From Candidatus Thalassolituus haligoni (lineage in GTDB: Bacteria; Pseudomonadota; Gammaproteobacteria; Pseudomonadales; Oceanobacteraceae), in contig NZ_CP139482.1 of the NCBI RefSeq assembly GCF_041222825.1, positions 3,973,501 through 4,037,500 on the forward strand: 64,000 nt of DNA. The letters run 5' to 3'. Each line of letters begins with the position of its first letter. Within the stretch, counting starts at the first letter, position 1. Below are positions 1-64,000 of this stretch, piece after piece. Below the pieces are notes generated by a model. That model was given only the letters and a program-made list of their open reading frames with translations. It searched no databases and was not told the DNA's origin. Both the position numbers and the translations under genes were made by a program.

Positions 1-1
1 C

Positions 2-358
2 CCGGATGGCGGAGCCCACTTCACCCCGTCGGGAGCAGGACTGGAAGTCGTCCGCAGAGGCACCGACAAGGGCCATACCTACCAGCTACTGACTTACCAA
101 CGCGGCGGCAAACGCAATTTTGAACCCTTCCTGATCACCATGGACGATCTGTCGGAAGTCTTTCCGACCTTTTCGCACCCCGGCGAAGAATTTATCTACA
201 TGCTGAAAGGCAGCCTGATTTACCGCCACGGCAACCACCTGTATGAAATGGGCCCGGGCGACAGCCTGACCTTTGATGCCGAAACGCCACACGGCCCGGA
301 GAAACTGGTCGAAGTGCCGTTGCAATTATTGTCGATTATTAACTACGTGGAAGAATAA
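2..358 (+). CDS. Cupin-domain transcriptional regulator, C-terminal part (5' end outside window)
   Basis: The reading frame is open from the first bases of the window to a TAA at 356-358, so the start lies upstream. The visible 118 residues form a cupin barrel: a double-stranded beta-helix pattern with HPGEEFIYMLKGSL (motif 1) and MGPGDSLTFDAETPHGPE (motif 2). This arrangement is typical of the sensor half of XRE-family regulators with an N-terminal helix-turn-helix and a C-terminal cupin that binds a small ligand. The DNA-binding half is not visible, so a stand-alone cupin protein is possible. It stands alone here; the next gene is on the other strand about 570 bases away. Confidence 0.7.
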   Translation, partial: PDGGAHFTPSGAGLEVVRRGTDKGHTYQLLTYQRGGKRNFEPFLITMDDLSEVFPTFSHPGEEFIYMLKGSLIYRHGNHLYEMGPGDSLTFDAETPHGPEKLVEVPLQLLSIINYVEE

Positions 359-930
359 CGGTCAGCGGACCGGCTTTTGGACAGCCTCGGAGGGCGTCCG
401 TACAAACCGGCTCCGTCCGTGTCCGCAAAGTGTCCACTAAAATACAAGTGGACACTATCCTGAGGGCGCTTACGGATTACCGCACACGATGGTGGGTAAT
501 CCTTGGGCGTTACCTGCTGAGAGCGTTGGTTTCAGAACAAGGCATGAGGAACGCAGTTTAGCGAGTTCAATAAGTAACGAATAACATCGTTCTGGAGTCA
601 ACTGCCCTCAGCCCGAAAGGCCAGGGTCAAATAATTGAGAACGCCCCCTAGCGTTTTGTCGAATAGAAATCCTTACCACCGACTAATACCAGGACAACAA
701 GGCCAAACGATCACCCGCCAGATCAGTGGAAAAATTGAGTGGGCAGTGCCTGAATCTGATTCCCATGCGATACCTGACTGTTTGTGAGAGAGCTCAGAGC
801 CTATTACACCCAATATGCGGGAATCTAGGGATTAACGACCATAGAGCGGCAGTAGTCGGTTATTTTTTGGCGAAGGCAAACACCACCGATTTTACTGCCG
901 TTATCGCCACACTAAAAGTGCGATGAACCT
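359..930. other. Non-coding stretch with several inverted repeats
   Basis: No reading frame here is convincing. The stretch contains a perfect 10-bp inverted repeat (429-438 and 447-456, AGTGTCCACT, 8-base loop), an 8-bp one (474-481 and 495-502, GGATTACC) and a GC-rich hairpin around 604-625. None ends in a T tract, so they do not look like ordinary terminators. It could be the remnant of a mobile element or a structured RNA; no transposase remains. Confidence 0.4.
429..456. repeat. Perfect 10-bp inverted repeat
   Basis: The arms AGTGTCCACT and AGTGGACACT are exact reverse complements separated by 8 bases. No T tract follows on either strand. It could be an operator or the end of a decayed mobile element; function unknown. 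Confidence 0.6.
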
Positions 931-2340
931 TTATTTGGCAACCACTAAAGATTGGATACTGGTGTATTCATCCAGTCCGTGTTCAGAAAACTCAACCCCC
1001 ATACCGGATTGTTTGACACCACCAAATGGTACGTCTGGAGCCATGGCAAAATGTTGATTAACCCAGCTAATGCCACACTCCAGGCGACCAGCAATGGCGG
1101 CAGCTTTTTCGACGTCAGATGACCAGACCGAACCACCCAGCCCATACTGGCTATTATTGGCACGGCTGACAGCCTCATCGATGGTATTGAATTTCATGAT
1201 CGAACGCACCGGGCCAAATATTTCTTCGTTAGCAATCGGGCTGGTTTCGTCAGTATCACAAACCAATGTCGGCTCGATAAAAAAGCCAGGTGTGCGGATT
1301 TTTCCTCCAGCCAGAATGCGCCCATACTGCGGCACCAGAGACAGAACATTGCGAATATCGTCAAACTGCTTGCGATTCTGTACCGGACCAAACTGGGTCG
1401 CCGGATCCATACCATCCCCGGTCACACTGTCCGCCACCCGCTTGGCCAGTGCTGCACACATCGCGTCATACACTCCTTCCTGTACATAGATACGCTTGAT
1501 AGACATGCATACCTGTCCGGAGTTAATAAAGGCCATATCAAATATTTGCTCGGCGACCTGTTCAACGTTAACGTCATCCAATACGATGGCCGCATCATTA
1601 CCACCCAACTCCAACGTCAGACGCTTGAGATTGTGCGCGGAGGAAGCCATAACCTGACGCCCAGTCTGGGTTGAACCAGTGAAAGAGATCTTGGCAACAT
1701 CCGTACTCTGACTAAGCAGTGGGCCAATATCGCCACGGTCTGCCAGAACGTTGATCACGCCAGCCGGCACAACAGACTGGAGCAACTCACCCAAACGCAA
1801 AGTAGCCAGCGGTGTCGTCGGGCTGGGCTTAATCACCAAGGTATTGCCTGCCAACAGCGCCGGAGCCAATTTGTATACCGCCATCAGCACCGGGAAGTTC
1901 CAGGGAATAATGGCAGCAACAATCCCCAAAGGGCGGCGGTGCAACTCCACTCGCTGGCTATCATCGTTGCGAATAACTTCAGGCGCCAGTTTCAGTGATG
2001 CGAAATAACGCAACACCGTTGCACTCATCATCAACTCCATATCAGAACCAGCCAATGGTTTGCCTTGTTCCAAGGTAATTAACTGACGCAGTTCCTGACT
2101 GTTCTGTTCGATAATATCCGCGATATTCAGTAATACGTTCTTACGCACTTCCAGACTGACATTACGCCATTGCGGATATGCAGCCTTGGCGGCTGCAATC
2201 GCCTGGATGGCATCTGTGCTCGTGGCAAACGGTACCTGACAAATAACTCGTTCATTCGCTGGGTTAATAACATCCATCATCTGTTCATGACGAACCAGTC
2301 GGCCATTGATCAACATGGAAGGTGAATTTAACATGGACAT
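931..2340 (-). CDS. NAD(P)-dependent aldehyde dehydrogenase
   Basis: This 469-residue protein has the normal length and motifs of the aldehyde dehydrogenase superfamily: the Rossmann segment with IIPWNFP near 145-150, FTGSTQTG near 220-227, the general-base glutamate E244 in LTLELGGND and the catalytic cysteine C278 in NSGQVCMS. It should oxidise an aldehyde to the carboxylic acid in the cytosol. The start has AAGGA about 8 bases upstream. It is the last gene of the minus-strand catabolic block and follows an MFS carrier, so it probably processes an aldehyde intermediate or an imported substrate. The specific substrate cannot be read from the sequence. Confidence 0.9.
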   Translation of the reverse strand: MSMLNSPSMLINGRLVRHEQMMDVINPANERVICQVPFATSTDAIQAIAAAKAAYPQWRNVSLEVRKNVLLNIADIIEQNSQELRQLITLEQGKPLAGSDMELMMSATVLRYFASLKLAPEVIRNDDSQRVELHRRPLGIVAAIIPWNFPVLMAVYKLAPALLAGNTLVIKPSPTTPLATLRLGELLQSVVPAGVINVLADRGDIGPLLSQSTDVAKISFTGSTQTGRQVMASSAHNLKRLTLELGGNDAAIVLDDVNVEQVAEQIFDMAFINSGQVCMSIKRIYVQEGVYDAMCAALAKRVADSVTGDGMDPATQFGPVQNRKQFDDIRNVLSLVPQYGRILAGGKIRTPGFFIEPTLVCDTDETSPIANEEIFGPVRSIMKFNTIDEAVSRANNSQYGLGGSVWSSDVEKAAAIAGRLECGISWVNQHFAMAPDVPFGGVKQSGMGVEFSEHGLDEYTSIQSLVVAK

Positions 2341-2546
2341 GATATATTCCTTTTTATTGTTTTAAGGGCACTTCGAACAACTCGGTGCCCACTCTCGGTT
2401 TCCGAATGGTTTCAAATGACAAAGCCGATGTGCAGGCATAACGGGGTTACGCCAAAAAACGCCAACACCGAGTTGGAATAATTTGGGAACCCTTGCAGGG
2501 CTCTGATCCACTTGCTCAACGAGTTGCTAATAAACCAGAGTCAGTA

Positions 2547-3773
2547 TCACGCTATCGTGGTATTCGCCACTGGCTGCGACTCCTTATCCCGGCTGAATTT
2601 CAGAAACAGGATAACAACAGCCATCACCGCAGCACTGGCAGAGGCCATATACAGTGGTGCTTCCAGACCAAACGAGTTGGCCATTTGACCACCCACCGAA
2701 GGCATGATGGTCGCGCCAATAATCTCGGCGAACATGGAGGTCATGCCAATGGCGGCCGCAGCTGTGGCGCGAGGCACACTCTCTGACGCAGCAACCACTA
2801 TCACCAGCGTCGTAATACCAAGGCTACAGTTAGTGATAAATACGAGCAATGCCAGCAACCAGACAGTATCGTACAGCGGAACCACCATCAGCGTCAGCGG
2901 TGTAAAGATCGCGGCAATGGCCATCATCAGAGCCGCTGCCTTGCGACCGACAATGCCGGACGCCCAAACCAGAATAAAGCCGGTTACCACACCACCTGCT
3001 CCACTCATGCCCATCACCATACCGGCAGTGCGGGGATCCTGCTGCTGTACTTCCGTGATGTACAGAGGTCCAAACGAATTGAACAGATACAACCAGCTCA
3101 GGAAGCAGGAACCGGCAATTGAGCAGATCCAAATATTGCGTGTCATCAGGACATTGCGGAAATCTTTCAGGGTCGGTTCGTGATGATGGTGGTAAGCCCC
3201 CTGCTTGCGAGGTTCCACCACAAAGAAGGCCATCAGAGCAGCAACAATTAACACAGGAGCACCAGCCAGGTAAAATGCCACGTGCCAGTCGTAAGTGGAC
3301 GCCACCTGGGTAACCAGTACCGGGGCGATGGCAAGGCCAATAATAGTACCTGCACTAAGTACAATGGCGATGTTATTGCTGCGAGTACGATCAGATGATG
3401 ATTCACTGATCAGAGCCGACATGGTGGCCAGAATCGGGCCTTCGGCAACCCCCAACAAACCTCGGACAATCAACAGAGATTCGTAGGTTTCAACCATACC
3501 GGAAGCGGCTGTCAGACCGGCGGCGGCAATCAGCGACGGAATCAATACCGGCTTGCGGCCAATCTTGTCTGATAAGGCACCGAATAAAAAAGTAGAAGCA
3601 GCCCAGCCCAATGCCAGCACCGAGTTCAGCTTGCCAATCTGGGCGTCATCCAGTCCCAGATCCGGTTTAATGTAGGGCGCCAAAAATGACAGCGTCATAC
3701 GATCAAGGAATACCGTTCCCCAAGCGACGAACAGCAAGGCTACCAACCCCAGTTCATAGCGTCTATTGAACAT
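2547..3773 (-). CDS. MFS transporter, organic-acid type
   Basis: The 408-residue product has about 12 hydrophobic segments and the major-facilitator signature FGALSDKIGRKP between helices 2 and 3. The first helix carries a charged pair (FLDRMTLSF), as in anion:cation symporters and aromatic-acid carriers. A histidine-rich cytoplasmic loop (AYHHHHEP) sits in the centre. It probably moves a small organic anion across the inner membrane with protons. A GGAGAG box precedes the ATG. The gene lies between the aldehyde dehydrogenase and the ETF genes, which suggests it carries a substrate or product of this pathway. Confidence 0.85.
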   Translation of the reverse strand: MFNRRYELGLVALLFVAWGTVFLDRMTLSFLAPYIKPDLGLDDAQIGKLNSVLALGWAASTFLFGALSDKIGRKPVLIPSLIAAAGLTAASGMVETYESLLIVRGLLGVAEGPILATMSALISESSSDRTRSNNIAIVLSAGTIIGLAIAPVLVTQVASTYDWHVAFYLAGAPVLIVAALMAFFVVEPRKQGAYHHHHEPTLKDFRNVLMTRNIWICSIAGSCFLSWLYLFNSFGPLYITEVQQQDPRTAGMVMGMSGAGGVVTGFILVWASGIVGRKAAALMMAIAAIFTPLTLMVVPLYDTVWLLALLVFITNCSLGITTLVIVVAASESVPRATAAAAIGMTSMFAEIIGATIMPSVGGQMANSFGLEAPLYMASASAAVMAVVILFLKFSRDKESQPVANTTIA

Positions 3774-4108
3774 TACAGTTCTCTCCAGTTGTTATTCTTG
3801 CTTCCAGCCGATGCCCGAAATTCGGTTTTTTTTCAGCCATATATTTATATTTTTTATTCAGAAAAACATTGACATGAAAAACATTCTCACATCAGTTTTT
3901 GACCTCATAAGGAATAGTGCAGGATAGCATTCCGGGTTGGCCGACAAATGCTGTCGATAAACAAAGGCATATCCGATCGTTCCCGCTAAAACAAAATATT
4001 GCATTCTAAATACAGAAAGAAAATCCCTGATATCCGTTATATAAATAAAACCGACCATAGCAGAAAGAAATTTGAAAGATCGATCCCGTTTTTCCGATAT
4101 ACCAGGAA
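3774..4108. other. Intergenic region upstream of the MFS gene
   Basis: This AT-rich stretch of about 335 bases has no credible gene. It contains the palindrome CCGAAATTCGG at 3815-3825. It presumably holds the promoter of the MFS-aldehyde dehydrogenase pair and the end of the ETF transcript, but no clear terminator is visible. Confidence 0.4.
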
Positions 4109-5755
4109 TTACATATTAGGGTAATTTGGTCCACCGCCACCTTCCGGTGCTACCCACGTAATGTTCTGAGCGGGGTCTTTAATGTCACACGTTTTGCAAT
4201 GTAAGCAGTTTTGGGAATTAATCTGCAACCGCTGACCGCCAACGTCATCGACCACCTCATACACACCTGCTGGACAATAACGCTGCGCAGGTTCTGCATA
4301 CATGGGCAGGTTGCTATCAATCGGTATTGATGGGTCTTTAATCACCAAATGACACGCCTGGTCTTCGGCATGATTTGTGTTGGAAACAAACACAGAGGAC
4401 AGTTTATCAAAGCTCAGCTTGTTATCCGGCTTAGGATAGGCAATCCCAGGACTCTGAGCAGCCAGTTTGAGGCAACTAAAGTCCGGTTTGCGATCATGTA
4501 GAGTAAACGGCAAAGCTCCCTTGAACAGGTTCTGATCCAGCAGATTAAAAGCACCACCCAGCAGGGGGCCAAACTTATGCATAGCAGAGCCAAAGCTACG
4601 AGACTGAAACAATTCGTCATAAAGCCAGCTACTCTTGAATCGATCTGCAAAATCAGTCAGATCTTCCCCGCCCTGACTGTCGTTTTGCAGTGCTGTAAAG
4701 ATCGTCTCAGCTGCCAACATTCCTGACTTCATCGCGGTATGAGTGCCCTTAATTTTACTGAAGTTTAGAGTGCCTGCGTCACAGCCAATCAGTAAACCGC
4801 CAGGAAAATTCATCTTCGGCAACGAATTGAATCCACCCTTGGTAATCGCCCGAGCACCGTAAGATACCCGAGTCCCTCCCTGTAGATATTGCGACAATGC
4901 AGGGTGGTGCTTGAGACGCTGTAACTCATCAAATGGACTGACCCAAGGGTTGCTGTAGTTCAGGTCAACAATTAACCCAACAACCACTTGGTTGTTTTCG
5001 AGGTGATAACAAAAAAAACCCCCAGTGGTATCACCACTCAATGGCCAGCCAGTACCGTGAACCACCAGCCCAGGCCGATGCAGATCAGGATTAATATCCC
5101 AAAGCTCCTTAAGACCAATGCCGTAGTGTTGAACATCGGCGTCAGTATCCAGCTGAAAGCGTTCAATCAGTTGTTTACCCAAGTGCCCCCGACAGCCTTC
5201 AGCAAACAAGGTATAACGAGCGCTCAGTTCAATACCTGGAGTGTAGGCTGGCCCCTGCTCACCCTTGGCCGTTACTCCCATATCGCCAGTGGCAATACCT
5301 TTAACACTGCCATCGTCGTTAAACAAAACTTCCGTGGCTGCAAAACCCGGATAAATTTCAACCCCCAGCTGTTCTGCCTGCTCCGCCAGCCAACGACACA
5401 GATTTCCAAGACTGATAATGTAGTTACCCGTATTGTGCATGGTCACAGGCACCATACGGCTGGGAACTTTCACTGTGCCACGCTCGCTGTGAAGCAGATA
5501 GACGTCATCTTTGGTCACTGGAGTATTGAGTGGTGCTCCCCGTGCCTGCCAGTCGGGAAACAACTCGTCCAATGCGCGGGGTTCGAGAATCGCTCCAGAC
5601 AAAATATGAGCGCCTATTTCAGACCCCTTTTCAACGACGCAAATCGTCAGAGTCTTTCCTCCTGCCTGAGCCTGCTGAGCCAAGCGACATGCAGCGGATA
5701 ACCCAGAAGGGCCACCACCAACAATGACAACGTCAAACTCCATCACTTCACGCAT
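4109..5755 (-). CDS. Electron transfer flavoprotein-ubiquinone oxidoreductase
   Basis: The 548-residue protein starts with the FAD-binding motif VVIVGGGPSGLSAACRLA and ends with a 4Fe-4S domain whose ligands are C494 (RYCPAG) and C517, C520 and C523 (CLHCKTC). Length and layout match ETF-QO, the membrane-associated enzyme that passes electrons from reduced ETF to the quinone pool. It follows etfA by about 27 bases, so this operon encodes a full route from acyl-CoA dehydrogenases to the respiratory chain. A methionine four codons downstream is an alternative start. Many bacteria encode a single ETF-QO elsewhere; this may be a dedicated copy. Confidence 0.95.
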   Translation of the reverse strand: MREVMEFDVVIVGGGPSGLSAACRLAQQAQAGGKTLTICVVEKGSEIGAHILSGAILEPRALDELFPDWQARGAPLNTPVTKDDVYLLHSERGTVKVPSRMVPVTMHNTGNYIISLGNLCRWLAEQAEQLGVEIYPGFAATEVLFNDDGSVKGIATGDMGVTAKGEQGPAYTPGIELSARYTLFAEGCRGHLGKQLIERFQLDTDADVQHYGIGLKELWDINPDLHRPGLVVHGTGWPLSGDTTGGFFCYHLENNQVVVGLIVDLNYSNPWVSPFDELQRLKHHPALSQYLQGGTRVSYGARAITKGGFNSLPKMNFPGGLLIGCDAGTLNFSKIKGTHTAMKSGMLAAETIFTALQNDSQGGEDLTDFADRFKSSWLYDELFQSRSFGSAMHKFGPLLGGAFNLLDQNLFKGALPFTLHDRKPDFSCLKLAAQSPGIAYPKPDNKLSFDKLSSVFVSNTNHAEDQACHLVIKDPSIPIDSNLPMYAEPAQRYCPAGVYEVVDDVGGQRLQINSQNCLHCKTCDIKDPAQNITWVAPEGGGGPNYPNM

Positions 5756-5782
5756 CGGTATTTCCCACTCCTCTACGCTTTC

Positions 5783-6712
5783 TCAAAGCTTGCGTGCCAA
5801 TTCAGGTAATGCATCAAACAAGTCCATTACCAAACCATAATCCGCGACCTGAAAGATCGGCGCATCCGGATCTTTATTGATGGCGACAATCACTTTGGAA
5901 CCCTTCATACCTGCCAAGTGCTGAATCGCACCGGAAATCCCCACCGCAACATACAGATCAGGAGCCACAATTTTCCCAGTTTGGCCAACCTGCAAATCAT
6001 TACTGACAAAACCGGCATCAACTGCTGCACGAGATGCGCCAATCGCTCCATTAAGACGATCTGCCACGGCTTCCAGTAATTCGAAATTACGACCATTCCC
6101 CATACCTCTGCCACCCGAGACGATCACGCTGGCAGCCGCCAGCTCTGGGCGTTCAGATTGAACCAGAACCTCATCAATGAAGACGCTAGTCTGGTCATCA
6201 CAGTGTGTGTCGATACTATCAATGACGGCACAACCACCTGTTGATGCTGCCTTATCAAAAGCAGAAGTACGCACCGTGATCACTTTAATCGGATCAAGAG
6301 ACTGCACCATCGCAATGGCATTACCCGCATAAATCGGGCGCTGAAAAGTATCCTCGGCATCCACCGCAATAATTTCAGATATTTGGCCAACATCGAGCAA
6401 GGCTGCCACTCGAGGCATTACGTCTTTACCCATGCTGCTGGCGGCCGCCAGAATGTGTTCATGCCCTTCTGCCAATTCGATAATCAAGGCCGATAGTTTT
6501 TCCGGTAATAATTTGTCATAAGCGGCGTCGTTGACCAGTAAAACCCGATCAATACATGGAATACTGGCAGCCTGCTCCGCCACTGCTGCACAATCATTAC
6601 CTGCTATCAGCATGGTGATACCATTACCGATACGACGTGCTGCGGTGACGACATTCAGAGTACTTGTATTAAGGGTTTTGTTATCGTGTTCTGCGATTAA
6701 AAGAATTGTCAT
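5783..6712 (-). CDS. etfA: Electron transfer flavoprotein alpha subunit
   Basis: The 309-residue sequence is colinear with EtfA. It has the FAD-binding C-terminal part with VSGGRGMG near 198-205, GASRAAVDAGF, and VAVGISGAIQH followed by NKDPDAPIFQVADYG. Together with EtfB it forms the soluble FAD/AMP heterodimer that takes electrons from acyl-CoA dehydrogenases. GAGGG lies before the ATG, and the gene follows etfB by 10 bases, indicating translation from one mRNA. The nearby acyl-CoA dehydrogenase gene is a plausible electron donor. Confidence 0.96.
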   Translation of the reverse strand: MTILLIAEHDNKTLNTSTLNVVTAARRIGNGITMLIAGNDCAAVAEQAASIPCIDRVLLVNDAAYDKLLPEKLSALIIELAEGHEHILAAASSMGKDVMPRVAALLDVGQISEIIAVDAEDTFQRPIYAGNAIAMVQSLDPIKVITVRTSAFDKAASTGGCAVIDSIDTHCDDQTSVFIDEVLVQSERPELAAASVIVSGGRGMGNGRNFELLEAVADRLNGAIGASRAAVDAGFVSNDLQVGQTGKIVAPDLYVAVGISGAIQHLAGMKGSKVIVAINKDPDAPIFQVADYGLVMDLFDALPELARKL

Positions 6713-6722
6713 TACCGTACCC

Positions 6723-7472
6723 TCAAATCACCTTGGCTTCATTTTTCAGTTTATCCACGAGTTCATCCACACTGGCCACCTTGATACCCGCCTGACGCGC
6801 TTCGGGTGAATCCACGCTCAAGACCAGTGCATGCTGCTTCAGCTCAACGCCTAACTCTTCCGGAGTCACCACCGCCATCGATTTTTTCTTAGCCCTCATA
6901 ACATCAGGCAATTTTGCATAACGCGGTTCATTCAGGCGTAAATCGGTAGTTACAACGGCGGGCAATGCCAACTCAACTGTGCGCAGGCCACCATCTATTT
7001 CCCGAGTTACCTGAACTTTGCTGCCATTCACCTTAACAACGGACGCAAAAGTTCCCTGAGGGCGTCCAGTCAAAGCCGCCAACATCTGACCTGTCTGATT
7101 GTTATCTGCATCAATGGACTGCTTACCCAGAATGACCAGCCCCGGCTCTTCGCTCTTCATCAGAGCAGCCAACAGCTTGGCAATATTAAGAGGCTCGGCA
7201 ACGGCATCGGTGTTCACCTGAATGCCACGATCAGCGCCCAGCGCCAGCGCCAGGCGCAACTGTTCTTGCACCACATCAGGCCCAACAGAGACAACCACAA
7301 CTTCAGAGGCGATACCTGCTTCTTTCAAGCGGACAGCCTCTTCGACGGCAATTTCACAAAAGGGATTAATGGCCATTTTGACATTGGTCAAATCCACGCC
7401 ACTACTATCAGCCTTGACCCGAACTTTAACGTTGTGATCCACAACCCGCTTTATGCATACCAGAATTTTCAT
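6723..7472 (-). CDS. etfB: Electron transfer flavoprotein beta subunit
   Basis: The 249-residue product begins MKILVCIKRVVDHNVKV, typical of EtfB, and carries NPFCEIAVEEAVRLKE and the nucleotide-binding stretch LVILGKQSIDADNNQTG. It pairs with EtfA to form the electron carrier for flavin dehydrogenases. Its ATG overlaps the stop of the EthD-like gene (ATGA), and GGGAGAG lies just upstream, so translation is probably coupled. Confidence 0.96.
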   Translation of the reverse strand: MKILVCIKRVVDHNVKVRVKADSSGVDLTNVKMAINPFCEIAVEEAVRLKEAGIASEVVVVSVGPDVVQEQLRLALALGADRGIQVNTDAVAEPLNIAKLLAALMKSEEPGLVILGKQSIDADNNQTGQMLAALTGRPQGTFASVVKVNGSKVQVTREIDGGLRTVELALPAVVTTDLRLNEPRYAKLPDVMRAKKKSMAVVTPEELGVELKQHALVLSVDSPEARQAGIKVASVDELVDKLKNEAKVI

Positions 7473-7798
7473 TCACTCTCCCTCTGATCAATACACACAT
7501 CGGTCACTTCGACCCAGGGCTGAATGGTCGTAAAGTTGGGAATATCGGCCATCAATACACCCGCCGCCGCCGCAAAACTGCTTTCGTAGTCTGCTAAACG
7601 CTCAAACAGAATTCCGGTCATCACTTCAAATCGTGCCGGACGACCCGGCTCCCCCCCACAAAGACCACTTTCTACATGAATCCCCTTACAGGCAGATCCC
7701 AGCAGTCCGGCCACCATGGGAATATGTTTGTTGCAATAATAATCCAGGTCGAATCCGGCACCTTCAGTGACCGGGTACATGACATTTATTTTTATCAT
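7469..7798 (-). CDS. EthD-family small protein
   Basis: This 109-residue protein starts MIKINVMYP and has the EthD/ferredoxin-like dimeric alpha-beta barrel pattern, including DLDYYCNKHIPMV near 17-29 and a C-terminal IPNFTTIQPWVEVTDV. EthD-type proteins accompany oxidative degradation genes, but their chemistry is often unknown. Here it is the first gene of the etfB-etfA-ETF-QO operon and overlaps etfB by 4 bases. That position suggests it works with a flavin-dependent step of the pathway. A second methionine at residue 7 is an alternative start. Confidence 0.8.
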   Translation of the reverse strand: MIKINVMYPVTEGAGFDLDYYCNKHIPMVAGLLGSACKGIHVESGLCGGEPGRPARFEVMTGILFERLADYESSFAAAAGVLMADIPNFTTIQPWVEVTDVCIDQRESE

Positions 7799-8003
7799 CT
7801 TGTTTATCCCATCTTTAAAAAAACAGCTTTAGGGTACATCTATAAATTATTGCGCTTGAAATGAAGGCGTTTAAAATCGACTAGAAATTCTCATTTATTA
7901 CTCATAAACTGCGCTTTTCGTCGATTTTTTTCCTTGTTCTTTCATCGCTTGCTATATTTTTAGATGCGCCCTTTAGAAAGCATTACGTTAGAAGGCATTA
8001 CGT

Positions 8004-8459
8004 TTATTCTCCGTTTGATCTCAACGGCATAACCAGCACCGGCACCGATGCAGAATCGAGCACCTTTTGTGTTTGTGAGCCAACCAATAATCGCTCCAAT
8101 CCATGATGGCCATGAGAAGCCATCACCACCAGGTCACAAGCGCTGCTGCGGACTTCGTTAATAATTTCCTCAAACGGCGCATCACCTATACGCAGCTGGG
8201 TAACCGCTCTGACACCATGCAAGGCAGCGAGATCCAATGCCGCCTGGAGAGTCTGTTTGGCTTCATGGAGTGCTATGTCTATAAAACGATCAGGAGACAG
8301 AGTTCTTTGCAGAGCCCCTTCAGCAGTGCCTTCAAAGTCCTGACAGACCGTAATAAATGTCATCGTCGCTCCGATCTCACTGGCAAATTTGATCGAATAT
8401 TCCGCCAATCTCATAGCCAGGGGCGACTGATCCAAAGGCACTAGCAGGTGCTGGTACAT
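8004..8459 (-). CDS. Universal stress protein, UspA family
   Basis: The 151-residue single-domain protein starts MYQHLLVPLDQSP and ends with the ATP-binding motif GHHGLERLLVGSQ, then VPVLVMPL. These are hallmarks of the ATP-binding Usp subgroup. Its start lies inside the end of the upstream RND transporter gene (19-base overlap), with GGAG inside that gene, so the two are translated together. The tight link suggests a role tied to the envelope transport module, but the target is unknown. Confidence 0.9.
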   Translation of the reverse strand: MYQHLLVPLDQSPLAMRLAEYSIKFASEIGATMTFITVCQDFEGTAEGALQRTLSPDRFIDIALHEAKQTLQAALDLAALHGVRAVTQLRIGDAPFEEIINEVRSSACDLVVMASHGHHGLERLLVGSQTQKVLDSASVPVLVMPLRSNGE

Positions 8460-10882
8460 GTATTTTTACTCCGTATATTCATATTATTTTCATCAGCTAT
8501 CTCTTTATATTCAGAGCGCAACAGGAAATGACCGAGAGATGGAATAAGAATCAGAGCACCAATCATATTCCAGATAAACATGAAGGCCAGCAGGATACCC
8601 ATATCAGCTTGAAATTTTATAGGTGAAAGAACCCAAGTACAAACGGCAATCCCCAATGTAATCCCGGTTAATACAACCACTTTCCCAGTAAATAGTAACG
8701 AACGATAATACGCTTCGGACAGAGTCATACCCGCCCGCAAATTAGCCAGCGTAACCGAAAGGATATACAAGGCATAATCCACACCAATACCAACCCCCAA
8801 GGCAATAACAGGTAAGGTTGCCACTTTGACGCCAATACCCAGAAAAACCATCAATGCTTCGCATAACACAGACGTCAATGCCAGCGGGATAATTGCACAT
8901 ATAACCGCCCGCCAGGATCTAAAGGTGATGTAAGCCAGCAGGGTGACCGCTGCATATACCAGCAGCAGCATTTCAGAATTTGCCTTACGCACCACAATAT
9001 TGGTTGCAGCTTCAATCCCGGCACTGCCAGCGGCCTGCATAAAGGTTACATCAGCGGTGTTGTTGGCTGCGGCAAAGGCTTCTACCACCTGTACCACCTC
9101 TTCCAGAGTATCGGCGCGATGGTCTTTCAGATATGCGTAGATCGTCAGCAGGTCACAGTTCTGGTTAAACAGTTCTCGAGAAGCACGGGTAACAATCGAG
9201 TTGATTAGCGACTGTGAACGTGGAATTTCATACCACAGCAGACTCCCTTCGTTCATCCCTACCGCAGCGGCCTTGGCCTGGCTGGCCAGAGACCGGGTCG
9301 ACTCCACACCCGTCAGTTGCTGCAGCTGCCATTCCAGCGCATCTACTTTGATCAGAGTGCCATAATTGGCGCACTCGTATTGGGGAGTACGCACCATCAC
9401 AACGAAGATATCACTGCTGGTTGAGTAGTTGGCCGCCAAGAAGGCGTTATCCAGGTTGTAGCGTGAATCCGGGCGTAACTCTGGCGCACCAGCATCCAGA
9501 TCCCCAATTTTCAACTGCTGGCTGACCACCAGCCCAAAGCACCCCAGCCCGATACTTACCAACAAGGCAATAGACGCGTATTTACGGCGGGTGAAGAGAT
9601 CCAGAAAATCCCAGAAGCGGTGTTTTTTATGCGTAGCATCCTGCAAATCAGACTGCTCAGAACGCAAGCTACGCTGGGCCGCTTTCGGATCAACCCCCGA
9701 ATATGACAGTAAAATGGGTAGTAATACCAAGTTAGTGAGAATCAGGGTTGCCACACCAATACTGGCGGTGATGGCCAAATCCTGAATAATCTGGATATCA
9801 ATCACCATCATTACGGCAAACCCCACCGCATCGGCCCCGAGAGCGGTCAACCCCGCCAGGAACAGACGCCGAAAGGTATATCGAGCCGCAACCAGTCGAT
9901 GAGTACCACGACCAATATCTTGCATGATCCCATTCATTTTCTGGGCGCCGTGGCTCATGCCGATAGCAAAAACCATAAACGGTACCAGAATGGAATAAGG
10001 ATCGAGTTCATAGCCAAGTACTGGCAACAGGCCCAATAGCCATACGACAGCAATCAGAGAACAAAGCACCACTAGCAGAGTACTGCGGACGCAACGTGTG
10101 TACCAAAACAGCACACCAATACAAATGGTGATCGCCAGTGCAAAAAATCCGAGTACCTGCACAAGACCGTCAATCAAATCGCCAACAACTTTGGCGAAAC
10201 CGGTGATATGAATACGGATTTTTTCCGACTCATACTTGCTACGAAGCTCTTCTAGATGGGTTGCCAACGTATGATAATCCAGTCTATTGCCAAGATCATC
10301 ACGCTCCAGCAGCGGCACAAAAACAATACTTGATCTCAGATTGGTAGCCACCAGCTGGCCGATTTCCCCGGAACGCTCAATGTTGATACGCACCTGCTCC
10401 AGCGAATTTTGGGAACCATCATAATCGTCAGGAATAACAGGCCCTCCATCCAGACCATACTCGGTCACCGCAACCCAGCGAGTAGATGGAGTCCAAAGGG
10501 ACTTCATATAAGGGCGTTCGACACCTTCGGTCAGGAATACCTCATCATTTATTTTACGTAACACATCCAGATATTCACGATCATAGATCGAGCCGCCGGT
10601 ATTTTCGACAGATATTCTGACAGCATTACCAAGGCCAGATAGCTCGGATCGATTTGCAAAATAATTGACAATATATGGATGACTAGCCGGAATCATTTTT
10701 TCAAACGAAGCAGCCAATCGCAGGTTGGTTGTCTGCGCAGCCAGCAATAATGTCAAGATCAAACATATTCCGATAACAATACGTCGATGATTAAATAGCA
10801 GACGTTCAACCCGAGATCCCGAATTATGATTAAATTCGGTCAGATCCTGAATAACCGGGTGCTCAGATTGGGCATGATGCAC
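8441..10882 (-). CDS. RND-superfamily (MMPL-type) transporter
   Basis: The 813-residue protein has the two-repeat RND plan: one transmembrane helix near residue 35, a large periplasmic loop, a block of about five helices (about 230-400), a second lone helix near 440, another periplasmic loop, and a final helix block (about 645-800). GVGIGVDYALYILS in the second block is the usual RND helix-4 motif. A GTG start is chosen because GGAG lies 8 bases upstream; no earlier ATG has such a site. Such proteins move hydrophobic molecules. It belongs to a set with YCF48-like, DUF1329 and DUF1302 proteins, so it probably handles a lipophilic substrate between inner and outer membranes. Direction of transport is not evident. 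Confidence 0.88.
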   Translation of the reverse strand: MHHAQSEHPVIQDLTEFNHNSGSRVERLLFNHRRIVIGICLILTLLLAAQTTNLRLAASFEKMIPASHPYIVNYFANRSELSGLGNAVRISVENTGGSIYDREYLDVLRKINDEVFLTEGVERPYMKSLWTPSTRWVAVTEYGLDGGPVIPDDYDGSQNSLEQVRINIERSGEIGQLVATNLRSSIVFVPLLERDDLGNRLDYHTLATHLEELRSKYESEKIRIHITGFAKVVGDLIDGLVQVLGFFALAITICIGVLFWYTRCVRSTLLVVLCSLIAVVWLLGLLPVLGYELDPYSILVPFMVFAIGMSHGAQKMNGIMQDIGRGTHRLVAARYTFRRLFLAGLTALGADAVGFAVMMVIDIQIIQDLAITASIGVATLILTNLVLLPILLSYSGVDPKAAQRSLRSEQSDLQDATHKKHRFWDFLDLFTRRKYASIALLVSIGLGCFGLVVSQQLKIGDLDAGAPELRPDSRYNLDNAFLAANYSTSSDIFVVMVRTPQYECANYGTLIKVDALEWQLQQLTGVESTRSLASQAKAAAVGMNEGSLLWYEIPRSQSLINSIVTRASRELFNQNCDLLTIYAYLKDHRADTLEEVVQVVEAFAAANNTADVTFMQAAGSAGIEAATNIVVRKANSEMLLLVYAAVTLLAYITFRSWRAVICAIIPLALTSVLCEALMVFLGIGVKVATLPVIALGVGIGVDYALYILSVTLANLRAGMTLSEAYYRSLLFTGKVVVLTGITLGIAVCTWVLSPIKFQADMGILLAFMFIWNMIGALILIPSLGHFLLRSEYKEIADENNMNIRSKNTCTSTC

Positions 10883-10897
10883 GACGATACTCCATTT

Positions 10898-11950
10898 TTA
10901 TTTCAGTGACCGGCGCGAAAGATTGTTCGCACCAGAAAAGATTAGCTGTTTGTCTGCCGATTCAATAAATGCCGAAATCGGTCCATTGGCAGGCAAGCCC
11001 ACAGAATTGAAGAATGTTGCATCCTTACTCAAATGCAGCTGACCGGTTTCGTCTGCCAGCACAATCGCTCCATCTGACAAAATATGACCAGCGACTATAG
11101 AGGTTTCTGGCAGATTGAGTGCTTTCCAGGATTCTCCTTGATCCGTGCTCGCGAATGTTTTACCACGCAAGCCATAGGCAATCAGGCTCTTGTTACCTAG
11201 CGGCAGAATTCCGAACAGAGATCCATCCCAGCCCACATTCAGTGAAGAGAATGACTGGCTGTTATCATCGGAACGAAACAGGGCTCCCTGCTCACCGGCG
11301 AGGTATATGAAATTTTCCTGTTGGACAACAGCATACAAATGGCGACCTGCAGGGTCTGCGATACGTCCAATCAAACTTTCCCAATGCATGCCACCATCAC
11401 GGGTTGCAAACGCGATACCATAGGCACCAACGATGATGCCGTGCAACGCATCGGTAAAATGTATTCCAAGAAATGGCTTGTCGGCACCATCCTGCACCAG
11501 ATAGCGGGCTGCCTGCATGCGACTGTCATTAGCACTATCCTTTTCAGCTGCCTTAAGTTCAATCTGCGCAGCCTGAAAACCGTCTAGCTGCTTTTTCCAG
11601 TGCTTACCACCATCCACAGTCTTCAACACCACACCGCTATGACCGATCGCCCAACCGGTGTCAGCATCAACAAAATACAGTTTGGTGAGCGTGACACTCA
11701 CAGGGACAAAGTCGGCCTGATGCCAGCTTTGGCCTGAATCATCAGAAAGCATAACGACACCACGCTCGCCGCACGCCACCAAGCGATCGGCTGCCCGCAC
11801 CACACTGGTGATTAATACATGATGGGCACGTGATGATTTCGTGCTCTCCATATTCAGAGGATCCAAACGAACCATATCTTCTGAAAAAACATTCACTGAG
11901 ATAAAAGCCAAACCAAGAATCAGTGAGATATTCCGTAGATATTTGGTCAT
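10898..11950 (-). CDS. YCF48/BNR-repeat periplasmic protein
   Basis: The 350-residue protein has a signal peptide (about the first 23 residues, ending VNVFSE). It contains repeated beta-propeller blades of the type LSDDSGQSWH, KTVDGGKHWK, ATRDGGMHWE, RSDDNSQSF and STDQGESWK. These match YCF48-like/BNR repeats, known in photosystem II assembly factors and also common beside MMPL transporters in heterotrophs. Here it is 15 bases from the transporter gene and probably acts as its periplasmic partner. The ligand is unknown. Confidence 0.85.
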   Translation of the reverse strand: MTKYLRNISLILGLAFISVNVFSEDMVRLDPLNMESTKSSRAHHVLITSVVRAADRLVACGERGVVMLSDDSGQSWHQADFVPVSVTLTKLYFVDADTGWAIGHSGVVLKTVDGGKHWKKQLDGFQAAQIELKAAEKDSANDSRMQAARYLVQDGADKPFLGIHFTDALHGIIVGAYGIAFATRDGGMHWESLIGRIADPAGRHLYAVVQQENFIYLAGEQGALFRSDDNSQSFSSLNVGWDGSLFGILPLGNKSLIAYGLRGKTFASTDQGESWKALNLPETSIVAGHILSDGAIVLADETGQLHLSKDATFFNSVGLPANGPISAFIESADKQLIFSGANNLSRRSLK

Positions 11951-12028
11951 AAAATTACCTGATTTCCGAAACGTGAATGAGTCAACCCGGCCTTCCGAAC
12001 GAAAACCGGGACTGACCTTTAAGAAGTT

Positions 12029-13378
12029 TTAACGAAGACCACTGGCCCCCATTGAAGCCCCGGTAAAGAAGCTATTTGGCTTATCATCCACAACTCGAAA
12101 ATATTCTTCGTTAAAGCACTGCACACAACTGAAGGTTTTAGCCTGCAGATCATATACAAATGTTGTGTCCGCAATGACGATCGGGTAATCCGGTTCAACT
12201 GTTGGCATAACATAAGAGGAACGCCACAATTTACCTTCGGCGTCATATCCATCAATCATAGATACCGCCCAGGTATCTTCGTCAAAATAGAATGTGCGTT
12301 TCGGCAGAACGTGACGCTTGCCAGCTGCAACCGTTGCTTCTACAACCCAAACCCGGTGCAGCTCCCAGCGCACCTTGTCTGGATTAAAGTGAAAAGGCAC
12401 CATCGCATCATCCATCGGCGTCGCCTGGAAACCGTTAGTGTTGTAAGGGATATACATTTCCTTCTTGCCAAGCAGCTTCCAACTGTAGCGATCTGGTGAT
12501 CCATAGAAGCCAATCACTTCGTCGAAGTAATTCGCTCCAGATGCCACGAAGTCAGGCGTATCATATGCCACCGTTGGGGCACGTCGAACCCGACGTTGAC
12601 CCACCAGGTACTGCCACGCCTGTCGGCTGTTAACCAAACTCACGTTATCCCGAATCACCAGTGCTTCACCAGCCTTGAACGGTGGATCAGTGTTTACGAA
12701 CCGCGCTAGCAGATAATCACCACTCCATTTTTCGGCACTGCCATTACGAGAATAATACGGCGACTGGTTGTTGTTTTCTGCACGGGTAGCGATAGTCCAG
12801 CGGCCATTGGACGATCCAACGACGTTCTTCAAACCGAACTCTGAAGAGCTGATTCGAGGATGCAGAATGTGGTTCCAGATGACTTCTTCACCAGACTTTG
12901 GAATCGGGAACGGCACGCCACCAAAGGCGTTCTTCACTTCACCGTCTTCACCTAAAGAGGCCCTGGTCGCATTAGTGTAAGTGTTTTCGTACACATAGCG
13001 TGGTGCTGCAGCGGTACGATGCGTTGGATAAACATCAACCCGGAAGCTTGGGTATTTTTTCATCAACTCGATCGTGCCCTGGCTGAGTTTGTCGACGTAT
13101 TGGCCAGAATTGTTCGCGTCAATAAAAAACAACGGTTTTTCGGCGGCATACGGATCAGCAGAGTGGCCGGTATTCAGTTTGGCAACCTGAGGAGCACTTT
13201 TGCCATCCCAGGCAGGGATGCTACCATCCGCGTTGCCCGCCTTTTCCGCACCCAGCGGGGTCAAAGAGGTCTTGAGTTTGGCGGCTTCTTCAGCAGACAC
13301 ACCGGCCTGAGATATTGCCGGGATATAACATATCGATGCTACCGCGAATGCCAGCGCAGCCTTATTAAAAAATTTCAT
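12029..13378 (-). CDS. DUF1329 outer-membrane lipid/hydrophobe-handling protein
   Basis: The 449-residue product has a signal peptide (cut after about residue 25, ISQAG). It shows the DUF1329 pattern, including SLTPLGAEKAGNADGSIPAW near the mature N-terminus and ERxYIPYNTNGF-like and DTWAVSMIDGYDAEGKLWR segments later. The family is predicted to have a LolA/LolB-like open barrel, so it may ferry a hydrophobic compound through the periplasm. It follows the DUF1302 gene by 20 bases with AAGGAT before the ATG. DUF1302 and DUF1329 are regular neighbours; to my knowledge no member has a settled biochemical role. Confidence 0.88.
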   Translation of the reverse strand: MKFFNKAALAFAVASICYIPAISQAGVSAEEAAKLKTSLTPLGAEKAGNADGSIPAWDGKSAPQVAKLNTGHSADPYAAEKPLFFIDANNSGQYVDKLSQGTIELMKKYPSFRVDVYPTHRTAAAPRYVYENTYTNATRASLGEDGEVKNAFGGVPFPIPKSGEEVIWNHILHPRISSSEFGLKNVVGSSNGRWTIATRAENNNQSPYYSRNGSAEKWSGDYLLARFVNTDPPFKAGEALVIRDNVSLVNSRQAWQYLVGQRRVRRAPTVAYDTPDFVASGANYFDEVIGFYGSPDRYSWKLLGKKEMYIPYNTNGFQATPMDDAMVPFHFNPDKVRWELHRVWVVEATVAAGKRHVLPKRTFYFDEDTWAVSMIDGYDAEGKLWRSSYVMPTVEPDYPIVIADTTFVYDLQAKTFSCVQCFNEEYFRVVDDKPNSFFTGASMGASGLR

Positions 13379-13398
13379 TTCCAGATCCTTATATTTCG

Positions 13399-15099
13399 TT
13401 AGAACGAACGCTGAACAGTCAATGCAACAAAATCGCGATCGCCGTAGTACTGGTCATAACTGGCATAGCTGGATGCTGCCGCATCTTCCGATGCCAATAC
13501 CGGAGCCGGGCCGTCATCGCCGAAGAAATGTTTGTAGTTGAAGCTGAGTTTCCAAATCCTCTGAATATCGGCGTTAATACCAACGGAAATATCTCCACCA
13601 TGCTCAGGAACCATCTGAAATATTGCTGAACGACCACTAATCCCATAACCCACACCAATTGGAACCTGCATATCAACCCCAGGAAGAACTTGAAAATATT
13701 CGGGTTGAAATACAAATCGAACGGCAGAATGGCCACGTGTACTAGTAGTGTTTTTAGCCGCCAGCCCCGTCGCACTAACCGGGTCATGGGTAACACTCAT
13801 CAACCGATTATAGGCGATTTCACCAACAAAGCTGGCACCATCCCAAAGAGACGACTCTGTAAACACTGAAATGGCAGACCAATTCATATGAAAAGTGTTA
13901 CCGCGTGCATAAGGCGTATTATCTTTATTATCGGCATCGGCCATGGTGCTAATTATCAGATCTCCCAATGGGGCCAGTGGTGTATTGTGTCGTATGGATA
14001 TTTCACCAGCAACATTGCTTTCACCAAACACGGTAGAAATACTGGCACCAAAAGTGTCAATGTCTCGCGCATACATCAAGCGATAAGTTTCAGTAGCCAC
14101 ATCGACTACTGGAATAGGGGCTTTTTCGCTATAACGAGCGGCATATACACCATAATCGGTATCACTGATGCGGATTTTAATACGGGCACCGAAGTTGCCG
14201 CTGTCGTCACCCTCAAGATCGGATACACGAGGTGCTACACCAGATCCAAAAGGAATCAGTAACAGATCACTGCCATCACCGACGAAGTCAGCGGCACCAA
14301 AATAGCTTCCCGCTGCCGGCAATCGTATCGGCTTCCATTCGTACTGATAGTAGGCACCAACAGACACATCAGGGGAAAGCTGGAAGTCGGTAGACACCTG
14401 CCCTACGGGCATGGCAATTTCTTTGAATTGGGCATTTGGCAAAGAATATGCTTTGATCAGATCGACCGGCCCCTGTGCCGCAGCAATACCGTTGGCACCC
14501 AGGAACAGGGTTTCACCGTAGAGCTGGGTATGCTTACCCACACGCACAGTAATACCGGATTCTTCACCCGTCATAAAACGGCCGTACAAAAAAGCATCCA
14601 GAATTTCGACCCGGCGCCCCATGACGTCCTGAACATCAGACGAATTACGATTGTTTTTTTCACCTGCCAGTGTTGCCTGGGTATTTGGAGGATTACCATC
14701 CGGATAGTCATTATATTCATTCATATAATGATCATCGTACCAAGCAGCACCCGATATACGGAATCCGTAGTTTTTATAAAGGAGGTCAAACTCAGAAAGT
14801 AGATCAAGGCGATTATTGATCAGACCTCGGTCATGCGCAAGATCTCCATAATCCGTATTCGGCTGCTCACCGGACTCACCAGAGGCTACATAATTATCAG
14901 GCTTATTAAGACGCCATGCTGCCGTGTATTTAAATGTATTATCCCAACGGACTTTCAAGTCGGGATTGCCCGTATTGATCGATTGAGAAAATGCTTCTGG
15001 AACACCACCTCCTAGCATAGCCACAATGGCAAGTGAGAGAACACACTTTCGCTGCGGAGTACCTTGTACACCATGGGGATCTGGAACAGATTTAGTCAT
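13399..15099 (-). CDS. DUF1302 outer-membrane beta-barrel protein
   Basis: From the ATG at 15099 the product has 566 residues, with a signal peptide ending near GVPEAFSQS. It then has many amphipathic strands and a terminal phenylalanine (FVALTVQRSF), as expected for an outer-membrane barrel. The ATG at 15099 is preferred over an upstream in-frame start at 15204 because GAAGGG lies 7 bases upstream and the extension would spoil the signal peptide. The family is thought to form channels for hydrophobic compounds. It is the first gene of the DUF1302-DUF1329-YCF48-RND-Usp operon and has the palindromic element at 15197-15216 about 100 bases upstream. Confidence 0.88.
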   Translation of the reverse strand: MTKSVPDPHGVQGTPQRKCVLSLAIVAMLGGGVPEAFSQSINTGNPDLKVRWDNTFKYTAAWRLNKPDNYVASGESGEQPNTDYGDLAHDRGLINNRLDLLSEFDLLYKNYGFRISGAAWYDDHYMNEYNDYPDGNPPNTQATLAGEKNNRNSSDVQDVMGRRVEILDAFLYGRFMTGEESGITVRVGKHTQLYGETLFLGANGIAAAQGPVDLIKAYSLPNAQFKEIAMPVGQVSTDFQLSPDVSVGAYYQYEWKPIRLPAAGSYFGAADFVGDGSDLLLIPFGSGVAPRVSDLEGDDSGNFGARIKIRISDTDYGVYAARYSEKAPIPVVDVATETYRLMYARDIDTFGASISTVFGESNVAGEISIRHNTPLAPLGDLIISTMADADNKDNTPYARGNTFHMNWSAISVFTESSLWDGASFVGEIAYNRLMSVTHDPVSATGLAAKNTTSTRGHSAVRFVFQPEYFQVLPGVDMQVPIGVGYGISGRSAIFQMVPEHGGDISVGINADIQRIWKLSFNYKHFFGDDGPAPVLASEDAAASSYASYDQYYGDRDFVALTVQRSF

Positions 15100-15196
15100 A
15101 TTAAACCCTTCAACTCGGATGGCAATCCCTAGAAGCGCCATCTCATTTCTATTTATTATTAGGGAACTTTTATTCTCAGCCAGACACTCCACGTCC

Positions 15197-15216
15197 ACAA
15201 TCACGGAAACCCGTGA
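15197..15216. promoter_or_regulatory. Candidate operator upstream of the DUF1302 operon
   Basis: The plus-strand sequence is ACAATCACGGAAACCCGTGA. It contains an inverted repeat (TCACGG and CCGTGA). It differs at one of 20 positions from the element at 22834-22853 and has the same orientation relative to the gene it precedes. The likely binder is the LuxR/MalT-like regulator at 22985, but this is inference. Confidence 0.55.
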
Positions 15217-15703
15217 CCTATAACTTAATCCGGATTATTTTTCTTTATGCAGGAGCGGATTTACCCGCGATTGAAGCGACAATCTATGATCATTTATCGG
15301 ACACAAGCCTCCTCTTACATGCAAATCGTCGTCTGCCGATTAATTTAATGGCTTTGGTAAATGGGTTATTGAAAGAAAAAAACGGCCCCTAAAGGAGCCG
15401 TAAAAAGGTGCCTGCTAGCACCGACTGAGACAGATAAAAAGGCGGTGACAATGAAAGACTAAGAGGAAAACATCATCCCCTCTGCTAACTTTGTTAATGT
15501 AAGTTAAAAACCATCAATGACCAATACCGGATACCCGTTATAAACAACAAAAACACCTGACATAAAACCAAAGCCATCCCCAAAGAACCATCTATTTAAT
15601 CCTGCACAGCGCTCGACTCTGGCAGCAACCCGCGCCCTTCGGAGGCTGCCGGAATAAATTGATGAATCAAAAAGCATTAATCTATCAAATTTTATTGATA
15701 CAA
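15217..15703. other. Intergenic region between the two catabolic operons
   Basis: About 490 bases without a credible gene. It includes the end of the acyl-CoA operon transcript and a rho-independent terminator at 15376-15401. The remaining sequence shows a GC-rich inverted repeat (GGCAGC/GCTGCC, about 15620-15649) without a T tract. Confidence 0.5.
15376..15401 (-). terminator. Rho-independent terminator of the acyl-CoA operon
   Basis: Read on the minus strand, CGGCTCC pairs with GGGGCCG (one G-U pair, 4-base loop) and is followed by seven T residues. It lies about 300 bases after the stop of the last SDR gene. Confidence 0.8.
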
Positions 15704-16480
15704 CTACGCTTGAGTAAATCCGCCATCGACATATAAGGTATGCCCGGTGACATTGTCGGCTCCAGCAATATAGGCTACAGCCTCCCCCAGGTCCTTTGGC
15801 TGCTGTGGACGAGCCAGCGGTATATTAGCCCGTGACAAGGCATCCAGAACAGCTGCCGATTCAACACCCGATACAGCAGCATACGCCGGGCCCAAATGTT
15901 CAGACCACATCAGTGAATCCACAAACCCGGGACAAACCGTATTTACCGTAATATCGTAGGCAGCCAATTCTTGGCACCAAACCCGGGTCAACCCCAATAC
16001 GCCACTTTTTGTAGCAGCATAAGCAGACTGAAAGGGTGCAGGCCGAGCAGCGGCGACGGAAGCCACATTGATAATTCGTCCACGCTTTTGTTCAATCATT
16101 GTGGTTACGACGGCTTGGGCACATAGAAAACTGCCCTTCAAATTAACATCAATCACTCGATCCCAAACGGCTTCCTCCAATTCCTGCAGAGGTGCCAGAC
16201 CGATAATGCCGGCATTATTGACAAGAACATCAATGGCGCCAAGCTGCTCCAGTACCGTAGCCGCCATTTTTACGGTCGCCTTACGGCTAGTCACATCCAC
16301 CGCCACTGCGATGGCTTTGTACCCCCGCCCTACCAATTCATCTGCAAATCGATCGCAGACCTGTTGATCAAGGTCAGCGACCACTACCTGCATACCGCGA
16401 GCAGCGAGTACCAGACACACACCCCGACCTATGCTGCCAGTAGCGCCAGTGACAATGACAACCCTGTTGCGAATATCCAT
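15704..16480 (-). CDS. Short-chain dehydrogenase/reductase (SDR)
   Basis: The 258-residue protein has the classical SDR motifs: cofactor site VTGATGSIGRG near 10-20, NNAG near 88, the catalytic YAATK near 156 and a C-terminal VDGGFTQA. It probably interconverts an alcohol and a ketone on a CoA-linked or free intermediate with NAD(P). AAGGAGT precedes the ATG. It is the last gene of the acyl-CoA operon, just after a second SDR that shares its plan but is clearly distinct in sequence. The substrate is unknown. Confidence 0.9.
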   Translation of the reverse strand: MDIRNRVVIVTGATGSIGRGVCLVLAARGMQVVVADLDQQVCDRFADELVGRGYKAIAVAVDVTSRKATVKMAATVLEQLGAIDVLVNNAGIIGLAPLQELEEAVWDRVIDVNLKGSFLCAQAVVTTMIEQKRGRIINVASVAAARPAPFQSAYAATKSGVLGLTRVWCQELAAYDITVNTVCPGFVDSLMWSEHLGPAYAAVSGVESAAVLDALSRANIPLARPQQPKDLGEAVAYIAGADNVTGHTLYVDGGFTQA

Positions 16481-16503
16481 CGATACACTCCTTGGTTGGT
16501 AAC

Positions 16504-17274
16504 TTACCGACCGGTGGTAAAACCACCATCAACTGTATTGGCTGAACCGGTGACTATGGCCGCTTCGGCACTGCCCAAGAAGGCCACCATGGCGGCGACT
16601 TCTTCAGGGGTGGCGCAACGCCCCATAGGATGCATATCATCCAGCGCTTGCCATTGCTCTTCATCCGTTAATTCAGCCATAGTCAGTGCAGTTCGCACAA
16701 ATGTTGGGCAAACCGCGTTGACTCGCACGCCATACTTTCCATACTCGATAGCGGCGGAACGGGTGAGACCAAGCACACCATGTTTGGCTGCCACGTACGG
16801 GCTGACACCGGCAATACCCATCAGTGCAGTAACCGATGCAATATTAATAATTGCACCTCCACGCTCCTGCATATGCGGCAGTTCGGCTTTCATGCTATTG
16901 AAGACGCCAGTCAGGTTGACATCAATCACTCGTGCCCAAGTCTCATCCTCCTGATCTGCCAGAGGGGCAAACGGAATGCCTATTCCGGCGTTATTCACCG
17001 CCATATCCAACTGGCCAAACTCTTCAAGCAAGGTGGCAATCGCCTGCTTCAGCTGTTCAGGTCTGGTCACGTCTGCGCACAGAGCCAGTGCTTTGGCACC
17101 TTGCTCCCGCAGTTTGCTAGCAACTCGTTGCGCCGCTTCAATGGAATAATCCAGCACGGCGACAGCAGCACCTTCGGCAGCGAGACGCTCACAAATGGCT
17201 TCACCCAAACCGGCACCACCGCCGGTCACCAGGACGGTCAGCCCTTCGTACCTTGAGTTACAGAGATTTTTCAT
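16504..17274 (-). CDS. Short-chain dehydrogenase/reductase (SDR), second copy
   Basis: From the ATG at 17274 (AGGAGA 6 bases upstream) the protein has 256 residues. It carries VTGGGAGLGEAI near the N-terminus, NNAGIGIPF, the active-site YVAAK and the C-terminal VDGGFTTGR. An upstream in-frame start at 17322 lacks a ribosome site. It is probably an NAD(P)-dependent beta-hydroxyacyl-CoA or cyclic-alcohol dehydrogenase of the same pathway, lying 23 bases before the other SDR gene. Two SDRs in a row suggest two oxidation steps or two stereoisomers. Confidence 0.9.
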   Translation of the reverse strand: MKNLCNSRYEGLTVLVTGGGAGLGEAICERLAAEGAAVAVLDYSIEAAQRVASKLREQGAKALALCADVTRPEQLKQAIATLLEEFGQLDMAVNNAGIGIPFAPLADQEDETWARVIDVNLTGVFNSMKAELPHMQERGGAIINIASVTALMGIAGVSPYVAAKHGVLGLTRSAAIEYGKYGVRVNAVCPTFVRTALTMAELTDEEQWQALDDMHPMGRCATPEEVAAMVAFLGSAEAAIVTGSANTVDGGFTTGR

Positions 17275-17342
17275 ACTGTCTCCTGAATTTGTTCTGAAGG
17301 GGCGATCCGGCCCGATAGCCACGCCCCGCCGAATCGCATGGA

Positions 17343-18461
17343 TCAGCGAATAATGTCGACCATATCGCCAGCAACCTTTTGACTCACAAGCTCGGCATGA
17401 AGCTCACGGACACCCACCACGTAGGCGGCGGGCACCATCCCTACCGCGCGCTGCTGTCCCCGCAGCAGGGTGTCAATCACCTGAGCTCCCATAGAGGCAG
17501 TACCCACATATCCGAATGCAACTCCCGGTAGAGACACCGAACGCATGGTGGTACGGCCACGGCCATGACAGGTAATCAAACCCCGATGAATATCAAAATC
17601 CTCCCGTGGAGGCTCACCTTGCGGCGCTATTTCCATCGCCCAGCGATTGGTAGCTTCTTCCTGCTCTTGCGCTGAGCGGTGCTGATAGTCACTGGTAAAC
17701 TCTTTCATGCGCGAGATAACCAGATTCATCAGAGCCTGATTGCGGAAGGTCACCAGAGTTGAGCAGTTGATGACACGTTTGTCGTCCTCAAGCCAGACAG
17801 ACTCACCACCACCGCTCCATGGCAAGGCCATCAGCACTTCATGAATTCCCGGCACCACCATATTGACACCTTCGATCGGCCAGGCTTCCCGCTGGTTGTT
17901 CTGCAGCCGATATTGCGGCTGACAGCACATCCGCATGAATGACAGGGTTGAGGACACAGAAGGCACACCAGAGAGTGTGTAGGTAATATCCAGAGAATCG
18001 ATGCCATCAGTTTCCAGTACCTTTTCGGCCACCATCAGTCCCAGGTTCCACATCGCAGAGGTAGCAGGCAATAACGCCAGCCCTTTATCCGCAAAGCGCT
18101 GAGAATATTCAGCCTTCAGCAAGAACATCCAGTCTTGCTCACCGGTACAGTCCAGATAGTGGCAACCGGCTGCCAGTGCCGCTTCCACAACCGGCTTGCC
18201 CAATTGCATATAAGGGCCAACGAGGTTATGAACGACTTTTTTCCCGGTAAAGAGTTTGGTCAGTGCTTCTTTGGTGTGTTCAACCGCGACCACCTCATAT
18301 TCAGCACCTTGCAGTTCTTCCATAGCACCGAGTTGCTTTTCCAATCGCTCTTTATTGCGTCCGGCAGCAATAAACGGGATTTTGCGCTCGGCCAGTTTCC
18401 AGGCAAGATGCTTGCCGGTGTATCCACTGGCACCATAAACAACGACTTTCGGAGAGTTCAT
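17343..18461 (-). CDS. Saccharopine-dehydrogenase-like reductase
   Basis: The 372-residue protein starts MNSPKVVVYGASGYTGKHLA, an N-terminal NAD(P) Rossmann fold of the saccharopine dehydrogenase/trans-acting enoyl reductase group. Later segments include HNLVGPYMQLG and HYLDCTGEQDW. The ATG at 18461 follows AGGAAA; the upstream in-frame start at 18506 is less likely. Related proteins act on lipids or polyketides, not on saccharopine. In this operon it may reduce a double bond or a keto group of the acyl chain. Exact function is unknown. Confidence 0.8.
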   Translation of the reverse strand: MNSPKVVVYGASGYTGKHLAWKLAERKIPFIAAGRNKERLEKQLGAMEELQGAEYEVVAVEHTKEALTKLFTGKKVVHNLVGPYMQLGKPVVEAALAAGCHYLDCTGEQDWMFLLKAEYSQRFADKGLALLPATSAMWNLGLMVAEKVLETDGIDSLDITYTLSGVPSVSSTLSFMRMCCQPQYRLQNNQREAWPIEGVNMVVPGIHEVLMALPWSGGGESVWLEDDKRVINCSTLVTFRNQALMNLVISRMKEFTSDYQHRSAQEQEEATNRWAMEIAPQGEPPREDFDIHRGLITCHGRGRTTMRSVSLPGVAFGYVGTASMGAQVIDTLLRGQQRAVGMVPAAYVVGVRELHAELVSQKVAGDMVDIIR

Positions 18462-18515
18462 AGTTTTTCCTTTTTTATTTTTTGAGGGATTTAACGCACA
18501 AGGCACTCAACAGGA

Positions 18516-20114
18516 TCAGCCAATACGATCCCGATATATCGGGTCCAGACCTGCCTTGAATTTCTCGACCAGAAACCGTGGCTGCACTTTTTCTGTGGCA
18601 GTTTTCGGGAGTTCTTCCATTACATGAATAAATTCGGGAATCATGTTGTTTTCGAGGCGGCCCCGACACCAGGCGAATACCGACTGCGGGTCAAAACCAT
18701 CCGCTTTTCCCGGAACCACAGCGATGACGATATCGCTTTCACCCGGCGCGCCTGATGCAGCTGGAATACCGTAAGCCGCCACATCACTGACATCTGGATG
18801 CTCAGCCACCACCTTTTCCACAAAACCGGGGTTGATAAAGTCTCCGTTATGACGAATACCACCACCCTTGCGATGCTGGTAGAACACCCAGCCATCAGCA
18901 TCCATCGTCACCACGTCGCCGGTGCGCAACCAGCCGCCTTCAACTTTGGCAGCCGAAGCTTGCGCATTATTGAAGTAATCCACGACAGCAGGCGAACCAT
19001 CGGCAGGCCGGAACCAGATTTCACCGGGTACTCCAGGAGGTACTTCATTGCCCTGTTCATCCACCACAATCGCTTTCAGCACCGACGGTGCGCGTCCACA
19101 ACTGCCAATCGGGCCGACACCTGGCGGATTAATGGTCATGCCACCTTCCATGGCGCCATAGAATTCAAAAATATCAACACCAAAGCGCCGGGCAAAATCG
19201 CTCCACAGAACAGCAGGCATACCAGCACTGATAACCAGACGTACCGGGTTATCAGCATCGTTAGCTCGCTGCGGTTCGCTGTAGATGGCAGTCACCATGC
19301 CACCAAGCAGTGAAAACGTGGTGCATCCATAGTGCCGGACAATGTCCCACAGGCGGGACTTGGTGAAACGACGGCTGATCACCGCTCGCAATCCCATTTT
19401 CAATGACGGAGCAAGGGTCAGAAACTGGGCATTGCCATGCGTCAGGGACAAACCGGTATAAGGGCGATCCTGTTGGGTATACCCAAAAACCGCTTGACCC
19501 TGATTTGCCACAAAGCCAAAACGGCCGTGCCGAACAATCACACCTTTAGGGTCTCCCGTCGTTCCAGAGGTGTACATGATCTGCATCGGCGCAGCGTCAT
19601 CCTTGGCCATCACCTCAAGCTCTATTTCAGGAAGTGCAGTTGCCAGGGCATCTGCCATGGATACGGGGGTGATTGACGAGCTATTCCCAGCCAGCCAGTT
19701 CTCACCAACCACATAGGCGAACACCAGACTGGGGACTGCATCCACACACTCAAGCAAAGCCTGCAAGGTGTAATCGGCGCAGATCACCCCCAGACAACTG
19801 GCGTCATTCAGCATGAATGTCAGTTTTTCACCACGGGTACGCGGGTCAATCGGCACCAGTACCGCCCCCAGAATGGCGGCAGCAATCATGGTTTCTACAA
19901 ACTCGGGATGATTTTGCATCAGCAGGCCGATACGATCTCCGGTATGAATACCGCTCTCTTTCAAAGAAAGGGCTATACGCTGGCTGTTATCCCAAAGCTG
20001 CTGGTAGGTACGAACCTCTTCGCGTTCACCATCCACAAAGGTCAGAACATCCAGATCCGGCTCTCGCGCCACACCTTCAGCGACGATATTCGCGATAATG
20101 CTCATATTCTTCAT
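18516..20114 (-). CDS. Acyl-CoA ligase (AMP-forming)
   Basis: The 532-residue protein has the adenylate-forming motifs IMYTSGTTGDPKGVIV (P-loop), EFYGAMEGG, and GGWLRTGDVVTMDADGW, and near the end KTATEKVQPRF with the lysine expected for adenylation. It should activate a carboxylic acid to its CoA thioester with ATP, the entry step for beta-oxidation. AGGG lies 9 bases before the ATG at 20114. It is placed between the thiolase-like and reductase genes with 11-bp spacings. The sequence does not reveal whether the substrate is a fatty, cyclic or aromatic acid. Confidence 0.9.
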   Translation of the reverse strand: MKNMSIIANIVAEGVAREPDLDVLTFVDGEREEVRTYQQLWDNSQRIALSLKESGIHTGDRIGLLMQNHPEFVETMIAAAILGAVLVPIDPRTRGEKLTFMLNDASCLGVICADYTLQALLECVDAVPSLVFAYVVGENWLAGNSSSITPVSMADALATALPEIELEVMAKDDAAPMQIMYTSGTTGDPKGVIVRHGRFGFVANQGQAVFGYTQQDRPYTGLSLTHGNAQFLTLAPSLKMGLRAVISRRFTKSRLWDIVRHYGCTTFSLLGGMVTAIYSEPQRANDADNPVRLVISAGMPAVLWSDFARRFGVDIFEFYGAMEGGMTINPPGVGPIGSCGRAPSVLKAIVVDEQGNEVPPGVPGEIWFRPADGSPAVVDYFNNAQASAAKVEGGWLRTGDVVTMDADGWVFYQHRKGGGIRHNGDFINPGFVEKVVAEHPDVSDVAAYGIPAASGAPGESDIVIAVVPGKADGFDPQSVFAWCRGRLENNMIPEFIHVMEELPKTATEKVQPRFLVEKFKAGLDPIYRDRIG

Positions 20115-20125
20115 AAGTAATATCC

Positions 20126-21355
20126 CTATACCGCCAGAATCGTCACGATCAGTGCCGCAACACTGTCTTTTACGAATCCACCACCGTTTTCAGCCAAACC
20201 GATGCGAGCACTTTCGACCTGTCGGGCACCAGAGCGGCCCTGTAGCTGCTCGGTCAGTTCTACAATCTGGGCAATACCGGTAGCACCAATCGGGTGGCCT
20301 TTACGCAGCAAACCACCAGAAGTACTCACTGGAATACGTCCCCCCAGACGGGTAGCACCAGACTCAACCAGCAGCCCACCCTCACCTTTAGGGCACAAAC
20401 CCAAATATTCGGTATGAATGATTTCAGAAGGTGCAGAGGCGTCGTGAAGTTCCACCACGCTCAGATCAGACGGACCAACTCCAGCTTCTTCGTAAGCCTG
20501 GGCAATTGTGGCTTCAAACACACTTGCTTCACTCTCACCCTCAGCGAAGTCCCAGCCGGTTTTAAATGCGGACGACAGCACACGCACCGGTTTGCTCAAA
20601 CCCAGCTCACGGGCTTTTCGCTCACTGACAACCACAACTGCGGCAGCACCATCACCAATGGGTGAGCACATAGGCAAGGTCAGTGGATAAGCAATTTCTC
20701 GAGCCGCAAGCACTTGTTCAACCGTGACGACATCACGGAATTGGGCGCGCGGGTTCATGCTGCCGTGAAATGAGTTTTTCGCCGATACCGCTGCAATCTG
20801 CTCACGTGTTGTACCGTATTTCTGCATATGATCAGCGGTCATCATGGCGTAAATATCCATAAATACAGAGCGCTGACCTCCTTCCGTCACGGTCATACCA
20901 GCGGCTTTCATACGAGCATTGACGGTCGCTTCAAGTTCGGCTTGCAGCTCTACATCCGCCGCACCGGCAAAAACCGAAAAGCTTTTCGCCTTGTCTTCGT
21001 GAACCAGCTTTTCATAACCACATGCCAGTACCACGTCGTAGGCTCCTGCCGTCACCATGGCAACAGCCTGGTTAAATGCAGTAGATCCAGTGGCACAGGC
21101 ATTTTCGACATTGACAACCGGAATGCCTCCAATGCCAACTTCGCGTAAAACGATTTCCCCCGGCACACACATTTGGCCAGTAATCACTGCCGCTGCCGCA
21201 TTACCCATGTACGCTGCTTCCAGCTCTCCCGGCGAAATCCCGGCATCTTTAAGAGCCTGAAGAATCGCCTCTCCTGCCAGCGATTTCAGGTTACGTCCCA
21301 TATGACGACCAAACGTCGTCATACCTACGCCTGCAACCAATGCATTCGTTTTCAT
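20126..21355 (-). CDS. Thiolase-family protein (SCP2-type)
   Basis: The 409-residue protein has the thiolase nucleophile in NACATGSTAFNQAV (near C87) and GHPIGATGIAQIVEL near the C-terminus. The last catalytic cysteine motif of ordinary thiolases (CxGGG) is replaced by ENGGG, as in SCP2/SCPx-type members. Such enzymes cleave branched or steroid-like 3-keto acyl-CoAs, or act as part of aldolase complexes. GGAG precedes the ATG. It lies directly between the acyl-CoA dehydrogenase and ligase genes. The loss of the second cysteine is worth noting when predicting its chemistry. Confidence 0.88.
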   Translation of the reverse strand: MKTNALVAGVGMTTFGRHMGRNLKSLAGEAILQALKDAGISPGELEAAYMGNAAAAVITGQMCVPGEIVLREVGIGGIPVVNVENACATGSTAFNQAVAMVTAGAYDVVLACGYEKLVHEDKAKSFSVFAGAADVELQAELEATVNARMKAAGMTVTEGGQRSVFMDIYAMMTADHMQKYGTTREQIAAVSAKNSFHGSMNPRAQFRDVVTVEQVLAAREIAYPLTLPMCSPIGDGAAAVVVVSERKARELGLSKPVRVLSSAFKTGWDFAEGESEASVFEATIAQAYEEAGVGPSDLSVVELHDASAPSEIIHTEYLGLCPKGEGGLLVESGATRLGGRIPVSTSGGLLRKGHPIGATGIAQIVELTEQLQGRSGARQVESARIGLAENGGGFVKDSVAALIVTILAV

Positions 21356-21388
21356 TTGAACTCCAGAATAGTTTTTAATCGACGAGGT

Positions 21389-22699
21389 TTAGAACAAATC
21401 AGGATCGATCATGTTAAAACCTGCTTTCAGAGCAAGAATGTCGTTACAACCATCTTCAATCATGGAGGCGCGAGCATCACGGAGGATCTTTTCGATCTGG
21501 TACTCTTTGGTAAGACCATTGCCTCCGAACACCTGCAAAGCCTCGCTGGCCACTTCGAAAGCGGTCTGAGTGGCCGTAACCTTGGCCGCCATGGCAGACT
21601 GGAGGGAGGGAATTTCTGATGTGTGATTATGCAAAGCGACACGCTGTGCCAACGCCCGCGAGGCCTCAACCTTGCGATACATATGGAACAGCCGGGCAGC
21701 AACAGCCTGATGACGAATAATCGGAACGCCACCCTGCTTGCGTTGATGCGCATACTCAAAAGCCAATTCGTAAGCAGCACGGGCAGCACCCGTCCAGACA
21801 CACGCCATTTGACTGTTTGCTTCGGCGTGAATGAGATACACCGCCCGCTGATAATCTTCAGGACCAGCGACGAGATAATCGGTAGTCAATTCAACGTTAT
21901 CGAAATAAACCTCACCCTGAGGCAGTGCACGCTGCCCAATCTTGTCCAGCGGCTTGCCGCGGGTAACACCAGGCGCATCCATCGGCACCAGAATACAGAC
22001 ACCATGCTGGGTATCAGCACCATCGCCAGTATCGGCAGAACAGAACAAAACACACACTTCGGCCGTTGGTGCGTTGGATACCCAAGCCGCTTTCTGACCA
22101 TTAAGAACAACCTTGTCACCGCGAATGGTCGCCACACAGTTGGGGCGTCCATAATTTCCCTGGGCATGAAATGCCTGGCGACTGATATCCAGAGAATCAC
22201 TACCGTGATCCGGTTCGGTAATAGCCCAACAACCACGTAAAGTGTCGGGAAAACGTTCAATAAGGAAAGTCCGGTTAAATACCAATGCCATCAAGGGTGG
22301 CAACGAACAGGCACCATAGATAATAGAAAGGCCGCCATCTCCCCACCCCATTTCTTCCATAACAATCGGGAACAGACGGCCACGTTCTTCCGGCGACAAA
22401 TCCATGAAAGTTTTTGGGGTTATTTCCAGTTTCTTGAGCTCTTCCAGATAGGTCCAGTACGGAGAGCCAGGAGCAATCACCTCATCTGGCGTCATTTTAT
22501 CGAGGGCGATACCAATAGGACGCATCACTTTTTCAGCGAATGAGTGAACCATGTCCTGCATTGTGCTTTCTAGTTCACTCAACTGCCGGTCTGCACCCGT
22601 TGGAGCGAGCTTAACATGTGGTTTTTCAGGCCAATTGAATGGCGGATGATCTGGGCGACCGCTATCAACAGAGTCAGTAGATGCTGATTTCATAATCAT
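21389..22699 (-). CDS. Acyl-CoA dehydrogenase
   Basis: From the ATG at 22699 the protein has 436 residues. It shows the acyl-CoA dehydrogenase plan: AITEPDHGSD in the middle domain, YAHQRKQGGVPIIRHQAV and QVFGGNGLTKEYQIEKILRD in the C-terminal helical domain, and a probable catalytic glutamate in MIEDGCND. It introduces a double bond into an acyl-CoA and passes electrons to ETF, whose genes lie 14 kb away in the same block. The frame stays open back to a TTG at 22837, but GGA close to 22699 supports the shorter form. It is the first gene of the operon, divergent from the LuxR regulator. Confidence 0.9.
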   Translation of the reverse strand: MIMKSASTDSVDSGRPDHPPFNWPEKPHVKLAPTGADRQLSELESTMQDMVHSFAEKVMRPIGIALDKMTPDEVIAPGSPYWTYLEELKKLEITPKTFMDLSPEERGRLFPIVMEEMGWGDGGLSIIYGACSLPPLMALVFNRTFLIERFPDTLRGCWAITEPDHGSDSLDISRQAFHAQGNYGRPNCVATIRGDKVVLNGQKAAWVSNAPTAEVCVLFCSADTGDGADTQHGVCILVPMDAPGVTRGKPLDKIGQRALPQGEVYFDNVELTTDYLVAGPEDYQRAVYLIHAEANSQMACVWTGAARAAYELAFEYAHQRKQGGVPIIRHQAVAARLFHMYRKVEASRALAQRVALHNHTSEIPSLQSAMAAKVTATQTAFEVASEALQVFGGNGLTKEYQIEKILRDARASMIEDGCNDILALKAGFNMIDPDLF

Positions 22700-22833
22700 A
22701 GAATTCCAAAAGGCTTTTATTTTATTTTCATCAATAGCCACGGGATCAGATCGTCGAACCCGGCACAGGGCCGAACCGCAATCGATGCAATGACCAGCGT
22801 TGTAATCATTTTTAAACGCCTGATCATCATTGA

Positions 22834-22853
22834 ACAATCACGGAAAACCGTGA
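22834..22853. promoter_or_regulatory. Candidate operator between acyl-CoA operon and LuxR gene
   Basis: The plus-strand sequence is ACAATCACGGAAAACCGTGA. ATCACGG and CCGTGAT (22837-22854) form a perfect inverted repeat with a 4-base spacer. It matches the element at 15197-15216 at 19 of 20 positions. It sits about 135 bases before the dehydrogenase ATG and about 130 bases before the regulator ATG, so it could control both directions. Confidence 0.6.
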
Positions 22854-22984
22854 TATTCAATTAAAGAGGCAATCTGCTAGTATTCAAAAACTGCCAAAGA
22901 GCAGCTCTCAATAATAAAAATAATCAAAGACTGATCTGCGTCTTGAAAAGACATGGAGAACGGTCGAGAAAAGGCAATAGACGC

Positions 22985-25723
22985 ATGAAAATTTCCGACA
23001 AGCAGCCAGTATCCTTTCCAGGTTTATTCAAGTTTGGAGCAGTTCCACGTCTCATCATGGGAAAGCTCGGAGCACCATCGCAAACCCCGGATGCCATCGT
23101 CAGATCGCGATTGATCAATCGGATCAAACAATCAGATAGACGCATCACCATCGTTACTGCACCGGCAGGCTTTGGAAAATCCATTCTGCTTGCACAGCTG
23201 CATCAATCCGTCGAAAAGGAAGGTATTCCCACTGGCTGGCTCACCCTTGACGAACGAGATAATGATCTCGGACGTTTTTTAGTTTATTTAAACCAAGTGG
23301 CCTCAAGGCTTCTTCCTTTTGATATTTTACCATCACCAGACATCGGAAACTCCAGCCCTACACAGTATTTCAGCATCAAAAACCATATATCCTTATTGGT
23401 TAATAAACTGACAACCACAAAAAACCCTTTTTATATCTTTATTGATGAGTTTGAACATATCAAGAACCCGGAAGTTATTGAAATAATCCAGGAGCTGATT
23501 AATTACCTTCCTATTGATAAAAAAATAATAATAGGTAGCCGAAATACCAAAAGCCTACACTTGTCATCATTGGAAATAAGCGGTCAATTACTCAGTCTGG
23601 ATGAATCAGACCTGCGCTTTGATCAGCCAGAGGCATTGGCACTATTCAACAGACAGCAAAAGCCTCAACTCACAGAATCCGATATAGAAATCGTGATAGC
23701 CAGAACACAGGGCTGGGCCGCAGGTATCAGACTGGTACTGCTTTCCATGAAAGACCAAGATAAACCAACTAACTGGCTGGAGAACCTCTCTGGCAGCAGC
23801 GATCACATTGCAAGGTATCTGGCTGAAAATGTTCTGTCCCAACTCTCTGATAACGCTAGAAACTTCCTGATTTCCACCAGCATCCTCGAACAGTTGAACA
23901 GTAATCTTTGTAACTTCTTGCTGGATCAGACAGACAGCCAGGAGCTTTTAACCTATTTTGAACAGAACAACCTTTTTATTTCCAGAATCAGCCAACCACT
24001 AGAACCAGGAGTTATCTCCTATAAATACCATGCCTTGTTCCGGGACTTCCTGTTCAATGAACTAAAAGCCCGACAACCAGAGAACATTCCCACATTGAAC
24101 CACAAGGTCGCCAACTGGTATTTCAGCCGCAATCGCTTACGACCCGCAGTTGAGCATGCTCTGCAATCCGATGACATGACACTGGCCGCGACCATGATGA
24201 ACAAGTGCATTATGGGTCTGATTGGCGTAGCACAAATGGATACCGCAGCCACTTGGGTGAACAGAATCCCGACCGAGCTGGCAGAAAACCAGATCAACAT
24301 CCAACGCGCCAAAGCCTACGCCATGATCTCATTGCATAAATACCATGAGGCGGAAGCGGCCCTAGCAAGATACCAGATACTAGAGGAAGCAGAAGGGGGG
24401 GACGTTTCTCAGGAAGTGTGTGTACAGCTGGCCCTGCTACATGAGTTCAGCGACCGTCATGATCGCACTGCGGAAGACATCAAAAATTTCAAGAAAACAC
24501 CAGGAGATGACCCTCTGCTCAGCAGCATTGCCTGCAACATCTCCGCTTACCACCATATATCAAACAGCGAGTTTGAGAGTGCAATTATTTCGCTGGAAAC
24601 AGCGAAACAGATTTACGAAACCTCAGGCCCGGATCTACAAGCCTGGCCCAAGGTGTATTCCTATTGTTTCGAAGGTTTAATCGAATTTCTGCACGGTAAT
24701 CTGGAGTCTGCCACAGCGATTTTTGAATTCGGTAGTAAAGAAGCCCAGGGTGCTGCCAAAAGTATCGCGGCCAGTTTTATATCCCGCTCTCAGTATGAGG
24801 GCGACAATCTGACCCAGTCCTGTGAACTGATCCAGAAACACATTCCCACCCTGAAAGATACAGGCGACCTCGATACGATTATCATGTCCTATCGGACAGC
24901 TGCCCGTTGTGCCCATCTACTCGGAGAACATCAACAAGTCGATGCTCTGCTGTCTGAGCTAGGCAATATCGGAGATCGACGGGGTGTCAACCGAGCCAAA
25001 GCGTCAGCCTGGCTAGAGAAGTGTCGGTTCAGCTTACTCAAGGGTGATACAGAATCCGCCAAACGTTACCTGGAGCTTGGCTGTAATAAAAGTATTTGGT
25101 CGGTACACAACGGATTTCACTTGTTCGCCAATGAAATTGAAGAGTGCGAACTGGCCGAGCTGCGCATGGAAATTATTACCGGCAACCCGGCAGTGGCTAT
25201 CGACAGATTGCCTGAGCTGATCGAATTGGCATCCCAAAACAACCGGCTATACCGACGCGCACATTTGCAAAATCTTCTGGCTCAGGCTTTCTATCGTTAT
25301 GGCGACCACGCTCATGCACTACATCATTTCAAAATTACAATCAAATTCTGCGAGCAACATGGTCTGCTACGATTGCTGGCTGATGAACCCTGGTATATCA
25401 ACAATATGCTGAATGCTTTTGAAACCAGTCTCTGCACGGCTTGGAAGCCTTATATCGACAAGCTTTCCACAGCCATCAGTAAAAATGCCTTGGATGACTC
25501 TTACCAAGCAACTCCGTTGATTCTCCCGAATCCTCTAACACCGAGAGAAACCGACTTGATAAAACTCGTCAGTGAAGGCTGCGCCAACAAGGAAATTGCC
25601 AGATTGATGACTATCTCGGAAAACACGGTAGAAACCCATCTCAAACGGATTAACCAGAAGCTTGAAACAAGCAATCGAACCCAGGCAGCCACCAAAGCAC
25701 GCGAACTCGGAGCCATTCAGTAA
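22985..25723 (+). CDS. Large ATP-binding LuxR regulator (MalT/LAL family)
   Basis: The 912-residue protein has an N-terminal STAND-type ATPase with Walker A APAGFGKS (59-66) and Walker B FYIFIDEFEHI. A long helical-repeat (TPR-like) sensor region follows, and then a C-terminal LuxR helix-turn-helix (LTPRETDLIKLVSEGCANKE to ENTVETHLKRINQKL). This is the plan of MalT and AlkS, activators that bind ATP and an inducer. The ATG at 22985 is preferred over a TTG at 22943; the nearest purine-rich box is AAAGG. It is divergent from the acyl-CoA operon and probably activates it; the inducer is unknown. Confidence 0.9.
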   Translation: MKISDKQPVSFPGLFKFGAVPRLIMGKLGAPSQTPDAIVRSRLINRIKQSDRRITIVTAPAGFGKSILLAQLHQSVEKEGIPTGWLTLDERDNDLGRFLVYLNQVASRLLPFDILPSPDIGNSSPTQYFSIKNHISLLVNKLTTTKNPFYIFIDEFEHIKNPEVIEIIQELINYLPIDKKIIIGSRNTKSLHLSSLEISGQLLSLDESDLRFDQPEALALFNRQQKPQLTESDIEIVIARTQGWAAGIRLVLLSMKDQDKPTNWLENLSGSSDHIARYLAENVLSQLSDNARNFLISTSILEQLNSNLCNFLLDQTDSQELLTYFEQNNLFISRISQPLEPGVISYKYHALFRDFLFNELKARQPENIPTLNHKVANWYFSRNRLRPAVEHALQSDDMTLAATMMNKCIMGLIGVAQMDTAATWVNRIPTELAENQINIQRAKAYAMISLHKYHEAEAALARYQILEEAEGGDVSQEVCVQLALLHEFSDRHDRTAEDIKNFKKTPGDDPLLSSIACNISAYHHISNSEFESAIISLETAKQIYETSGPDLQAWPKVYSYCFEGLIEFLHGNLESATAIFEFGSKEAQGAAKSIAASFISRSQYEGDNLTQSCELIQKHIPTLKDTGDLDTIIMSYRTAARCAHLLGEHQQVDALLSELGNIGDRRGVNRAKASAWLEKCRFSLLKGDTESAKRYLELGCNKSIWSVHNGFHLFANEIEECELAELRMEIITGNPAVAIDRLPELIELASQNNRLYRRAHLQNLLAQAFYRYGDHAHALHHFKITIKFCEQHGLLRLLADEPWYINNMLNAFETSLCTAWKPYIDKLSTAISKNALDDSYQATPLILPNPLTPRETDLIKLVSEGCANKEIARLMTISENTVETHLKRINQKLETSNRTQAATKARELGAIQ

Positions 25724-25999
25724 AAGTAATGCGCTCAATAAAGAGAATGAGCAAGGGCACAGATAAAGAAAAGAAATTCCCACGCGATATATCAATCTAC
25801 AGTAGCCAGACTTTTGCAGCTTGAACACGTCTTCGCGGTGATAGTCGACCTCACAATGAGACTCTGCAAACAGTGTACCCAGCCCTTTGCTGGCTTGCTG
25901 ATGCTGGGTAGCATCCATGGCTCCACCGCCACGTACAGTCCTTCAAAATACCAAAGTCGCACCACACTCAAAGTCCCCATATACCAGGCAATCCGGTAA

Positions 26000-26896
26000 T
26001 CAACCTCTCTGCCCTAGCGACTCGCCCAGTACATCCACCAATGCCTGGGCGGCCACCGACAGTTCGTGTCCTTTTTTCACCAGAATGCCGACTTCCCGAC
26101 CGATCGTCGGGTCTTGCAGTGGCACGCACACAGCGCCCATCTCTTCCATTTGCTGACGGCATAGGGACGGTACTGCACTGACCCCCAGTCCGGCGGCCAC
26201 CATACGTCCGACCGTCGCCAGTTGATGGGCATCGTAGGCGACGTTTAACGCCATATTATGTTCCGCCAGACGATTTTCCAGCATCAGCCGCACAATTGAT
26301 GGCCGTTGCAGGGCGATAAAGTCTTCCATTAGCAGCCGTGCCCAGGGCAGCTGTGCGGGCATGGTAGCCGAGAGGGTGGAATTCGGCGGCAGTACGGCGA
26401 CAAATTCGTCGTTGAACAGGGGCATAAAACCCAGATCCGAGGCGCCGTCCGGACTGAGCGAGACGCCCACTTCGATACGGCCGGAACGCACCATACTGAC
26501 GACCTGTTCGGCCACCACGTCATGCACTTCGACCCGGACATCAGGGAAACGCTGACGATAAACCTTGAGTGCCTGGGGCAACAGGCTGGCGGCAAAAGAG
26601 GGCATTGCCGCAATCGCCACCTGGCCCAGCTTGAGGGCAAAACGTTTTTGCAGTTGTTCCTCGGCATTGTCCCAATCGGCCATCAGACGGCGGGCGATGG
26701 GGAGTAGCGCCTGCCCTTCCGGGGTTAATGCCACCGATCGGGTGGTACGGCTGAGCAAGCGTCCGCCAAGTGTATCTTCCAAATTTTTGATCGCCAGACT
26801 GAGTGCCGGTTGGGACAGGTGCACCTGGGTGCTGGCTTCGGCAAAGCTGAGGGTACGGGCGACAGCCAGAAAGGCACGCAGCTGTTTTGCGGTCAT
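26000..26896 (-). CDS. LysR-family transcriptional regulator
   Basis: From the ATG at 26896 (GGAGAT upstream) the protein has 298 residues. The N-terminal helix-turn-helix reads TLSFAEASTQVHLSQPALSL, followed by the usual linker and a periplasmic-binding-like effector domain. The frame extends to 26986 but the extra residues do not fit the family. It lies 116 bases downstream of the amidase gene on the same strand. It may regulate the amidase or act elsewhere; no inducer can be named. Confidence 0.9.
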   Translation of the reverse strand: MTAKQLRAFLAVARTLSFAEASTQVHLSQPALSLAIKNLEDTLGGRLLSRTTRSVALTPEGQALLPIARRLMADWDNAEEQLQKRFALKLGQVAIAAMPSFAASLLPQALKVYRQRFPDVRVEVHDVVAEQVVSMVRSGRIEVGVSLSPDGASDLGFMPLFNDEFVAVLPPNSTLSATMPAQLPWARLLMEDFIALQRPSIVRLMLENRLAEHNMALNVAYDAHQLATVGRMVAAGLGVSAVPSLCRQQMEEMGAVCVPLQDPTIGREVGILVKKGHELSVAAQALVDVLGESLGQRG

Positions 26897-27012
26897 GGGG
26901 TATCTCCGACGGAATACCGCCATCATAACCGTCGGAGACGCGCTGTCGCTATCACTCGATAGGCGGACGTCAGCGAGTGGTATCACAACCCGGAAACCCG
27001 GTGTACTGCTGG

Positions 27013-28302
27013 TTATCGAATAATATGCTGTTCAAACCAGGCCGCCAGTCGCAACAACGCATCATCTTCCCTGGCTCGCCCGATCAACTGCAAACCCAGT
27101 GGCAATCCATCACGATCGACTTCGCCTGGCAGGGTAATGACCGGCAAGCCCATGGCCTGCCAGGGACGGCTCATATGCGGTGCACCGGTTTTTTCCAGAC
27201 CTTGTGGTGCAACGCCGGGAGCCGCTGGAGCCAGGATGGCATCAACCTGATCATGTTGCGACCAAAGCCAGTCGCGGGTGGAGTCCGCCGCACTCAGTGA
27301 GGTCAGGTAATCTGCACGCGGCATTGTTAAACCATCGTTCATCAACGCCTGTAATGGCTCGCTGAGCAACTCCGGTTGTTGCGATTCGATAACAAGGTTA
27401 CGGCATACTTCCCACGCCATGATACGGCCATGATGAGTCACCATCTGTTGCAGGCGCGTACCGGCATCGAGCCAGATGACGTCAACACCGGCCTGTTGCA
27501 GACGCTCAGCAACCTGTTGCAGTGCCGTATTCATATCGATAGCGGTGTCCCCCACGTTTTCCCCGGCACACAACAGCATACGACGAGGCTTGAGTGCAGG
27601 CTGTGGAGCCAGTGCCGACTGCCGTAGCAATACGGCTCGCAGTAACTGGATATCTTCCACCTGGCGGGCAAACAGTCCCAATGAATCCAGCGATTGTGCC
27701 AGCGGCTGGCCGCCACGCAACGAGAACTCTCCCCGACTGCCAACATACCCGACCGAGCCACAGTAGGCTGCTGGCCGGATCACTGAGGCAGCGGTCTGGG
27801 ATCCCAGGGCAACTGGTACCATGGCATCGGCCACGGCGGCGGCGGAACCACTCGATGAGCCACCGGGGGTGCGGGCCAGGTCGTGTGGATTGCGGGTTTT
27901 TCCGGGCCGAAAGTAGGCAAATTCCGTCGTCACTGTTTTGCCCAGTACGATGCCACCCGCCGCACGAATCAGGGCAACACAGGTGGCGTCTTCAATGGGT
28001 TGCCTGCCCTGATGAATGGGCGAACCCATGGCGGTTGGCATATCGGCGGTATCAATGATGTCTTTGATGCCGACTGGCAGCCCCTTGAGCAGGCTCTGCT
28101 GATAAAAGTCCTGTCGCGCTTGATAATTGTGCAGGTAGCCCGTTCGGGACAAACGAACTTGCCAGGCTCCCACGTCGGGTTCGCGGGTTTCGATACGATC
28201 GAAGCAGGCATTGATCACGTCGATGGCGCTGCATTCCCCTGCTTCTATGCGGCGTAATGTTGCCGCCAAACCGGCTGAATTCAGGGAATCGGTCTCGTTC
28301 AT
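27013..28302 (-). CDS. Amidase-signature hydrolase
   Basis: The 429-residue protein carries the amidase signature Ser-cisSer-Lys triad context: GLPVGIKDIIDTADMPT (lysine), TPGGSSSGSAAAVA and LGSQTAASVIRPAAYCG (nucleophilic serine region). It hydrolyses a carboxamide or related bond in the cytosol. GGAG lies 5 bases before the ATG at 28302. At 429 residues it is slightly short for the family. The substrate is unknown; a LysR regulator follows and a malate dehydrogenase gene precedes it. Confidence 0.88.
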   Translation of the reverse strand: MNETDSLNSAGLAATLRRIEAGECSAIDVINACFDRIETREPDVGAWQVRLSRTGYLHNYQARQDFYQQSLLKGLPVGIKDIIDTADMPTAMGSPIHQGRQPIEDATCVALIRAAGGIVLGKTVTTEFAYFRPGKTRNPHDLARTPGGSSSGSAAAVADAMVPVALGSQTAASVIRPAAYCGSVGYVGSRGEFSLRGGQPLAQSLDSLGLFARQVEDIQLLRAVLLRQSALAPQPALKPRRMLLCAGENVGDTAIDMNTALQQVAERLQQAGVDVIWLDAGTRLQQMVTHHGRIMAWEVCRNLVIESQQPELLSEPLQALMNDGLTMPRADYLTSLSAADSTRDWLWSQHDQVDAILAPAAPGVAPQGLEKTGAPHMSRPWQAMGLPVITLPGEVDRDGLPLGLQLIGRAREDDALLRLAAWFEQHIIR

Positions 28303-28504
28303 CAATGCTCCACCTCTGGCGTTTAATCAGGTTGGTTGAGCTATGGTACAACGCCAAATAAAAATTATTCAATTGAATATTCAAGTATTTGATCAGATCG
28401 ATAACTGAAAGATCAGCGGTATGACGGCGGAGTCTCGAATCGGATTAAAGAGTCCGTCAGGAGTGCGGGGCACTGGCCTGCAAGACGTTGTTCAACCACC
28501 AATC

Positions 28505-28533
28505 GTTAACAACCAACCTGTTAACAACCAACC
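28505..28533. repeat. Two tandem copies of GTTAACAACCAACC
   Basis: Exact 14-base copies at 28505-28518 and 28520-28533, with one base between them, in the gap between the malate dehydrogenase and amidase genes. Possible binding sites or slippage product; no function can be assigned. Confidence 0.6.
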
Positions 28534-28592
28534 GCTCGTGCACACCAGTGGCATGCACGGTTGGTATCCGGCCCAATCCCTGCGGACAGCCG

Positions 28593-29693
28593 TTACATTA
28601 CCCGGTTCATACGCAAGAACTTGAAGCTCTCGCCAGGGCCGGTTTCGTCGGCATAAAGCGTCACACCGGACTTGAGGCAAATGCTCAGGTTGGTATGCGT
28701 GGCCTCGGTGTCCTTCGGCAACAGGTGATCAACCCCGGCTCGTTCTTCCAGCAGCTCTGCTTCGGTGGCGACCAGCATGCTTTGCTGGAATTCGTTCAGG
28801 TCGATGCCTTGTACTATCTGGTAGCGACCGTAGTCACAACGTACCGGGAAGGAGTAATAGATACCCTTGGCGATGCCATAACTGCCATCGCTGGCGATCC
28901 CCATGCTGACGATCTGGCCCGGCTTGGTACCCAGTGCCCAGTCGTGCATATGGTCAACAATGGCCTGGGCCGCAGACGGCGCACTGGAAACGCCACGCTT
29001 GTCGAGAATCGCCGCGCCGCGTCGTTGCACGGCGGGCATATAGGTTTCGGTATACCAATCCATCGGAATCACCGGCATGGCCGGGCGACCGTACAGGGTT
29101 GACTGATACAGATCCGGGAACTGGGTGGTGCTGTGGTTACCCCAGATAATCACGCCGTCGATGTCTTTCGGGTTCACCCCGGTGTGGTTGGCCAGCAAGC
29201 CAACAGCGCGGTTCTGATCCAGACGCGTCAGGGTTGTGAACTGTGACGGGCTCAGTTTGGGGGCGTTACGGGCGGCCACCAGCGCGTTGGTATTGGCCGG
29301 GTTGCCGACAATCAGCGCCTTGACATCGCGGTTGGCGAAGTCATTCAGCGCCTTGCCTTGCTTGGCAAAAATGGCAGCATTTTTCTCCAGCAGGTCACTG
29401 CGTTCCATCCCCGGACGGCGCGGTGTAGCACCAATCAACAGGGCGTAGTGAACGTTGTTGAAACCTTCTTCGACGTTGTCGTGCAGGGTAATGGTGTGTA
29501 ACAACGGGAAAGCGCAGTCTTCCAGCTCCATCGCCAGGCCCAGCAAGACTTCCATTGCCTGGGGAATTTCGATCAGTTGCAGGATCACTGGCTGATCCTT
29601 GCCGAACATTTCACCGGCGGCAATCTTGAACAATAAATGACTGGCAATACTGCCAGCGGCACCGGTTACGGCAATCCGTATTGGTCTACGCAT
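28593..29693 (-). CDS. mdh: Malate dehydrogenase with C-terminal extension
   Basis: The 366-residue protein starts [20 protein letters not shown] (NAD-binding). It has the substrate loop [18 protein letters not shown] and the catalytic histidine in [14 protein letters not shown], as in the NAD-dependent malate dehydrogenase type of about 327 residues. It interconverts malate and oxaloacetate. After the usual end ([18 protein letters not shown]) it continues for nearly 40 residues ([17 protein letters not shown] and on) without an obvious domain. GGGAGAG precedes the ATG. It is separated from the amidase by 290 bases and may be transcribed on its own. Confidence 0.9.
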
Positions 29694-30162
29694 AAAAAAC
29701 TCTCCCTTGAGAAAAAATCGGTCGCGCTATCTGGCGCAGCACCAACCAGACTTCGTACGACTTTAGTCCAACGCTATCACGGCTTTATGTCAGTCTGCAG
29801 TGGATATTATGGGCCATTGCTATTGCAAATCTGGATGGTTCAGCCTTGCTTACGCAGAACTGACGGGGTATCCGCACCATTCAGACAGGTCGAAAAAACA
29901 TTCAATCTAGCCTGTATAAAAGCAGATACCTGCTGTTCTTTGGTGGCTGCAGGGCAAGCCAAAGACAGTACCTTGGTAGCAAGGCGCTCAATCGGAGACA
30001 AAAAAAAACCCGCCAAAACGGCGGGCAAAACTTGCGGGCTTGAAACACAGGCTGATAATTCGGTTTTTTACGCCGCCAGCAGGCAGCGGGTTTTCAGCAC
30101 GATTCTTGACTCAGGTCATCTTGTGATCAGGCCATGATGAGCCTTCAAAACATCCCTACCGC
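29694..30162. other. Intergenic region with terminator
   Basis: About 470 bases without a convincing gene. It must hold the promoter of the malate dehydrogenase gene and contains the terminator at 30000-30025. A 62-residue minus-strand frame begins inside the terminator and was rejected. Confidence 0.5.
30000..30025 (-). terminator. Rho-independent terminator of the N-demethylase operon
   Basis: On the minus strand CCCGCC pairs with GGCGGG around a 5-base loop, followed by nine T residues. It lies about 140 bases after the DUF3445 gene, on the same strand. Confidence 0.85.
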
Positions 30163-31182
30163 TCAATTCGTTGACTCATACTGCGCCAACCACTCCACCA
30201 GCATTGGATGAAAGCGCGTGAGACCCTTGTATTCGATCAATGGAGCGGGCAGGTCTTTCATTACACGATGCAGACGTCGTGCCCATTCCGGGTTGGCGCA
30301 AAGATCATCAAAACTGGCCAGGTAGGTACGTATACTGAACATCAGCGCATTGGAGCGTGGCATACGATCCATCACCTGAAGTTCGACCCGAAGATGTACC
30401 TTTTCACCGATATTGTCGGGGGTTATCGACGCTCTGTCGTTACCCCAACGGGGGTATGTCTCAGGGGAAGTGTCCATACGGGCATTGATGGTTAATGTCC
30501 AGTTGAGGCGACGAACCGGACGATTCACCTGAATTGCCGTCAGGTATTTCAGCGCCCGTTCAAAAATGCCCATTTCGTGCGCCATGGGCACCGGGCCGTG
30601 CCACTCACTGAAACTCATACCGGCATCAAACGCCAGTGACCAGTCGGCCGGGCAGGTGATGATACCGGCGTCCATAAACAGGTCGCCATCACGCTGATCC
30701 AGCAAGGCAATATCACCCTGTACCTGACGGCCAATATATTCCAGCGGCGGCAGGGGTAATGTGCTGCTGTCACCAAAAGTGAAGGTATCTTCAATATTTA
30801 ACAGCTGGTTGTGCCAGTGCCATTGATCACCGTCTTTACTGAGGCTGAACCAGTCCGGGTAATCCTCGGACAGGGTGGTCATGGCGCGGTCAATCAGATC
30901 CCAGCAGGCCAGATCCATATGCGGCATGGCAAGGCAACGCTGCGGGTTTTCGGCCAGCACCAGACCTCGTTCGTGCATTTCCGAAAGGTAATGCTCGTCG
31001 ATATCAAACAGGTGTTCGTTAATGCTGCCTGGCTTACCCGGCAGGGTATGCGGCTCGATATTCACCGAGTAGCTGTACTGATCCTCCGGGAAGGGGAACG
31101 GAAAACGCTGGATGGCGAACTCACTGTTGGCATAGCTGAAGTCGTCCCGGAAGGTTTCGATTTTGGTCGGTGCAATACGCAT
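30163..31182 (-). CDS. Heme-dependent oxidative N-demethylase, DUF3445 subunit
   Basis: From the ATG at 31182 (GAGGG upstream) the protein has 339 residues. It matches the DUF3445 family, whose characterised members carry heme in a PAS-like fold and oxidatively demethylate secondary amines such as dimethylamine. Conserved-looking stretches include FPFPFPEDQYSYSVNIEPH and MDLACWDLIDRAM, and late VNRPVRRLNWTLTIN and FSIRTYLASFDDLCANPEW. The upstream frame to 31260 is not preferred. It is the last gene of an operon with a reductase and DmmA-like protein, which supports this call. The exact amine substrate is not shown. Confidence 0.85.
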   Translation of the reverse strand: MRIAPTKIETFRDDFSYANSEFAIQRFPFPFPEDQYSYSVNIEPHTLPGKPGSINEHLFDIDEHYLSEMHERGLVLAENPQRCLAMPHMDLACWDLIDRAMTTLSEDYPDWFSLSKDGDQWHWHNQLLNIEDTFTFGDSSTLPLPPLEYIGRQVQGDIALLDQRDGDLFMDAGIITCPADWSLAFDAGMSFSEWHGPVPMAHEMGIFERALKYLTAIQVNRPVRRLNWTLTINARMDTSPETYPRWGNDRASITPDNIGEKVHLRVELQVMDRMPRSNALMFSIRTYLASFDDLCANPEWARRLHRVMKDLPAPLIEYKGLTRFHPMLVEWLAQYESTN

Positions 31183-31300
31183 TACATATCCCTCTTGGTT
31201 AGCATTTACCCTACTGGACAAACGCGCCTGTTCTGGTTTGCCAGGGTGCGCCATACGCACCCTGTGGCTCTATCACAGCCCTCGTACTTGGCTGATACAC

Positions 31301-32272
31301 TTAGAGTTCCAGCATCAGGGTTTTGCTTTTCGCCCGTGAGACACACGGCATGATGCAATCGGCTCGCTCAGCGGCACCCAGGTAGTTGTCCCGGTGCTCA
31401 ACCTCGCCTTCGATCACTTTGGTCTGGCATTGCCCACACACCCCGCCGCGACACATATTGGGAACATCGATTGCGGCGGCTTCGAGCGCTTCGAGCAGGC
31501 TTTCTTCGGCACCCACGTCGATGGTCTGGCCACTGTGTTTCAGGGTAACGCGGAACGGCGCACCCGGTTTCGGGGCGGCAAATTCTTCAAAATGAATCAG
31601 GCTGGCGGGATAGCCCATTTGGGCGGCGTTTTGCCGTACCCCTTCGATCAGCAGTTCTGGCCCACAGACGTAGACATGGGTGCCTCGGGGTTGCTGCTTC
31701 AACAAGGCCGCGAGATCACAGCGTGTCCCTGCATCGGCGTCGTAAGGCACACAGGCGTCACCCAGTGTCTGTTGCAGTTCTTCGGCATAAGCTCCGGTCT
31801 GTTTGCCACGAAAGCAGTAATGCAGTTCAAAATCTGCACCCTGGCGCTGCATCTCCGGCAGGTAGGACATAAACGGGGTAATCCCCACGCCACCGGCAAT
31901 CAGCAGGTGTTTTTTGGCCCGCCAGAGCGGCGCAAACAGGTTGGCTGGCGGAGTAATCTCCAGCACATCGCCGACTTGTACCTGACTGTGCATAAACTCG
32001 GAGCCACCACGGGACACCTCTTGCAACCGCACGGCAATTTTGTAGGCGTCGGTGTTGCGCGGATCGCTCAACAACGAGTAGGCATTTTTCCATTTTTTGG
32101 CTTTGCCGTTGGCATCGCTACCCGACATCGTCACGACGATGTGGGAACCGGGTGAAAATGGCGGCAAGGCAGCGCCGACAGATTCAAGGGTAAATTCCTT
32201 GATGGTCGGTGCCACGGCGGAGACGGCAGCGACCTTGACCTTGAGCGTGTTAACGGAGTGACTGACGGTCAT
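31301..32272 (-). CDS. Ferredoxin-reductase subunit of the N-demethylase
   Basis: The 323-residue protein has a flavin-binding barrel with NAYSLLSDPR, an NAD(P) domain with LLIAGGVGITPFMSYL, and a C-terminal plant-type 2Fe-2S domain with C274, C279, C282 and a distal C310. This is the phthalate-dioxygenase-reductase/VanB layout. It should pass electrons from NAD(P)H via flavin and the iron-sulfur cluster to the DUF3445 heme subunit. Its ATG overlaps the stop codon of the upstream dmmA-like gene by 1 base, with GAGGTG as ribosome site. Confidence 0.9.
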   Translation of the reverse strand: MTVSHSVNTLKVKVAAVSAVAPTIKEFTLESVGAALPPFSPGSHIVVTMSGSDANGKAKKWKNAYSLLSDPRNTDAYKIAVRLQEVSRGGSEFMHSQVQVGDVLEITPPANLFAPLWRAKKHLLIAGGVGITPFMSYLPEMQRQGADFELHYCFRGKQTGAYAEELQQTLGDACVPYDADAGTRCDLAALLKQQPRGTHVYVCGPELLIEGVRQNAAQMGYPASLIHFEEFAAPKPGAPFRVTLKHSGQTIDVGAEESLLEALEAAAIDVPNMCRGGVCGQCQTKVIEGEVEHRDNYLGAAERADCIMPCVSRAKSKTLMLEL

Positions 32273-32820
32273 TATTGCACCTCTTCAGGCTGGAAGGTCT
32301 GGCTACGATCTTCGGCATTAATGGACACGCCGACATAGGCTCCGTGCAAGCGGGAGAAGTGATCTCGTACCAGTAGCAATTCGCCACAACCGGAGCACCG
32401 GTGCGGTGAATGGGTCACGTCCTCGGTCAGCGTGTAACAATGAGTGCAAAACAGCCGCCGCCGATGACTGGCAGGTGCCATTAACTGAATCTGGTCGGGT
32501 GCAAAATCCATCCCCAGCAGGGCGTTGCGAATATCCCAAAGAAAGGGTTCGTCACCCGCAACGTACACCGCTGCGGCAACCGGGGCGTCAGCCAGCAACT
32601 TGAGGCTGTCGGCCAGATCGTCGCCCACCATTACCCAGAGTACGATATGCCCCGGTCGGGCAATGGCCACACACTCTTCGTGCATCTGTTTCAGGCCGGT
32701 CTGGTCTTCGTTCTGGGCAATAAAAATCTGCCACTGCTTGCCACTGAGCAAGGTCAGCGGCCGATATTCCGGGCGACTTTTGATGCGCTCGTCAATTTCA
32801 ATCGATTCAGTCAGGGTCAT
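32272..32820 (-). CDS. dmmA: DmmA-family subunit of dimethylamine monooxygenase
   Basis: From the ATG at 32820 (GGAG upstream) the protein has 182 residues. A C-terminal zinc-ribbon-like region has C125, C128, C142 and C145 (CTHCYTLTEDVTHSPHRCSG), followed by LVRDHFSRLHGAYVGV, which I recognise as DmmA-type. DmmA is part of the dimethylamine monooxygenase complex; its precise role is not well known to me. The gene is sandwiched between the cupin and reductase genes. The frame upstream to 32856 uses a TTG and lacks support. Confidence 0.8.
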   Translation of the reverse strand: MTLTESIEIDERIKSRPEYRPLTLLSGKQWQIFIAQNEDQTGLKQMHEECVAIARPGHIVLWVMVGDDLADSLKLLADAPVAAAVYVAGDEPFLWDIRNALLGMDFAPDQIQLMAPASHRRRLFCTHCYTLTEDVTHSPHRCSGCGELLLVRDHFSRLHGAYVGVSINAEDRSQTFQPEEVQ

Positions 32821-32910
32821 CGCTGGCTCCAGGGTTCGTTCACATGCTCCCGTCAACCGGCGTTAACCGGTTGCGGGGTCACTGGCGAAGGCGATCGTGT
32901 CAGTCCTTGA

Positions 32911-33264
32911 TCAGCCTTCACCTTCGCGGCGCTGGCCACAGAAGAAACCAATGCCGTAACTGGGCGAATTAAAGGTGATGACACTGCCTTTCTCGAAATA
33001 GAACACGTCGCCAACCTTCGCTTCAACGCTGTAGCCAGTTTCATCGGTGATAACCATTTCGCCTTCGACGATGATTTTCATTTCGTGATAGGTGTATTCG
33101 TACACCAGTGGGGCATCGGATTTTTCCATGCGGAAGAAGCCGCCGACGATGGTTTTATCTTCATCTTTGGAAACCGTGACGTCACCCAGCCAAGCATTGC
33201 TGCCTGGACGATTCATGCTGGGTTGTGGTTCTTTGATGGCTTGCGAAAAATGGGTCATTGGCAT
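32911..33264 (-). CDS. Cupin-domain protein, EutQ-like
   Basis: The 117-residue protein is a single cupin with YEYTYHEMKIIVEGEMVITD, VGDVFYFEKGS and a C-terminal IGFFCGQRREGEG. It resembles the cupin of ethanolamine utilisation protein EutQ. GAGGAT precedes the ATG. It lies in the N-demethylase operon between the GcvT-fusion gene and dmmA. It may bind an amine or a metal; the function is unknown. Confidence 0.8.
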   Translation of the reverse strand: MPMTHFSQAIKEPQPSMNRPGSNAWLGDVTVSKDEDKTIVGGFFRMEKSDAPLVYEYTYHEMKIIVEGEMVITDETGYSVEAKVGDVFYFEKGSVITFNSPSYGIGFFCGQRREGEG

Positions 33265-33313
33265 GGGTATATCCTCAGGTTATTGGTTGTTCTGTGCTGC
33301 AAGTATGGGCAGC

Positions 33314-35671
33314 TCAGGAGCGCACTCGGGTGCGTTCCGGGTCATAAAACGGTGTGGTCGTGACGGTCGCCGGAAGGCGCTTTTGCACCCCGTCGAGCTG
33401 GCCAACTTCCAGTGCCGTGCCTGGGCTTGCGGCGTCTGGGGCCACCCGGCACAGCGCAATCTGTTGTTTCAGCAAGGGCGAGAAGGTCGCGCTGGTGACG
33501 ACGCCAACCGGGAAGCGACCTCCTCCGGCCAGCGGAAAAAACACCTCATCGCCATGGCTGACGGTTTGAGTGCTGTTGATGATAAGTCCGACCAGTTTCT
33601 GGCGGCTTTCCGGGGCTTGGCGGGCCAGTGCGGCGCGACCAATAAAGTCGTCGTCCTTGGTTTTCATCGGTACGGTAAAACCGATCCCGGCTTCGTAGGG
33701 GCTGGTTTGCGGACAGAACTCGTAACCGGCAAAGATAAGCCCGGCTTCAATGCGCAACATATCCAGTGCCAGCAATCCCATCGGGGCAATATCAAACGCT
33801 TGTCCAGCATCCCAGATGGCATCCCAGATGGCCGGGGCATCGTCCGGGTGAGTCCAGACTTCAAAGCCCAGCTCGCCGGTATAACCGGTACGCGATACCA
33901 TCACCGGTTGTCCGCTGGGGCCACCCAAACGACCGATGGTGAAGTGGAACCAGGCCAGTTCTGCCACGTCCGGCTGGTGCTCGGGTGTCCAGATCAGCTG
34001 GCCAAGCAGCTCACGGCTGTTAGGCCCTTGTACGGCGACGTTGTGTATTTGGCGAGTGGATTCCTGTACCCGCACTTCAAACTGATGCTCACTGGCCAGC
34101 TGTTTCAGCCAGGTGCAGACAAAGGAATCACCGGTAATCAGGCGGAAAGACTGCGGCCCCATGCGAAACAGGGTGCCATCGTCGATCATGCCACCGGTAA
34201 CATGACACAGCGCGGTATAGGTGATTTCGCCGACGGCCAGGCGACGGACATTACGGGTCAGCGCCAGCTGTAACAGTCGTTCGGCATCCGGGCCAACCAC
34301 TTCAAACTTGCGTAATGGCGTCAGGTCGATCATCGCTACCCGCTCGCGACAGGCAAGGTATTCGGCCGTGGCACCCCAGCCTGAAAATTCATCTGCCAGC
34401 CAGAAACCCTTGTACTCACTGAAGTGACTGGTCAGGGCGGAGGTACGGCTATGGAAACCGGTTTGCTGGGTCATGCGTGGAAGCTCCTCGGGAATATCCC
34501 GCCAGGCGACGGATCGTGGAAAAGACTGCTCGGCATCGTAAACCCGGACGTGTATCGCGGTCGGGCACCAGCCGTTGGCTGAATCAATATCGTCAGGACA
34601 GGCGGAACTGAGACACAACAGATCGCGCTGGGCACGCATCAAGACGTAATCACCCGGACGCGACCAGGGTTCGTCTCCGGTCACTGCCCCACAGTCGCTG
34701 ATGGCGGTGTTAAAAAAGAAATTGATCGCTGGCCAGCCAGCGCGAGGTGGAATATTCCAGTCGCACAGCTGGTTGTTGAAATTAGCGGTACAGCTGATAT
34801 GACCAAAGTAGCCAGCGTCTTCATAAAAACGGGGCGTACAGGCCATCAGAAAACTGTCGTGACGGCCGACGGTGTCTTGCACCACTTCCAGCATCGCTGC
34901 CATATTCTGATCATAAAAACGCGAATGCAGACCCGGCGTTGGCAGGCTATGGCCCATCATGGTGCGGGTCGCCGCTGCGTCCAGAGTGGCTATCTCTTGG
35001 GGGGATATATCACCACGTCTGGACGCTTCTACGGCGTTCAGGTCAAAGGCGATAAAGTCGGAGCACTGCTTGCCCTCGACATCCATCACCTGAATCCATT
35101 GTCCGGCCTTGACGGTATAGGCGCGGGCGCTGCTATGGGGGATATGCAAATCCAGTACAGGCGGTGCCAGCGGTTCGGGCAGGTTATCGGCGAAACGCGC
35201 ACTGCGGTGGCCAATGTCCACCTCCCCCGGCGCTATCTGGCTATCCACGGCCATCGCCTCGGCGGGAGCCACAATCACCAGCGTCTGCTCTTGTCGGGCA
35301 ATCAGCGTGCACTCCGCCATGATCGCCGCAGCCGGAATCGCCAATGCCTCCGTCAGATGTCCGGCAACCTGCCAGTGCTGTAACTGCTGGCATGACAAAC
35401 GCGAACGACGGTCACTCTGTTCCAGCAAATTCAGCGTGCCGCTGGCCACACCGGGGATCAGCGACAGGGCATTATTCTCAAGCTCCAGCGCAGGGGCTAG
35501 CACGGCATCGCAGCGGATAATCTCGACGCCCTGCAGGGCGTCACTGCCCGTCAGCGTCAAGTGATCACCTGGCCGTAACAGCAACCGCAAAACCTCCTGG
35601 CCACATAGCCGGTAACGCCGACAATGGACTGGAATCCGGGATTCAGACTGTGGTTGCAAAGCAAACGCCAT
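33314..35671 (-). CDS. DUF1989 domain fused to GcvT-type aminomethyltransferase
   Basis: The 785-residue protein has two parts. Residues about 170-400 contain a DUF1989 (urea-carboxylase-associated) domain, with TVKAGQWIQVMDVEGKQCSD and LPTPGLHSRFYDQN and cysteine-containing LCDWNIPPRAGW. Residues about 410-785 form a GcvT/aminomethyltransferase domain, with FSGWGATAEYLACRERVAMI, VAVQGPNSRELL and a C-terminal barrel with FPVGVVTSATFSP. In N-demethylases the GcvT-like subunit is expected to bind tetrahydrofolate and capture the released one-carbon unit. AGGAG precedes the ATG. It is the first gene of the operon and faces the two-component system. The role of the DUF1989 part is unclear. Confidence 0.85.
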   Translation of the reverse strand: MAFALQPQSESRIPVHCRRYRLCGQEVLRLLLRPGDHLTLTGSDALQGVEIIRCDAVLAPALELENNALSLIPGVASGTLNLLEQSDRRSRLSCQQLQHWQVAGHLTEALAIPAAAIMAECTLIARQEQTLVIVAPAEAMAVDSQIAPGEVDIGHRSARFADNLPEPLAPPVLDLHIPHSSARAYTVKAGQWIQVMDVEGKQCSDFIAFDLNAVEASRRGDISPQEIATLDAAATRTMMGHSLPTPGLHSRFYDQNMAAMLEVVQDTVGRHDSFLMACTPRFYEDAGYFGHISCTANFNNQLCDWNIPPRAGWPAINFFFNTAISDCGAVTGDEPWSRPGDYVLMRAQRDLLCLSSACPDDIDSANGWCPTAIHVRVYDAEQSFPRSVAWRDIPEELPRMTQQTGFHSRTSALTSHFSEYKGFWLADEFSGWGATAEYLACRERVAMIDLTPLRKFEVVGPDAERLLQLALTRNVRRLAVGEITYTALCHVTGGMIDDGTLFRMGPQSFRLITGDSFVCTWLKQLASEHQFEVRVQESTRQIHNVAVQGPNSRELLGQLIWTPEHQPDVAELAWFHFTIGRLGGPSGQPVMVSRTGYTGELGFEVWTHPDDAPAIWDAIWDAGQAFDIAPMGLLALDMLRIEAGLIFAGYEFCPQTSPYEAGIGFTVPMKTKDDDFIGRAALARQAPESRQKLVGLIINSTQTVSHGDEVFFPLAGGGRFPVGVVTSATFSPLLKQQIALCRVAPDAASPGTALEVGQLDGVQKRLPATVTTTPFYDPERTRVRS

Positions 35672-36028
35672 AACAACTCCTGCTGGCTCGCGCTGTTCTG
35701 TGCGTCACCCCAGTGCAATTCTCCGAGACGGGAGTCACTCTGGTGCATATTCGCCGACCGACAAACGCAAAGCCTGGTTAACAAATGGTGGAAACAGATG
35801 ACTTGTGGCTGTTTCCCTTCGGTTAAAAATATTTACTCAAGGGATTGTTCTCCTCAATACTCAGGAAGGGATACTCACTTGAGAATATTCCTCTCAAAGG
35901 CAAGGGAATTGGCCAAAAAAACAACAAAAAAGAGGAACTGGCACAGCATCTGCTACCTGTCATGCCCAAAGGTCTTAACTGGTCGGCGACCACCCTCGCT
36001 TCCAGGGCCATAAACGGAGGGAAATTCG
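35672..36028. promoter_or_regulatory. Divergent control region with three TACTCA elements
   Basis: The 357-base gap separates the N-demethylase operon from the NarX/NarL-like genes. TACTCA occurs three times on the plus strand, at 834-839, 858-863 and 872-877 (relative to 35,000). The hexamer fits the first six bases of the NarL heptamer consensus TACYYMT. An inverted repeat CTCAAG/CTTGAG spans 35836-35883. No gene is seen. Confidence 0.45.
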
Positions 36029-37273
36029 ATGACAGTAATGCAATCGAATGGCATAACCCGGCCAGTCGCTGGCCGACTGCAGCGCCTGCTGGAATGGCTA
36101 ATATCGACGCCACCAAACCGATACAGCCGATCCCGGGCGGTCGCAGATAATGCTCAGGTCGTCATGCAGCGATTATTGCCGGATCTGGCCTGTGATATCG
36201 CCAGCTGCCAACACCCGGCAACCGATCTGGTACCGCTGTTGGCTCCAGTACAGTCCTGGCTACAACAACAGTTCAAATCGACCCGTGCCAGCGCGCATGA
36301 CGGCGTCCTGAAAACCTTATGGCTGCCCGACATCAAAGGCGCAGGCTATCGCTGTATCGCTCTATCCAGCCTCACGGAAACGGGTACGGGTACGGGTAAC
36401 GATCCGGCCCATCAACCACTGCCCGCTGGCAGCTGGATGCAACCACTGGCACTGAGTCAGGGTTGTGGCTGGTTACTGGTAAACGGACAACCACTCAAGG
36501 CCCACGATCAAGAACAGCTCGAACAGTGCCTGACACTATTCACTGCCGTACTGCGACGTGGCCTCAACGGCTGGTATCAACAGCAGCAACGACTGCAACA
36601 AGCATTGCAGGAAGAGCGCCAATGGCACGCCGCCGAGTTACACGATTCGGTGGCCCAGGTACTCGGGTATCTGCGTATGAGCAGTGCCCGGCTGGCCAAG
36701 CGCTGTGATAACAACGCAGAATTGGCGCCGCTGTTACCAGATGTCCTTGATCTCTCCGAACAGTGCCTGTTTGCCTACCGTCAAACCCGCGAACTGATTG
36801 CCACCTCACGCCTGTCGACTCTGGCCAGTGAACTGGGCAGCGGACTCAATCAGCTGGTTGAGGAATTTGAAGAACGCTCGGCACTGGTGTTTGAGCTGGA
36901 CAATCGCTGCGAAAACCTGCCAATCGACGATCATCAGGCTACCCAGTTGCTCTACATTGTGCGGGAATCGGTGTGTAATCTGGTGCGTCATGCCCATGCC
37001 AGCCACGCCCGTATTCGTCTCTGCCGCGAGGCCGACGATCAGCTGGTCTGCGACATTGAAGATAACGGCCGAGGTATACAGGCAACCGCCAACAGCGGCA
37101 GCTTCGGGCTGCAAATCATGCAAGAACGGGCACAACGTATTGGCGCCAGACTGACCATTGGCCCACGCCAGCCCAGCGGCACCCGCGTCCGACTGCAGTT
37201 GCCGTTAGTCTCTTCACCCGCAACCGTCCGGCACGACAGCCCGGCAGCCACTCATCCGGGGGGAAAACCATGA
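36029..37273 (+). CDS. Soluble NarX-type sensor histidine kinase
   Basis: The 414-residue protein has a phospho-acceptor region of the HisKA_3 type with AELHDSVAQVLGYL (H205), then an ATPase domain with VRESVCNLVRHAHASHARI (N box) and DNGRGIQATANSGSFGLQIM (G box). The N-terminal 190 residues contain no transmembrane helix and no domain I recognise, so it senses a cytosolic signal. GGAGGG lies before the ATG. The next gene encodes its NarL-type partner and overlaps by 4 bases. It is divergent from the N-demethylase operon. Confidence 0.88.
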   Translation: MTVMQSNGITRPVAGRLQRLLEWLISTPPNRYSRSRAVADNAQVVMQRLLPDLACDIASCQHPATDLVPLLAPVQSWLQQQFKSTRASAHDGVLKTLWLPDIKGAGYRCIALSSLTETGTGTGNDPAHQPLPAGSWMQPLALSQGCGWLLVNGQPLKAHDQEQLEQCLTLFTAVLRRGLNGWYQQQQRLQQALQEERQWHAAELHDSVAQVLGYLRMSSARLAKRCDNNAELAPLLPDVLDLSEQCLFAYRQTRELIATSRLSTLASELGSGLNQLVEEFEERSALVFELDNRCENLPIDDHQATQLLYIVRESVCNLVRHAHASHARIRLCREADDQLVCDIEDNGRGIQATANSGSFGLQIMQERAQRIGARLTIGPRQPSGTRVRLQLPLVSSPATVRHDSPAATHPGGKP

Positions 37274-38022
37274 CCTTGTCATCCAACATAACGCCCAACA
37301 GCACACACGGCCATCCATCCATACCAGCAACACCGGCCCGCGTCGTGGTGGTCGATGATCACCCGCTGTTTCGCCGGGGAGTGGTGCAGCTGCTGAACGA
37401 TAGCGAACACTTCAGCGTCGCCGCCGACCTCGAACATGGTGGTGATTTGTTAGCGACACTGGAGCAGCATCAGCCGCATCTGGTGTTACTCGACCTGAAT
37501 ATGCCGGAAATCAGCGGCCTTGATCTGCTGCGCCAGATTCGTCAGCAGGAACTGGACATCAAAGTGGTGGTGATTACCGCTTCCGAGCACGACAGCGACC
37601 TGTTTGAAGCTCTCAGCAGCGGCGCTAATGGCTACCTGATGAAAGACACCGCGCCCGACGACATGCTGGCCCAGCTGGATGGTGTATTGTCTGGTGAGGT
37701 GGCCCTCAACAATCACAGCGTGACCCTGTTGGCCCAGGCGTTCCGGCAACCCGGCCTGAGTGATCATAGCGCCAGCCACCCGCTAGCCGAATCGGAGCCC
37801 AGCTTGCCCGGCGGCATCGACCTGACCGCTCGCGAACGCCAGACCCTGACTCTGATTGCCCAAGGCTTGAACAACAAACTGATTGCCCGCGAACTGGGCA
37901 TCAGTGATGGTACGGTCAAGGTCTACGTCAAAAGCCTGCTGCGCAAACTGAATTTGCATTCACGGCTGGAACTGGCCGCCTGGGTACACCAGCACCCCGA
38001 TGCCGTGAGCCTGAGTCTTTGA
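37270..38022 (+). CDS. NarL/LuxR-type response regulator
   Basis: The 250-residue protein has a receiver domain with acidic pocket D29-D30 (VVVDDHPLFRRG), phospho-acceptor D75 (LVLLDLNMPE) and K125 (YLMKDTAPDD). The C-terminal LuxR helix-turn-helix reads LTARERQTLTLIAQGLNNKL to DGTVKVYVKSLLRKL. It overlaps the kinase stop by 4 bases (ATGA), so both are made together. A likely target is the control region at 35672-36028 with its TACTCA elements. A 20-residue leader precedes the receiver domain. Confidence 0.92.
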   Translation: MTLSSNITPNSTHGHPSIPATPARVVVVDDHPLFRRGVVQLLNDSEHFSVAADLEHGGDLLATLEQHQPHLVLLDLNMPEISGLDLLRQIRQQELDIKVVVITASEHDSDLFEALSSGANGYLMKDTAPDDMLAQLDGVLSGEVALNNHSVTLLAQAFRQPGLSDHSASHPLAESEPSLPGGIDLTARERQTLTLIAQGLNNKLIARELGISDGTVKVYVKSLLRKLNLHSRLELAAWVHQHPDAVSLSL

Positions 38023-38819
38023 GTTGGTTACGCCGCAAGCCCCGGCAGCCTTCAACCCAGCTAGCAGCGGCTGACCTGCAACACCTGCTCGACAGCCTGA
38101 GTGATGCGGTCTTACAGCTTGATCGCCAGGGACGACTGACCTATGCCAACCAGGCCTGGCATCGTCTGACCGGCCATACTCTCGACGCCAGTATCGGCCG
38201 ACCATTGGCAGACTTTCTGCACCCGCAGGATCGCTCCGGCTGGCTTCAGCAACTCAATGGCAACGTCACCGACGGCCAATCCCCTGAGCCACTCCAACTG
38301 CGATTGGCCAGTCATGAGCATCCCCTGGTCTGGTGTGAGCTGCGCCTGCAAACGCTGGATAAGCAATATCTCTCCGCCACCCTCTGCGATATCACCCGTC
38401 AGGTTCAGACCGACCAGCAAAACAAGGCCACCCAACGTGGTCTGAATGCCCTGATGTCGCGGCTACCGGCCATGATTTATCGCTCCCGCAACGACCGCGA
38501 CTGGACGATGGAATACGTCAGCGAAGGCTGCCTGGCACTGACCGGCTATAGCGCCGACGACCTGGTCAGAATGACCCACAAAAGTTACGGCAAACTGATA
38601 CACCCGGCCGACGCCGACTATGTATGGCAACAAGTACAGGAGGCACTGGCGCAGCATCGCAGCTTCGAACTCAACTATCGGCTGTTTCATACCAATGGCC
38701 AGATGCACCATGTCACAGAGAAAGGCTGCGGCGTTTACAGTAGCAACGGCAATGTGCTGGCGGTGGAAGGCGTTATTTTTGCGCGGGTAGACTGGAGAGC
38801 ACAGGTGAAATCGGCCTGA
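38019..38819 (+). CDS. PAS-only protein
   Basis: The frame starts at a TTG that overlaps the response-regulator stop (TTGA), the same close coupling as between the previous two genes; no other start with support exists until residue 138 or so. The 266 residues hold two PAS domains: about 20-125 (LSDAVLQLDRQGRLTYANQAW) and about 140-260 (PAMIYRSRNDRDW, then LTGYSADDLV). No kinase, cyclase or DNA-binding domain follows. It may be an accessory sensor for the kinase or bind a redox cofactor. The start is uncertain. Confidence 0.72.
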   Translation: MSWLRRKPRQPSTQLAAADLQHLLDSLSDAVLQLDRQGRLTYANQAWHRLTGHTLDASIGRPLADFLHPQDRSGWLQQLNGNVTDGQSPEPLQLRLASHEHPLVWCELRLQTLDKQYLSATLCDITRQVQTDQQNKATQRGLNALMSRLPAMIYRSRNDRDWTMEYVSEGCLALTGYSADDLVRMTHKSYGKLIHPADADYVWQQVQEALAQHRSFELNYRLFHTNGQMHHVTEKGCGVYSSNGNVLAVEGVIFARVDWRAQVKSA

Positions 38820-38836
38820 TCGGCCTGATGAATGCG

Positions 38837-38992
38837 CTACCAGCCTTCCCATCCCGTGAAATCATCTGAGCATGAGCCTGTATGGTTTGCCCGTTTGCGA
38901 GCGAACAGGCTACTGGCGTGTTGTTCGGACTCAATCAGCACCCGGCTGACATCCGGATTGACCCACAGGCTGCCGGTATAGCTGGCCAGCAT
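38837..38992 (-). CDS. Possible 51-residue protein
   Basis: A minus-strand frame from an ATG at 38992 to TAG at 38837-38839 reads MLASYTGSLWVNPDVSRVLI and on to FTGWEGW. Codon choice looks like that of neighbouring genes. It begins 38 bases after the NYN-protein stop and has only a distant GGAG. No homolog is recognised; it could be noise. Confidence 0.25.
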   Translation of the reverse strand: MLASYTGSLWVNPDVSRVLIESEQHASSLFARKRANHTGSCSDDFTGWEGW

Positions 38993-39030
38993 GGAAACTC
39001 GCCGCTCCGTACCGTTTAAAACCGAACCGG

Positions 39031-39522
39031 TTAACCCAACAACAAGTCCCCATCAATCGGGAAATACTCGCTGGCAGCGTTAATCAACGCAGCCGCCGTC
39101 AGTTTGGCTACGCCATACACTTCCACCCGCTTACCCTCACCGACCCTCAGTTTATTGGCCAGTAAATCAAAATCGCCATCACCAGAGACCAGCACCACCA
39201 CGTCTGCCTGCTGACCAAATTCCAGCGCATCAATGGTAATACCCACATCCCAGTCGCCCTTGGCGGAGCCATCGGCACGCTGAATAAAAGGTTTTAACCG
39301 CACATCGAAACCAATCGCCCGCAGGATATTCTGGAATTCCCGCTGTTTCTGATCACCACGGTCGGTGGCATAGGCAACGGCTTTGACAAGGTCACGCCCT
39401 TCTGTGGCTTGTGCCCAGAAGCGGTTGTAGTCGAAGTTGCGTTTAAAGGCACTGCGAGTGGTGTAATAGACATTTTGTACGTCGACAAAAATGGCGACCT
39501 TTTCAGGGGTAGCAGCAGTCAT
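39031..39522 (-). CDS. NYN-domain (LabA/DUF88-like) protein
   Basis: The 163-residue protein has the NYN/PIN-like nuclease fold: VAIFVDVQNVYY near the N-terminus, DWDVGITIDALEF in the middle and VVLVSGDGDFDLL, with the acidic residues expected to bind metal. It ends FPIDGDLLLG, a usual end for the family. Members are predicted to cut RNA. The ATG at 39522 is preferred over an in-frame TTG at 39540. It stands between the PAS gene and the AraC regulator. Confidence 0.85.
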   Translation of the reverse strand: MTAATPEKVAIFVDVQNVYYTTRSAFKRNFDYNRFWAQATEGRDLVKAVAYATDRGDQKQREFQNILRAIGFDVRLKPFIQRADGSAKGDWDVGITIDALEFGQQADVVVLVSGDGDFDLLANKLRVGEGKRVEVYGVAKLTAAALINAASEYFPIDGDLLLG

Positions 39523-39555
39523 AACGGGATTCCGAAGCAAGAAACTCCGATCAAA

Positions 39556-40560
39556 TCACACCCGGCTCTCAATCGCTATTTCCGAGCGCATTACTGCCTT
39601 GTCTTTCCCCGGTGGGGCGCCGAATAATTTGCGGTAGTCACGGCTGAATTGCGATGGGCTTTCGTAACCGACCTGATAGCCAACGCTGGCCACTTCGTGC
39701 TCGGTAAGCAGTAATCGCCGGGCTTCTTGCAAGCGTATCTGTTTTTGGAACTGTACCGGCGTGAGCTGGGTAATCGCCTTGAAATGGCGGTGAAACGAGG
39801 CGGCACTCATGCTGGCCATCGCGGCCAGATCGGCCACTTTGAAGGCTTGCTGAAAATGGGTACGTATCCAGGCCGTGACCCGACCAATACGGGCAGTATC
39901 GCTGTCTTCCAGGCCTGTTTGCAGCAGCGCAGCGCCCATCGGTGAACGTAATAATCGCCAACAAATTTCCCGTCGGATCAGCGGTTCAAGAATATCGAGG
40001 TGTTGCGGTTGATCCAGCAAGTACAGCAGGCGCATCAGCGGATCGTACAGGTCGGCGGGGATCTCACCCGTCGATAACGCCGGTTGTCTGGTGGTACCAG
40101 ACATAGCGCTGGCAAGCGCAGTGACCGGCGTTACAGCAGTCTGAATGTCCGGGTGTTGCAGCAGCAATTCCGACACCATCGCCGGGTCGATGGCCAAACT
40201 GAACGCCACGTAGGGCTGCTGGCTGCTGGCGTCGACAATACGGGAGTTCACCGGCACATTCACCGACGCAAACAGGCATTGGCCACGCTGATAGTGAAAC
40301 CGGGAGTCGCTCAGTTCACTGATCTTGCTGCCTTGCAGCACCACACAAAATGAGGTCGGGTAAATCGCCCGAATAGTGCCGCTGGGCTCGGTGGCGAGGG
40401 TCAGCCGCAAGCCATCAATGGCATTGTTATGGCCATGGGTATGCCACTGCCGTTCTGCCAACACTCGCAGTTGGTCGAGCGCCGTATCCTGTCGGTCATC
40501 AACAGCAGCACCTGTCGGTTCTGGCCGTTTGAATGGTATCACCCCGGATTGTGTACTCAT
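39556..40560 (-). CDS. AraC-family transcriptional regulator
   Basis: The 334-residue protein has an N-terminal AraC ligand-binding region (FCVVLQGSKISELS near 75-90) and a C-terminal double helix-turn-helix with DLAAMASMSAASFHRHFKAI and ASVGYQVGYESPSQFSRDYR. GGGAGAG precedes the ATG. It is divergent from the aldo/keto reductase gene across a 251-base gap. This arrangement is frequent for regulators of oxidoreductases and suggests local control. Confidence 0.92.
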   Translation of the reverse strand: MSTQSGVIPFKRPEPTGAAVDDRQDTALDQLRVLAERQWHTHGHNNAIDGLRLTLATEPSGTIRAIYPTSFCVVLQGSKISELSDSRFHYQRGQCLFASVNVPVNSRIVDASSQQPYVAFSLAIDPAMVSELLLQHPDIQTAVTPVTALASAMSGTTRQPALSTGEIPADLYDPLMRLLYLLDQPQHLDILEPLIRREICWRLLRSPMGAALLQTGLEDSDTARIGRVTAWIRTHFQQAFKVADLAAMASMSAASFHRHFKAITQLTPVQFQKQIRLQEARRLLLTEHEVASVGYQVGYESPSQFSRDYRKLFGAPPGKDKAVMRSEIAIESRV

Positions 40561-40811
40561 ATTGATGCTCTCCCGTTCGTTCTGCTACAGCGGCCACCAG
40601 TCTCTAACCGTCTCTCACCAGCACCGACTATCACCTGGAACCACCTTACTCTGACGTCCGTCAAAAAGAAGGCCCCGGCAAACAGTTTGACAGGATCAGG
40701 CAAGAGTCTGCGAGTTTCTGCCAGCGGTTCTGACAGCTTCTGGCGATAGCATAACCCCATGCCTTTGCCACAGTCGCACAGGCAATCACAAACCAACCAA
40801 GGTGACTTGTT

Positions 40812-41888
40812 ATGCCAACCACACCCAATATTACTCCCCCGGCCACCAATTCAGGCGGGATGCGTATGCGTCAGCTGGGCAATTCCGGCTTGTTTGTGTC
40901 TGAACTGTGCCTTGGCACCATGACTTTTGGTGGCAGTGATGGCATCTGGGGCATGATCGGCCAGCTACAACAGCAACAAGTCGATGAACTGGTGACGACC
41001 GCACTGGCGGCAGGCATCAATTTTATCGATACCGCCAACGTCTACGGTGGTGGCGCCAGCGAACGCTTGCTGGGCCAGTCATTAAAGAACCTGGGCGTTA
41101 ACCGCAGCGAGGTCGTGATTGCGACCAAGGTGCTCGGCCCCATGGGTGCCAGCCCCAATACTCGGGGGGCATCACGTGGCCACATTATGAGCCAGTGCAA
41201 GGCCAGCTTGCAGCGCCTGCAACTCGACTACATTGATCTTTACCAGATTCACGGTTTCGACAAGGCAACGCCAATCGCAGAAACCCTCGAAGCCCTCAAC
41301 ACTCTGGTACAACACGGGTTGGTGAACTACATCGGGCTATCGAACTGGGCTGCCTGGCAAGTGATCAAAGCGGTCGGCATCGCCGAAGCCCGTCGACTGT
41401 GCCCGATTATCTCGCTGCAGGCCTATTACACCCTTGTCGGCCGCGATCTCGAACGGGAAGTCATCCCCATGCTCGAAGCGGAAAACATCGGCTTGATGGT
41501 CTGGAGTCCTCTGGCCGGTGGCTACCTGTCGGGTAAATACGAAGGCCCGGAAGCATCGGAAGAAAACCGTCGCGCCAAGTTCGACTTCCCACCGGTCAAC
41601 CGCGAGCGCGGCAGTCAGGTCATTGACGTGATGCGAGGCATTGCCGCCAAAAAACAAACCAGCGTAGCGCGGATTGCACTGGCCTGGCTGCTTCACCAGC
41701 AAGCCGTCACCAGCGTGATTATCGGTGCCAAACGCATCGATCAACTGCAGGACAATATCGCGGCAACCCAGGTGCAACTGACGCTTGAGGAGCGAGCAAT
41801 GTTGGATGAAGTCAGCCGCTTGCCAGACGAATATCCGGGCTGGATGCTGGAACGTCAGCTGGAATATCGGGCGCATATGCAAGGCTGA
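40812..41888 (+). CDS. Aldo/keto reductase
   Basis: The 358-residue protein folds as an aldo/keto reductase barrel. DTANVYGGGASE holds the catalytic aspartate and tyrosine, VIATKVLGP the lysine and YQIHGFD the histidine. The NADPH-binding end reads VIIGAKRIDQLQDNI. It reduces aldehydes or ketones; the substrate is unknown. AAGGTG lies upstream of the ATG. Residues 1-18 precede the usual family start (MRMRQLGNSGL), so a later start is possible. The neighbouring AraC regulator probably controls it. Confidence 0.92.
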   Translation: MPTTPNITPPATNSGGMRMRQLGNSGLFVSELCLGTMTFGGSDGIWGMIGQLQQQQVDELVTTALAAGINFIDTANVYGGGASERLLGQSLKNLGVNRSEVVIATKVLGPMGASPNTRGASRGHIMSQCKASLQRLQLDYIDLYQIHGFDKATPIAETLEALNTLVQHGLVNYIGLSNWAAWQVIKAVGIAEARRLCPIISLQAYYTLVGRDLEREVIPMLEAENIGLMVWSPLAGGYLSGKYEGPEASEENRRAKFDFPPVNRERGSQVIDVMRGIAAKKQTSVARIALAWLLHQQAVTSVIIGAKRIDQLQDNIAATQVQLTLEERAMLDEVSRLPDEYPGWMLERQLEYRAHMQG

Positions 41889-41902
41889 GCCAAACGCAGC
41901 AA

Positions 41903-41936
41903 GGGCGGGTTAATCACCCGTCCGTCTTCGTCTTAG
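41903..41936 (+). terminator. Possible terminator after the aldo/keto reductase gene
   Basis: GGGCGGGT pairs with ACCCGTCC (one G-U pair) around a 5-base loop, followed by a T-rich but broken tract (GTCTTCGTCTT). It lies about 15 bases after the stop codon. Confidence 0.55.
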
Positions 41937-42079
41937 CCGAGTTTATTAGCCGTGACTCCAGAGTGGACGTTCGGGTGGTCTTGGGAGGGCTTTAAGGCAA
42001 TGGCAGTAGCGTCACCGGGTTAGATTATTGTTTGCCAATCATCGCATCAATGATACTTAATTGATTATCTCGCTGGGGT

Positions 42080-42110
42080 AAAACACCCATGCAGACAGCA
42101 GCATGGGTGC
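42080..42110 (-). terminator. Probable terminator of the ectoine operon
   Basis: On the minus strand CACCCATGC pairs perfectly with GCATGGGTG around an 8-base loop, followed by four T residues. It begins 6 bases after the doeC stop codon. Confidence 0.7.
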
Positions 42111-42115
42111 CTCGT

Positions 42116-43489
42116 TTAGCCTATCCACACCTGTTTGGCGTTGGTGAACTCCCGAATTCCTTGCGGCCCCAGTTCGCGACCGTAGCCGGATTTTTTGATA
42201 CCACCGGATGGCAGCCGTGGATCGGTTTTGACGATGCCGTTCACCGCCACTTGTCCGGCTTGCAGGCGCAGGATGGCCTGACGTTTCTGCCGTGGGGTAT
42301 TGGTCCAGATGCTGGCACCAAGGCCGTATTCTGTGGCGTTGGCGACCGTGATAGCGTGCTCAAAATCGTCGACTTTCATCACCGCCATCACAGGCCCGAA
42401 GGTTTCTTCTTCAAAGGCGGCCATGCCCGGTTCGACGTCTACCAGCAAGGTCGGCGGGTAATAAAATCCCGGACGATGTAGTGGTTCACCACCCAACAGG
42501 CAGCGAGCACCGGCGTTAATGGTGTCGGCGACCTGGCGATGCAGGTTGTTCATTAAATCCTGACGGGCGATCGGGCCTATCTGGGTGTCGTCCAGCAACG
42601 GGTCGCCAATCACCAATTGTTCCATCCGGCTGGCCAGCTTGTCGACAAAGTCGTCGTACACTGGTGCTTCGACCAGTATCCGTTTGGCGGCAATACAGGA
42701 TTGACCGGCATTGATCATGCGCGACAACACGACGATGTCTGCAGCCTTGTCGAGGTCGGCATCGGCCATCACGATGCAGGGGTCTGAGCCACCCAGCTCC
42801 AGTACAGCATGTTTGATTTCGGCAGCAGCAATGCTGGCAACTTTGGCACCAGCGGCACTGGAGCCGGTAAATGACACCGCCTGAATTGCCGGATGCCGAA
42901 TAGCCGCTTCGATCTGTTCCGTCGCCACGGTCAGATTGACCATAATGTGGGCTGGTACTTTGTTGACCGCACATACGTCATCAAAGACCGTCTCAATCAG
43001 CTGTGCACAGCCCTGCACATTCGGATCGTGTTTCATCACGCAGGTGTTACCGGCCATCAGCGCCGGAGCGAGAAACCGGAATGCCAGCCACAGCGGCGCA
43101 TTCCAGGGCAAAATACCCAACACCGCACCTAATGGTTGATAGGTGACATAGCTTTGCACAGCGTCCGATTCAATCGATTCACTGTCGAGATACACCGCTG
43201 CCTGTTCAGCGTAATGTTCGGTGCACCAGGCGGCTTTTTCCACTTCTGCCAATCCTTCCCGGATTGGCTTGCCCATTTCCAGTGCCATCATCTCGGCCAG
43301 CGCCTGCTTGCGTTCACGCAGCTTGGCCGCAACCCCCAGCATTACTTTGCAACGCAAGCTCAATCGGGCACTGCCCCAGTCTTGATAGGCGTTGGTGGCC
43401 TGTGTTATGCGCTGATTTATGTCATCCACAGACAGTGTGGGGTAAGTTTCCAGCACCATCCCGGTGGTCGGGTTTGTTACCGTCAGCAT
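42116..43489 (-). CDS. doeC: Aspartate-semialdehyde dehydrogenase of ectoine breakdown (DoeC-like)
   Basis: From the ATG at 43489 (AGGAG 5 bases upstream) the protein has 457 residues and strongly resembles the Sad-type succinate-semialdehyde dehydrogenases. Motifs include ILPWNAPLWLAFR, FTGSSAAG, E231 in HAVLELGGSD and the nucleophile C265 in NAGQSCIAAKR. In the ectoine pathway this family oxidises aspartate semialdehyde to aspartate. The frame is open to 43561 with no clear ribosome site. The neighbouring DoeA and DoeD genes set its role; a general semialdehyde dehydrogenase remains possible. Confidence 0.82.
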   Translation of the reverse strand: MLTVTNPTTGMVLETYPTLSVDDINQRITQATNAYQDWGSARLSLRCKVMLGVAAKLRERKQALAEMMALEMGKPIREGLAEVEKAAWCTEHYAEQAAVYLDSESIESDAVQSYVTYQPLGAVLGILPWNAPLWLAFRFLAPALMAGNTCVMKHDPNVQGCAQLIETVFDDVCAVNKVPAHIMVNLTVATEQIEAAIRHPAIQAVSFTGSSAAGAKVASIAAAEIKHAVLELGGSDPCIVMADADLDKAADIVVLSRMINAGQSCIAAKRILVEAPVYDDFVDKLASRMEQLVIGDPLLDDTQIGPIARQDLMNNLHRQVADTINAGARCLLGGEPLHRPGFYYPPTLLVDVEPGMAAFEEETFGPVMAVMKVDDFEHAITVANATEYGLGASIWTNTPRQKRQAILRLQAGQVAVNGIVKTDPRLPSGGIKKSGYGRELGPQGIREFTNAKQVWIG

Positions 43490-43585
43490 ACTATCTCCTG
43501 CGGCTGCCGCTGCGGATATCCAACAGGGCAGCTCGGTTAATTCAAGGGTCTGGTCAGCCATCGAGTCTATCGATGGCTTATCGCA

Positions 43586-44863
43586 TCAGGCATCGGCGGT
43601 TTTCTTTTTGGCTGCGGGCTTGTCTGCCAGTGCCAGCTCGGCGGGGGCAGATTCTGGCTTGCGGGCAACGGCACCCAGATCCACCAGATTGCTGCTCGGC
43701 TCCGGCTTCACCACAAAATCCCGCTCCATACTGAAGAAGGACTTGCAGCCCTGGTCAGTGATGTAAATGGTATCGGAGATGCCGCAGGTCTTGTCGCCGT
43801 CGACGCCCCACATCCAGGGAATAATATGGAAGGTCATGCCCTCTTCCAGAATCGCCGAATCGCCCTGATTGAGGCTGACAATGTAGCCTTCATCCCAGCT
43901 CGGTGGAAAGGCGATGCCGATCGAGTACCCGGAGCGGGTCGCCAGCCGGGCACCCACATCGTTGTCGGAAATGATATTACGGATCATGTTATCCACATCC
44001 GAGACGGTCATGCCCGGCTGCACAAACTCGTGCACGGCATCTAACGCCTGCTTCATCTTTTCCTGCGCTTTGTACATGGAATCACTCAGCTCGCCAAGTA
44101 CCACGGTGCGCATCATGGCGGTGTGGTAACGCCGATAACAACCGCCGACTTCCAGGAAGATATGTTCGTTCGGCTGCACCACCCGTCCTTCCCAGGTCGC
44201 ATGACCAATCATTGAGCGAGGGCCGGAGGTGACATAGGGCATCACCGCCGGGGTTTCGCCACCAGCGCGGAACATGCCGGAGCTGATGGCGGCACCAATT
44301 TCGTTCTCACTGGCACCCGCCATGCAAGCCTCAATACCTGCGGCCATACCCGCTTCGGTGGCAGTAGCGGCCCGTTGCATAATCCCGATTTCGTGTACGG
44401 ATTTACAAATCCTCCCCTGCTCAACAATGCCAAAGCAGTCCAGCAGCTTGGCATTACGCATCCGGGTGTGGATAAAGTCCTGGTGGTAGGCCGGGAAAAA
44501 GTAGGAGTTACGTTCGTAACCAATACGTTTGTTGGCCAAGCCAAATTCAGTCAGCGCATCCACCAGCATCTGGATGGCATCGCCGGTATCCGGGTAAGGA
44601 CGGGTCACTTCCACCCAGGTGCGATGAATCACATTGGATTCTTCCATCGCCCGCGTGATCATGAATGGTTCGGCTTCCAGCGGTACTACCAGCGCCTGAA
44701 AGAAACTGTAGCCGGTGGTCTGGTAATCGGTCAGGTACATGATGTTTTCCGGGTCGGAAATCACCACGGCGTCGAGCCGGCGGTAGGCAATACGCTCTCG
44801 CAGGGCGTCCATCCGGCGTACGTATTCTTCGTGCGGGAAAGTCATATCATCACGCTGTCTCAT
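43586..44863 (-). CDS. doeA: Ectoine hydrolase DoeA (creatinase/prolidase fold)
   Basis: The 425-residue protein has a creatinase-like N-terminal domain (DAVVISDPENIMYLTDYQTT) and an M24-type C-terminal domain (SGPRSMIGHATWEGRVVQ, EVGGCYRRYHTAMMR, GYSIGIAFPPSWDEG). The usual metal-binding acidic and histidine residues of M24 peptidases appear replaced (LEVGG, CGISDT), as in ectoine hydrolase and creatinase. It opens the ectoine ring to acetyl-diaminobutyrate. Residues 390-425 form a lysine/alanine-rich tail. It overlaps the doeD stop by 4 bases. Confidence 0.88.
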   Translation of the reverse strand: MRQRDDMTFPHEEYVRRMDALRERIAYRRLDAVVISDPENIMYLTDYQTTGYSFFQALVVPLEAEPFMITRAMEESNVIHRTWVEVTRPYPDTGDAIQMLVDALTEFGLANKRIGYERNSYFFPAYHQDFIHTRMRNAKLLDCFGIVEQGRICKSVHEIGIMQRAATATEAGMAAGIEACMAGASENEIGAAISSGMFRAGGETPAVMPYVTSGPRSMIGHATWEGRVVQPNEHIFLEVGGCYRRYHTAMMRTVVLGELSDSMYKAQEKMKQALDAVHEFVQPGMTVSDVDNMIRNIISDNDVGARLATRSGYSIGIAFPPSWDEGYIVSLNQGDSAILEEGMTFHIIPWMWGVDGDKTCGISDTIYITDQGCKSFFSMERDFVVKPEPSSNLVDLGAVARKPESAPAELALADKPAAKKKTADA

Positions 44864-46098
44864 CGGGCTGCCTCCAGTGCGTTGTCGGTGGCACGAACCA
44901 GAATGGCCAGTCCGGCCCTGAGGTCACTTTCAGGAATGGTTAACGGTGGAATCAGCTTCAGCACCCGACCACCGGTGCCGCAACTGGCGATCAGCAGACC
45001 GTTGTCAAAGCACTCGGCCACGATAGCTTTGGCGTGTTCGGTATCCGCCACATCGAGGCCAATGATCATGCCCTTGCCACGAATGGCAACCTGTGAATAT
45101 TTGCGCGCCAACGGTGCCAGAGCGGTGTTCATCACCTCGGTGTAGTTCGCCACCTGATCCATCAGTTCACTGTCGCGGAAGTAGTTCAGCGCCTCGACAC
45201 CCGCCACAAAGGACAGGTTCTGGCCCCGGAAGGTGCCGGTATGCTCACCCGGTGACCAATGTTTGTCGTGCTCCGGTTTGACCAGGTTCATCGCCATCGG
45301 TGTGCCCATACCACCAATGCCCTTGGCCAGACAGATAATGTCTGGGTCGATGCCAACATCATCAAAGCTGAAAAACGACCCGGTGCGGCCACAGCCCACC
45401 TGGATTTCATCAACAATCAATAAGGCACCATGGTCATGGGCGAGGGCTTGCAGTGCCTGCAACCATTCTTTGCTGGCGACATTGACGCCGCCTTCGGCCT
45501 GAATGGTTTCGACAATAAAGGCAGCCGGTGGCTCAACGCCGCTGGACGCATCGGCGTATTGTTCACGCAGTTTGTCCAGATGCGTGATTTCTGCAAACGG
45601 CTGATGCGTGACGTTATCGAGCGCAACGCCTGCCGCACCCCGGAAGTAACTGTTGGCGGTACAAGCCAGCGCACCCAGTGTCATGCCATGGAAGCCTTTC
45701 GAGAAGGCCACGACCTGCCGCCGTCCGGTAACCCGCCGCGCCAGTTTCAAAGCGGCTTCAACAGCATTGGTGCCGGTTGGCCCCATAAACTGCATCCGGT
45801 GCTCCATGGCGCGTGGTTCCAGAATCACGCTTTCAAACACTTCCATATAGCGACGCTTGGCGGTGGTGTGCATATCCAGACTGTGCAGCACACCGTCTTG
45901 CTGGATGTAGTCGATCACCGCCGCTTTCATGCGTTCGTTATTGTGGCCAAAATTCAGTACCCCGGCCCCGGCAAAAAAATCGATATATTCATTGCCCTGC
46001 TCATCAATCTGACGGGCGTTGGAGGCTTTATCGAACACCACGGGATAAACACGACAGTAGGCACGAATATCGGACTCACGTTGCGTAAAAATGCTCAT
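44860..46098 (-). CDS. doeD: Diaminobutyrate transaminase DoeD
   Basis: The 412-residue class III aminotransferase has GPTGTNAVEAALKLAR, the pyridoxal-phosphate aspartate in LLIVDEIQVGCGRTG (D230) and the Schiff-base lysine K259 in ICLAKGIGG. The sequence resembles EctB and DoeD, which move an amino group between diaminobutyrate and an oxo acid. Beside DoeA, the catabolic role (diaminobutyrate to aspartate semialdehyde) is favoured over ectoine synthesis, since no ectA or ectC is present. AAGGAG precedes the ATG at 46098; the TTG one codon earlier is not used. Confidence 0.88.
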   Translation of the reverse strand: MSIFTQRESDIRAYCRVYPVVFDKASNARQIDEQGNEYIDFFAGAGVLNFGHNNERMKAAVIDYIQQDGVLHSLDMHTTAKRRYMEVFESVILEPRAMEHRMQFMGPTGTNAVEAALKLARRVTGRRQVVAFSKGFHGMTLGALACTANSYFRGAAGVALDNVTHQPFAEITHLDKLREQYADASSGVEPPAAFIVETIQAEGGVNVASKEWLQALQALAHDHGALLIVDEIQVGCGRTGSFFSFDDVGIDPDIICLAKGIGGMGTPMAMNLVKPEHDKHWSPGEHTGTFRGQNLSFVAGVEALNYFRDSELMDQVANYTEVMNTALAPLARKYSQVAIRGKGMIIGLDVADTEHAKAIVAECFDNGLLIASCGTGGRVLKLIPPLTIPESDLRAGLAILVRATDNALEAAR

Positions 46099-46154
46099 CA
46101 ATTACTCCTTCATCAAACAAAACTGGCGGAACCGGTTGGGTAACATCGGTCTGC

Positions 46155-47336
46155 TCAGGGTTGGGGGGCATGCACCAGCCGGGCATACAAACGGGTCACC
46201 TGTTCAATCAGGCGATCGTTAAAATCGTAATGGGGACTGTGACAGGGCCAGGCGGGTGCCGAGCCGTCATCGGAACCGACCAGCGCAAATGCGCCGGGAA
46301 TCTCATTGAGGTAATAGCTGAAGTCTTCCGACGCCATAATGGGCAAGCGCACGCCATGCTCTAGCGCCTGAGCACCAAACAGTTGTTCCCACCCCTGACG
46401 CATCTGACGCGCCTGCTCCGGGTGATTGATGGTGGCTTCGTAACGGGGCTGATGCTCCACTTCCGCGACCACGCCATAACCCGCGGCAGTGTGCTGGCAA
46501 ATCTCATTAATCAGGGCATTTACCTGCAACCGGGTAGCACTGTCGGGTACCCGGATGCTGCCGGATATGACGGCGTTCTGGGCGATCACCGTCGGAGCGC
46601 TGACCGCTTCGATCGAGGTTACACTGACCACGGCGGCCTGCTGCGGTGCCAGACGACGACTGACAATCTGCTGCAACGCCATCACCAGCGCACTGGCCGC
46701 CAATACCGGATCCCGACACAACTCCGGTTGACTGGCATGGCCGCCACGACCACTCACCCGAATCTGGAAGGTGCCGTTGCCACACATCACAATGCCATTG
46801 GGACAGGCCAGATGACCAAACGGAATCGCGGGCCAGTTGTGCCAACCGAAGATGGCGTCTACCCCTTCCAGCGCACCGTCGTCGATCATGGCCTTGGCAC
46901 CATGTCCGCCTTCTTCGGCAGGCTGAAACACCAGCGTCACCGGCGCTGGCAACGCTGTTTCGTTGAGCTTCAGCCAGTGCGCCGTCGCCAGCAAGGTAGC
47001 GCTGTGGCCATCGTGACCACAGGCATGCATACAGCCATCCTGACGCGACTGCCAGGCAACGCCGGTTTGTTCCTGAATCGGCAACGCGTCCATATCGCCA
47101 CGCAGGGCAATATGCGGGGAGAGAGTATCACTGGAACGAATACTCGCATGCGCACCGCCAAGCCAGGCGACCGTACCGGTACGAGCACAAGGACGCCAGC
47201 GAATACCCAGATGATCCAGTCGTTGACGCACAACCAGGGCCGTGTGCTCTTCCTCCCAACTCAACTCCGGCTGCTGATGCAACTGCCGCCTCAACACCGT
47301 GGCTTGGGTGATTACTTCAGACCAGTTATTCGCCAT
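46155..47336 (-). CDS. doeB2: M20 amidohydrolase, acetyl-diaminobutyrate deacetylase DoeB2-type
   Basis: The 393-residue protein is an M20D peptidase/hippurate-hydrolase-like enzyme. Its binuclear metal site shows in MHACGHDGHSATLLATAHWL, EEGGHGAKAMIDDGAL and GWHNWPAIPFG. Its place as first gene of the doe operon fits DoeB2, which removes the acetyl group from N-acetyl-diaminobutyrate, the DoeA product. The usual DoeB (AstE-like) protein is not present here. GGAGG lies before the ATG at 47336. A general N-acyl amino-acid amidohydrolase is the alternative. Confidence 0.82.
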   Translation of the reverse strand: MANNWSEVITQATVLRRQLHQQPELSWEEEHTALVVRQRLDHLGIRWRPCARTGTVAWLGGAHASIRSSDTLSPHIALRGDMDALPIQEQTGVAWQSRQDGCMHACGHDGHSATLLATAHWLKLNETALPAPVTLVFQPAEEGGHGAKAMIDDGALEGVDAIFGWHNWPAIPFGHLACPNGIVMCGNGTFQIRVSGRGGHASQPELCRDPVLAASALVMALQQIVSRRLAPQQAAVVSVTSIEAVSAPTVIAQNAVISGSIRVPDSATRLQVNALINEICQHTAAGYGVVAEVEHQPRYEATINHPEQARQMRQGWEQLFGAQALEHGVRLPIMASEDFSYYLNEIPGAFALVGSDDGSAPAWPCHSPHYDFNDRLIEQVTRLYARLVHAPQP

Positions 47337-47457
47337 CACACATCCTCCGGTTCATACACAGGCTTCAGCACAGGGCGTTCCGATTAACGTGTTGGCTTGA
47401 TTCAATTGTCTACTTTGCCATACGCTAAAAATTTTAATCCTTTAAAAACAATGAGTT

Positions 47458-47471
47458 ATAGCGCACAAAAA
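47458..47471. repeat. 14-base direct repeat, copy 1
   Basis: ATAGCGCACAAAAA, identical to the copy at 47688-47701. The two copies bound an AT-rich interval of about 216 bases. Confidence 0.65.
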
Positions 47472-47687
47472 AGTGACACGGTAGAGTGTGAAAATATTTT
47501 TAAAATATATTAAAGCTATATAAATAGTTAATTTAAAACAATCACACTATCAACAAAGTTGACAAAATAAAGAGGGTTTAGCCAGAACGGCGAGTTTTAA
47601 CAACCATAGAGAATAAATAAATAGCTATAAAGACCAGAAAAAACTATACAAACAAGAGACAAGAAACTAACGATCGATAGAATGGTA

Positions 47688-47701
47688 ATAGCGCACAAAA
47701 A
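47688..47701. repeat. 14-base direct repeat, copy 2
   Basis: ATAGCGCACAAAAA, identical to the copy at 47458-47471. Confidence 0.65.
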
Positions 47702-47727
47702 TAATGCCTTTAGATCTTTTTTGGTGC

Positions 47728-47751
47728 AAAAAAAACCCGCACTTGGCGGGT
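47728..47751 (-). terminator. Orphan minus-strand terminator
   Basis: On the minus strand ACCCGC pairs with GCGGGT around a 5-base loop, followed by eight T residues. No protein gene ends shortly before it, so it may end a small RNA or an antisense transcript starting between 47752 and 48300. Confidence 0.75.
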
Positions 47752-48322
47752 AGAAGGTCGGGGGGTGTCAAAACAAGGGCCTTGCCAGGCATTTGCAGAT
47801 TCCCGAAAGATCCGCCGATGCCGTAAACCGGTGGTTGTTCTTTTAAAAGTAGCAGCCAGGACAGCATGCGCCGGGATTCGAGGAATATTTGTTCAAATAA
47901 TCACCAATTGGCCAGTCTGTTTTATGGCGTACCGTCTCTGAGCTGCCAGACAGGACTTTCTCACCGACATCGTCCGCTCATGTACCGCGACCACCTGCGG
48001 ACATTACCGCGCTGCCTATACACATATCGCAACGAACAAGTGATGGTTAACAGGAAATAAATCAAGGGCATATGGCAGGTGTCAGGGCCAAGTCATCCTT
48101 GATCTTGGGGAAGCGTCTATATATGTCCCCTAAATATTACTCACGTTTTTTAAAGTAAAAAAGATCCAAATCCACACTCATGGATATAGCAAAAATGCTT
48201 CAAACCGGCTTTTTATGGGGGCTTATAGAATAAATGGGGAAATGATCCGAGCGATCACAACCTGGAGACGGCATTCAAATGGTTAGTTTATTTCAGCATT
48301 CTGATTAGAAAGCTTCGCTTTT

Positions 48323-48350
48323 TTGCCGGTACAAAGATCACTACTATGAT
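48323..48350 (+). promoter_or_regulatory. Sigma-70-type promoter for the 57-residue gene
   Basis: TTGCCG and TATGAT are separated by 16 bases. Predicted transcription would begin near 48357, giving a short leader before the AAGGAG site. Confidence 0.5.
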
Positions 48351-48383
48351 TCTGCAAGCTAACCCAACCAAGGAGTTCATCTT

Positions 48384-48557
48384 ATGAACAACAACGACCT
48401 CTCAGTCAACGTCTGCAGCAAAGACGAAATTGATATGCACATTGCCCAAGCCAAACAAATGCGTTCTGATTATATGGCGGCTTTTTTCAGCGACCTGATG
48501 ACCAGCATCAAACATGCATTCCACATCAAATCTCACAAAATGATTTCCGGCCACTAA
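48384..48557 (+). CDS. 57-residue small protein
   Basis: The ATG has a strong AAGGAG site 8 bases upstream and a promoter-like sequence about 35 bases before it. The product starts MNNNDLSVNVCSKDEIDMHI and contains AQAKQMRSDYMAAFFSDLMT, an amphipathic helix ending in a histidine- and lysine-rich tail. It has no signal peptide or transmembrane segment. The RSxYMxxFF pattern recalls short proteobacterial proteins of the DUF1127-related kind, but I do not recognise a firm family. It is monocistronic. Confidence 0.7.
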   Translation: MNNNDLSVNVCSKDEIDMHIAQAKQMRSDYMAAFFSDLMTSIKHAFHIKSHKMISGH

Positions 48558-48808
48558 GTTCCAGACGTCTTTCAGGCACCACCGACACAATAATAAGTCG
48601 TCGGCACCCAGCCTGAGTCTGGCAACGATTTTTGCTTCACACTATTCGAAGACGTAATGGGGGCCACATGGCTACCCAATTGTCTCCGACCTACCCTGAA
48701 CCACTCTTCTCCCTGCATTCCCTGCATATCCAAACAACCACTTGATTACTGACTGGCAAAAGGTGAAGGCCCCCCGCGACCAGAGAGCGTCCAGCGGCCT
48801 GAAGATAT

Positions 48809-49186
48809 TCAGAAGGGTACGTCATCGTCATAGTTCGGCATACTCTGGGCGAACGGATCGCCACCTCCAGACTGCACTGACTCGCCCGCCCGCTCAACAC
48901 GCCAGGCCTGCAGACTGGTAAAACATTTCTCCGGCTTACCTGGTGCATTCCACAGGCGACCAGAGAAATTGAAACTCACCTGGATTTCATCACCAAGATT
49001 GTAGCTGTCCATCAAGGCACATTTGTCTTTGATCAGTTCCAGCGCAACATAATTCGGGTATTCGGCTTTCTCACCCTCCCCCGTCAGCTTGATCACAAAT
49101 TCACGCTTGGTGAAGCCGTTCTGACCGTAGGCTTTGGTCTCGTCAATGGAATGCACGATTCCCTGCAATTCAAACGCTTTGGACAT
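48809..49186 (-). CDS. DUF3127 SSB-like protein
   Basis: The 125-residue protein consists of an OB-fold-like domain (ELQGIVHSIDETKAYGQNGF, FVIKLTG, VSFNFSGRLWNAPGKPEKCF). A glycine-rich linker and the acidic C-terminal tip YDDDVPF follow. The tip copies that of single-stranded DNA-binding protein (DDIPF), which recruits repair and replication proteins. The domain matches DUF3127, whose role is not established. It is transcribed alone. Confidence 0.82.
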   Translation of the reverse strand: MSKAFELQGIVHSIDETKAYGQNGFTKREFVIKLTGEGEKAEYPNYVALELIKDKCALMDSYNLGDEIQVSFNFSGRLWNAPGKPEKCFTSLQAWRVERAGESVQSGGGDPFAQSMPNYDDDVPF

Positions 49187-49269
49187 GATTACCCCCTGAA
49201 TATTGATGGCAATATCATAACATCGAATCCCGCCGTGGGTTTCCGATCAGTCAATACTGCGTCCTTATC

Positions 49270-49902
49270 TCAACTGGCTTGTACTGCTGTGGTGATGATA
49301 ATGGCTGAATTTATGCCTTCAACCAGCATTTGCACACCAATAACGGCCAGAATCAGTCCCATCAGCCGAGTAATGATGCCAAGCCCGTTTTCACCGATGA
49401 CCGAGAGAATTCTGGCGCTGAAAACAAAACAGTAAAAAGTAATAAAACACAGTACGGTGAACGCAAAAACGGTCAGGACAATTTCCAGCCACCCACCCGC
49501 TGCCGAATAATTCATGGCGGTGGCGATGGTGCCTGGCCCGGCAAGCAGTGGCACTGCCATCGGTGAGACCGCAATGTCAGTATCAGAATCTTCTTCGGCC
49601 GTGTGTAGCTTTGAATTTGCCCCCTGCAACATGTGATAGCCGATGATAAACACCAGCACACCGCCGGTTATGCGCAGGGCAGGTAAAGTGATGCCAAACA
49701 GGTGGAAAATTGATTTTCCCAGCACAGCAAACAACAACACAATCACAAAGGTAATGGTCAGTGCTTTTTTAGCGATTTTACGCTGCTCGCTGGCGCTTTT
49801 TTCACCAGCCAGTCCAAAAAAAACCGTGGTATTGGCGATTGGGTTCATGATGGCAAAAAAGGCCATAAAAACCGCCAGGGCATGCTCAAGTAATGGATTC
49901 AT
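49270..49902 (-). CDS. MarC-family membrane protein
   Basis: The 210-residue protein has six hydrophobic segments and the family motifs FFAIMNPIANTTVFF near the N-terminus and VPLLAGPGTIATAM in the middle. MarC proteins are inner-membrane proteins of uncertain transport function, once linked wrongly to multiple antibiotic resistance. It is separate from neighbours by about 65-85 bases. Confidence 0.9.
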   Translation of the reverse strand: MNPLLEHALAVFMAFFAIMNPIANTTVFFGLAGEKSASEQRKIAKKALTITFVIVLLFAVLGKSIFHLFGITLPALRITGGVLVFIIGYHMLQGANSKLHTAEEDSDTDIAVSPMAVPLLAGPGTIATAMNYSAAGGWLEIVLTVFAFTVLCFITFYCFVFSARILSVIGENGLGIITRLMGLILAVIGVQMLVEGINSAIIITTAVQAS

Positions 49903-49966
49903 CGTGCCTTCATTTCAGAATGGAGATTAGCGACAAGGTATGGAATAACAAATGCCAAGCAGGGGG

Positions 49967-51217
49967 TCAGCGCGCCGCATCAATCGCATGCGCCAGCTTG
50001 TCGACCGCCTCTTTGGCGGACAGGTTCTTGCTGTTATAAAAAGCCGTCACGACGTCATAAATGGCGCTCTGTACCTGCGAACTCGTTGCCATACCATGCG
50101 CCATACTCGGTACCAGTTGAGCAGTCGCCGCGCTGGCAACAAAAGCATCCATTGAAGCATGCGCGCAGCTGTCGAATACCGCACGATCCATCCCTAACCG
50201 CGCCGGAATGGAACCCTTGTTGACATTAAATGCCTGCTGAAACATCGGTTCCATTACCAGCCGCGCCAAATCCGCCTGGGCTTCTCTGGCATCGCTATCG
50301 CGTAGCTCGAACATGGCAAAACTGTCGATATTAAAAATAAAGGCACCGCTGGTATCCGGTGCGGCCAGACACACATAATCGACATCGGCATGCTGACCAG
50401 CGGCGGTGAATTCGCCTTTCGCCCAGTCACCCATGATTTGCATCGCAGCTTCACCATTACTCACCATGCGGGTGGCAAGGTGCCAGTCCCGGCCAGGTGC
50501 ATCGGCATCGGTGTATTCGCGGGTTTTCCTGAAGGTTTCAAACACCTTGACCATGGTCGCGCTGGTCAGGGTTTTCTGGTTCAGATCAACAAAAGCGCTG
50601 GAGTAGAACTCCGCGCCGCCAACCCCCAGCGCCACGGTTTCAAAGAAAGTGGCGTCCTGCCAAGTCTGGCCACCATAAGCCAGTGGCAGAATACCCTTGG
50701 ATTTTAATACGTTGGCCACTTCAAAAAACTGATCCCAGGTTGTCGGTATGGCAACTCCGGCCTTGCGGAACACGTCGGGATTAGCCCACAACCAATTCAC
50801 TCGATGGACATTCACCGGCACCGCAACATACTCACCCTGATATTTCATCATATTGCTGACCACCGGAGGCAGTAGCTCATCCCAGTGGCCAGCGCTGGCA
50901 ATGCTATCCAGCGATGTCAGTAAGCCCTGTTCGCCCCATTCCTGAATCTGCGGCCCCTTGATCTGAGCAGCAGCCGGTGGATTGCCAGAAAGTGCCCTGA
51001 ATTTCAGCACGGTCATGGCGGTTTCACCACCGCCACCGGCAACAGCAACCTCTTTCCAGGAGTGGCCGCTGGCTCGCAGCTCCTCTTTCAGAACCTCAAT
51101 TGCAGCAGCCTCTCCGGTAGAGGTCATGTAATGGAGCACCTCCACATCACTCGCCAGAACAGCGGTGGACAGAAGAATCAAGGTGATAGCGCTAACGAAC
51201 AGCTTGATCGTCGCCAT
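49967..51217 (-). CDS. ABC-type sugar-binding periplasmic protein
   Basis: From the ATG at 51217 (AAAGGA upstream) the protein has 416 residues and a signal peptide ending near STAVLAS. The mature part matches family 1 extracellular solute-binding proteins, like the glucose/mannose binders of Pseudomonas: EVLHYMTSTGEAAAIEVLKE, VNVHRVNWLWANPDVFRKAG and MQIMGDWAKGEFTAAG. It presents a sugar to an ABC permease, but no permease or ATPase gene is next to it. The eda and pgi genes nearby point to hexose use. Confidence 0.88.
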   Translation of the reverse strand: MATIKLFVSAITLILLSTAVLASDVEVLHYMTSTGEAAAIEVLKEELRASGHSWKEVAVAGGGGETAMTVLKFRALSGNPPAAAQIKGPQIQEWGEQGLLTSLDSIASAGHWDELLPPVVSNMMKYQGEYVAVPVNVHRVNWLWANPDVFRKAGVAIPTTWDQFFEVANVLKSKGILPLAYGGQTWQDATFFETVALGVGGAEFYSSAFVDLNQKTLTSATMVKVFETFRKTREYTDADAPGRDWHLATRMVSNGEAAMQIMGDWAKGEFTAAGQHADVDYVCLAAPDTSGAFIFNIDSFAMFELRDSDAREAQADLARLVMEPMFQQAFNVNKGSIPARLGMDRAVFDSCAHASMDAFVASAATAQLVPSMAHGMATSSQVQSAIYDVVTAFYNSKNLSAKEAVDKLAHAIDAAR

Positions 51218-51658
51218 GTGAGCAGTCCTTTTCTTATTTTGATACACGACAGACGAGGAACCCCTGTCGGCCAGTTCAAGGTATCAAGTTCCATGCAGCA
51301 AGACAGTATGATTCAGTACGGAAAACTTGCAAAGCGCTACGAAGAAAATCTGGCGGCTGTGTGGATAACTAAATAACTACACGGCATCAACAAAAGAGGG
51401 CACCATGGTGTCTCAAATCTGTGCAGCGCCCTCTCCGGCTCGACACGATAGCAGGCGTTTGCTAGCCAGACAGCTCATTATCCGCCGCCAACCAGACAGG
51501 AGCGGATCTTGCATCTGAATAGCATCAACACGCTCGAAGCCTGCGGGTTCTTGGCCACTGGTGATAAGTACCGATTTATCCCCGTTTGCCATGCCCTGTA
51601 ATACACAAGCCGGATTATCCGGGCAGTCTGATCCATAAGCCGCGCGCAAGGAGTTGTT
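51218..51658. other. Divergent intergenic region between sugar-binding protein and eda
   Basis: About 440 bases with no convincing gene. A 59-residue minus-strand frame (51413-51592) lacks a proper ribosome site. Promoters for both flanking genes must be here, but I could not assign them. Confidence 0.4.
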
Positions 51659-52315
51659 ATGACAGCAAGCAATTATCCAGACACCTTTATCCAGCAAATT
51701 GATGATCTGGTCGCTTTGGCACCGGTGATTCCGGTATTAAAAATCGAACATCTGGAAGACGCCGTACCACTGGCCCAGGCACTGGTCGACGGGGGCTTGC
51801 CAGTGCTGGAAATCACCCTGCGCAGCGATGCTGCACTGGATGCCATCCGCGCCATCTGCAAGGAAGTCAAAGGCGCTCGCGTCGGCGCTGGCACCGTTAC
51901 CAATGTCACCAACCTGCAGGCCGCTATCGACGCCGGCAGTGAATTTATCTTTACCCCTGGCGCTACACCAGCGCTGCTGGCTGGCGCTATCGCCGCCAAC
52001 ATTCCAATGGTGCCCGGCATACAGACCGTATCCGAAATGATGACCGCGATGGATTTTGGCTACCGTCGCTTCAAGTTTTTTCCGGCCGCTGCCGCCGGTG
52101 GCACCGCCATCCTGAAATCCATTGCCGGCCCCTTCCCTGAAGTGCGTTTCTGCCCTACCGGCGGTATTCGCCCGGCCAATGCCAACGAATACCTGTGCCT
52201 CAGCAATGTCATGTGTGTCGGCGGCACCTGGCTAACCCCGGATGATCTGCTCGAAGCCAAAGACTGGGATGGCATTCGCGAGCTGGCCAGGGCGGCCAGA
52301 TCCCTGCGCGGCTGA
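51659..52315 (+). CDS. eda: KDPG/KHG aldolase
   Basis: The 218-residue protein has the aldolase residues E51 (VLEITLRSDAAL) and Schiff-base K139 (RRFKFFPAAAAGG), plus GAGTVTN and FCPTGGI. It splits 2-keto-3-deoxy-6-phosphogluconate into pyruvate and glyceraldehyde-3-phosphate, the last Entner-Doudoroff step. AAGGAG precedes the ATG. Edd and Zwf, often neighbours, are not present; pgi follows 154 bases later on the same strand. Confidence 0.96.
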   Translation: MTASNYPDTFIQQIDDLVALAPVIPVLKIEHLEDAVPLAQALVDGGLPVLEITLRSDAALDAIRAICKEVKGARVGAGTVTNVTNLQAAIDAGSEFIFTPGATPALLAGAIAANIPMVPGIQTVSEMMTAMDFGYRRFKFFPAAAAGGTAILKSIAGPFPEVRFCPTGGIRPANANEYLCLSNVMCVGGTWLTPDDLLEAKDWDGIRELARAARSLRG

Positions 52316-52469
52316 ACCAGAACAACCAGCGGCTGAGAAACAGATGCACGACGAAACGTCAGCAGGGGCCAACGGGATGTGGGCACAGCAAGCGTTGTCT
52401 CACCCGTCCTCTTGCTGTAACAACGAACAATAACAATCCGCTTACCGTAAGACAGATAAGGAATACGTC

Positions 52470-54128
52470 ATGTCCGCCGTTACCCAATTACCCGCCTGGC
52501 AAGCTTTGCAGCAACGCATCGAAACGGCACTTGAAACCCCCATACTGTCGCTGTTCGATGACCCGGAGCGGTTTGACAAATATTCGCTTAAGGTTCAGAA
52601 CATCTTGTTGGATATCTCCAAAAACCCGATTGACGATGACACCTTCCAGCAACTGCTGGAACTGGCACGCCAGTGTGATCTGGAAAAACGTCGCGACGCC
52701 ATGTTTAACGGTGAGCACATCAATGTGACTGAAGACAGGGCAGTATTACATACCGCCTTGCGTAACCGTGGTCATTCACCGGTTTACGTGGATGGCGAAG
52801 ATGTCATGCCCATCATTGAACACGAACTCAAACGTATGCGAGTGTTTGTCAATGCCGTACGCAAGGGCCGCTGGCGAGGACATTCCGGCAAGCGGATTAC
52901 TGATGTGGTCAATATCGGTATTGGTGGCTCTGATCTCGGCCCCCGGATGGTGACTCAGGCGCTCAAGCCCTACGCCGACGACCAGATCAATATCCATTTT
53001 GTTTCCAACGTCGACGGCATGGAAATCGCCAACGTCCTGAAAGGGCTGAACCCGGAGCGGGTGTTGTTTGTTGTCGCGTCCAAAACCTTTACCACCTCCG
53101 AAACCATGACCAACGCCCAGACTGCCCGCAACTGGCTGATGGCTTCCTCGTTCGACAGCCGTGCCGTCGCCCAGCACTTTGTTGCCGTATCCAGCAATGC
53201 GGTAGCGGTAAAAGCCTTCGGTATCAAACTGGAGAATACTTTCCAAATGTCGGACTGGGTCGGTGGCCGCTTCTCGCTGTGGTCTGCCATTGGTCTCCCA
53301 ATTGCCTTATACCTGGGCTTCAAGCAGTTTGAAGAATTGTTGCAGGGTGCCCACGATATGGATTTGCACTTTCGTAACGAGCCACTGGAGCGTAACGCCC
53401 CGATGTGGCTGGCACTGACCACCCTGTGGAACAGCACTTTCCTGGGTCGTCATAGTCAGGCCATCCTACCGTACGATTGGCCGCTAAAAAAATTCTCTGC
53501 TTACTTGCAACAGGCCGAAATGGAAAGCAACGGTAAATCCGTTGATCGCAACGGCGACATCGTTCCTTACACCACCGGTTCGATTATCTGGGGACAGCTG
53601 GGTATCGACGGCCAGCATGCCTTTTATCAGTACCTGCATCAGGGCAACACCATCGTACCCGCTGACTTTATTGGTTCGGTAGAAAGCAGCACCCCAGTAG
53701 CGGGCCACCATGAAAAACTGATGGCCAACTTCTTCGCCCAGACCGAAGCCCTGATGTGTGGCATCAACGCCGACGACGTACGTCGTGACCTGACCGCCAA
53801 GGGCATGTCGAGCGCCAATATCGAACGCCTGATCCCGCACAAGATCCACCAGGGGAATCGGCCAACCAACAGTCTGATTCTGGATCACCTGAGTCCACGC
53901 ACTCTGGGTGCCCTGATTGCGCTGTATGAGCACAAGATTTTTATCCTTGGCACGATCTGGGACATCTGCTCATTCGACCAATGGGGCGTCGAGCTGGGCA
54001 AAACCCTGGCGCAAAACATCCTGCCCGAACTGCAAAGCGGCGACGTTCGTGACGATCACGATGACTCCACCCGCAACCTGATGCAGTACTTTGTCGACCA
54101 ACGCAAAAGTATCGGAAATATGGAATAA
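52470..54128 (+). CDS. pgi: Glucose-6-phosphate isomerase
   Basis: The 552-residue protein matches Pgi in length and signatures: VNIGIGGSDLGPRM, DWVGGRFSLWSAIGLP and GQLGIDGQHAFYQYLHQG, and the C-terminal lysine region (KTLAQNILPEL). It interconverts glucose-6-phosphate and fructose-6-phosphate. AAGGAA lies before the ATG. With eda it forms a small hexose-metabolism group. Confidence 0.97.
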   Translation: MSAVTQLPAWQALQQRIETALETPILSLFDDPERFDKYSLKVQNILLDISKNPIDDDTFQQLLELARQCDLEKRRDAMFNGEHINVTEDRAVLHTALRNRGHSPVYVDGEDVMPIIEHELKRMRVFVNAVRKGRWRGHSGKRITDVVNIGIGGSDLGPRMVTQALKPYADDQINIHFVSNVDGMEIANVLKGLNPERVLFVVASKTFTTSETMTNAQTARNWLMASSFDSRAVAQHFVAVSSNAVAVKAFGIKLENTFQMSDWVGGRFSLWSAIGLPIALYLGFKQFEELLQGAHDMDLHFRNEPLERNAPMWLALTTLWNSTFLGRHSQAILPYDWPLKKFSAYLQQAEMESNGKSVDRNGDIVPYTTGSIIWGQLGIDGQHAFYQYLHQGNTIVPADFIGSVESSTPVAGHHEKLMANFFAQTEALMCGINADDVRRDLTAKGMSSANIERLIPHKIHQGNRPTNSLILDHLSPRTLGALIALYEHKIFILGTIWDICSFDQWGVELGKTLAQNILPELQSGDVRDDHDDSTRNLMQYFVDQRKSIGNME

Positions 54129-54167
54129 ACGGGAAGAGGGAATAAACGGAAAGAGGGAAAGTATTTG

Positions 54168-54194
54168 GGCTGCCGGAAAACGATTCAGGCAGCC
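54168..54194. terminator. Possible hairpin between pgi and the outer-membrane gene
   Basis: GGCTGCC and GGCAGCC form a perfect 7-bp stem with a 13-base loop between two convergent genes, but no T tract follows on either strand, so it is only a weak terminator candidate. Confidence 0.35.
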
Positions 54195-54245
54195 ATCATT
54201 GCAGAGACGCGACGAAAGCAAGATATTAGAGGACGACTATCAGCC

Positions 54246-55073
54246 TCAGAAATACACCCGCAAACCCAGATCCACGCTATTGATACCTGAATCATAACCA
54301 TCGCCATCACTGCTCAGGTCATAGCGTGTGTAACCCAACCCGGCACCAAAAGCATCATCCAGGCGGACATCCAGACCCACGCCATACAGCAAGCCAAAAC
54401 CATCCATACTGGTAGAGCCAGACGCGGTTTCACGCTCGGTCGACCAGCGATGCAAGCCCAGCTTGAACATCAGATCCGTATGTTTGAATATATGGCGACC
54501 AAAGCGGGTGGCTACCTGAATGGAAGACGTCGTGTCATTAAAAGCACCCAGCGAGGCTGAGCTTTTTACCTTGGCTTCACCCAGGCTTTGATAACCCAGC
54601 AACACATCGAAGCGACTACGATCAACCAGCTCAAAACGGGTACCGAAGAACACCCCCAGTGTCGTTACACCAACCGACTCGGATTCGCTCGTAACACCTG
54701 CCGTACCCACCGTTGCTTCAACAAAGTGATCAATGGTCTTGCCAGCACCTTCTTTGACTTCGCTCACAGCGTAATTGGTTTTGCCACAGCCCAGACAGCG
54801 AACAAAAGCCGCCTGCAACGGGGTCACCACCATGGCTTCTGCTGCTTCATCCGAATTACCACCCATCAGCGTAAACGGCAGCGTCACAGAATAAAGCACC
54901 GCACCCGCCTGCGAGATGATGAAATAGAGCGGGCGCACCAGCAAGGTGTCTGCCACCATGGCACCCACACTTGGTGTCTCTTCAAAATCTTCCGCCTGCG
55001 CCATAGCCGACATCGTCAGCACACAGGCTGCAAGTCCGATACGTAAGGAGGTTCTCAGGGCCGTCAGTTGCAT
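54246..55073 (-). CDS. Two-part outer-membrane protein
   Basis: The 275-residue protein has a signal peptide ending near AMAQAED. Residues about 35-96 (SVGAMVADTLLVRPLYFIIS, LPFTLMGGN, FVRCLGC) resemble a family of small Pseudomonas proteins often annotated as multidrug transporter. Residues about 115-275 look like an eight-stranded outer-membrane barrel and end in LGLRVYF with the terminal phenylalanine. GAGGAA precedes the ATG. The N-terminal part has two short hydrophobic stretches that could insert in a membrane. The combination is unusual and the function unknown. Confidence 0.75.
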   Translation of the reverse strand: MQLTALRTSLRIGLAACVLTMSAMAQAEDFEETPSVGAMVADTLLVRPLYFIISQAGAVLYSVTLPFTLMGGNSDEAAEAMVVTPLQAAFVRCLGCGKTNYAVSEVKEGAGKTIDHFVEATVGTAGVTSESESVGVTTLGVFFGTRFELVDRSRFDVLLGYQSLGEAKVKSSASLGAFNDTTSSIQVATRFGRHIFKHTDLMFKLGLHRWSTERETASGSTSMDGFGLLYGVGLDVRLDDAFGAGLGYTRYDLSSDGDGYDSGINSVDLGLRVYF

Positions 55074-55235
55074 CGTGGTTCCTCGTTTAGCTCCACATGA
55101 GAATGTCGCGGACTATAGCAGCACTCTGCGATCACGTCACTGACGCAACTTCCGAGCTGTGACATAGAGGTTATTCTCAATATTCTGAGAGCCACAGGCA
55201 CTCAACAGGCCCGGTCTATACCTCGCAACGAACGT

Positions 55236-56045
55236 CTACTTTTGACAGGTCGGGCAGTACACCGTCGCTCGCTGGCCTTGCCGAATCTCATACAATACCG
55301 CCTCGCAGACCCGACACGGCTTGCCGCCACGCCCATACACCTGCAACTGCTGGGCAAAATAACCGGGATTACCATCGCTGTTGACGAAATCACGTAACGT
55401 CGTGCCTCCCTGCTCAATTGCCTGCGCCAGTACCTGACGGATACAAGCCAACAAGCGGGCAAATCTGGGTTTACTGATTTTGCCAGCTGCTGTCGTTGGC
55501 CGAATACCGGCCATAAACAGACTCTCATTGGCGTAGATATTACCGACCCCAACCATGGTGTGGTTATCCATGATAAACAGCTTGATTGCCTGCTTCTTGC
55601 CACGACTGCGCTGATACAACGACTCGGCCGACAAGCCGGCTAATAACGGCTCTGGCCCCAGCGAGGCAATCTGACTCAGCTGCTCTCCCGGCGGCTGCCA
55701 CAGCAACGCACCAAAGCGTCTGGGGTCGTGATAGCGCAAAATCCAGCCACTCTCTAACACCCAGTCAATATGGTCATGAATACGAGGATCTTCCTCTTCT
55801 TTCACCAATCGTAGAGACCCCGACATGCCCAGATGCCAGACCGCCGTACCGGTAGCAAACTGCACCAGCAAATACTTGCCCCGACGGCTCAGGCCCGTCA
55901 CCCGTTGGCCCGCCAGCGCAGACACCTCTTCAGCAACCGGCCAGCGTAAGCGCGGCTGACGCACAACGACGCCCTGAATAGTCTGGTTCAGCAGGTACGG
56001 TTCAATACCGCGCAGGGTCGTTTCTACTTCAGGAAGCTCTGGCAT
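55236..56045 (-). CDS. mutM: Formamidopyrimidine-DNA glycosylase
   Basis: The 269-residue protein begins MPELPEVETTLRGIEPYL with the catalytic proline after the initiator methionine. It has GRRGKYL-like SRRGKYLLVQF, and the helix-two-turn-helix VGVGNIYANESLFMAGI. A C-terminal zinc finger uses C-x2-C and C-x2-C (CRVCE, CPTC). It removes 8-oxoguanine and formamidopyrimidines from DNA. It lies downstream of rpmG but is separated by a strong terminator. Confidence 0.97.
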   Translation of the reverse strand: MPELPEVETTLRGIEPYLLNQTIQGVVVRQPRLRWPVAEEVSALAGQRVTGLSRRGKYLLVQFATGTAVWHLGMSGSLRLVKEEEDPRIHDHIDWVLESGWILRYHDPRRFGALLWQPPGEQLSQIASLGPEPLLAGLSAESLYQRSRGKKQAIKLFIMDNHTMVGVGNIYANESLFMAGIRPTTAAGKISKPRFARLLACIRQVLAQAIEQGGTTLRDFVNSDGNPGYFAQQLQVYGRGGKPCRVCEAVLYEIRQGQRATVYCPTCQK

Positions 56046-56104
56046 GGTTTGGATTGTATCGGATGTTGATAACAGGAAGAGCCTGGCGGCGAGCGCCAGA
56101 TACG

Positions 56105-56143
56105 AAAAAACCCGGTTATAGCTCAGGAGCTATCCGGGTTTTT
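56105..56143. terminator. Terminator after rpmB-rpmG
   Basis: AAAAACCCGG pairs with CCGGGTTTTT, with an inner TAGCT/AGCTA stem. It can end transcripts in both directions; it lies 24 bases after the rpmG stop. Confidence 0.85.
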
Positions 56144-56166
56144 CAAGCCTGCACAGGAAGGATCAA

Positions 56167-56325
56167 TTACTTGATCTTGGCTTCCTTGTACATCACATGC
56201 TTGCGGATAACGGGATCAAATTTCTTGATTTCCATTTTCTCAGGCATGGTGCGCTTGTTCTTGTCTGTAGTGTAGAAGTGACCGGTACCGGCACTGGACA
56301 CCAGACGGATTTTGTCGCGTGGCAT
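56167..56325 (-). CDS. rpmG: 50S ribosomal protein L33
   Basis: The 52-residue product reads [20 protein letters not shown] and ends [12 protein letters not shown], the L33 pattern without the zinc-binding cysteines. It is too short for common gene callers' thresholds but certain by similarity. AAGGAGAC precedes the ATG. It follows rpmB by 11 bases, the usual bacterial pair. Confidence 0.97.
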
Positions 56326-56336
56326 AATCAGTCTCC

Positions 56337-56573
56337 TTAGAATTTTTCGCCGCGAGCACGCAGCTCGGCCAGCACCGGATCGATGCCTTTCTTGTCGATA
56401 ATACGCATACCTTTAGTTGATACACGCAGACGAACAAAACGGCTTTCGCTTTCTACCCAAAAACGGTGGTATTGCAAGTTGGGTAAAAAACGGCGCTTGG
56501 TTTTGGTATTTGAGTGGGAAACGTTATTCCCGGAAACAGGACCTTTTCCTGTTACCTGACAAACCTTAGACAT
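56337..56573 (-). CDS. rpmB: 50S ribosomal protein L28
   Basis: The 78-residue product starts [20 protein letters not shown] and has [15 protein letters not shown] and [13 protein letters not shown], matching L28 in full. It binds rRNA in the large ribosomal subunit. Its transcript begins near 56681 from the promoter at 56688-56716. Confidence 0.98.
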
Positions 56574-56687
56574 GGATCTAGCCCCGATTCTTAACTGTAT
56601 CGATCAATCTGAATTTCGTTAGCAACCGTGGGCATGGAGCGCTTTTTCAAGCGACACCAGAGAGGCCCTGGCTGAAAAGAGTTGCGC

Positions 56688-56716
56688 TTTATACCAAAAC
56701 GACAAGCGCCACGCAA
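56688..56716 (-). promoter_or_regulatory. Sigma-70 promoter of rpmB-rpmG
   Basis: On the minus strand TTGCGT and TATAAA are 17 bases apart, about 115 bases upstream of the rpmB start. Confidence 0.7.
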
Positions 56717-56742
56717 GCTGAAGTTTGTTTTTTGTACGAAAT

Positions 56743-57672
56743 TCACTCGAAACCAGAGGGGGTTTCCGGCAGCCGAACGTGCTCCGCCAGAAAGTCCAGA
56801 AACACCCGGATCCGCTGTGGCATCAACGCTCCCTGACCCACGTATACCGCGTAAAAAGTCTCTTGGTCACCAGGGTTCCATGGCTCCAATACGGGTAACA
56901 AACGGCCGGTGCGAATATCATTTTCAACCTGAAAGCGGGAGAGTCGTGCAAGCCCCGCCCCCGCCAGCACCAACTGCCGTAATGCCTCGCCATTACTGAC
57001 CCGAAGATGATTCCCAGGATAAATCACCGTTTCTTCCGACGTGCCATCCTGTAGCCGCCAGCCAGAATCGGCACGCCGATAATTCACATCCAGCAATAGG
57101 TGACCCGCCAGCTCGCCCGGAGTCTGCACCAGCCCCCGCTCCTCAAAATACCGGGGAGCACCGACAATAACTTTTGCAGTACTCCCCAGGTGACGAGCAA
57201 TCAAGCCCGAGTCTCGCATTGGTCCAGCTCTGACCGCAACATCGGTTCGGTGCTCATACAAATCCATCACTTCATCTGCGAGCACGATGTCCAATTGCAC
57301 CTGCGGATAACGTGTGTAAAAAGCAGGCACCATAGGAAGTAAAAGATGCTGCCCATAAGGGACATTGACATTCACTCTCAGGCGTCCCTTTGGCACACTG
57401 CTGGCCGCAGCACTGCACTCAGCATCATCCAGATCGGCCAGGATACGAACACCCCGTTCATAAAAGACGCAGCCTTCTGTGGTCAAACGCAATTGGCGAC
57501 TGGAACGAACCAGTAGGCGTGTCCCCAAACGCACTTCCAGACGAGCAACCAACTTGCTGACCGCAGACGGCGTCATATCCAGAGCTCTGGCGGCGGCTGA
57601 AAAATTACCCGCATCAACCACCCGAACAAACACTTCGAGTTCAGCGGATCGATTGATTTCCTGACGAGCCAT
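56743..57672 (-). CDS. LysR-family transcriptional regulator
   Basis: The 309-residue protein has the N-terminal LysR helix-turn-helix with GNFSAAARALDMTPSAVSKL and an effector-binding domain with VRAGPMRDSGLIARHL. It is divergent from the SGNH hydrolase-Old Yellow Enzyme pair across 112 bases, so it probably controls that pair. Regulators of this subgroup (with AVSKLVARLEVRLGTRLL) often govern oxidoreductase genes. Confidence 0.92.
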   Translation of the reverse strand: MARQEINRSAELEVFVRVVDAGNFSAAARALDMTPSAVSKLVARLEVRLGTRLLVRSSRQLRLTTEGCVFYERGVRILADLDDAECSAAASSVPKGRLRVNVNVPYGQHLLLPMVPAFYTRYPQVQLDIVLADEVMDLYEHRTDVAVRAGPMRDSGLIARHLGSTAKVIVGAPRYFEERGLVQTPGELAGHLLLDVNYRRADSGWRLQDGTSEETVIYPGNHLRVSNGEALRQLVLAGAGLARLSRFQVENDIRTGRLLPVLEPWNPGDQETFYAVYVGQGALMPQRIRVFLDFLAEHVRLPETPSGFE

Positions 57673-57784
57673 AAAGCCACACTCTATGAATCTATTTCAT
57701 ATATGGTAGGCATTCTGAATATCTGTTTCCAAGTACTTTTTTGACGGATTCTGTCGCTCAATCCATGACAGAGGAAATCAGACA

Positions 57785-59089
57785 ATGAAACGCCACCTTT
57801 CGCTTTGGGCCACGACTCTGCTAACAGCCTTGGTCAACATACCCGTGAGCACTGCCGCCCAGACGGACCACTGGATAACCAGCTGGACAGCCAGCCCACA
57901 ACCCGTTTGGGATGAATCTTTTATTTTTCCGACCAACCTGCCAGCCACATTGAAGGATCAATCCATTATTCAGAATGCACGCATCAGCCTGGGAGGAAAC
58001 CGCTTTCGGCTGGTGTTGGGCAACGAATACGGCAACACGCCAATGGTTATTGGTCATGCCAGTGTGAGACTGGAGCAGGGTAGCAAAAACACAACTGTCC
58101 AGCCGACCGCAGTGACCTTTCATGGCCAGACAGTTGCCCGGATCATGCCGGGGGCGCGACTTATCAGCGATCCGATTGCATTGCCGATTCCCGATCTCTC
58201 CCAAGTGACCGTCGCGCTTTATCTTCCCGAGCCAACGCCAGTCCAAACGTTCCACTGGGATGCCAGACAAACCAGCTGGCTTGTTGCCGGTGATCAAACA
58301 GCGTCGGTGACAGCACCGTCACAACTCGGAGACGCATTGAGCAGTACAGCCCGAGCCATCCTCAGTGGCATTGAGGTCAATACCAACCAACAGGCCAGTA
58401 CCGTTGCGGTTCTGGGCGACTCTATAACCGATGGGGCGACGGCCTCTCTGGACACCAACAGCCGCTGGACTGACTTTCTGGCACAACGTCTTATCCGGGA
58501 AAATCAGGCCGTGATCAATGCCGGCATTTCCGGAGCCAGATTACTGGTTGATGGCATGGGTGAAAACGCACTGGCCAGGCTGGAGCAGGACGTACTGTCA
58601 CAACCCGGTGTCAAAACACTGATCGTCCTGATGGGCATCAATGACATTGCCTGGCCAGGCACTGCCTTTGCCCCGGACAGCCAGATGCCGTCACTTGATC
58701 AATTGACCGAGGGGTATCGTCAACTCGTTCGTTTGGCAAAACGTCAGGGCATCCGTGTATTGGTCGCCACACTCCCGCCATTCAAGGGTGCTCTTCCCGA
58801 TACGCCGCTGGACAATTATTACCAGCCTGAAAAAGACCAGCTCCGTTTAACACTTAACCACTGGTTTAGAACGTCTGACATTTTCGCTGGTGTTATCGAT
58901 ATGGCAGCGATCCTTGAAGATCCACACAACACTGGTCACCTGAATCCAGTTTATGATTCAGGGGATCATTTACACCCGGGAGATCGCGGCAACCAGGCAA
59001 TGGCAGAGAGTATCAGTCTTTCATTGCTGAAACCTTCGGCCTCACCACACAGTTCAGCCACGCTCACGCAAACCGGCGCAGGAGAGTGA
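57785..59089 (+). CDS. Secreted SGNH/GDSL hydrolase
   Basis: The 434-residue protein has a signal peptide (cut near VSTAAQT). SGNH blocks follow an N-terminal beta domain of about 180 residues: VLGDSITDGA (nucleophile serine), INAGISGARLL (glycine), LMGINDIAW (asparagine) and SGDHLHPGDRGN (catalytic aspartate and histidine). It probably hydrolyses an ester in the periplasm or outside the cell. GAGGAAA lies upstream of the ATG. It overlaps closely with the next gene (1 base gap), suggesting that the released alcohol or acid is handled by the reductase. Confidence 0.9.
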   Translation: MKRHLSLWATTLLTALVNIPVSTAAQTDHWITSWTASPQPVWDESFIFPTNLPATLKDQSIIQNARISLGGNRFRLVLGNEYGNTPMVIGHASVRLEQGSKNTTVQPTAVTFHGQTVARIMPGARLISDPIALPIPDLSQVTVALYLPEPTPVQTFHWDARQTSWLVAGDQTASVTAPSQLGDALSSTARAILSGIEVNTNQQASTVAVLGDSITDGATASLDTNSRWTDFLAQRLIRENQAVINAGISGARLLVDGMGENALARLEQDVLSQPGVKTLIVLMGINDIAWPGTAFAPDSQMPSLDQLTEGYRQLVRLAKRQGIRVLVATLPPFKGALPDTPLDNYYQPEKDQLRLTLNHWFRTSDIFAGVIDMAAILEDPHNTGHLNPVYDSGDHLHPGDRGNQAMAESISLSLLKPSASPHSSATLTQTGAGE

Positions 59090-59090
59090 C

Positions 59091-60197
59091 ATGTTGTTTT
59101 CTCCTTATCAGCTGGGACACCTGCTCCTGCCCAATCGCATCATCATGCCCCCCATGACCCGAGCCAGAGCGACCAGCGGCGGGCTTGCAACCCGGCTAAT
59201 GGCAGACTATTACGCCCAGAGAGCATCGGCTGGCCTGATTATTTCGGAAGGCACCCAAATTAGCCAGCAAGGCCAGGGCTACGCCTGGACTCCGGGGATA
59301 TACACACCTGCCCAAGTGGCAGCATGGCAACACGTTACCCATGCTATTCATCAGCAAGGTGGCAGAATCTATGCCCAACTGTGGCACGTTGGCAGGCTCT
59401 CACATACGTCATTGCAAGCTGATGGGCAGTCGCCGGTTTCATCATCAGCACTACAAGCCAAAGGGGTGCAGGTGTTTATTGACCCGGAAAAACGAGGTCC
59501 GGCACTCGGCTCAGGCGAAATGGTCCAGCACTCCATGCCCAGGGCGCTGGAGCCGGGTGAAATCGGGGACATTATCAACGACTTCCGTCAGGCCGCCGAA
59601 AATGCGCTCAGAGCAGGCTTCGATGGTATCGAGCTGCACGCGGCCAATGGCTATCTGATCAATCAGTTTCTGGACTCCCGGGCGAACACCCGCGAGGATA
59701 AATACGGCGGATCACTGGAAAACCGGTTAAGGTTTTTGTCCGAAGTGGTAACGGCCACCACGCAGGTATATCCACCAGCCCAGGTAGGCGTAAGACTGTC
59801 TCCCCTGACCACACAACAGGGCACCATTGACGATACGCCAGAAGCTACTTACCTTGCTGCCGCTTCCCGTTTGCAGGAACTGAACGTGGGTTACCTGCAT
59901 ATTGCCGAGGCCGACTGGAGTGATGCGCCCATCATGCCGATACCGTTCAAACAGGCCATACGGCTTATTTTTCATGGCACCCTGATCTATTCCGGGAACT
60001 ACAATCTGGATAAAGCCAATCAGGCAATCTCGACCGGCTGGGCCGACCTGATCGGATTTGGCCGACCATTTATTGCCAACCCGGATCTGCCTGAACGATT
60101 ACGCTCTGGCTACCCTCTGTCATCGTTAAACCACGCCCATTTGTTTGGAGGAGACTCGGCAGGCTATACCGACTACCTGCCATACACAGCCAACTAA
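59091..60197 (+). CDS. Old Yellow Enzyme-type alkene reductase
   Basis: The 368-residue FMN protein starts LFSPYQLGHLLLPNRIIMPP. It has AQLWHVGRLSHTSLQ, the substrate-binding pair H184/N187 region in ELHAANGYLINQFL, and RANTREDKYGGSLENRLRF. It reduces activated double bonds with NAD(P)H, as NemA does. Its GGAGAG ribosome site lies in the end of the hydrolase gene. Regulation by the divergent LysR protein is likely. Confidence 0.93.
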   Translation: MLFSPYQLGHLLLPNRIIMPPMTRARATSGGLATRLMADYYAQRASAGLIISEGTQISQQGQGYAWTPGIYTPAQVAAWQHVTHAIHQQGGRIYAQLWHVGRLSHTSLQADGQSPVSSSALQAKGVQVFIDPEKRGPALGSGEMVQHSMPRALEPGEIGDIINDFRQAAENALRAGFDGIELHAANGYLINQFLDSRANTREDKYGGSLENRLRFLSEVVTATTQVYPPAQVGVRLSPLTTQQGTIDDTPEATYLAAASRLQELNVGYLHIAEADWSDAPIMPIPFKQAIRLIFHGTLIYSGNYNLDKANQAISTGWADLIGFGRPFIANPDLPERLRSGYPLSSLNHAHLFGGDSAGYTDYLPYTAN

Positions 60198-60239
60198 CCA
60201 GAAGCTAACCAGAAAACGTTCCGGGTCTGGCGGCAAGTG

Positions 60240-60914
60240 TTACACCCAGCCCCGCTCGGCAAAGGACACTTCTTCGCCATCACCAACAACAATATGATCA
60301 AGCACCCGGATATCCATCAACCCCAGTGCTTGTTGCAGCTTATCGGTAATATGCCGATCCGCCCGGCTTGGCTCCGCCACTCCGGAGGGGTGATTATGGG
60401 CAAAGATCACAGCGGCTGCGCCGCAGGCCAGCGCCTGCTTAGCCACCTCACGCGGATAAACCGCCGCACCGTCAATCGTGCCCTGAAACAGCTCCTTGTA
60501 CTTGATAACCCGGTTCTGGTTATCCAGAAACAGGCAGACGAACACTTCGTGGTCGCGATCCCGAATCTGCGATGCCAGATAACGCCGGGTCAGTTCCGGG
60601 CTGGTCAGGGCATCACCTTTTTGCAACTGCTCGGCCAAATGACGCCGGGCCATTTCCAGCACCGCCTGTAACTGGGCAAACTTGGCTGACCCTAACCCCA
60701 ACGGCTGACAAAAACGCGTTTCACTGGCCATCAGCAACGGTCGCAGACCGCCGAAGTCTGCCAATAGCTCGCGTGCCAGATCCACCGCACTCTTGCCCTT
60801 GACGCCGGTGCGCAGGAAGATCGCCAGCAACTCCGCGTCAGACAATGCCTCGGCTCCTTGGGCCAATAATTTTTCTCGGGGACGTTCCTGGGCTGGCCAA
60901 TCGGTGATTGCCAT
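60240..60914 (-). CDS. radC: RadC/JAB-domain protein
   Basis: From the ATG at 60914 (AAGGAGG upstream) the protein has 224 residues, the standard RadC length and start ([17 protein letters not shown]). It has helix-hairpin-helix-like [14 protein letters not shown] and the JAB metal motif [14 protein letters not shown]. The upstream frame to 61004 is not likely. Its role in DNA repair is doubtful even in model species. It is divergent from coaBC, as in many gammaproteobacteria. Confidence 0.95.
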
Positions 60915-61058
60915 AAGCTGCCTCCTTGCAGTGATGTGGGCATCCGTTATATCTGCGCTGTACGTGTGTGCCGACAGTGCCTGCGCCATGAAAGACGCCT
61001 TCAATCCGCCGCTGCGTTATACTGACGCCATTTTACCCCGGTACTGACGAGTCCTGCC

Positions 61059-62267
61059 ATGCTGCAACTAGCCAATAAACGTATTTTACTCGGTATAAGT
61101 GGCGGCATTGCTGCTTACAAATCGGCCGAATTGGTGCGTACCCTGACCAAGGCCGGTGCCGACGTTCGCGTGATCATGACGTCAGGCGCACTGGAATTTA
61201 TCACGCCGTTAACACTACAAGCCTTGTCGGGAAATCCGGTACATCATGCCCTGCTGGATGAAACCGCAGAAGCCGGCATGGGCCATATCGAGCTGGCTCG
61301 CTGGGCCGACACCATACTGATTGCGCCAGCCACTGCCGACGTCATCGCCCGCCTTGCCGCTGGCATGGGCAACGATCTGTTAACCACGGTTTGTCTCGCC
61401 AGCGCCGCGCCGCTCTGCCTGGCACCCGCCATGAATCAGCAAATGTGGGCCGCACCGACCACCCAGAACAACCTCGCAACCCTGGCACAACTGCTCGGAG
61501 AAAAGCTGGCCCTGTTTGGCCCCGACTCCGGCGCCCAGGCCTGTGGCGATATTGGCCCCGGCCGCATGTTGGAACCGGAAGCCATTGCCCGCCTGCTGGC
61601 CAATCGTTTCACAACCGGTGCATTGGCCGGTAAGCGCGTGGTGATTACCGCAGGCCCAACCCGCGAAGCCCTCGACCCGGTGCGTTACATCAGCAATCAC
61701 AGCTCCGGCAAAATGGGTTATGCCTTGGCTCGGGCAGCACAGGAAGCCGGTGCTGAGGTAACGCTGATTTCCGGCCCCGTCCACCTGCCAGCACCGGACA
61801 GGGTTACGCTGGTATCGGTGGTTTCTGCCACCGATATGCTGGCCGCCGCATTAGCAACACTGGAGCACTGCGACCTGTTTATCGCCAGTGCCGCTGTCGC
61901 CGACTACCGCCCGGCAACGATTGCCGAACAGAAGATCAAAAAGGCGGGAGATGAAATCCAGCTCACGCTGGTCAAGAACCCCGACATCGTCGCCACCATT
62001 GCCCAACATAAAAATCGACCGTTTACCGTTGGCTTTGCTGCCGAAACCAACGATGTCGATGCCTACGCCCGCGCCAAACTCGAACGCAAAAACCTCGATA
62101 TGATTATCGCCAACGACGTCTCGCGCCAGGATATCGGCTTTGGTGCCGACGATAATGCCGTCACGCTCTACAGCAAACACGGCTCGACCGAATTTACGGT
62201 CATGAACAAAGCCTTGCTGGCACGGCAACTACTCGCCGCCATTGCTATCCAGCTCGCGGCGCTATAA
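61059..62267 (+). CDS. coaBC: Bifunctional phosphopantothenoylcysteine decarboxylase/synthase
   Basis: The 402-residue protein has the FMN-binding CoaC half ([27 protein letters not shown] and the active-site cysteine in [10 protein letters not shown]). The CoaB half follows ([41 protein letters not shown]). It makes 4'-phosphopantetheine for coenzyme A. The next gene is dut, 47 bases away, the usual order. Confidence 0.97.
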
Positions 62268-62314
62268 ACCGCCTCGGTGCATCCACCGCTCATAAAAAAC
62301 AGGAACCCGTTACC

Positions 62315-62773
62315 GTGAATACACTGCAATTCAAGATTCTCGACCAACGCCTGGGAGATACCATCCCGCTGCCAGAATACGCCACTCCCGGCTCGGCAGG
62401 GCTGGATCTGCGAGCCTGTATTGAAGAAGACAGCCTCACCATTGAGCCGGGCCAGACCGTACTGATCCCTACCGGTATGGCGATTTATATTGAAGATCCT
62501 GGCCTCGCCGCCATGCTGTTGCCCCGCTCTGGCCTCGGCCACAAACACGGCATCGTGCTGGGCAACCTGGTCGGCCTGATCGACTCCGACTACCAGGGGC
62601 CGCTCATGGTATCGTGCTGGAATCGAAGCGCTGAAGCCTTCACGCTGAATGTTGGCGAACGCCTGGCGCAACTGGTGCTGGTGCCGGTAGTGCAGGCCCA
62701 GTTCCGTCAGGTTGCAGAATTTACCGAAACCGAACGTGGCACCGGTGGTTTTGGCCACTCTGGCCGTCACTGA
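62315..62773 (+). CDS. dut: dUTP diphosphatase
   Basis: The 152-residue protein has the dUTPase motifs [48 protein letters not shown] and [12 protein letters not shown]. It starts with GTG preceded by AGGAA. It hydrolyses dUTP to dUMP and protects DNA from uracil. It follows coaBC. Confidence 0.97.
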
Positions 62774-62784
62774 TCGGCCCGTAG

Positions 62785-63798
<1,014 letters not shown>

Positions 63799-63809
63799 CA
63801 GGAGAACCC

Positions 63810-64000
63810 ATGGCACAGGCGGAAGACAAGCTGTCCCGCAGAGACCAGATACTTCAGGCTCTGGTACATATGCTGGAAACCCAGCCCGGTGCCCGAATTA
63901 CCACGGCCAACCTGGCAAAGGAAGTCGGCGTATCAGAAGCGGCGCTGTACCGCCACTTCCCCAGCAAGGCAAAGATGTTTGAAGGGCTGATCAGCTTTAT
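63810..64000 (+). CDS. slmA: Nucleoid occlusion factor SlmA, N-terminal part (3' end outside window)
   Basis: The visible 63 residues read [20 protein letters not shown] and then [20 protein letters not shown] and [14 protein letters not shown]. This is the TetR-type helix-turn-helix of SlmA, which blocks FtsZ assembly over the chromosome. AGGAGAA precedes the ATG, 9 bases after the argB stop. The order argB-slmA fits other gammaproteobacteria. Confidence 0.93.

What the first reader, a model, noticed from the sequence alone, without database searches (positions are those of the whole stretch)
22834..22853. Near-identical palindromic element upstream of both catabolic operons
ACAATCACGGAAAACCGTGA here and ACAATCACGGAAACCCGTGA at 15197-15216 match at 19 of 20 positions and hold the same inverted repeat (TCACGG, CCGTGA). 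Each lies 98-135 bases before the first gene of a long operon (acyl-CoA dehydrogenase; DUF1302), in the same orientation. I saw no further good copy in other gaps. The MalT-like regulator next door is the obvious candidate binder, which would join uptake and degradation genes in one regulon.
Basis: partly seen in the sequence, partly recalled or inferred. Interest (0 to 1): 0.72.

Follow-up and report, generated by a model that had tools for sequence, protein, structure and literature searches.

The report
Activator site shared by two operons
The repeated palindrome looks like the docking site through which one neighbouring activator protein switches on two operons together, a fatty-acid-style breakdown pathway and its membrane transport cassette; this is an ordinary kind of control, but the site and the protein appear to have changed together in one relative.

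Summary
The two 20-mers match at 19 of 20 positions; the 16-bp palindrome TCACGG-N4-CCGTGA occurs exactly twice in the 4.38-Mb genome, both here. It is best read as an operator. Of 21 distinct genomes with a regulator of the same MalT-like (LAL) clade and held upstream DNA, 20 carry it (0-2 mismatches) at the regulator gene. It abuts a -35-like TTG with a -10-like hexamer 17 bp on, pointing at the catabolic genes: class II activator geometry. A composite pattern found two further targets in relatives: an SDR operon in Zoogloea, an MMPL/DUF1302/DUF1329 operon in Dechloromonas. The regulator is the likely binder: site without nearby operon in Bradyrhizobium, operon without regulator or site in G729, and in G821 a symmetric operator change together with Glu-to-Gln in the recognition helix. 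"Uptake" is doubtful: the similar AmeABCD cassette is described as efflux (PMC6394551). Binding, activation and inducer are untested. The kind is known (AlkS-like); this operator was not found in the held papers.

The parts
22838..22853 (-). Operator 2, TCACGGAAAACCGTGA (6-4-6 palindrome), between the acyl-CoA dehydrogenase operon and the divergent regulator gene
   Evidence: site present in 20 of 21 testable genomes with a clade regulator
22832..22837 (-). -35-like TTGTTC abutting operator 2
   Evidence: in 13 aligned promoters: T in 13, T in 11, G in 10 at the first three positions
22809..22814 (-). -10-like TAAAAA, 17 bp from the -35 (weaker than in most relatives: last T missing)
15201..15216 (-). 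Operator 1, TCACGGAAACCCGTGA, upstream of the DUF1302 operon
   Evidence: counterpart upstream of DUF1302 in Zoogloea L071
15195..15200 (-). -35-like TTGTGG abutting operator 1
15172..15177 (-). -10-like GAGAAT, 17 bp from the -35
   Evidence: composite pattern matched with 0 mismatches
22985..25723 (+). LAL/MalT-like regulator, 912 aa: AAA-type ATPase region, MalT-like TPR region, C-terminal LuxR/GerE HTH (residues 850-904); recognition helix SENTVETHL with Glu883; proposed binder and activator
21389..22699 (-). acyl-CoA dehydrogenase, first gene of the catabolic operon (ATG at 22699)
15704..21355 (-). rest of the catabolic operon: SCP2-type thiolase 20126-21355, acyl-CoA ligase 18516-20114, saccharopine-dehydrogenase-like/DUF5938 17343-18506, SDR 16504-17322, SDR 15704-16480
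   Evidence: co-transcription inferred from strand and spacing
8441..15099 (-). AmeABCD-like cassette: DUF1302 13399-15099, DUF1329 12029-13378, BNR/YCF48-like 10898-11950, MMPL (nearest TIGRFAM HAE3, below cut-off) 8441-10882
   Evidence: PMC6394551 passages
4109..8459 (-). probable continuation of the same operon: Usp 8004-8459, EthD 7469-7798, ETF beta 6723-7472, ETF alpha 5783-6712, ETF:quinone oxidoreductase 4109-5755
   Evidence: co-transcription inferred from strand and spacing

Best explanation
TCACGG-N4-CCGTGA is the operator of the LAL (MalT-like, LuxR-HTH) regulator encoded at 22985-25723. In the presence of an inducer from the pathway (identity unknown) and ATP, the regulator binds the palindrome as a symmetric pair of C-terminal HTH domains. 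The operator occupies about -51 to -36, its outer edge touching the -35 element of a poor sigma-70-type promoter, so bound regulator recruits RNA polymerase by contact at -35 (class II activation). One such promoter drives acyl-CoA dehydrogenase to SDR, the other DUF1302 to RND and probably on to ETF/ETF-QO, so degradation, membrane transport and electron transfer are induced together. Shown here: sequence, rarity, conservation, promoter geometry, co-distribution with the regulator clade, and one matched operator/recognition-helix change. Inferred: binding, activation, ATP and inducer dependence, start sites.
For: Rarity: 2 exact places in 4.38 Mb, both here; composite operator+TTG+N21+AGAAT, up to 3 mismatches, finds only these two in the own genome, control 0 (the pattern was drawn up from these and related promoters). 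Conservation: of 21 distinct testable genomes with a clade regulator, 20 have the site upstream of the regulator gene; in 18 tested stretches (15 regulator gaps, 3 other promoters) 0-5 of 400 dinucleotide shuffles do as well. Unbiased ranking of 6-mer half-sites puts TCACGG-N4 first in clade loci: 10 of 20 loci; best other 4 loci at this spacer and 5 at spacers 3 or 5. Geometry: TATAAT similarity peaks 23 bp after the operator (3.62 of 6, next best 2.23, in 13 promoters; 3.64 against a mean of 1.38, sd 0.34, in 14 sites; in four sites not used it is 3.75, next best 3.0). Two new targets from the composite pattern: an SDR2-SDR1 operon on another contig in Zoogloea, and an operon of MMPL, DUF1329, BNR-like, DUF1302 and DUF1329 genes in Dechloromonas with two operator copies 35 bp apart. 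Binder: three Bradyrhizobium loci have the regulator and a perfect site but no homologue of the operon's proteins in the 16-23 kb held; G729 has the dehydrogenase and ligase genes but no regulator match at E<=1e-30 and no site within 500 bp (best 4 mismatches). In G821 the distal operator reads TCACTG-N4-CAGTGA and its regulator, alone among the 18 site-bearing tips that can be read, has Gln for Glu883 in the recognition helix.
Against: No binding or expression data. G732 (L152) lies inside the clade but has no site at 2 mismatches or fewer, and no operon gene in the 1.5 kb held on each side; its helix differs (ESTIETYLHR). Of 17 exact 16-mers in 15 relatives' genomes (about 94 Mb; about 5.6 expected by chance, reversed control 3) 9 lie outside the regulator/DUF1302 gaps; 8 of these 9 overlap stop-free frames of 136 codons or more, one was not fetched. 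The composite pattern at 2 mismatches recovers only 9 of the 13 promoters it was built from. The window's own dehydrogenase promoter has a poor -10 (TAAAAA), G247 has no good -35/-10 at the usual offset, and the generic sigma-70 scan finds no promoter at either site. The Glu-to-Gln match is one event, and the promoter-proximal site of G821 does not show the change. G729 (2.9 Mb) may be incomplete. Many loci are close kin, so 20 of 21 is not 20 independent events. One retrieval pattern was ENTVE[TS]HL, so helix conservation among those loci is partly by selection.
Confidence: 0.85

Rival explanations
1. Another, unlinked transcription factor binds the palindrome and controls the operons and the regulator gene alike; the LAL regulator is only a co-regulated target.
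For: No binding test; the site lies between divergent genes, so any factor could use it. Some of these genomes hold several LAL regulators (7 matches in G919).
Against: The site follows the regulator clade even where the operon is not seen nearby (Bradyrhizobium) and is missing where the operon stands without it (G729). Upstream of non-clade LAL or HTH matches it is absent: 0 of 44 loci with at most 1 mismatch, 2 of 44 with 2 (6 of the 44 matches do not begin near the gene start and one has only 40 bp upstream); in a further group 0 of 24 with at most 1, 1 of 24 with 2. The operator change in G821 goes with a change in the recognition helix of this very protein.
Confidence: 0.08
2. The LAL regulator (or a partner) binds here to repress: the site overlaps the -35 region and blocks polymerase until the inducer arrives.
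For: Site touches -35; a LAL protein reported to act negatively exists (SCO6993, PMC9628970, title and start of abstract seen in the listing).
Against: Poor -35 and -10 hexamers with fixed operator-to-promoter phasing, and pairs exactly 35 bp apart in 15 promoters, fit activation; AlkS, a characterised LuxR/MalT regulator of hydrocarbon genes, is an activator at an inverted repeat (PMC8784404 passages).
Confidence: 0.06
3. Chance palindrome, repeat element or RNA hairpin with no regulatory role.
For: Six-bp stem with a 4-base loop could fold as RNA; a 12-base match is expected 0.26 times in this genome; 9 of 17 exact copies in relatives lie elsewhere, as chance would give.
Against: Conserved in place and phase at the regulator gene in records named as Oceanobacter, Zoogloea, Rhodocyclaceae, Cupriavidus, Pandoraea and Bradyrhizobium; not a dispersed repeat (0-3 exact copies in each of 15 genomes); lies upstream of the inferred -10, hence not transcribed from that promoter.
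Confidence: 0.01

Closest known systems
AlkS / PalkB and PalkS2 (Pseudomonas putida GPo1, Alcanivorax): LuxR/MalT activator of alkane degradation
   Same: LuxR/MalT-family regulator; inverted-repeat operator upstream of a catabolic promoter; activator; pathway for hydrophobic substrates (PMC8784404 and PMC3664771 passages)
   Different: AlkS operator is described as a 20-bp inverted repeat; orthology and sequence match of sites were not tested here; target genes are alkane hydroxylases, not acyl-CoA ligase/dehydrogenase plus an AmeABCD-like cassette
MalT and the maltose regulon (Escherichia coli)
   Same: Domain order and ATPase/TPR/HTH make-up (NCBIfam MalT model 284.5 bits; solved MalT 8bob matches residues 23-406)
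   Different: Scores below the curated MalT cut-off of 537; MalT uses two decanucleotides in direct repeat (PMC6099782 passage), here one 16-bp palindrome, or two palindromes 35 bp apart in relatives
PAS-LuxR regulators (PimM): CTVGGGAWWTCCCBAG
   Same: 16-bp palindrome of the same length placed in the -35 region of target promoters, bound by a LuxR-family regulator (PMC9774167 passages)
   Different: Different sequence, sensor domain, organisms and target genes
TpdR (Rhodococcus jostii, LAL activator of tetramethylpyrazine genes)
   Same: LAL activator of catabolic genes; 15-nt boxes at -79 to -65 and -51 to -37, near the two-site layout of beta relatives (PMC6099782 passages)
   Different: Proposed site is a direct repeat, not a palindrome
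AmeABCD (Castellaniella defragrans)
   Same: DUF1302, DUF1329, COG4447 protein and HAE3 RND in one cassette within a degradation island (PMC6394551 passages); the island also holds a LuxR-family gene next to an acyl-CoA dehydrogenase (PMC4109377 table passage)
   Different: No operator described in the passages read; whether its LuxR gene belongs to this clade was not tested; described as efflux, not uptake

Membership tests
LAL (MalT-like) subfamily of LuxR regulators | Large protein of about 900 aa with N-terminal ATP-binding domain and C-terminal LuxR HTH | tested here: met
   912 aa; AAA_16 at 43-161 (4.9e-06, below Pfam cut-off), TPR_MalT 521-813 (8.6e-10, below cut-off), GerE 850-904 (2.4e-16, above cut-off); MalT structure 8bob matches 23-406 at 9.4e-37
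LAL (MalT-like) subfamily of LuxR regulators | ATP and inducer dependence of DNA binding | not testable with these tools
   needs biochemistry
MalT proper | Passes the curated MalT equivalog cut-off | tested here: not met
   284.5 bits against 537
MalT proper | Decanucleotide sites in direct repeat | tested here: not met
   site is a 6-4-6 inverted repeat
AlkS | Inverted-repeat operator upstream of catabolic promoter, activator position | tested here: met
   geometry; works like AlkS
AlkS | Orthology of regulator and identity of operator sequence | not tested
   no AlkS sequence was compared
Class II activator-dependent sigma-70 promoter | Site overlapping or abutting -35 at fixed phase to -10 | tested here: met
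   offset-23 peak; start sites not mapped; generic promoter scan finds none at the sites
AmeABCD cassette | DUF1302 + DUF1329 + COG4447/YCF48-like + HAE3 RND, contiguous | tested here: met
   (HAE3 model TIGR00921 is the best RND match, 143.4 bits, below its cut-off of 351.9); sequence identity to Ame proteins not compared

The most novel reading that the evidence does not exclude
Across this part of the LAL family, one recognition-helix residue (Glu883 in the window's protein) reads base pair 5 of a 6-4-6 palindrome. Glu goes with TCACGG (C on the read strand), Gln with TCACTG (A, in G821), and Arg in a sister group with TCGTCG (G). The last came up without a preset site: it is the top-ranked palindrome in 8 sister loci, 8 perfect copies in 4 of 8 loci, next best 3 copies in 2 loci, and by eye 4 of the 11 copies printed (0-1 mismatch) have a TAGACT- or TAAGAT-type hexamer 22-23 bp downstream. 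Operators of uncharacterised LAL regulators of catabolic genes could then be predicted from sequence. Against it: two of the 8 sister loci (L125, L127), L155 and all 24 loci of a further Arg group (L162-L185) show no TCGTCG site at 1 mismatch or fewer; positions 3 and 4 differ too; TCGTCG ties for second in clade loci (4 of 20); the Glu-to-Gln case is one event and the proximal site of G821 does not follow it.
Probability: 0.35. Interest if true: 0.65.

Novelty: new member of a known kind. Interest (0 to 1): 0.5.

Why it matters
LAL regulators are numerous and largely without known sites or inducers (general knowledge). Here operator, promoter layout and regulon can be read from sequence, and the assignment pointed to targets in other genomes. 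It links an acyl-CoA pathway of unknown substrate to an AmeABCD-like cassette and to ETF, which suggests hydrophobic acids or terpenoid-like compounds as substrate (inference) and gives a ready reporter promoter for finding the inducer. The Glu/Gln/Arg pattern, if it holds, would make LAL operators predictable.

Tried and rejected
Chance or dispersed repeat: rejected. Terminator or RNA element: rejected, the site is upstream of the inferred -10 with no T-run; terminator-like hairpins lie elsewhere, at 15382-15483 on the minus strand, and one weak match at 22783-22802 on the plus strand. Genome hits with up to 2 mismatches (194 against control 178) carry no signal. Exact copies outside the cluster in G406 (2) and G403 (1) have no cluster genes in the 11-14 kb fetched around them. 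Two composite hits, in G413 and G415, lie in long stop-free frames and are taken as chance. A promoter signature pointing from the site towards the regulator gene: no peak at the usual offset in 10 loci. A second site 35 bp away in the window: none at 3 mismatches or fewer. Arg-type operator TCACCG predicted by simple substitution: not found as a shared site. Viral contigs: one HTH-only match, dropped. Plasmids: matches at 30% or less, one used as sister locus L085. Substrate from solved structures: ligase none at 1e-60, saccharopine-like none at 1e-3, thiolase nearest to SCP2 and benzoylsuccinyl-CoA thiolases; left open. Papers: no hit for five spellings of the 16-mer, none with DUF1302+DUF1329+LuxR; a search for at least four of Azoarcus, LuxR, MalT, acyl-CoA dehydrogenase, regulon gave nothing on point by title and start of abstract. 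NarL contact residues: no paper found.

Rows left out of counts: L062/G403 (same species as the window) is not counted among the 21. L153 (G808) was not testable because its match begins at residue 526. G1166 (L160) was scored by a whole-locus scan because its match begins at residue 223, and is placed in the clade by 71-72% identity to L072, not by the tree. L074, L075 and L078-L083 (partial, contig-edge or HTH-only matches) were not scored. In one search four duplicate loci were taken out before the tree (52 sequences left); eighteen distant ones and one duplicate. L135 and L140 are the same genome (G919), so its 20 loci are 19 genomes. G898 (L139; dehydrogenase 49%, thiolase 36%, no site, no clade regulator) is a more distant operon and was not counted as a test.

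Full report
Observation. The palindrome proper is 16 bp, TCACGG-N4-CCGTGA. It has exactly two places in the 4,376,545-bp genome, both here, none for the reversed control. Eleven one-mismatch places all overlap stop-free frames of 196 codons or more, one of them only at the frame's edge. With up to two mismatches the count equals background (194 against 178).

Surroundings. Site 2 lies between an acyl-CoA dehydrogenase operon on the minus strand (dehydrogenase, SCP2-type thiolase, acyl-CoA ligase, saccharopine-dehydrogenase-like protein, two SDRs) and a divergent 912-aa regulator with MalT-like ATPase and TPR regions and a LuxR HTH. Site 1 lies before DUF1302, DUF1329, a BNR/YCF48-like protein and an MMPL transporter, followed on the same strand by Usp, EthD, ETF beta and alpha and ETF-QO.

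Relatives. The regulator has no close orthologue in the 5 congeners and 16 other genomes of its family that were searched (best about 31-32% over part of the protein). Relatives of 34-66% exist elsewhere. In 11 loci other than the same-species L062 (L056, L063-L068, L070-L073) the dehydrogenase gene stands divergent from the regulator, usually with ligase, saccharopine-like and thiolase genes; L065 and G247 (checked over 19.9 kb) show the dehydrogenase only. The palindrome is in the gap in all 11, with 0-2 mismatches. Three Bradyrhizobium loci have the regulator, no homologue of the operon's proteins in the 16-23 kb held, and a perfect site 158-185 bp before the first aligned residue of the regulator; the rest of those genomes was not searched for the operon. 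Later searches added G919, G821, G1310, G1320 and G1166, all with the site (G821 with a two-base symmetric change), and G732 without it. In sum 20 of 21 distinct genomes with a clade regulator and held upstream DNA carry the site; these include groups of close kin.

Elsewhere in those genomes. In 15 relatives' genomes (about 94 Mb) there are 17 exact 16-mers, 0-3 per genome; 8 are in the regulator or DUF1302 gaps and 9 elsewhere, where chance would give about 5.6 and the reversed control gives 3. Of the 9, 8 overlap stop-free frames of 136 codons or more and one was not fetched. So the bare 16-mer is not by itself proof of a target in larger genomes.

Two-site form. In 14 regulator gaps of relatives (G404-G409, G411, G413, G414, G919, G821, G1310, G1320, G1166), and in one further promoter (Dechloromonas MMPL), a second, mostly weaker copy lies exactly 35 bp nearer the catabolic gene (the near copy in G821 was placed by its spacing). 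In the window, Zoogloea, G247 and Bradyrhizobium I found single sites.

Promoter. Aligned on the operator nearest the gene, 13 promoters (with some close kin) show TTG directly after the palindrome and a NAGAAT-type hexamer 17 bp further. TATAAT similarity is 3.62 of 6 at that offset, the next best 2.23. Over 14 sites it is 3.64 against a mean of 1.38 (sd 0.34) at other offsets; four sites not used (two ETF promoters, G821, G247) also peak there at 3.75, next best 3.0, although G247 itself fits poorly. With the usual numbering the operator spans about -51 to -36, centre -43.5. No such signature points towards the regulator gene in 10 loci. The generic promoter scan finds nothing at the sites; hexamers this poor are compatible with dependence on an activator but prove nothing.

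Regulon in relatives. The composite pattern gave 15 places in 16 genomes and none for the control. Eleven are promoters it was built from or their same-species copies (9 of the 13 built-in promoters are recovered at this cut-off); two lie in long stop-free frames. The other two are new. In Zoogloea, where the SDR genes sit on another contig, it found a site just before SDR2-SDR1 (66 and 63% identical to the window's). In Dechloromonas it found a site, with a second 35 bp away, before an operon of MMPL, DUF1329, BNR-like, DUF1302 and DUF1329 genes whose MMPL protein is only 20% identical to the window's. Zoogloea also has a copy before DUF1302, and its three sites share the same one-base departure, TCCCGG. 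ETF operons in two relatives carry a weaker copy with TATACT or TATATT at the usual offset. So the same functions are tied together in different gene orders.

Binder. Regulators with the site form one clade: support 1.000 for 15 site-bearing sequences among 52, and 1.0 for 20 tips of which 19 bear the site. Outside it the site is absent upstream: 0 of 44 loci at one mismatch or less, 2 of 44 at two (6 of the 44 matches do not begin near the gene start and one has only 40 bp upstream); 0 of 24 and 1 of 24 in a further group. The dehydrogenase and ligase genes of G729 stand without a regulator match at 1e-30 and without the site. Seventeen of the 18 site-bearing tips that can be read have Glu at position 883 in the recognition helix (the gene of L070 is broken there). 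The exception, G821, has Gln, and its distal operator alone has the symmetric change TCACTG-N4-CAGTGA. Glu883 aligns with the Lys of STVKVH in NarL chain 1je8; that this Lys contacts bases in a DNA complex, and that Glu favours C and Gln favours A, is recalled, not from a call. In G821's weaker proximal site the change is not seen.

A sister group with Arg at this position was searched without a preset site. TCGTCG-N4-CGACGA is its top palindrome: 8 perfect copies in 4 of 8 loci, others at most 3 copies in 2 loci. It was first noticed in 400-bp upstream regions of two lineages, so only the copies elsewhere are independent. Position 5 is C:G there, as an Arg-G contact would need. Two of the eight loci, L155, and a further Arg group of 24 do not show it, and it ties for second in the Glu-type loci (4 of 20). 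I treat this as a lead.

Known systems. It works like AlkS: LuxR/MalT family, inverted repeat, activation of genes for hydrophobic substrates (PMC8784404 and PMC3664771, passages read). It is not MalT proper: below that model's cut-off, and a palindrome instead of direct repeats (PMC6099782, passages read). The 16-bp palindrome in the -35 region has a parallel in PAS-LuxR proteins (PMC9774167, passages read). DUF1302/DUF1329/COG4447/HAE3 RND is the AmeABCD make-up, read there as monoterpene efflux and tolerance (PMC6394551, passages read), so 'uptake' should be left open. The motif was not found in the held papers under five spellings.

Verdict. A real, conserved operator with a well-supported owner and an activator layout; a new regulon of a known kind. 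The inducer and substrate are unknown, and no step of binding or activation has been measured.

Noticed in passing
window 30163-35671 (-): HODM alpha-like haem N-demethylase (30163-31260), DmmA-like reductase (31301-32272) and a GCV_T + DUF1989 protein (33314-35671): an apparent oxidative N-demethylation cluster near the regulon.
   Followed up: no
window 15382-15483 (-): Four terminator-like hairpin matches (some overlapping) against 0.6 expected, between the last SDR gene and the DUF1302 promoter, fitting the end of the catabolic operon.
   Followed up: no
L116 15143 and L066 746: Weaker operator copies before ETF operons with TATACT/TATATT at the usual offset, suggesting ETF belongs to the regulon where it is split off.
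   Followed up: partly
L085 7126, 10624, 14728; L129 1340, 4353; L130 4293, 5266; L027 2649: Perfect TCGTCG-N4-CGACGA palindromes near Arg-type sister regulators; possibly the operator of another LAL clade.
   Followed up: partly
L070 (G411), regulator at about 12340-12370: Regulator homology breaks into two frames in one Cupriavidus genome: frameshift or sequencing error. Left as is.
   Followed up: no
Castellaniella defragrans monoterpene island (PMC4109377 table passage): A LuxR-family gene (CDM25283) next to an acyl-CoA dehydrogenase in the island that holds AmeABCD; might be the same clade and hint at terpenoid substrates.
   Followed up: no
Zoogloea oleivorans BucT (PMC7012976 figure legend): Another DUF1302/DUF1329 pair sits in a phenol-hydroxylase cluster, so such pairs go with several pathways.
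   Followed up: no
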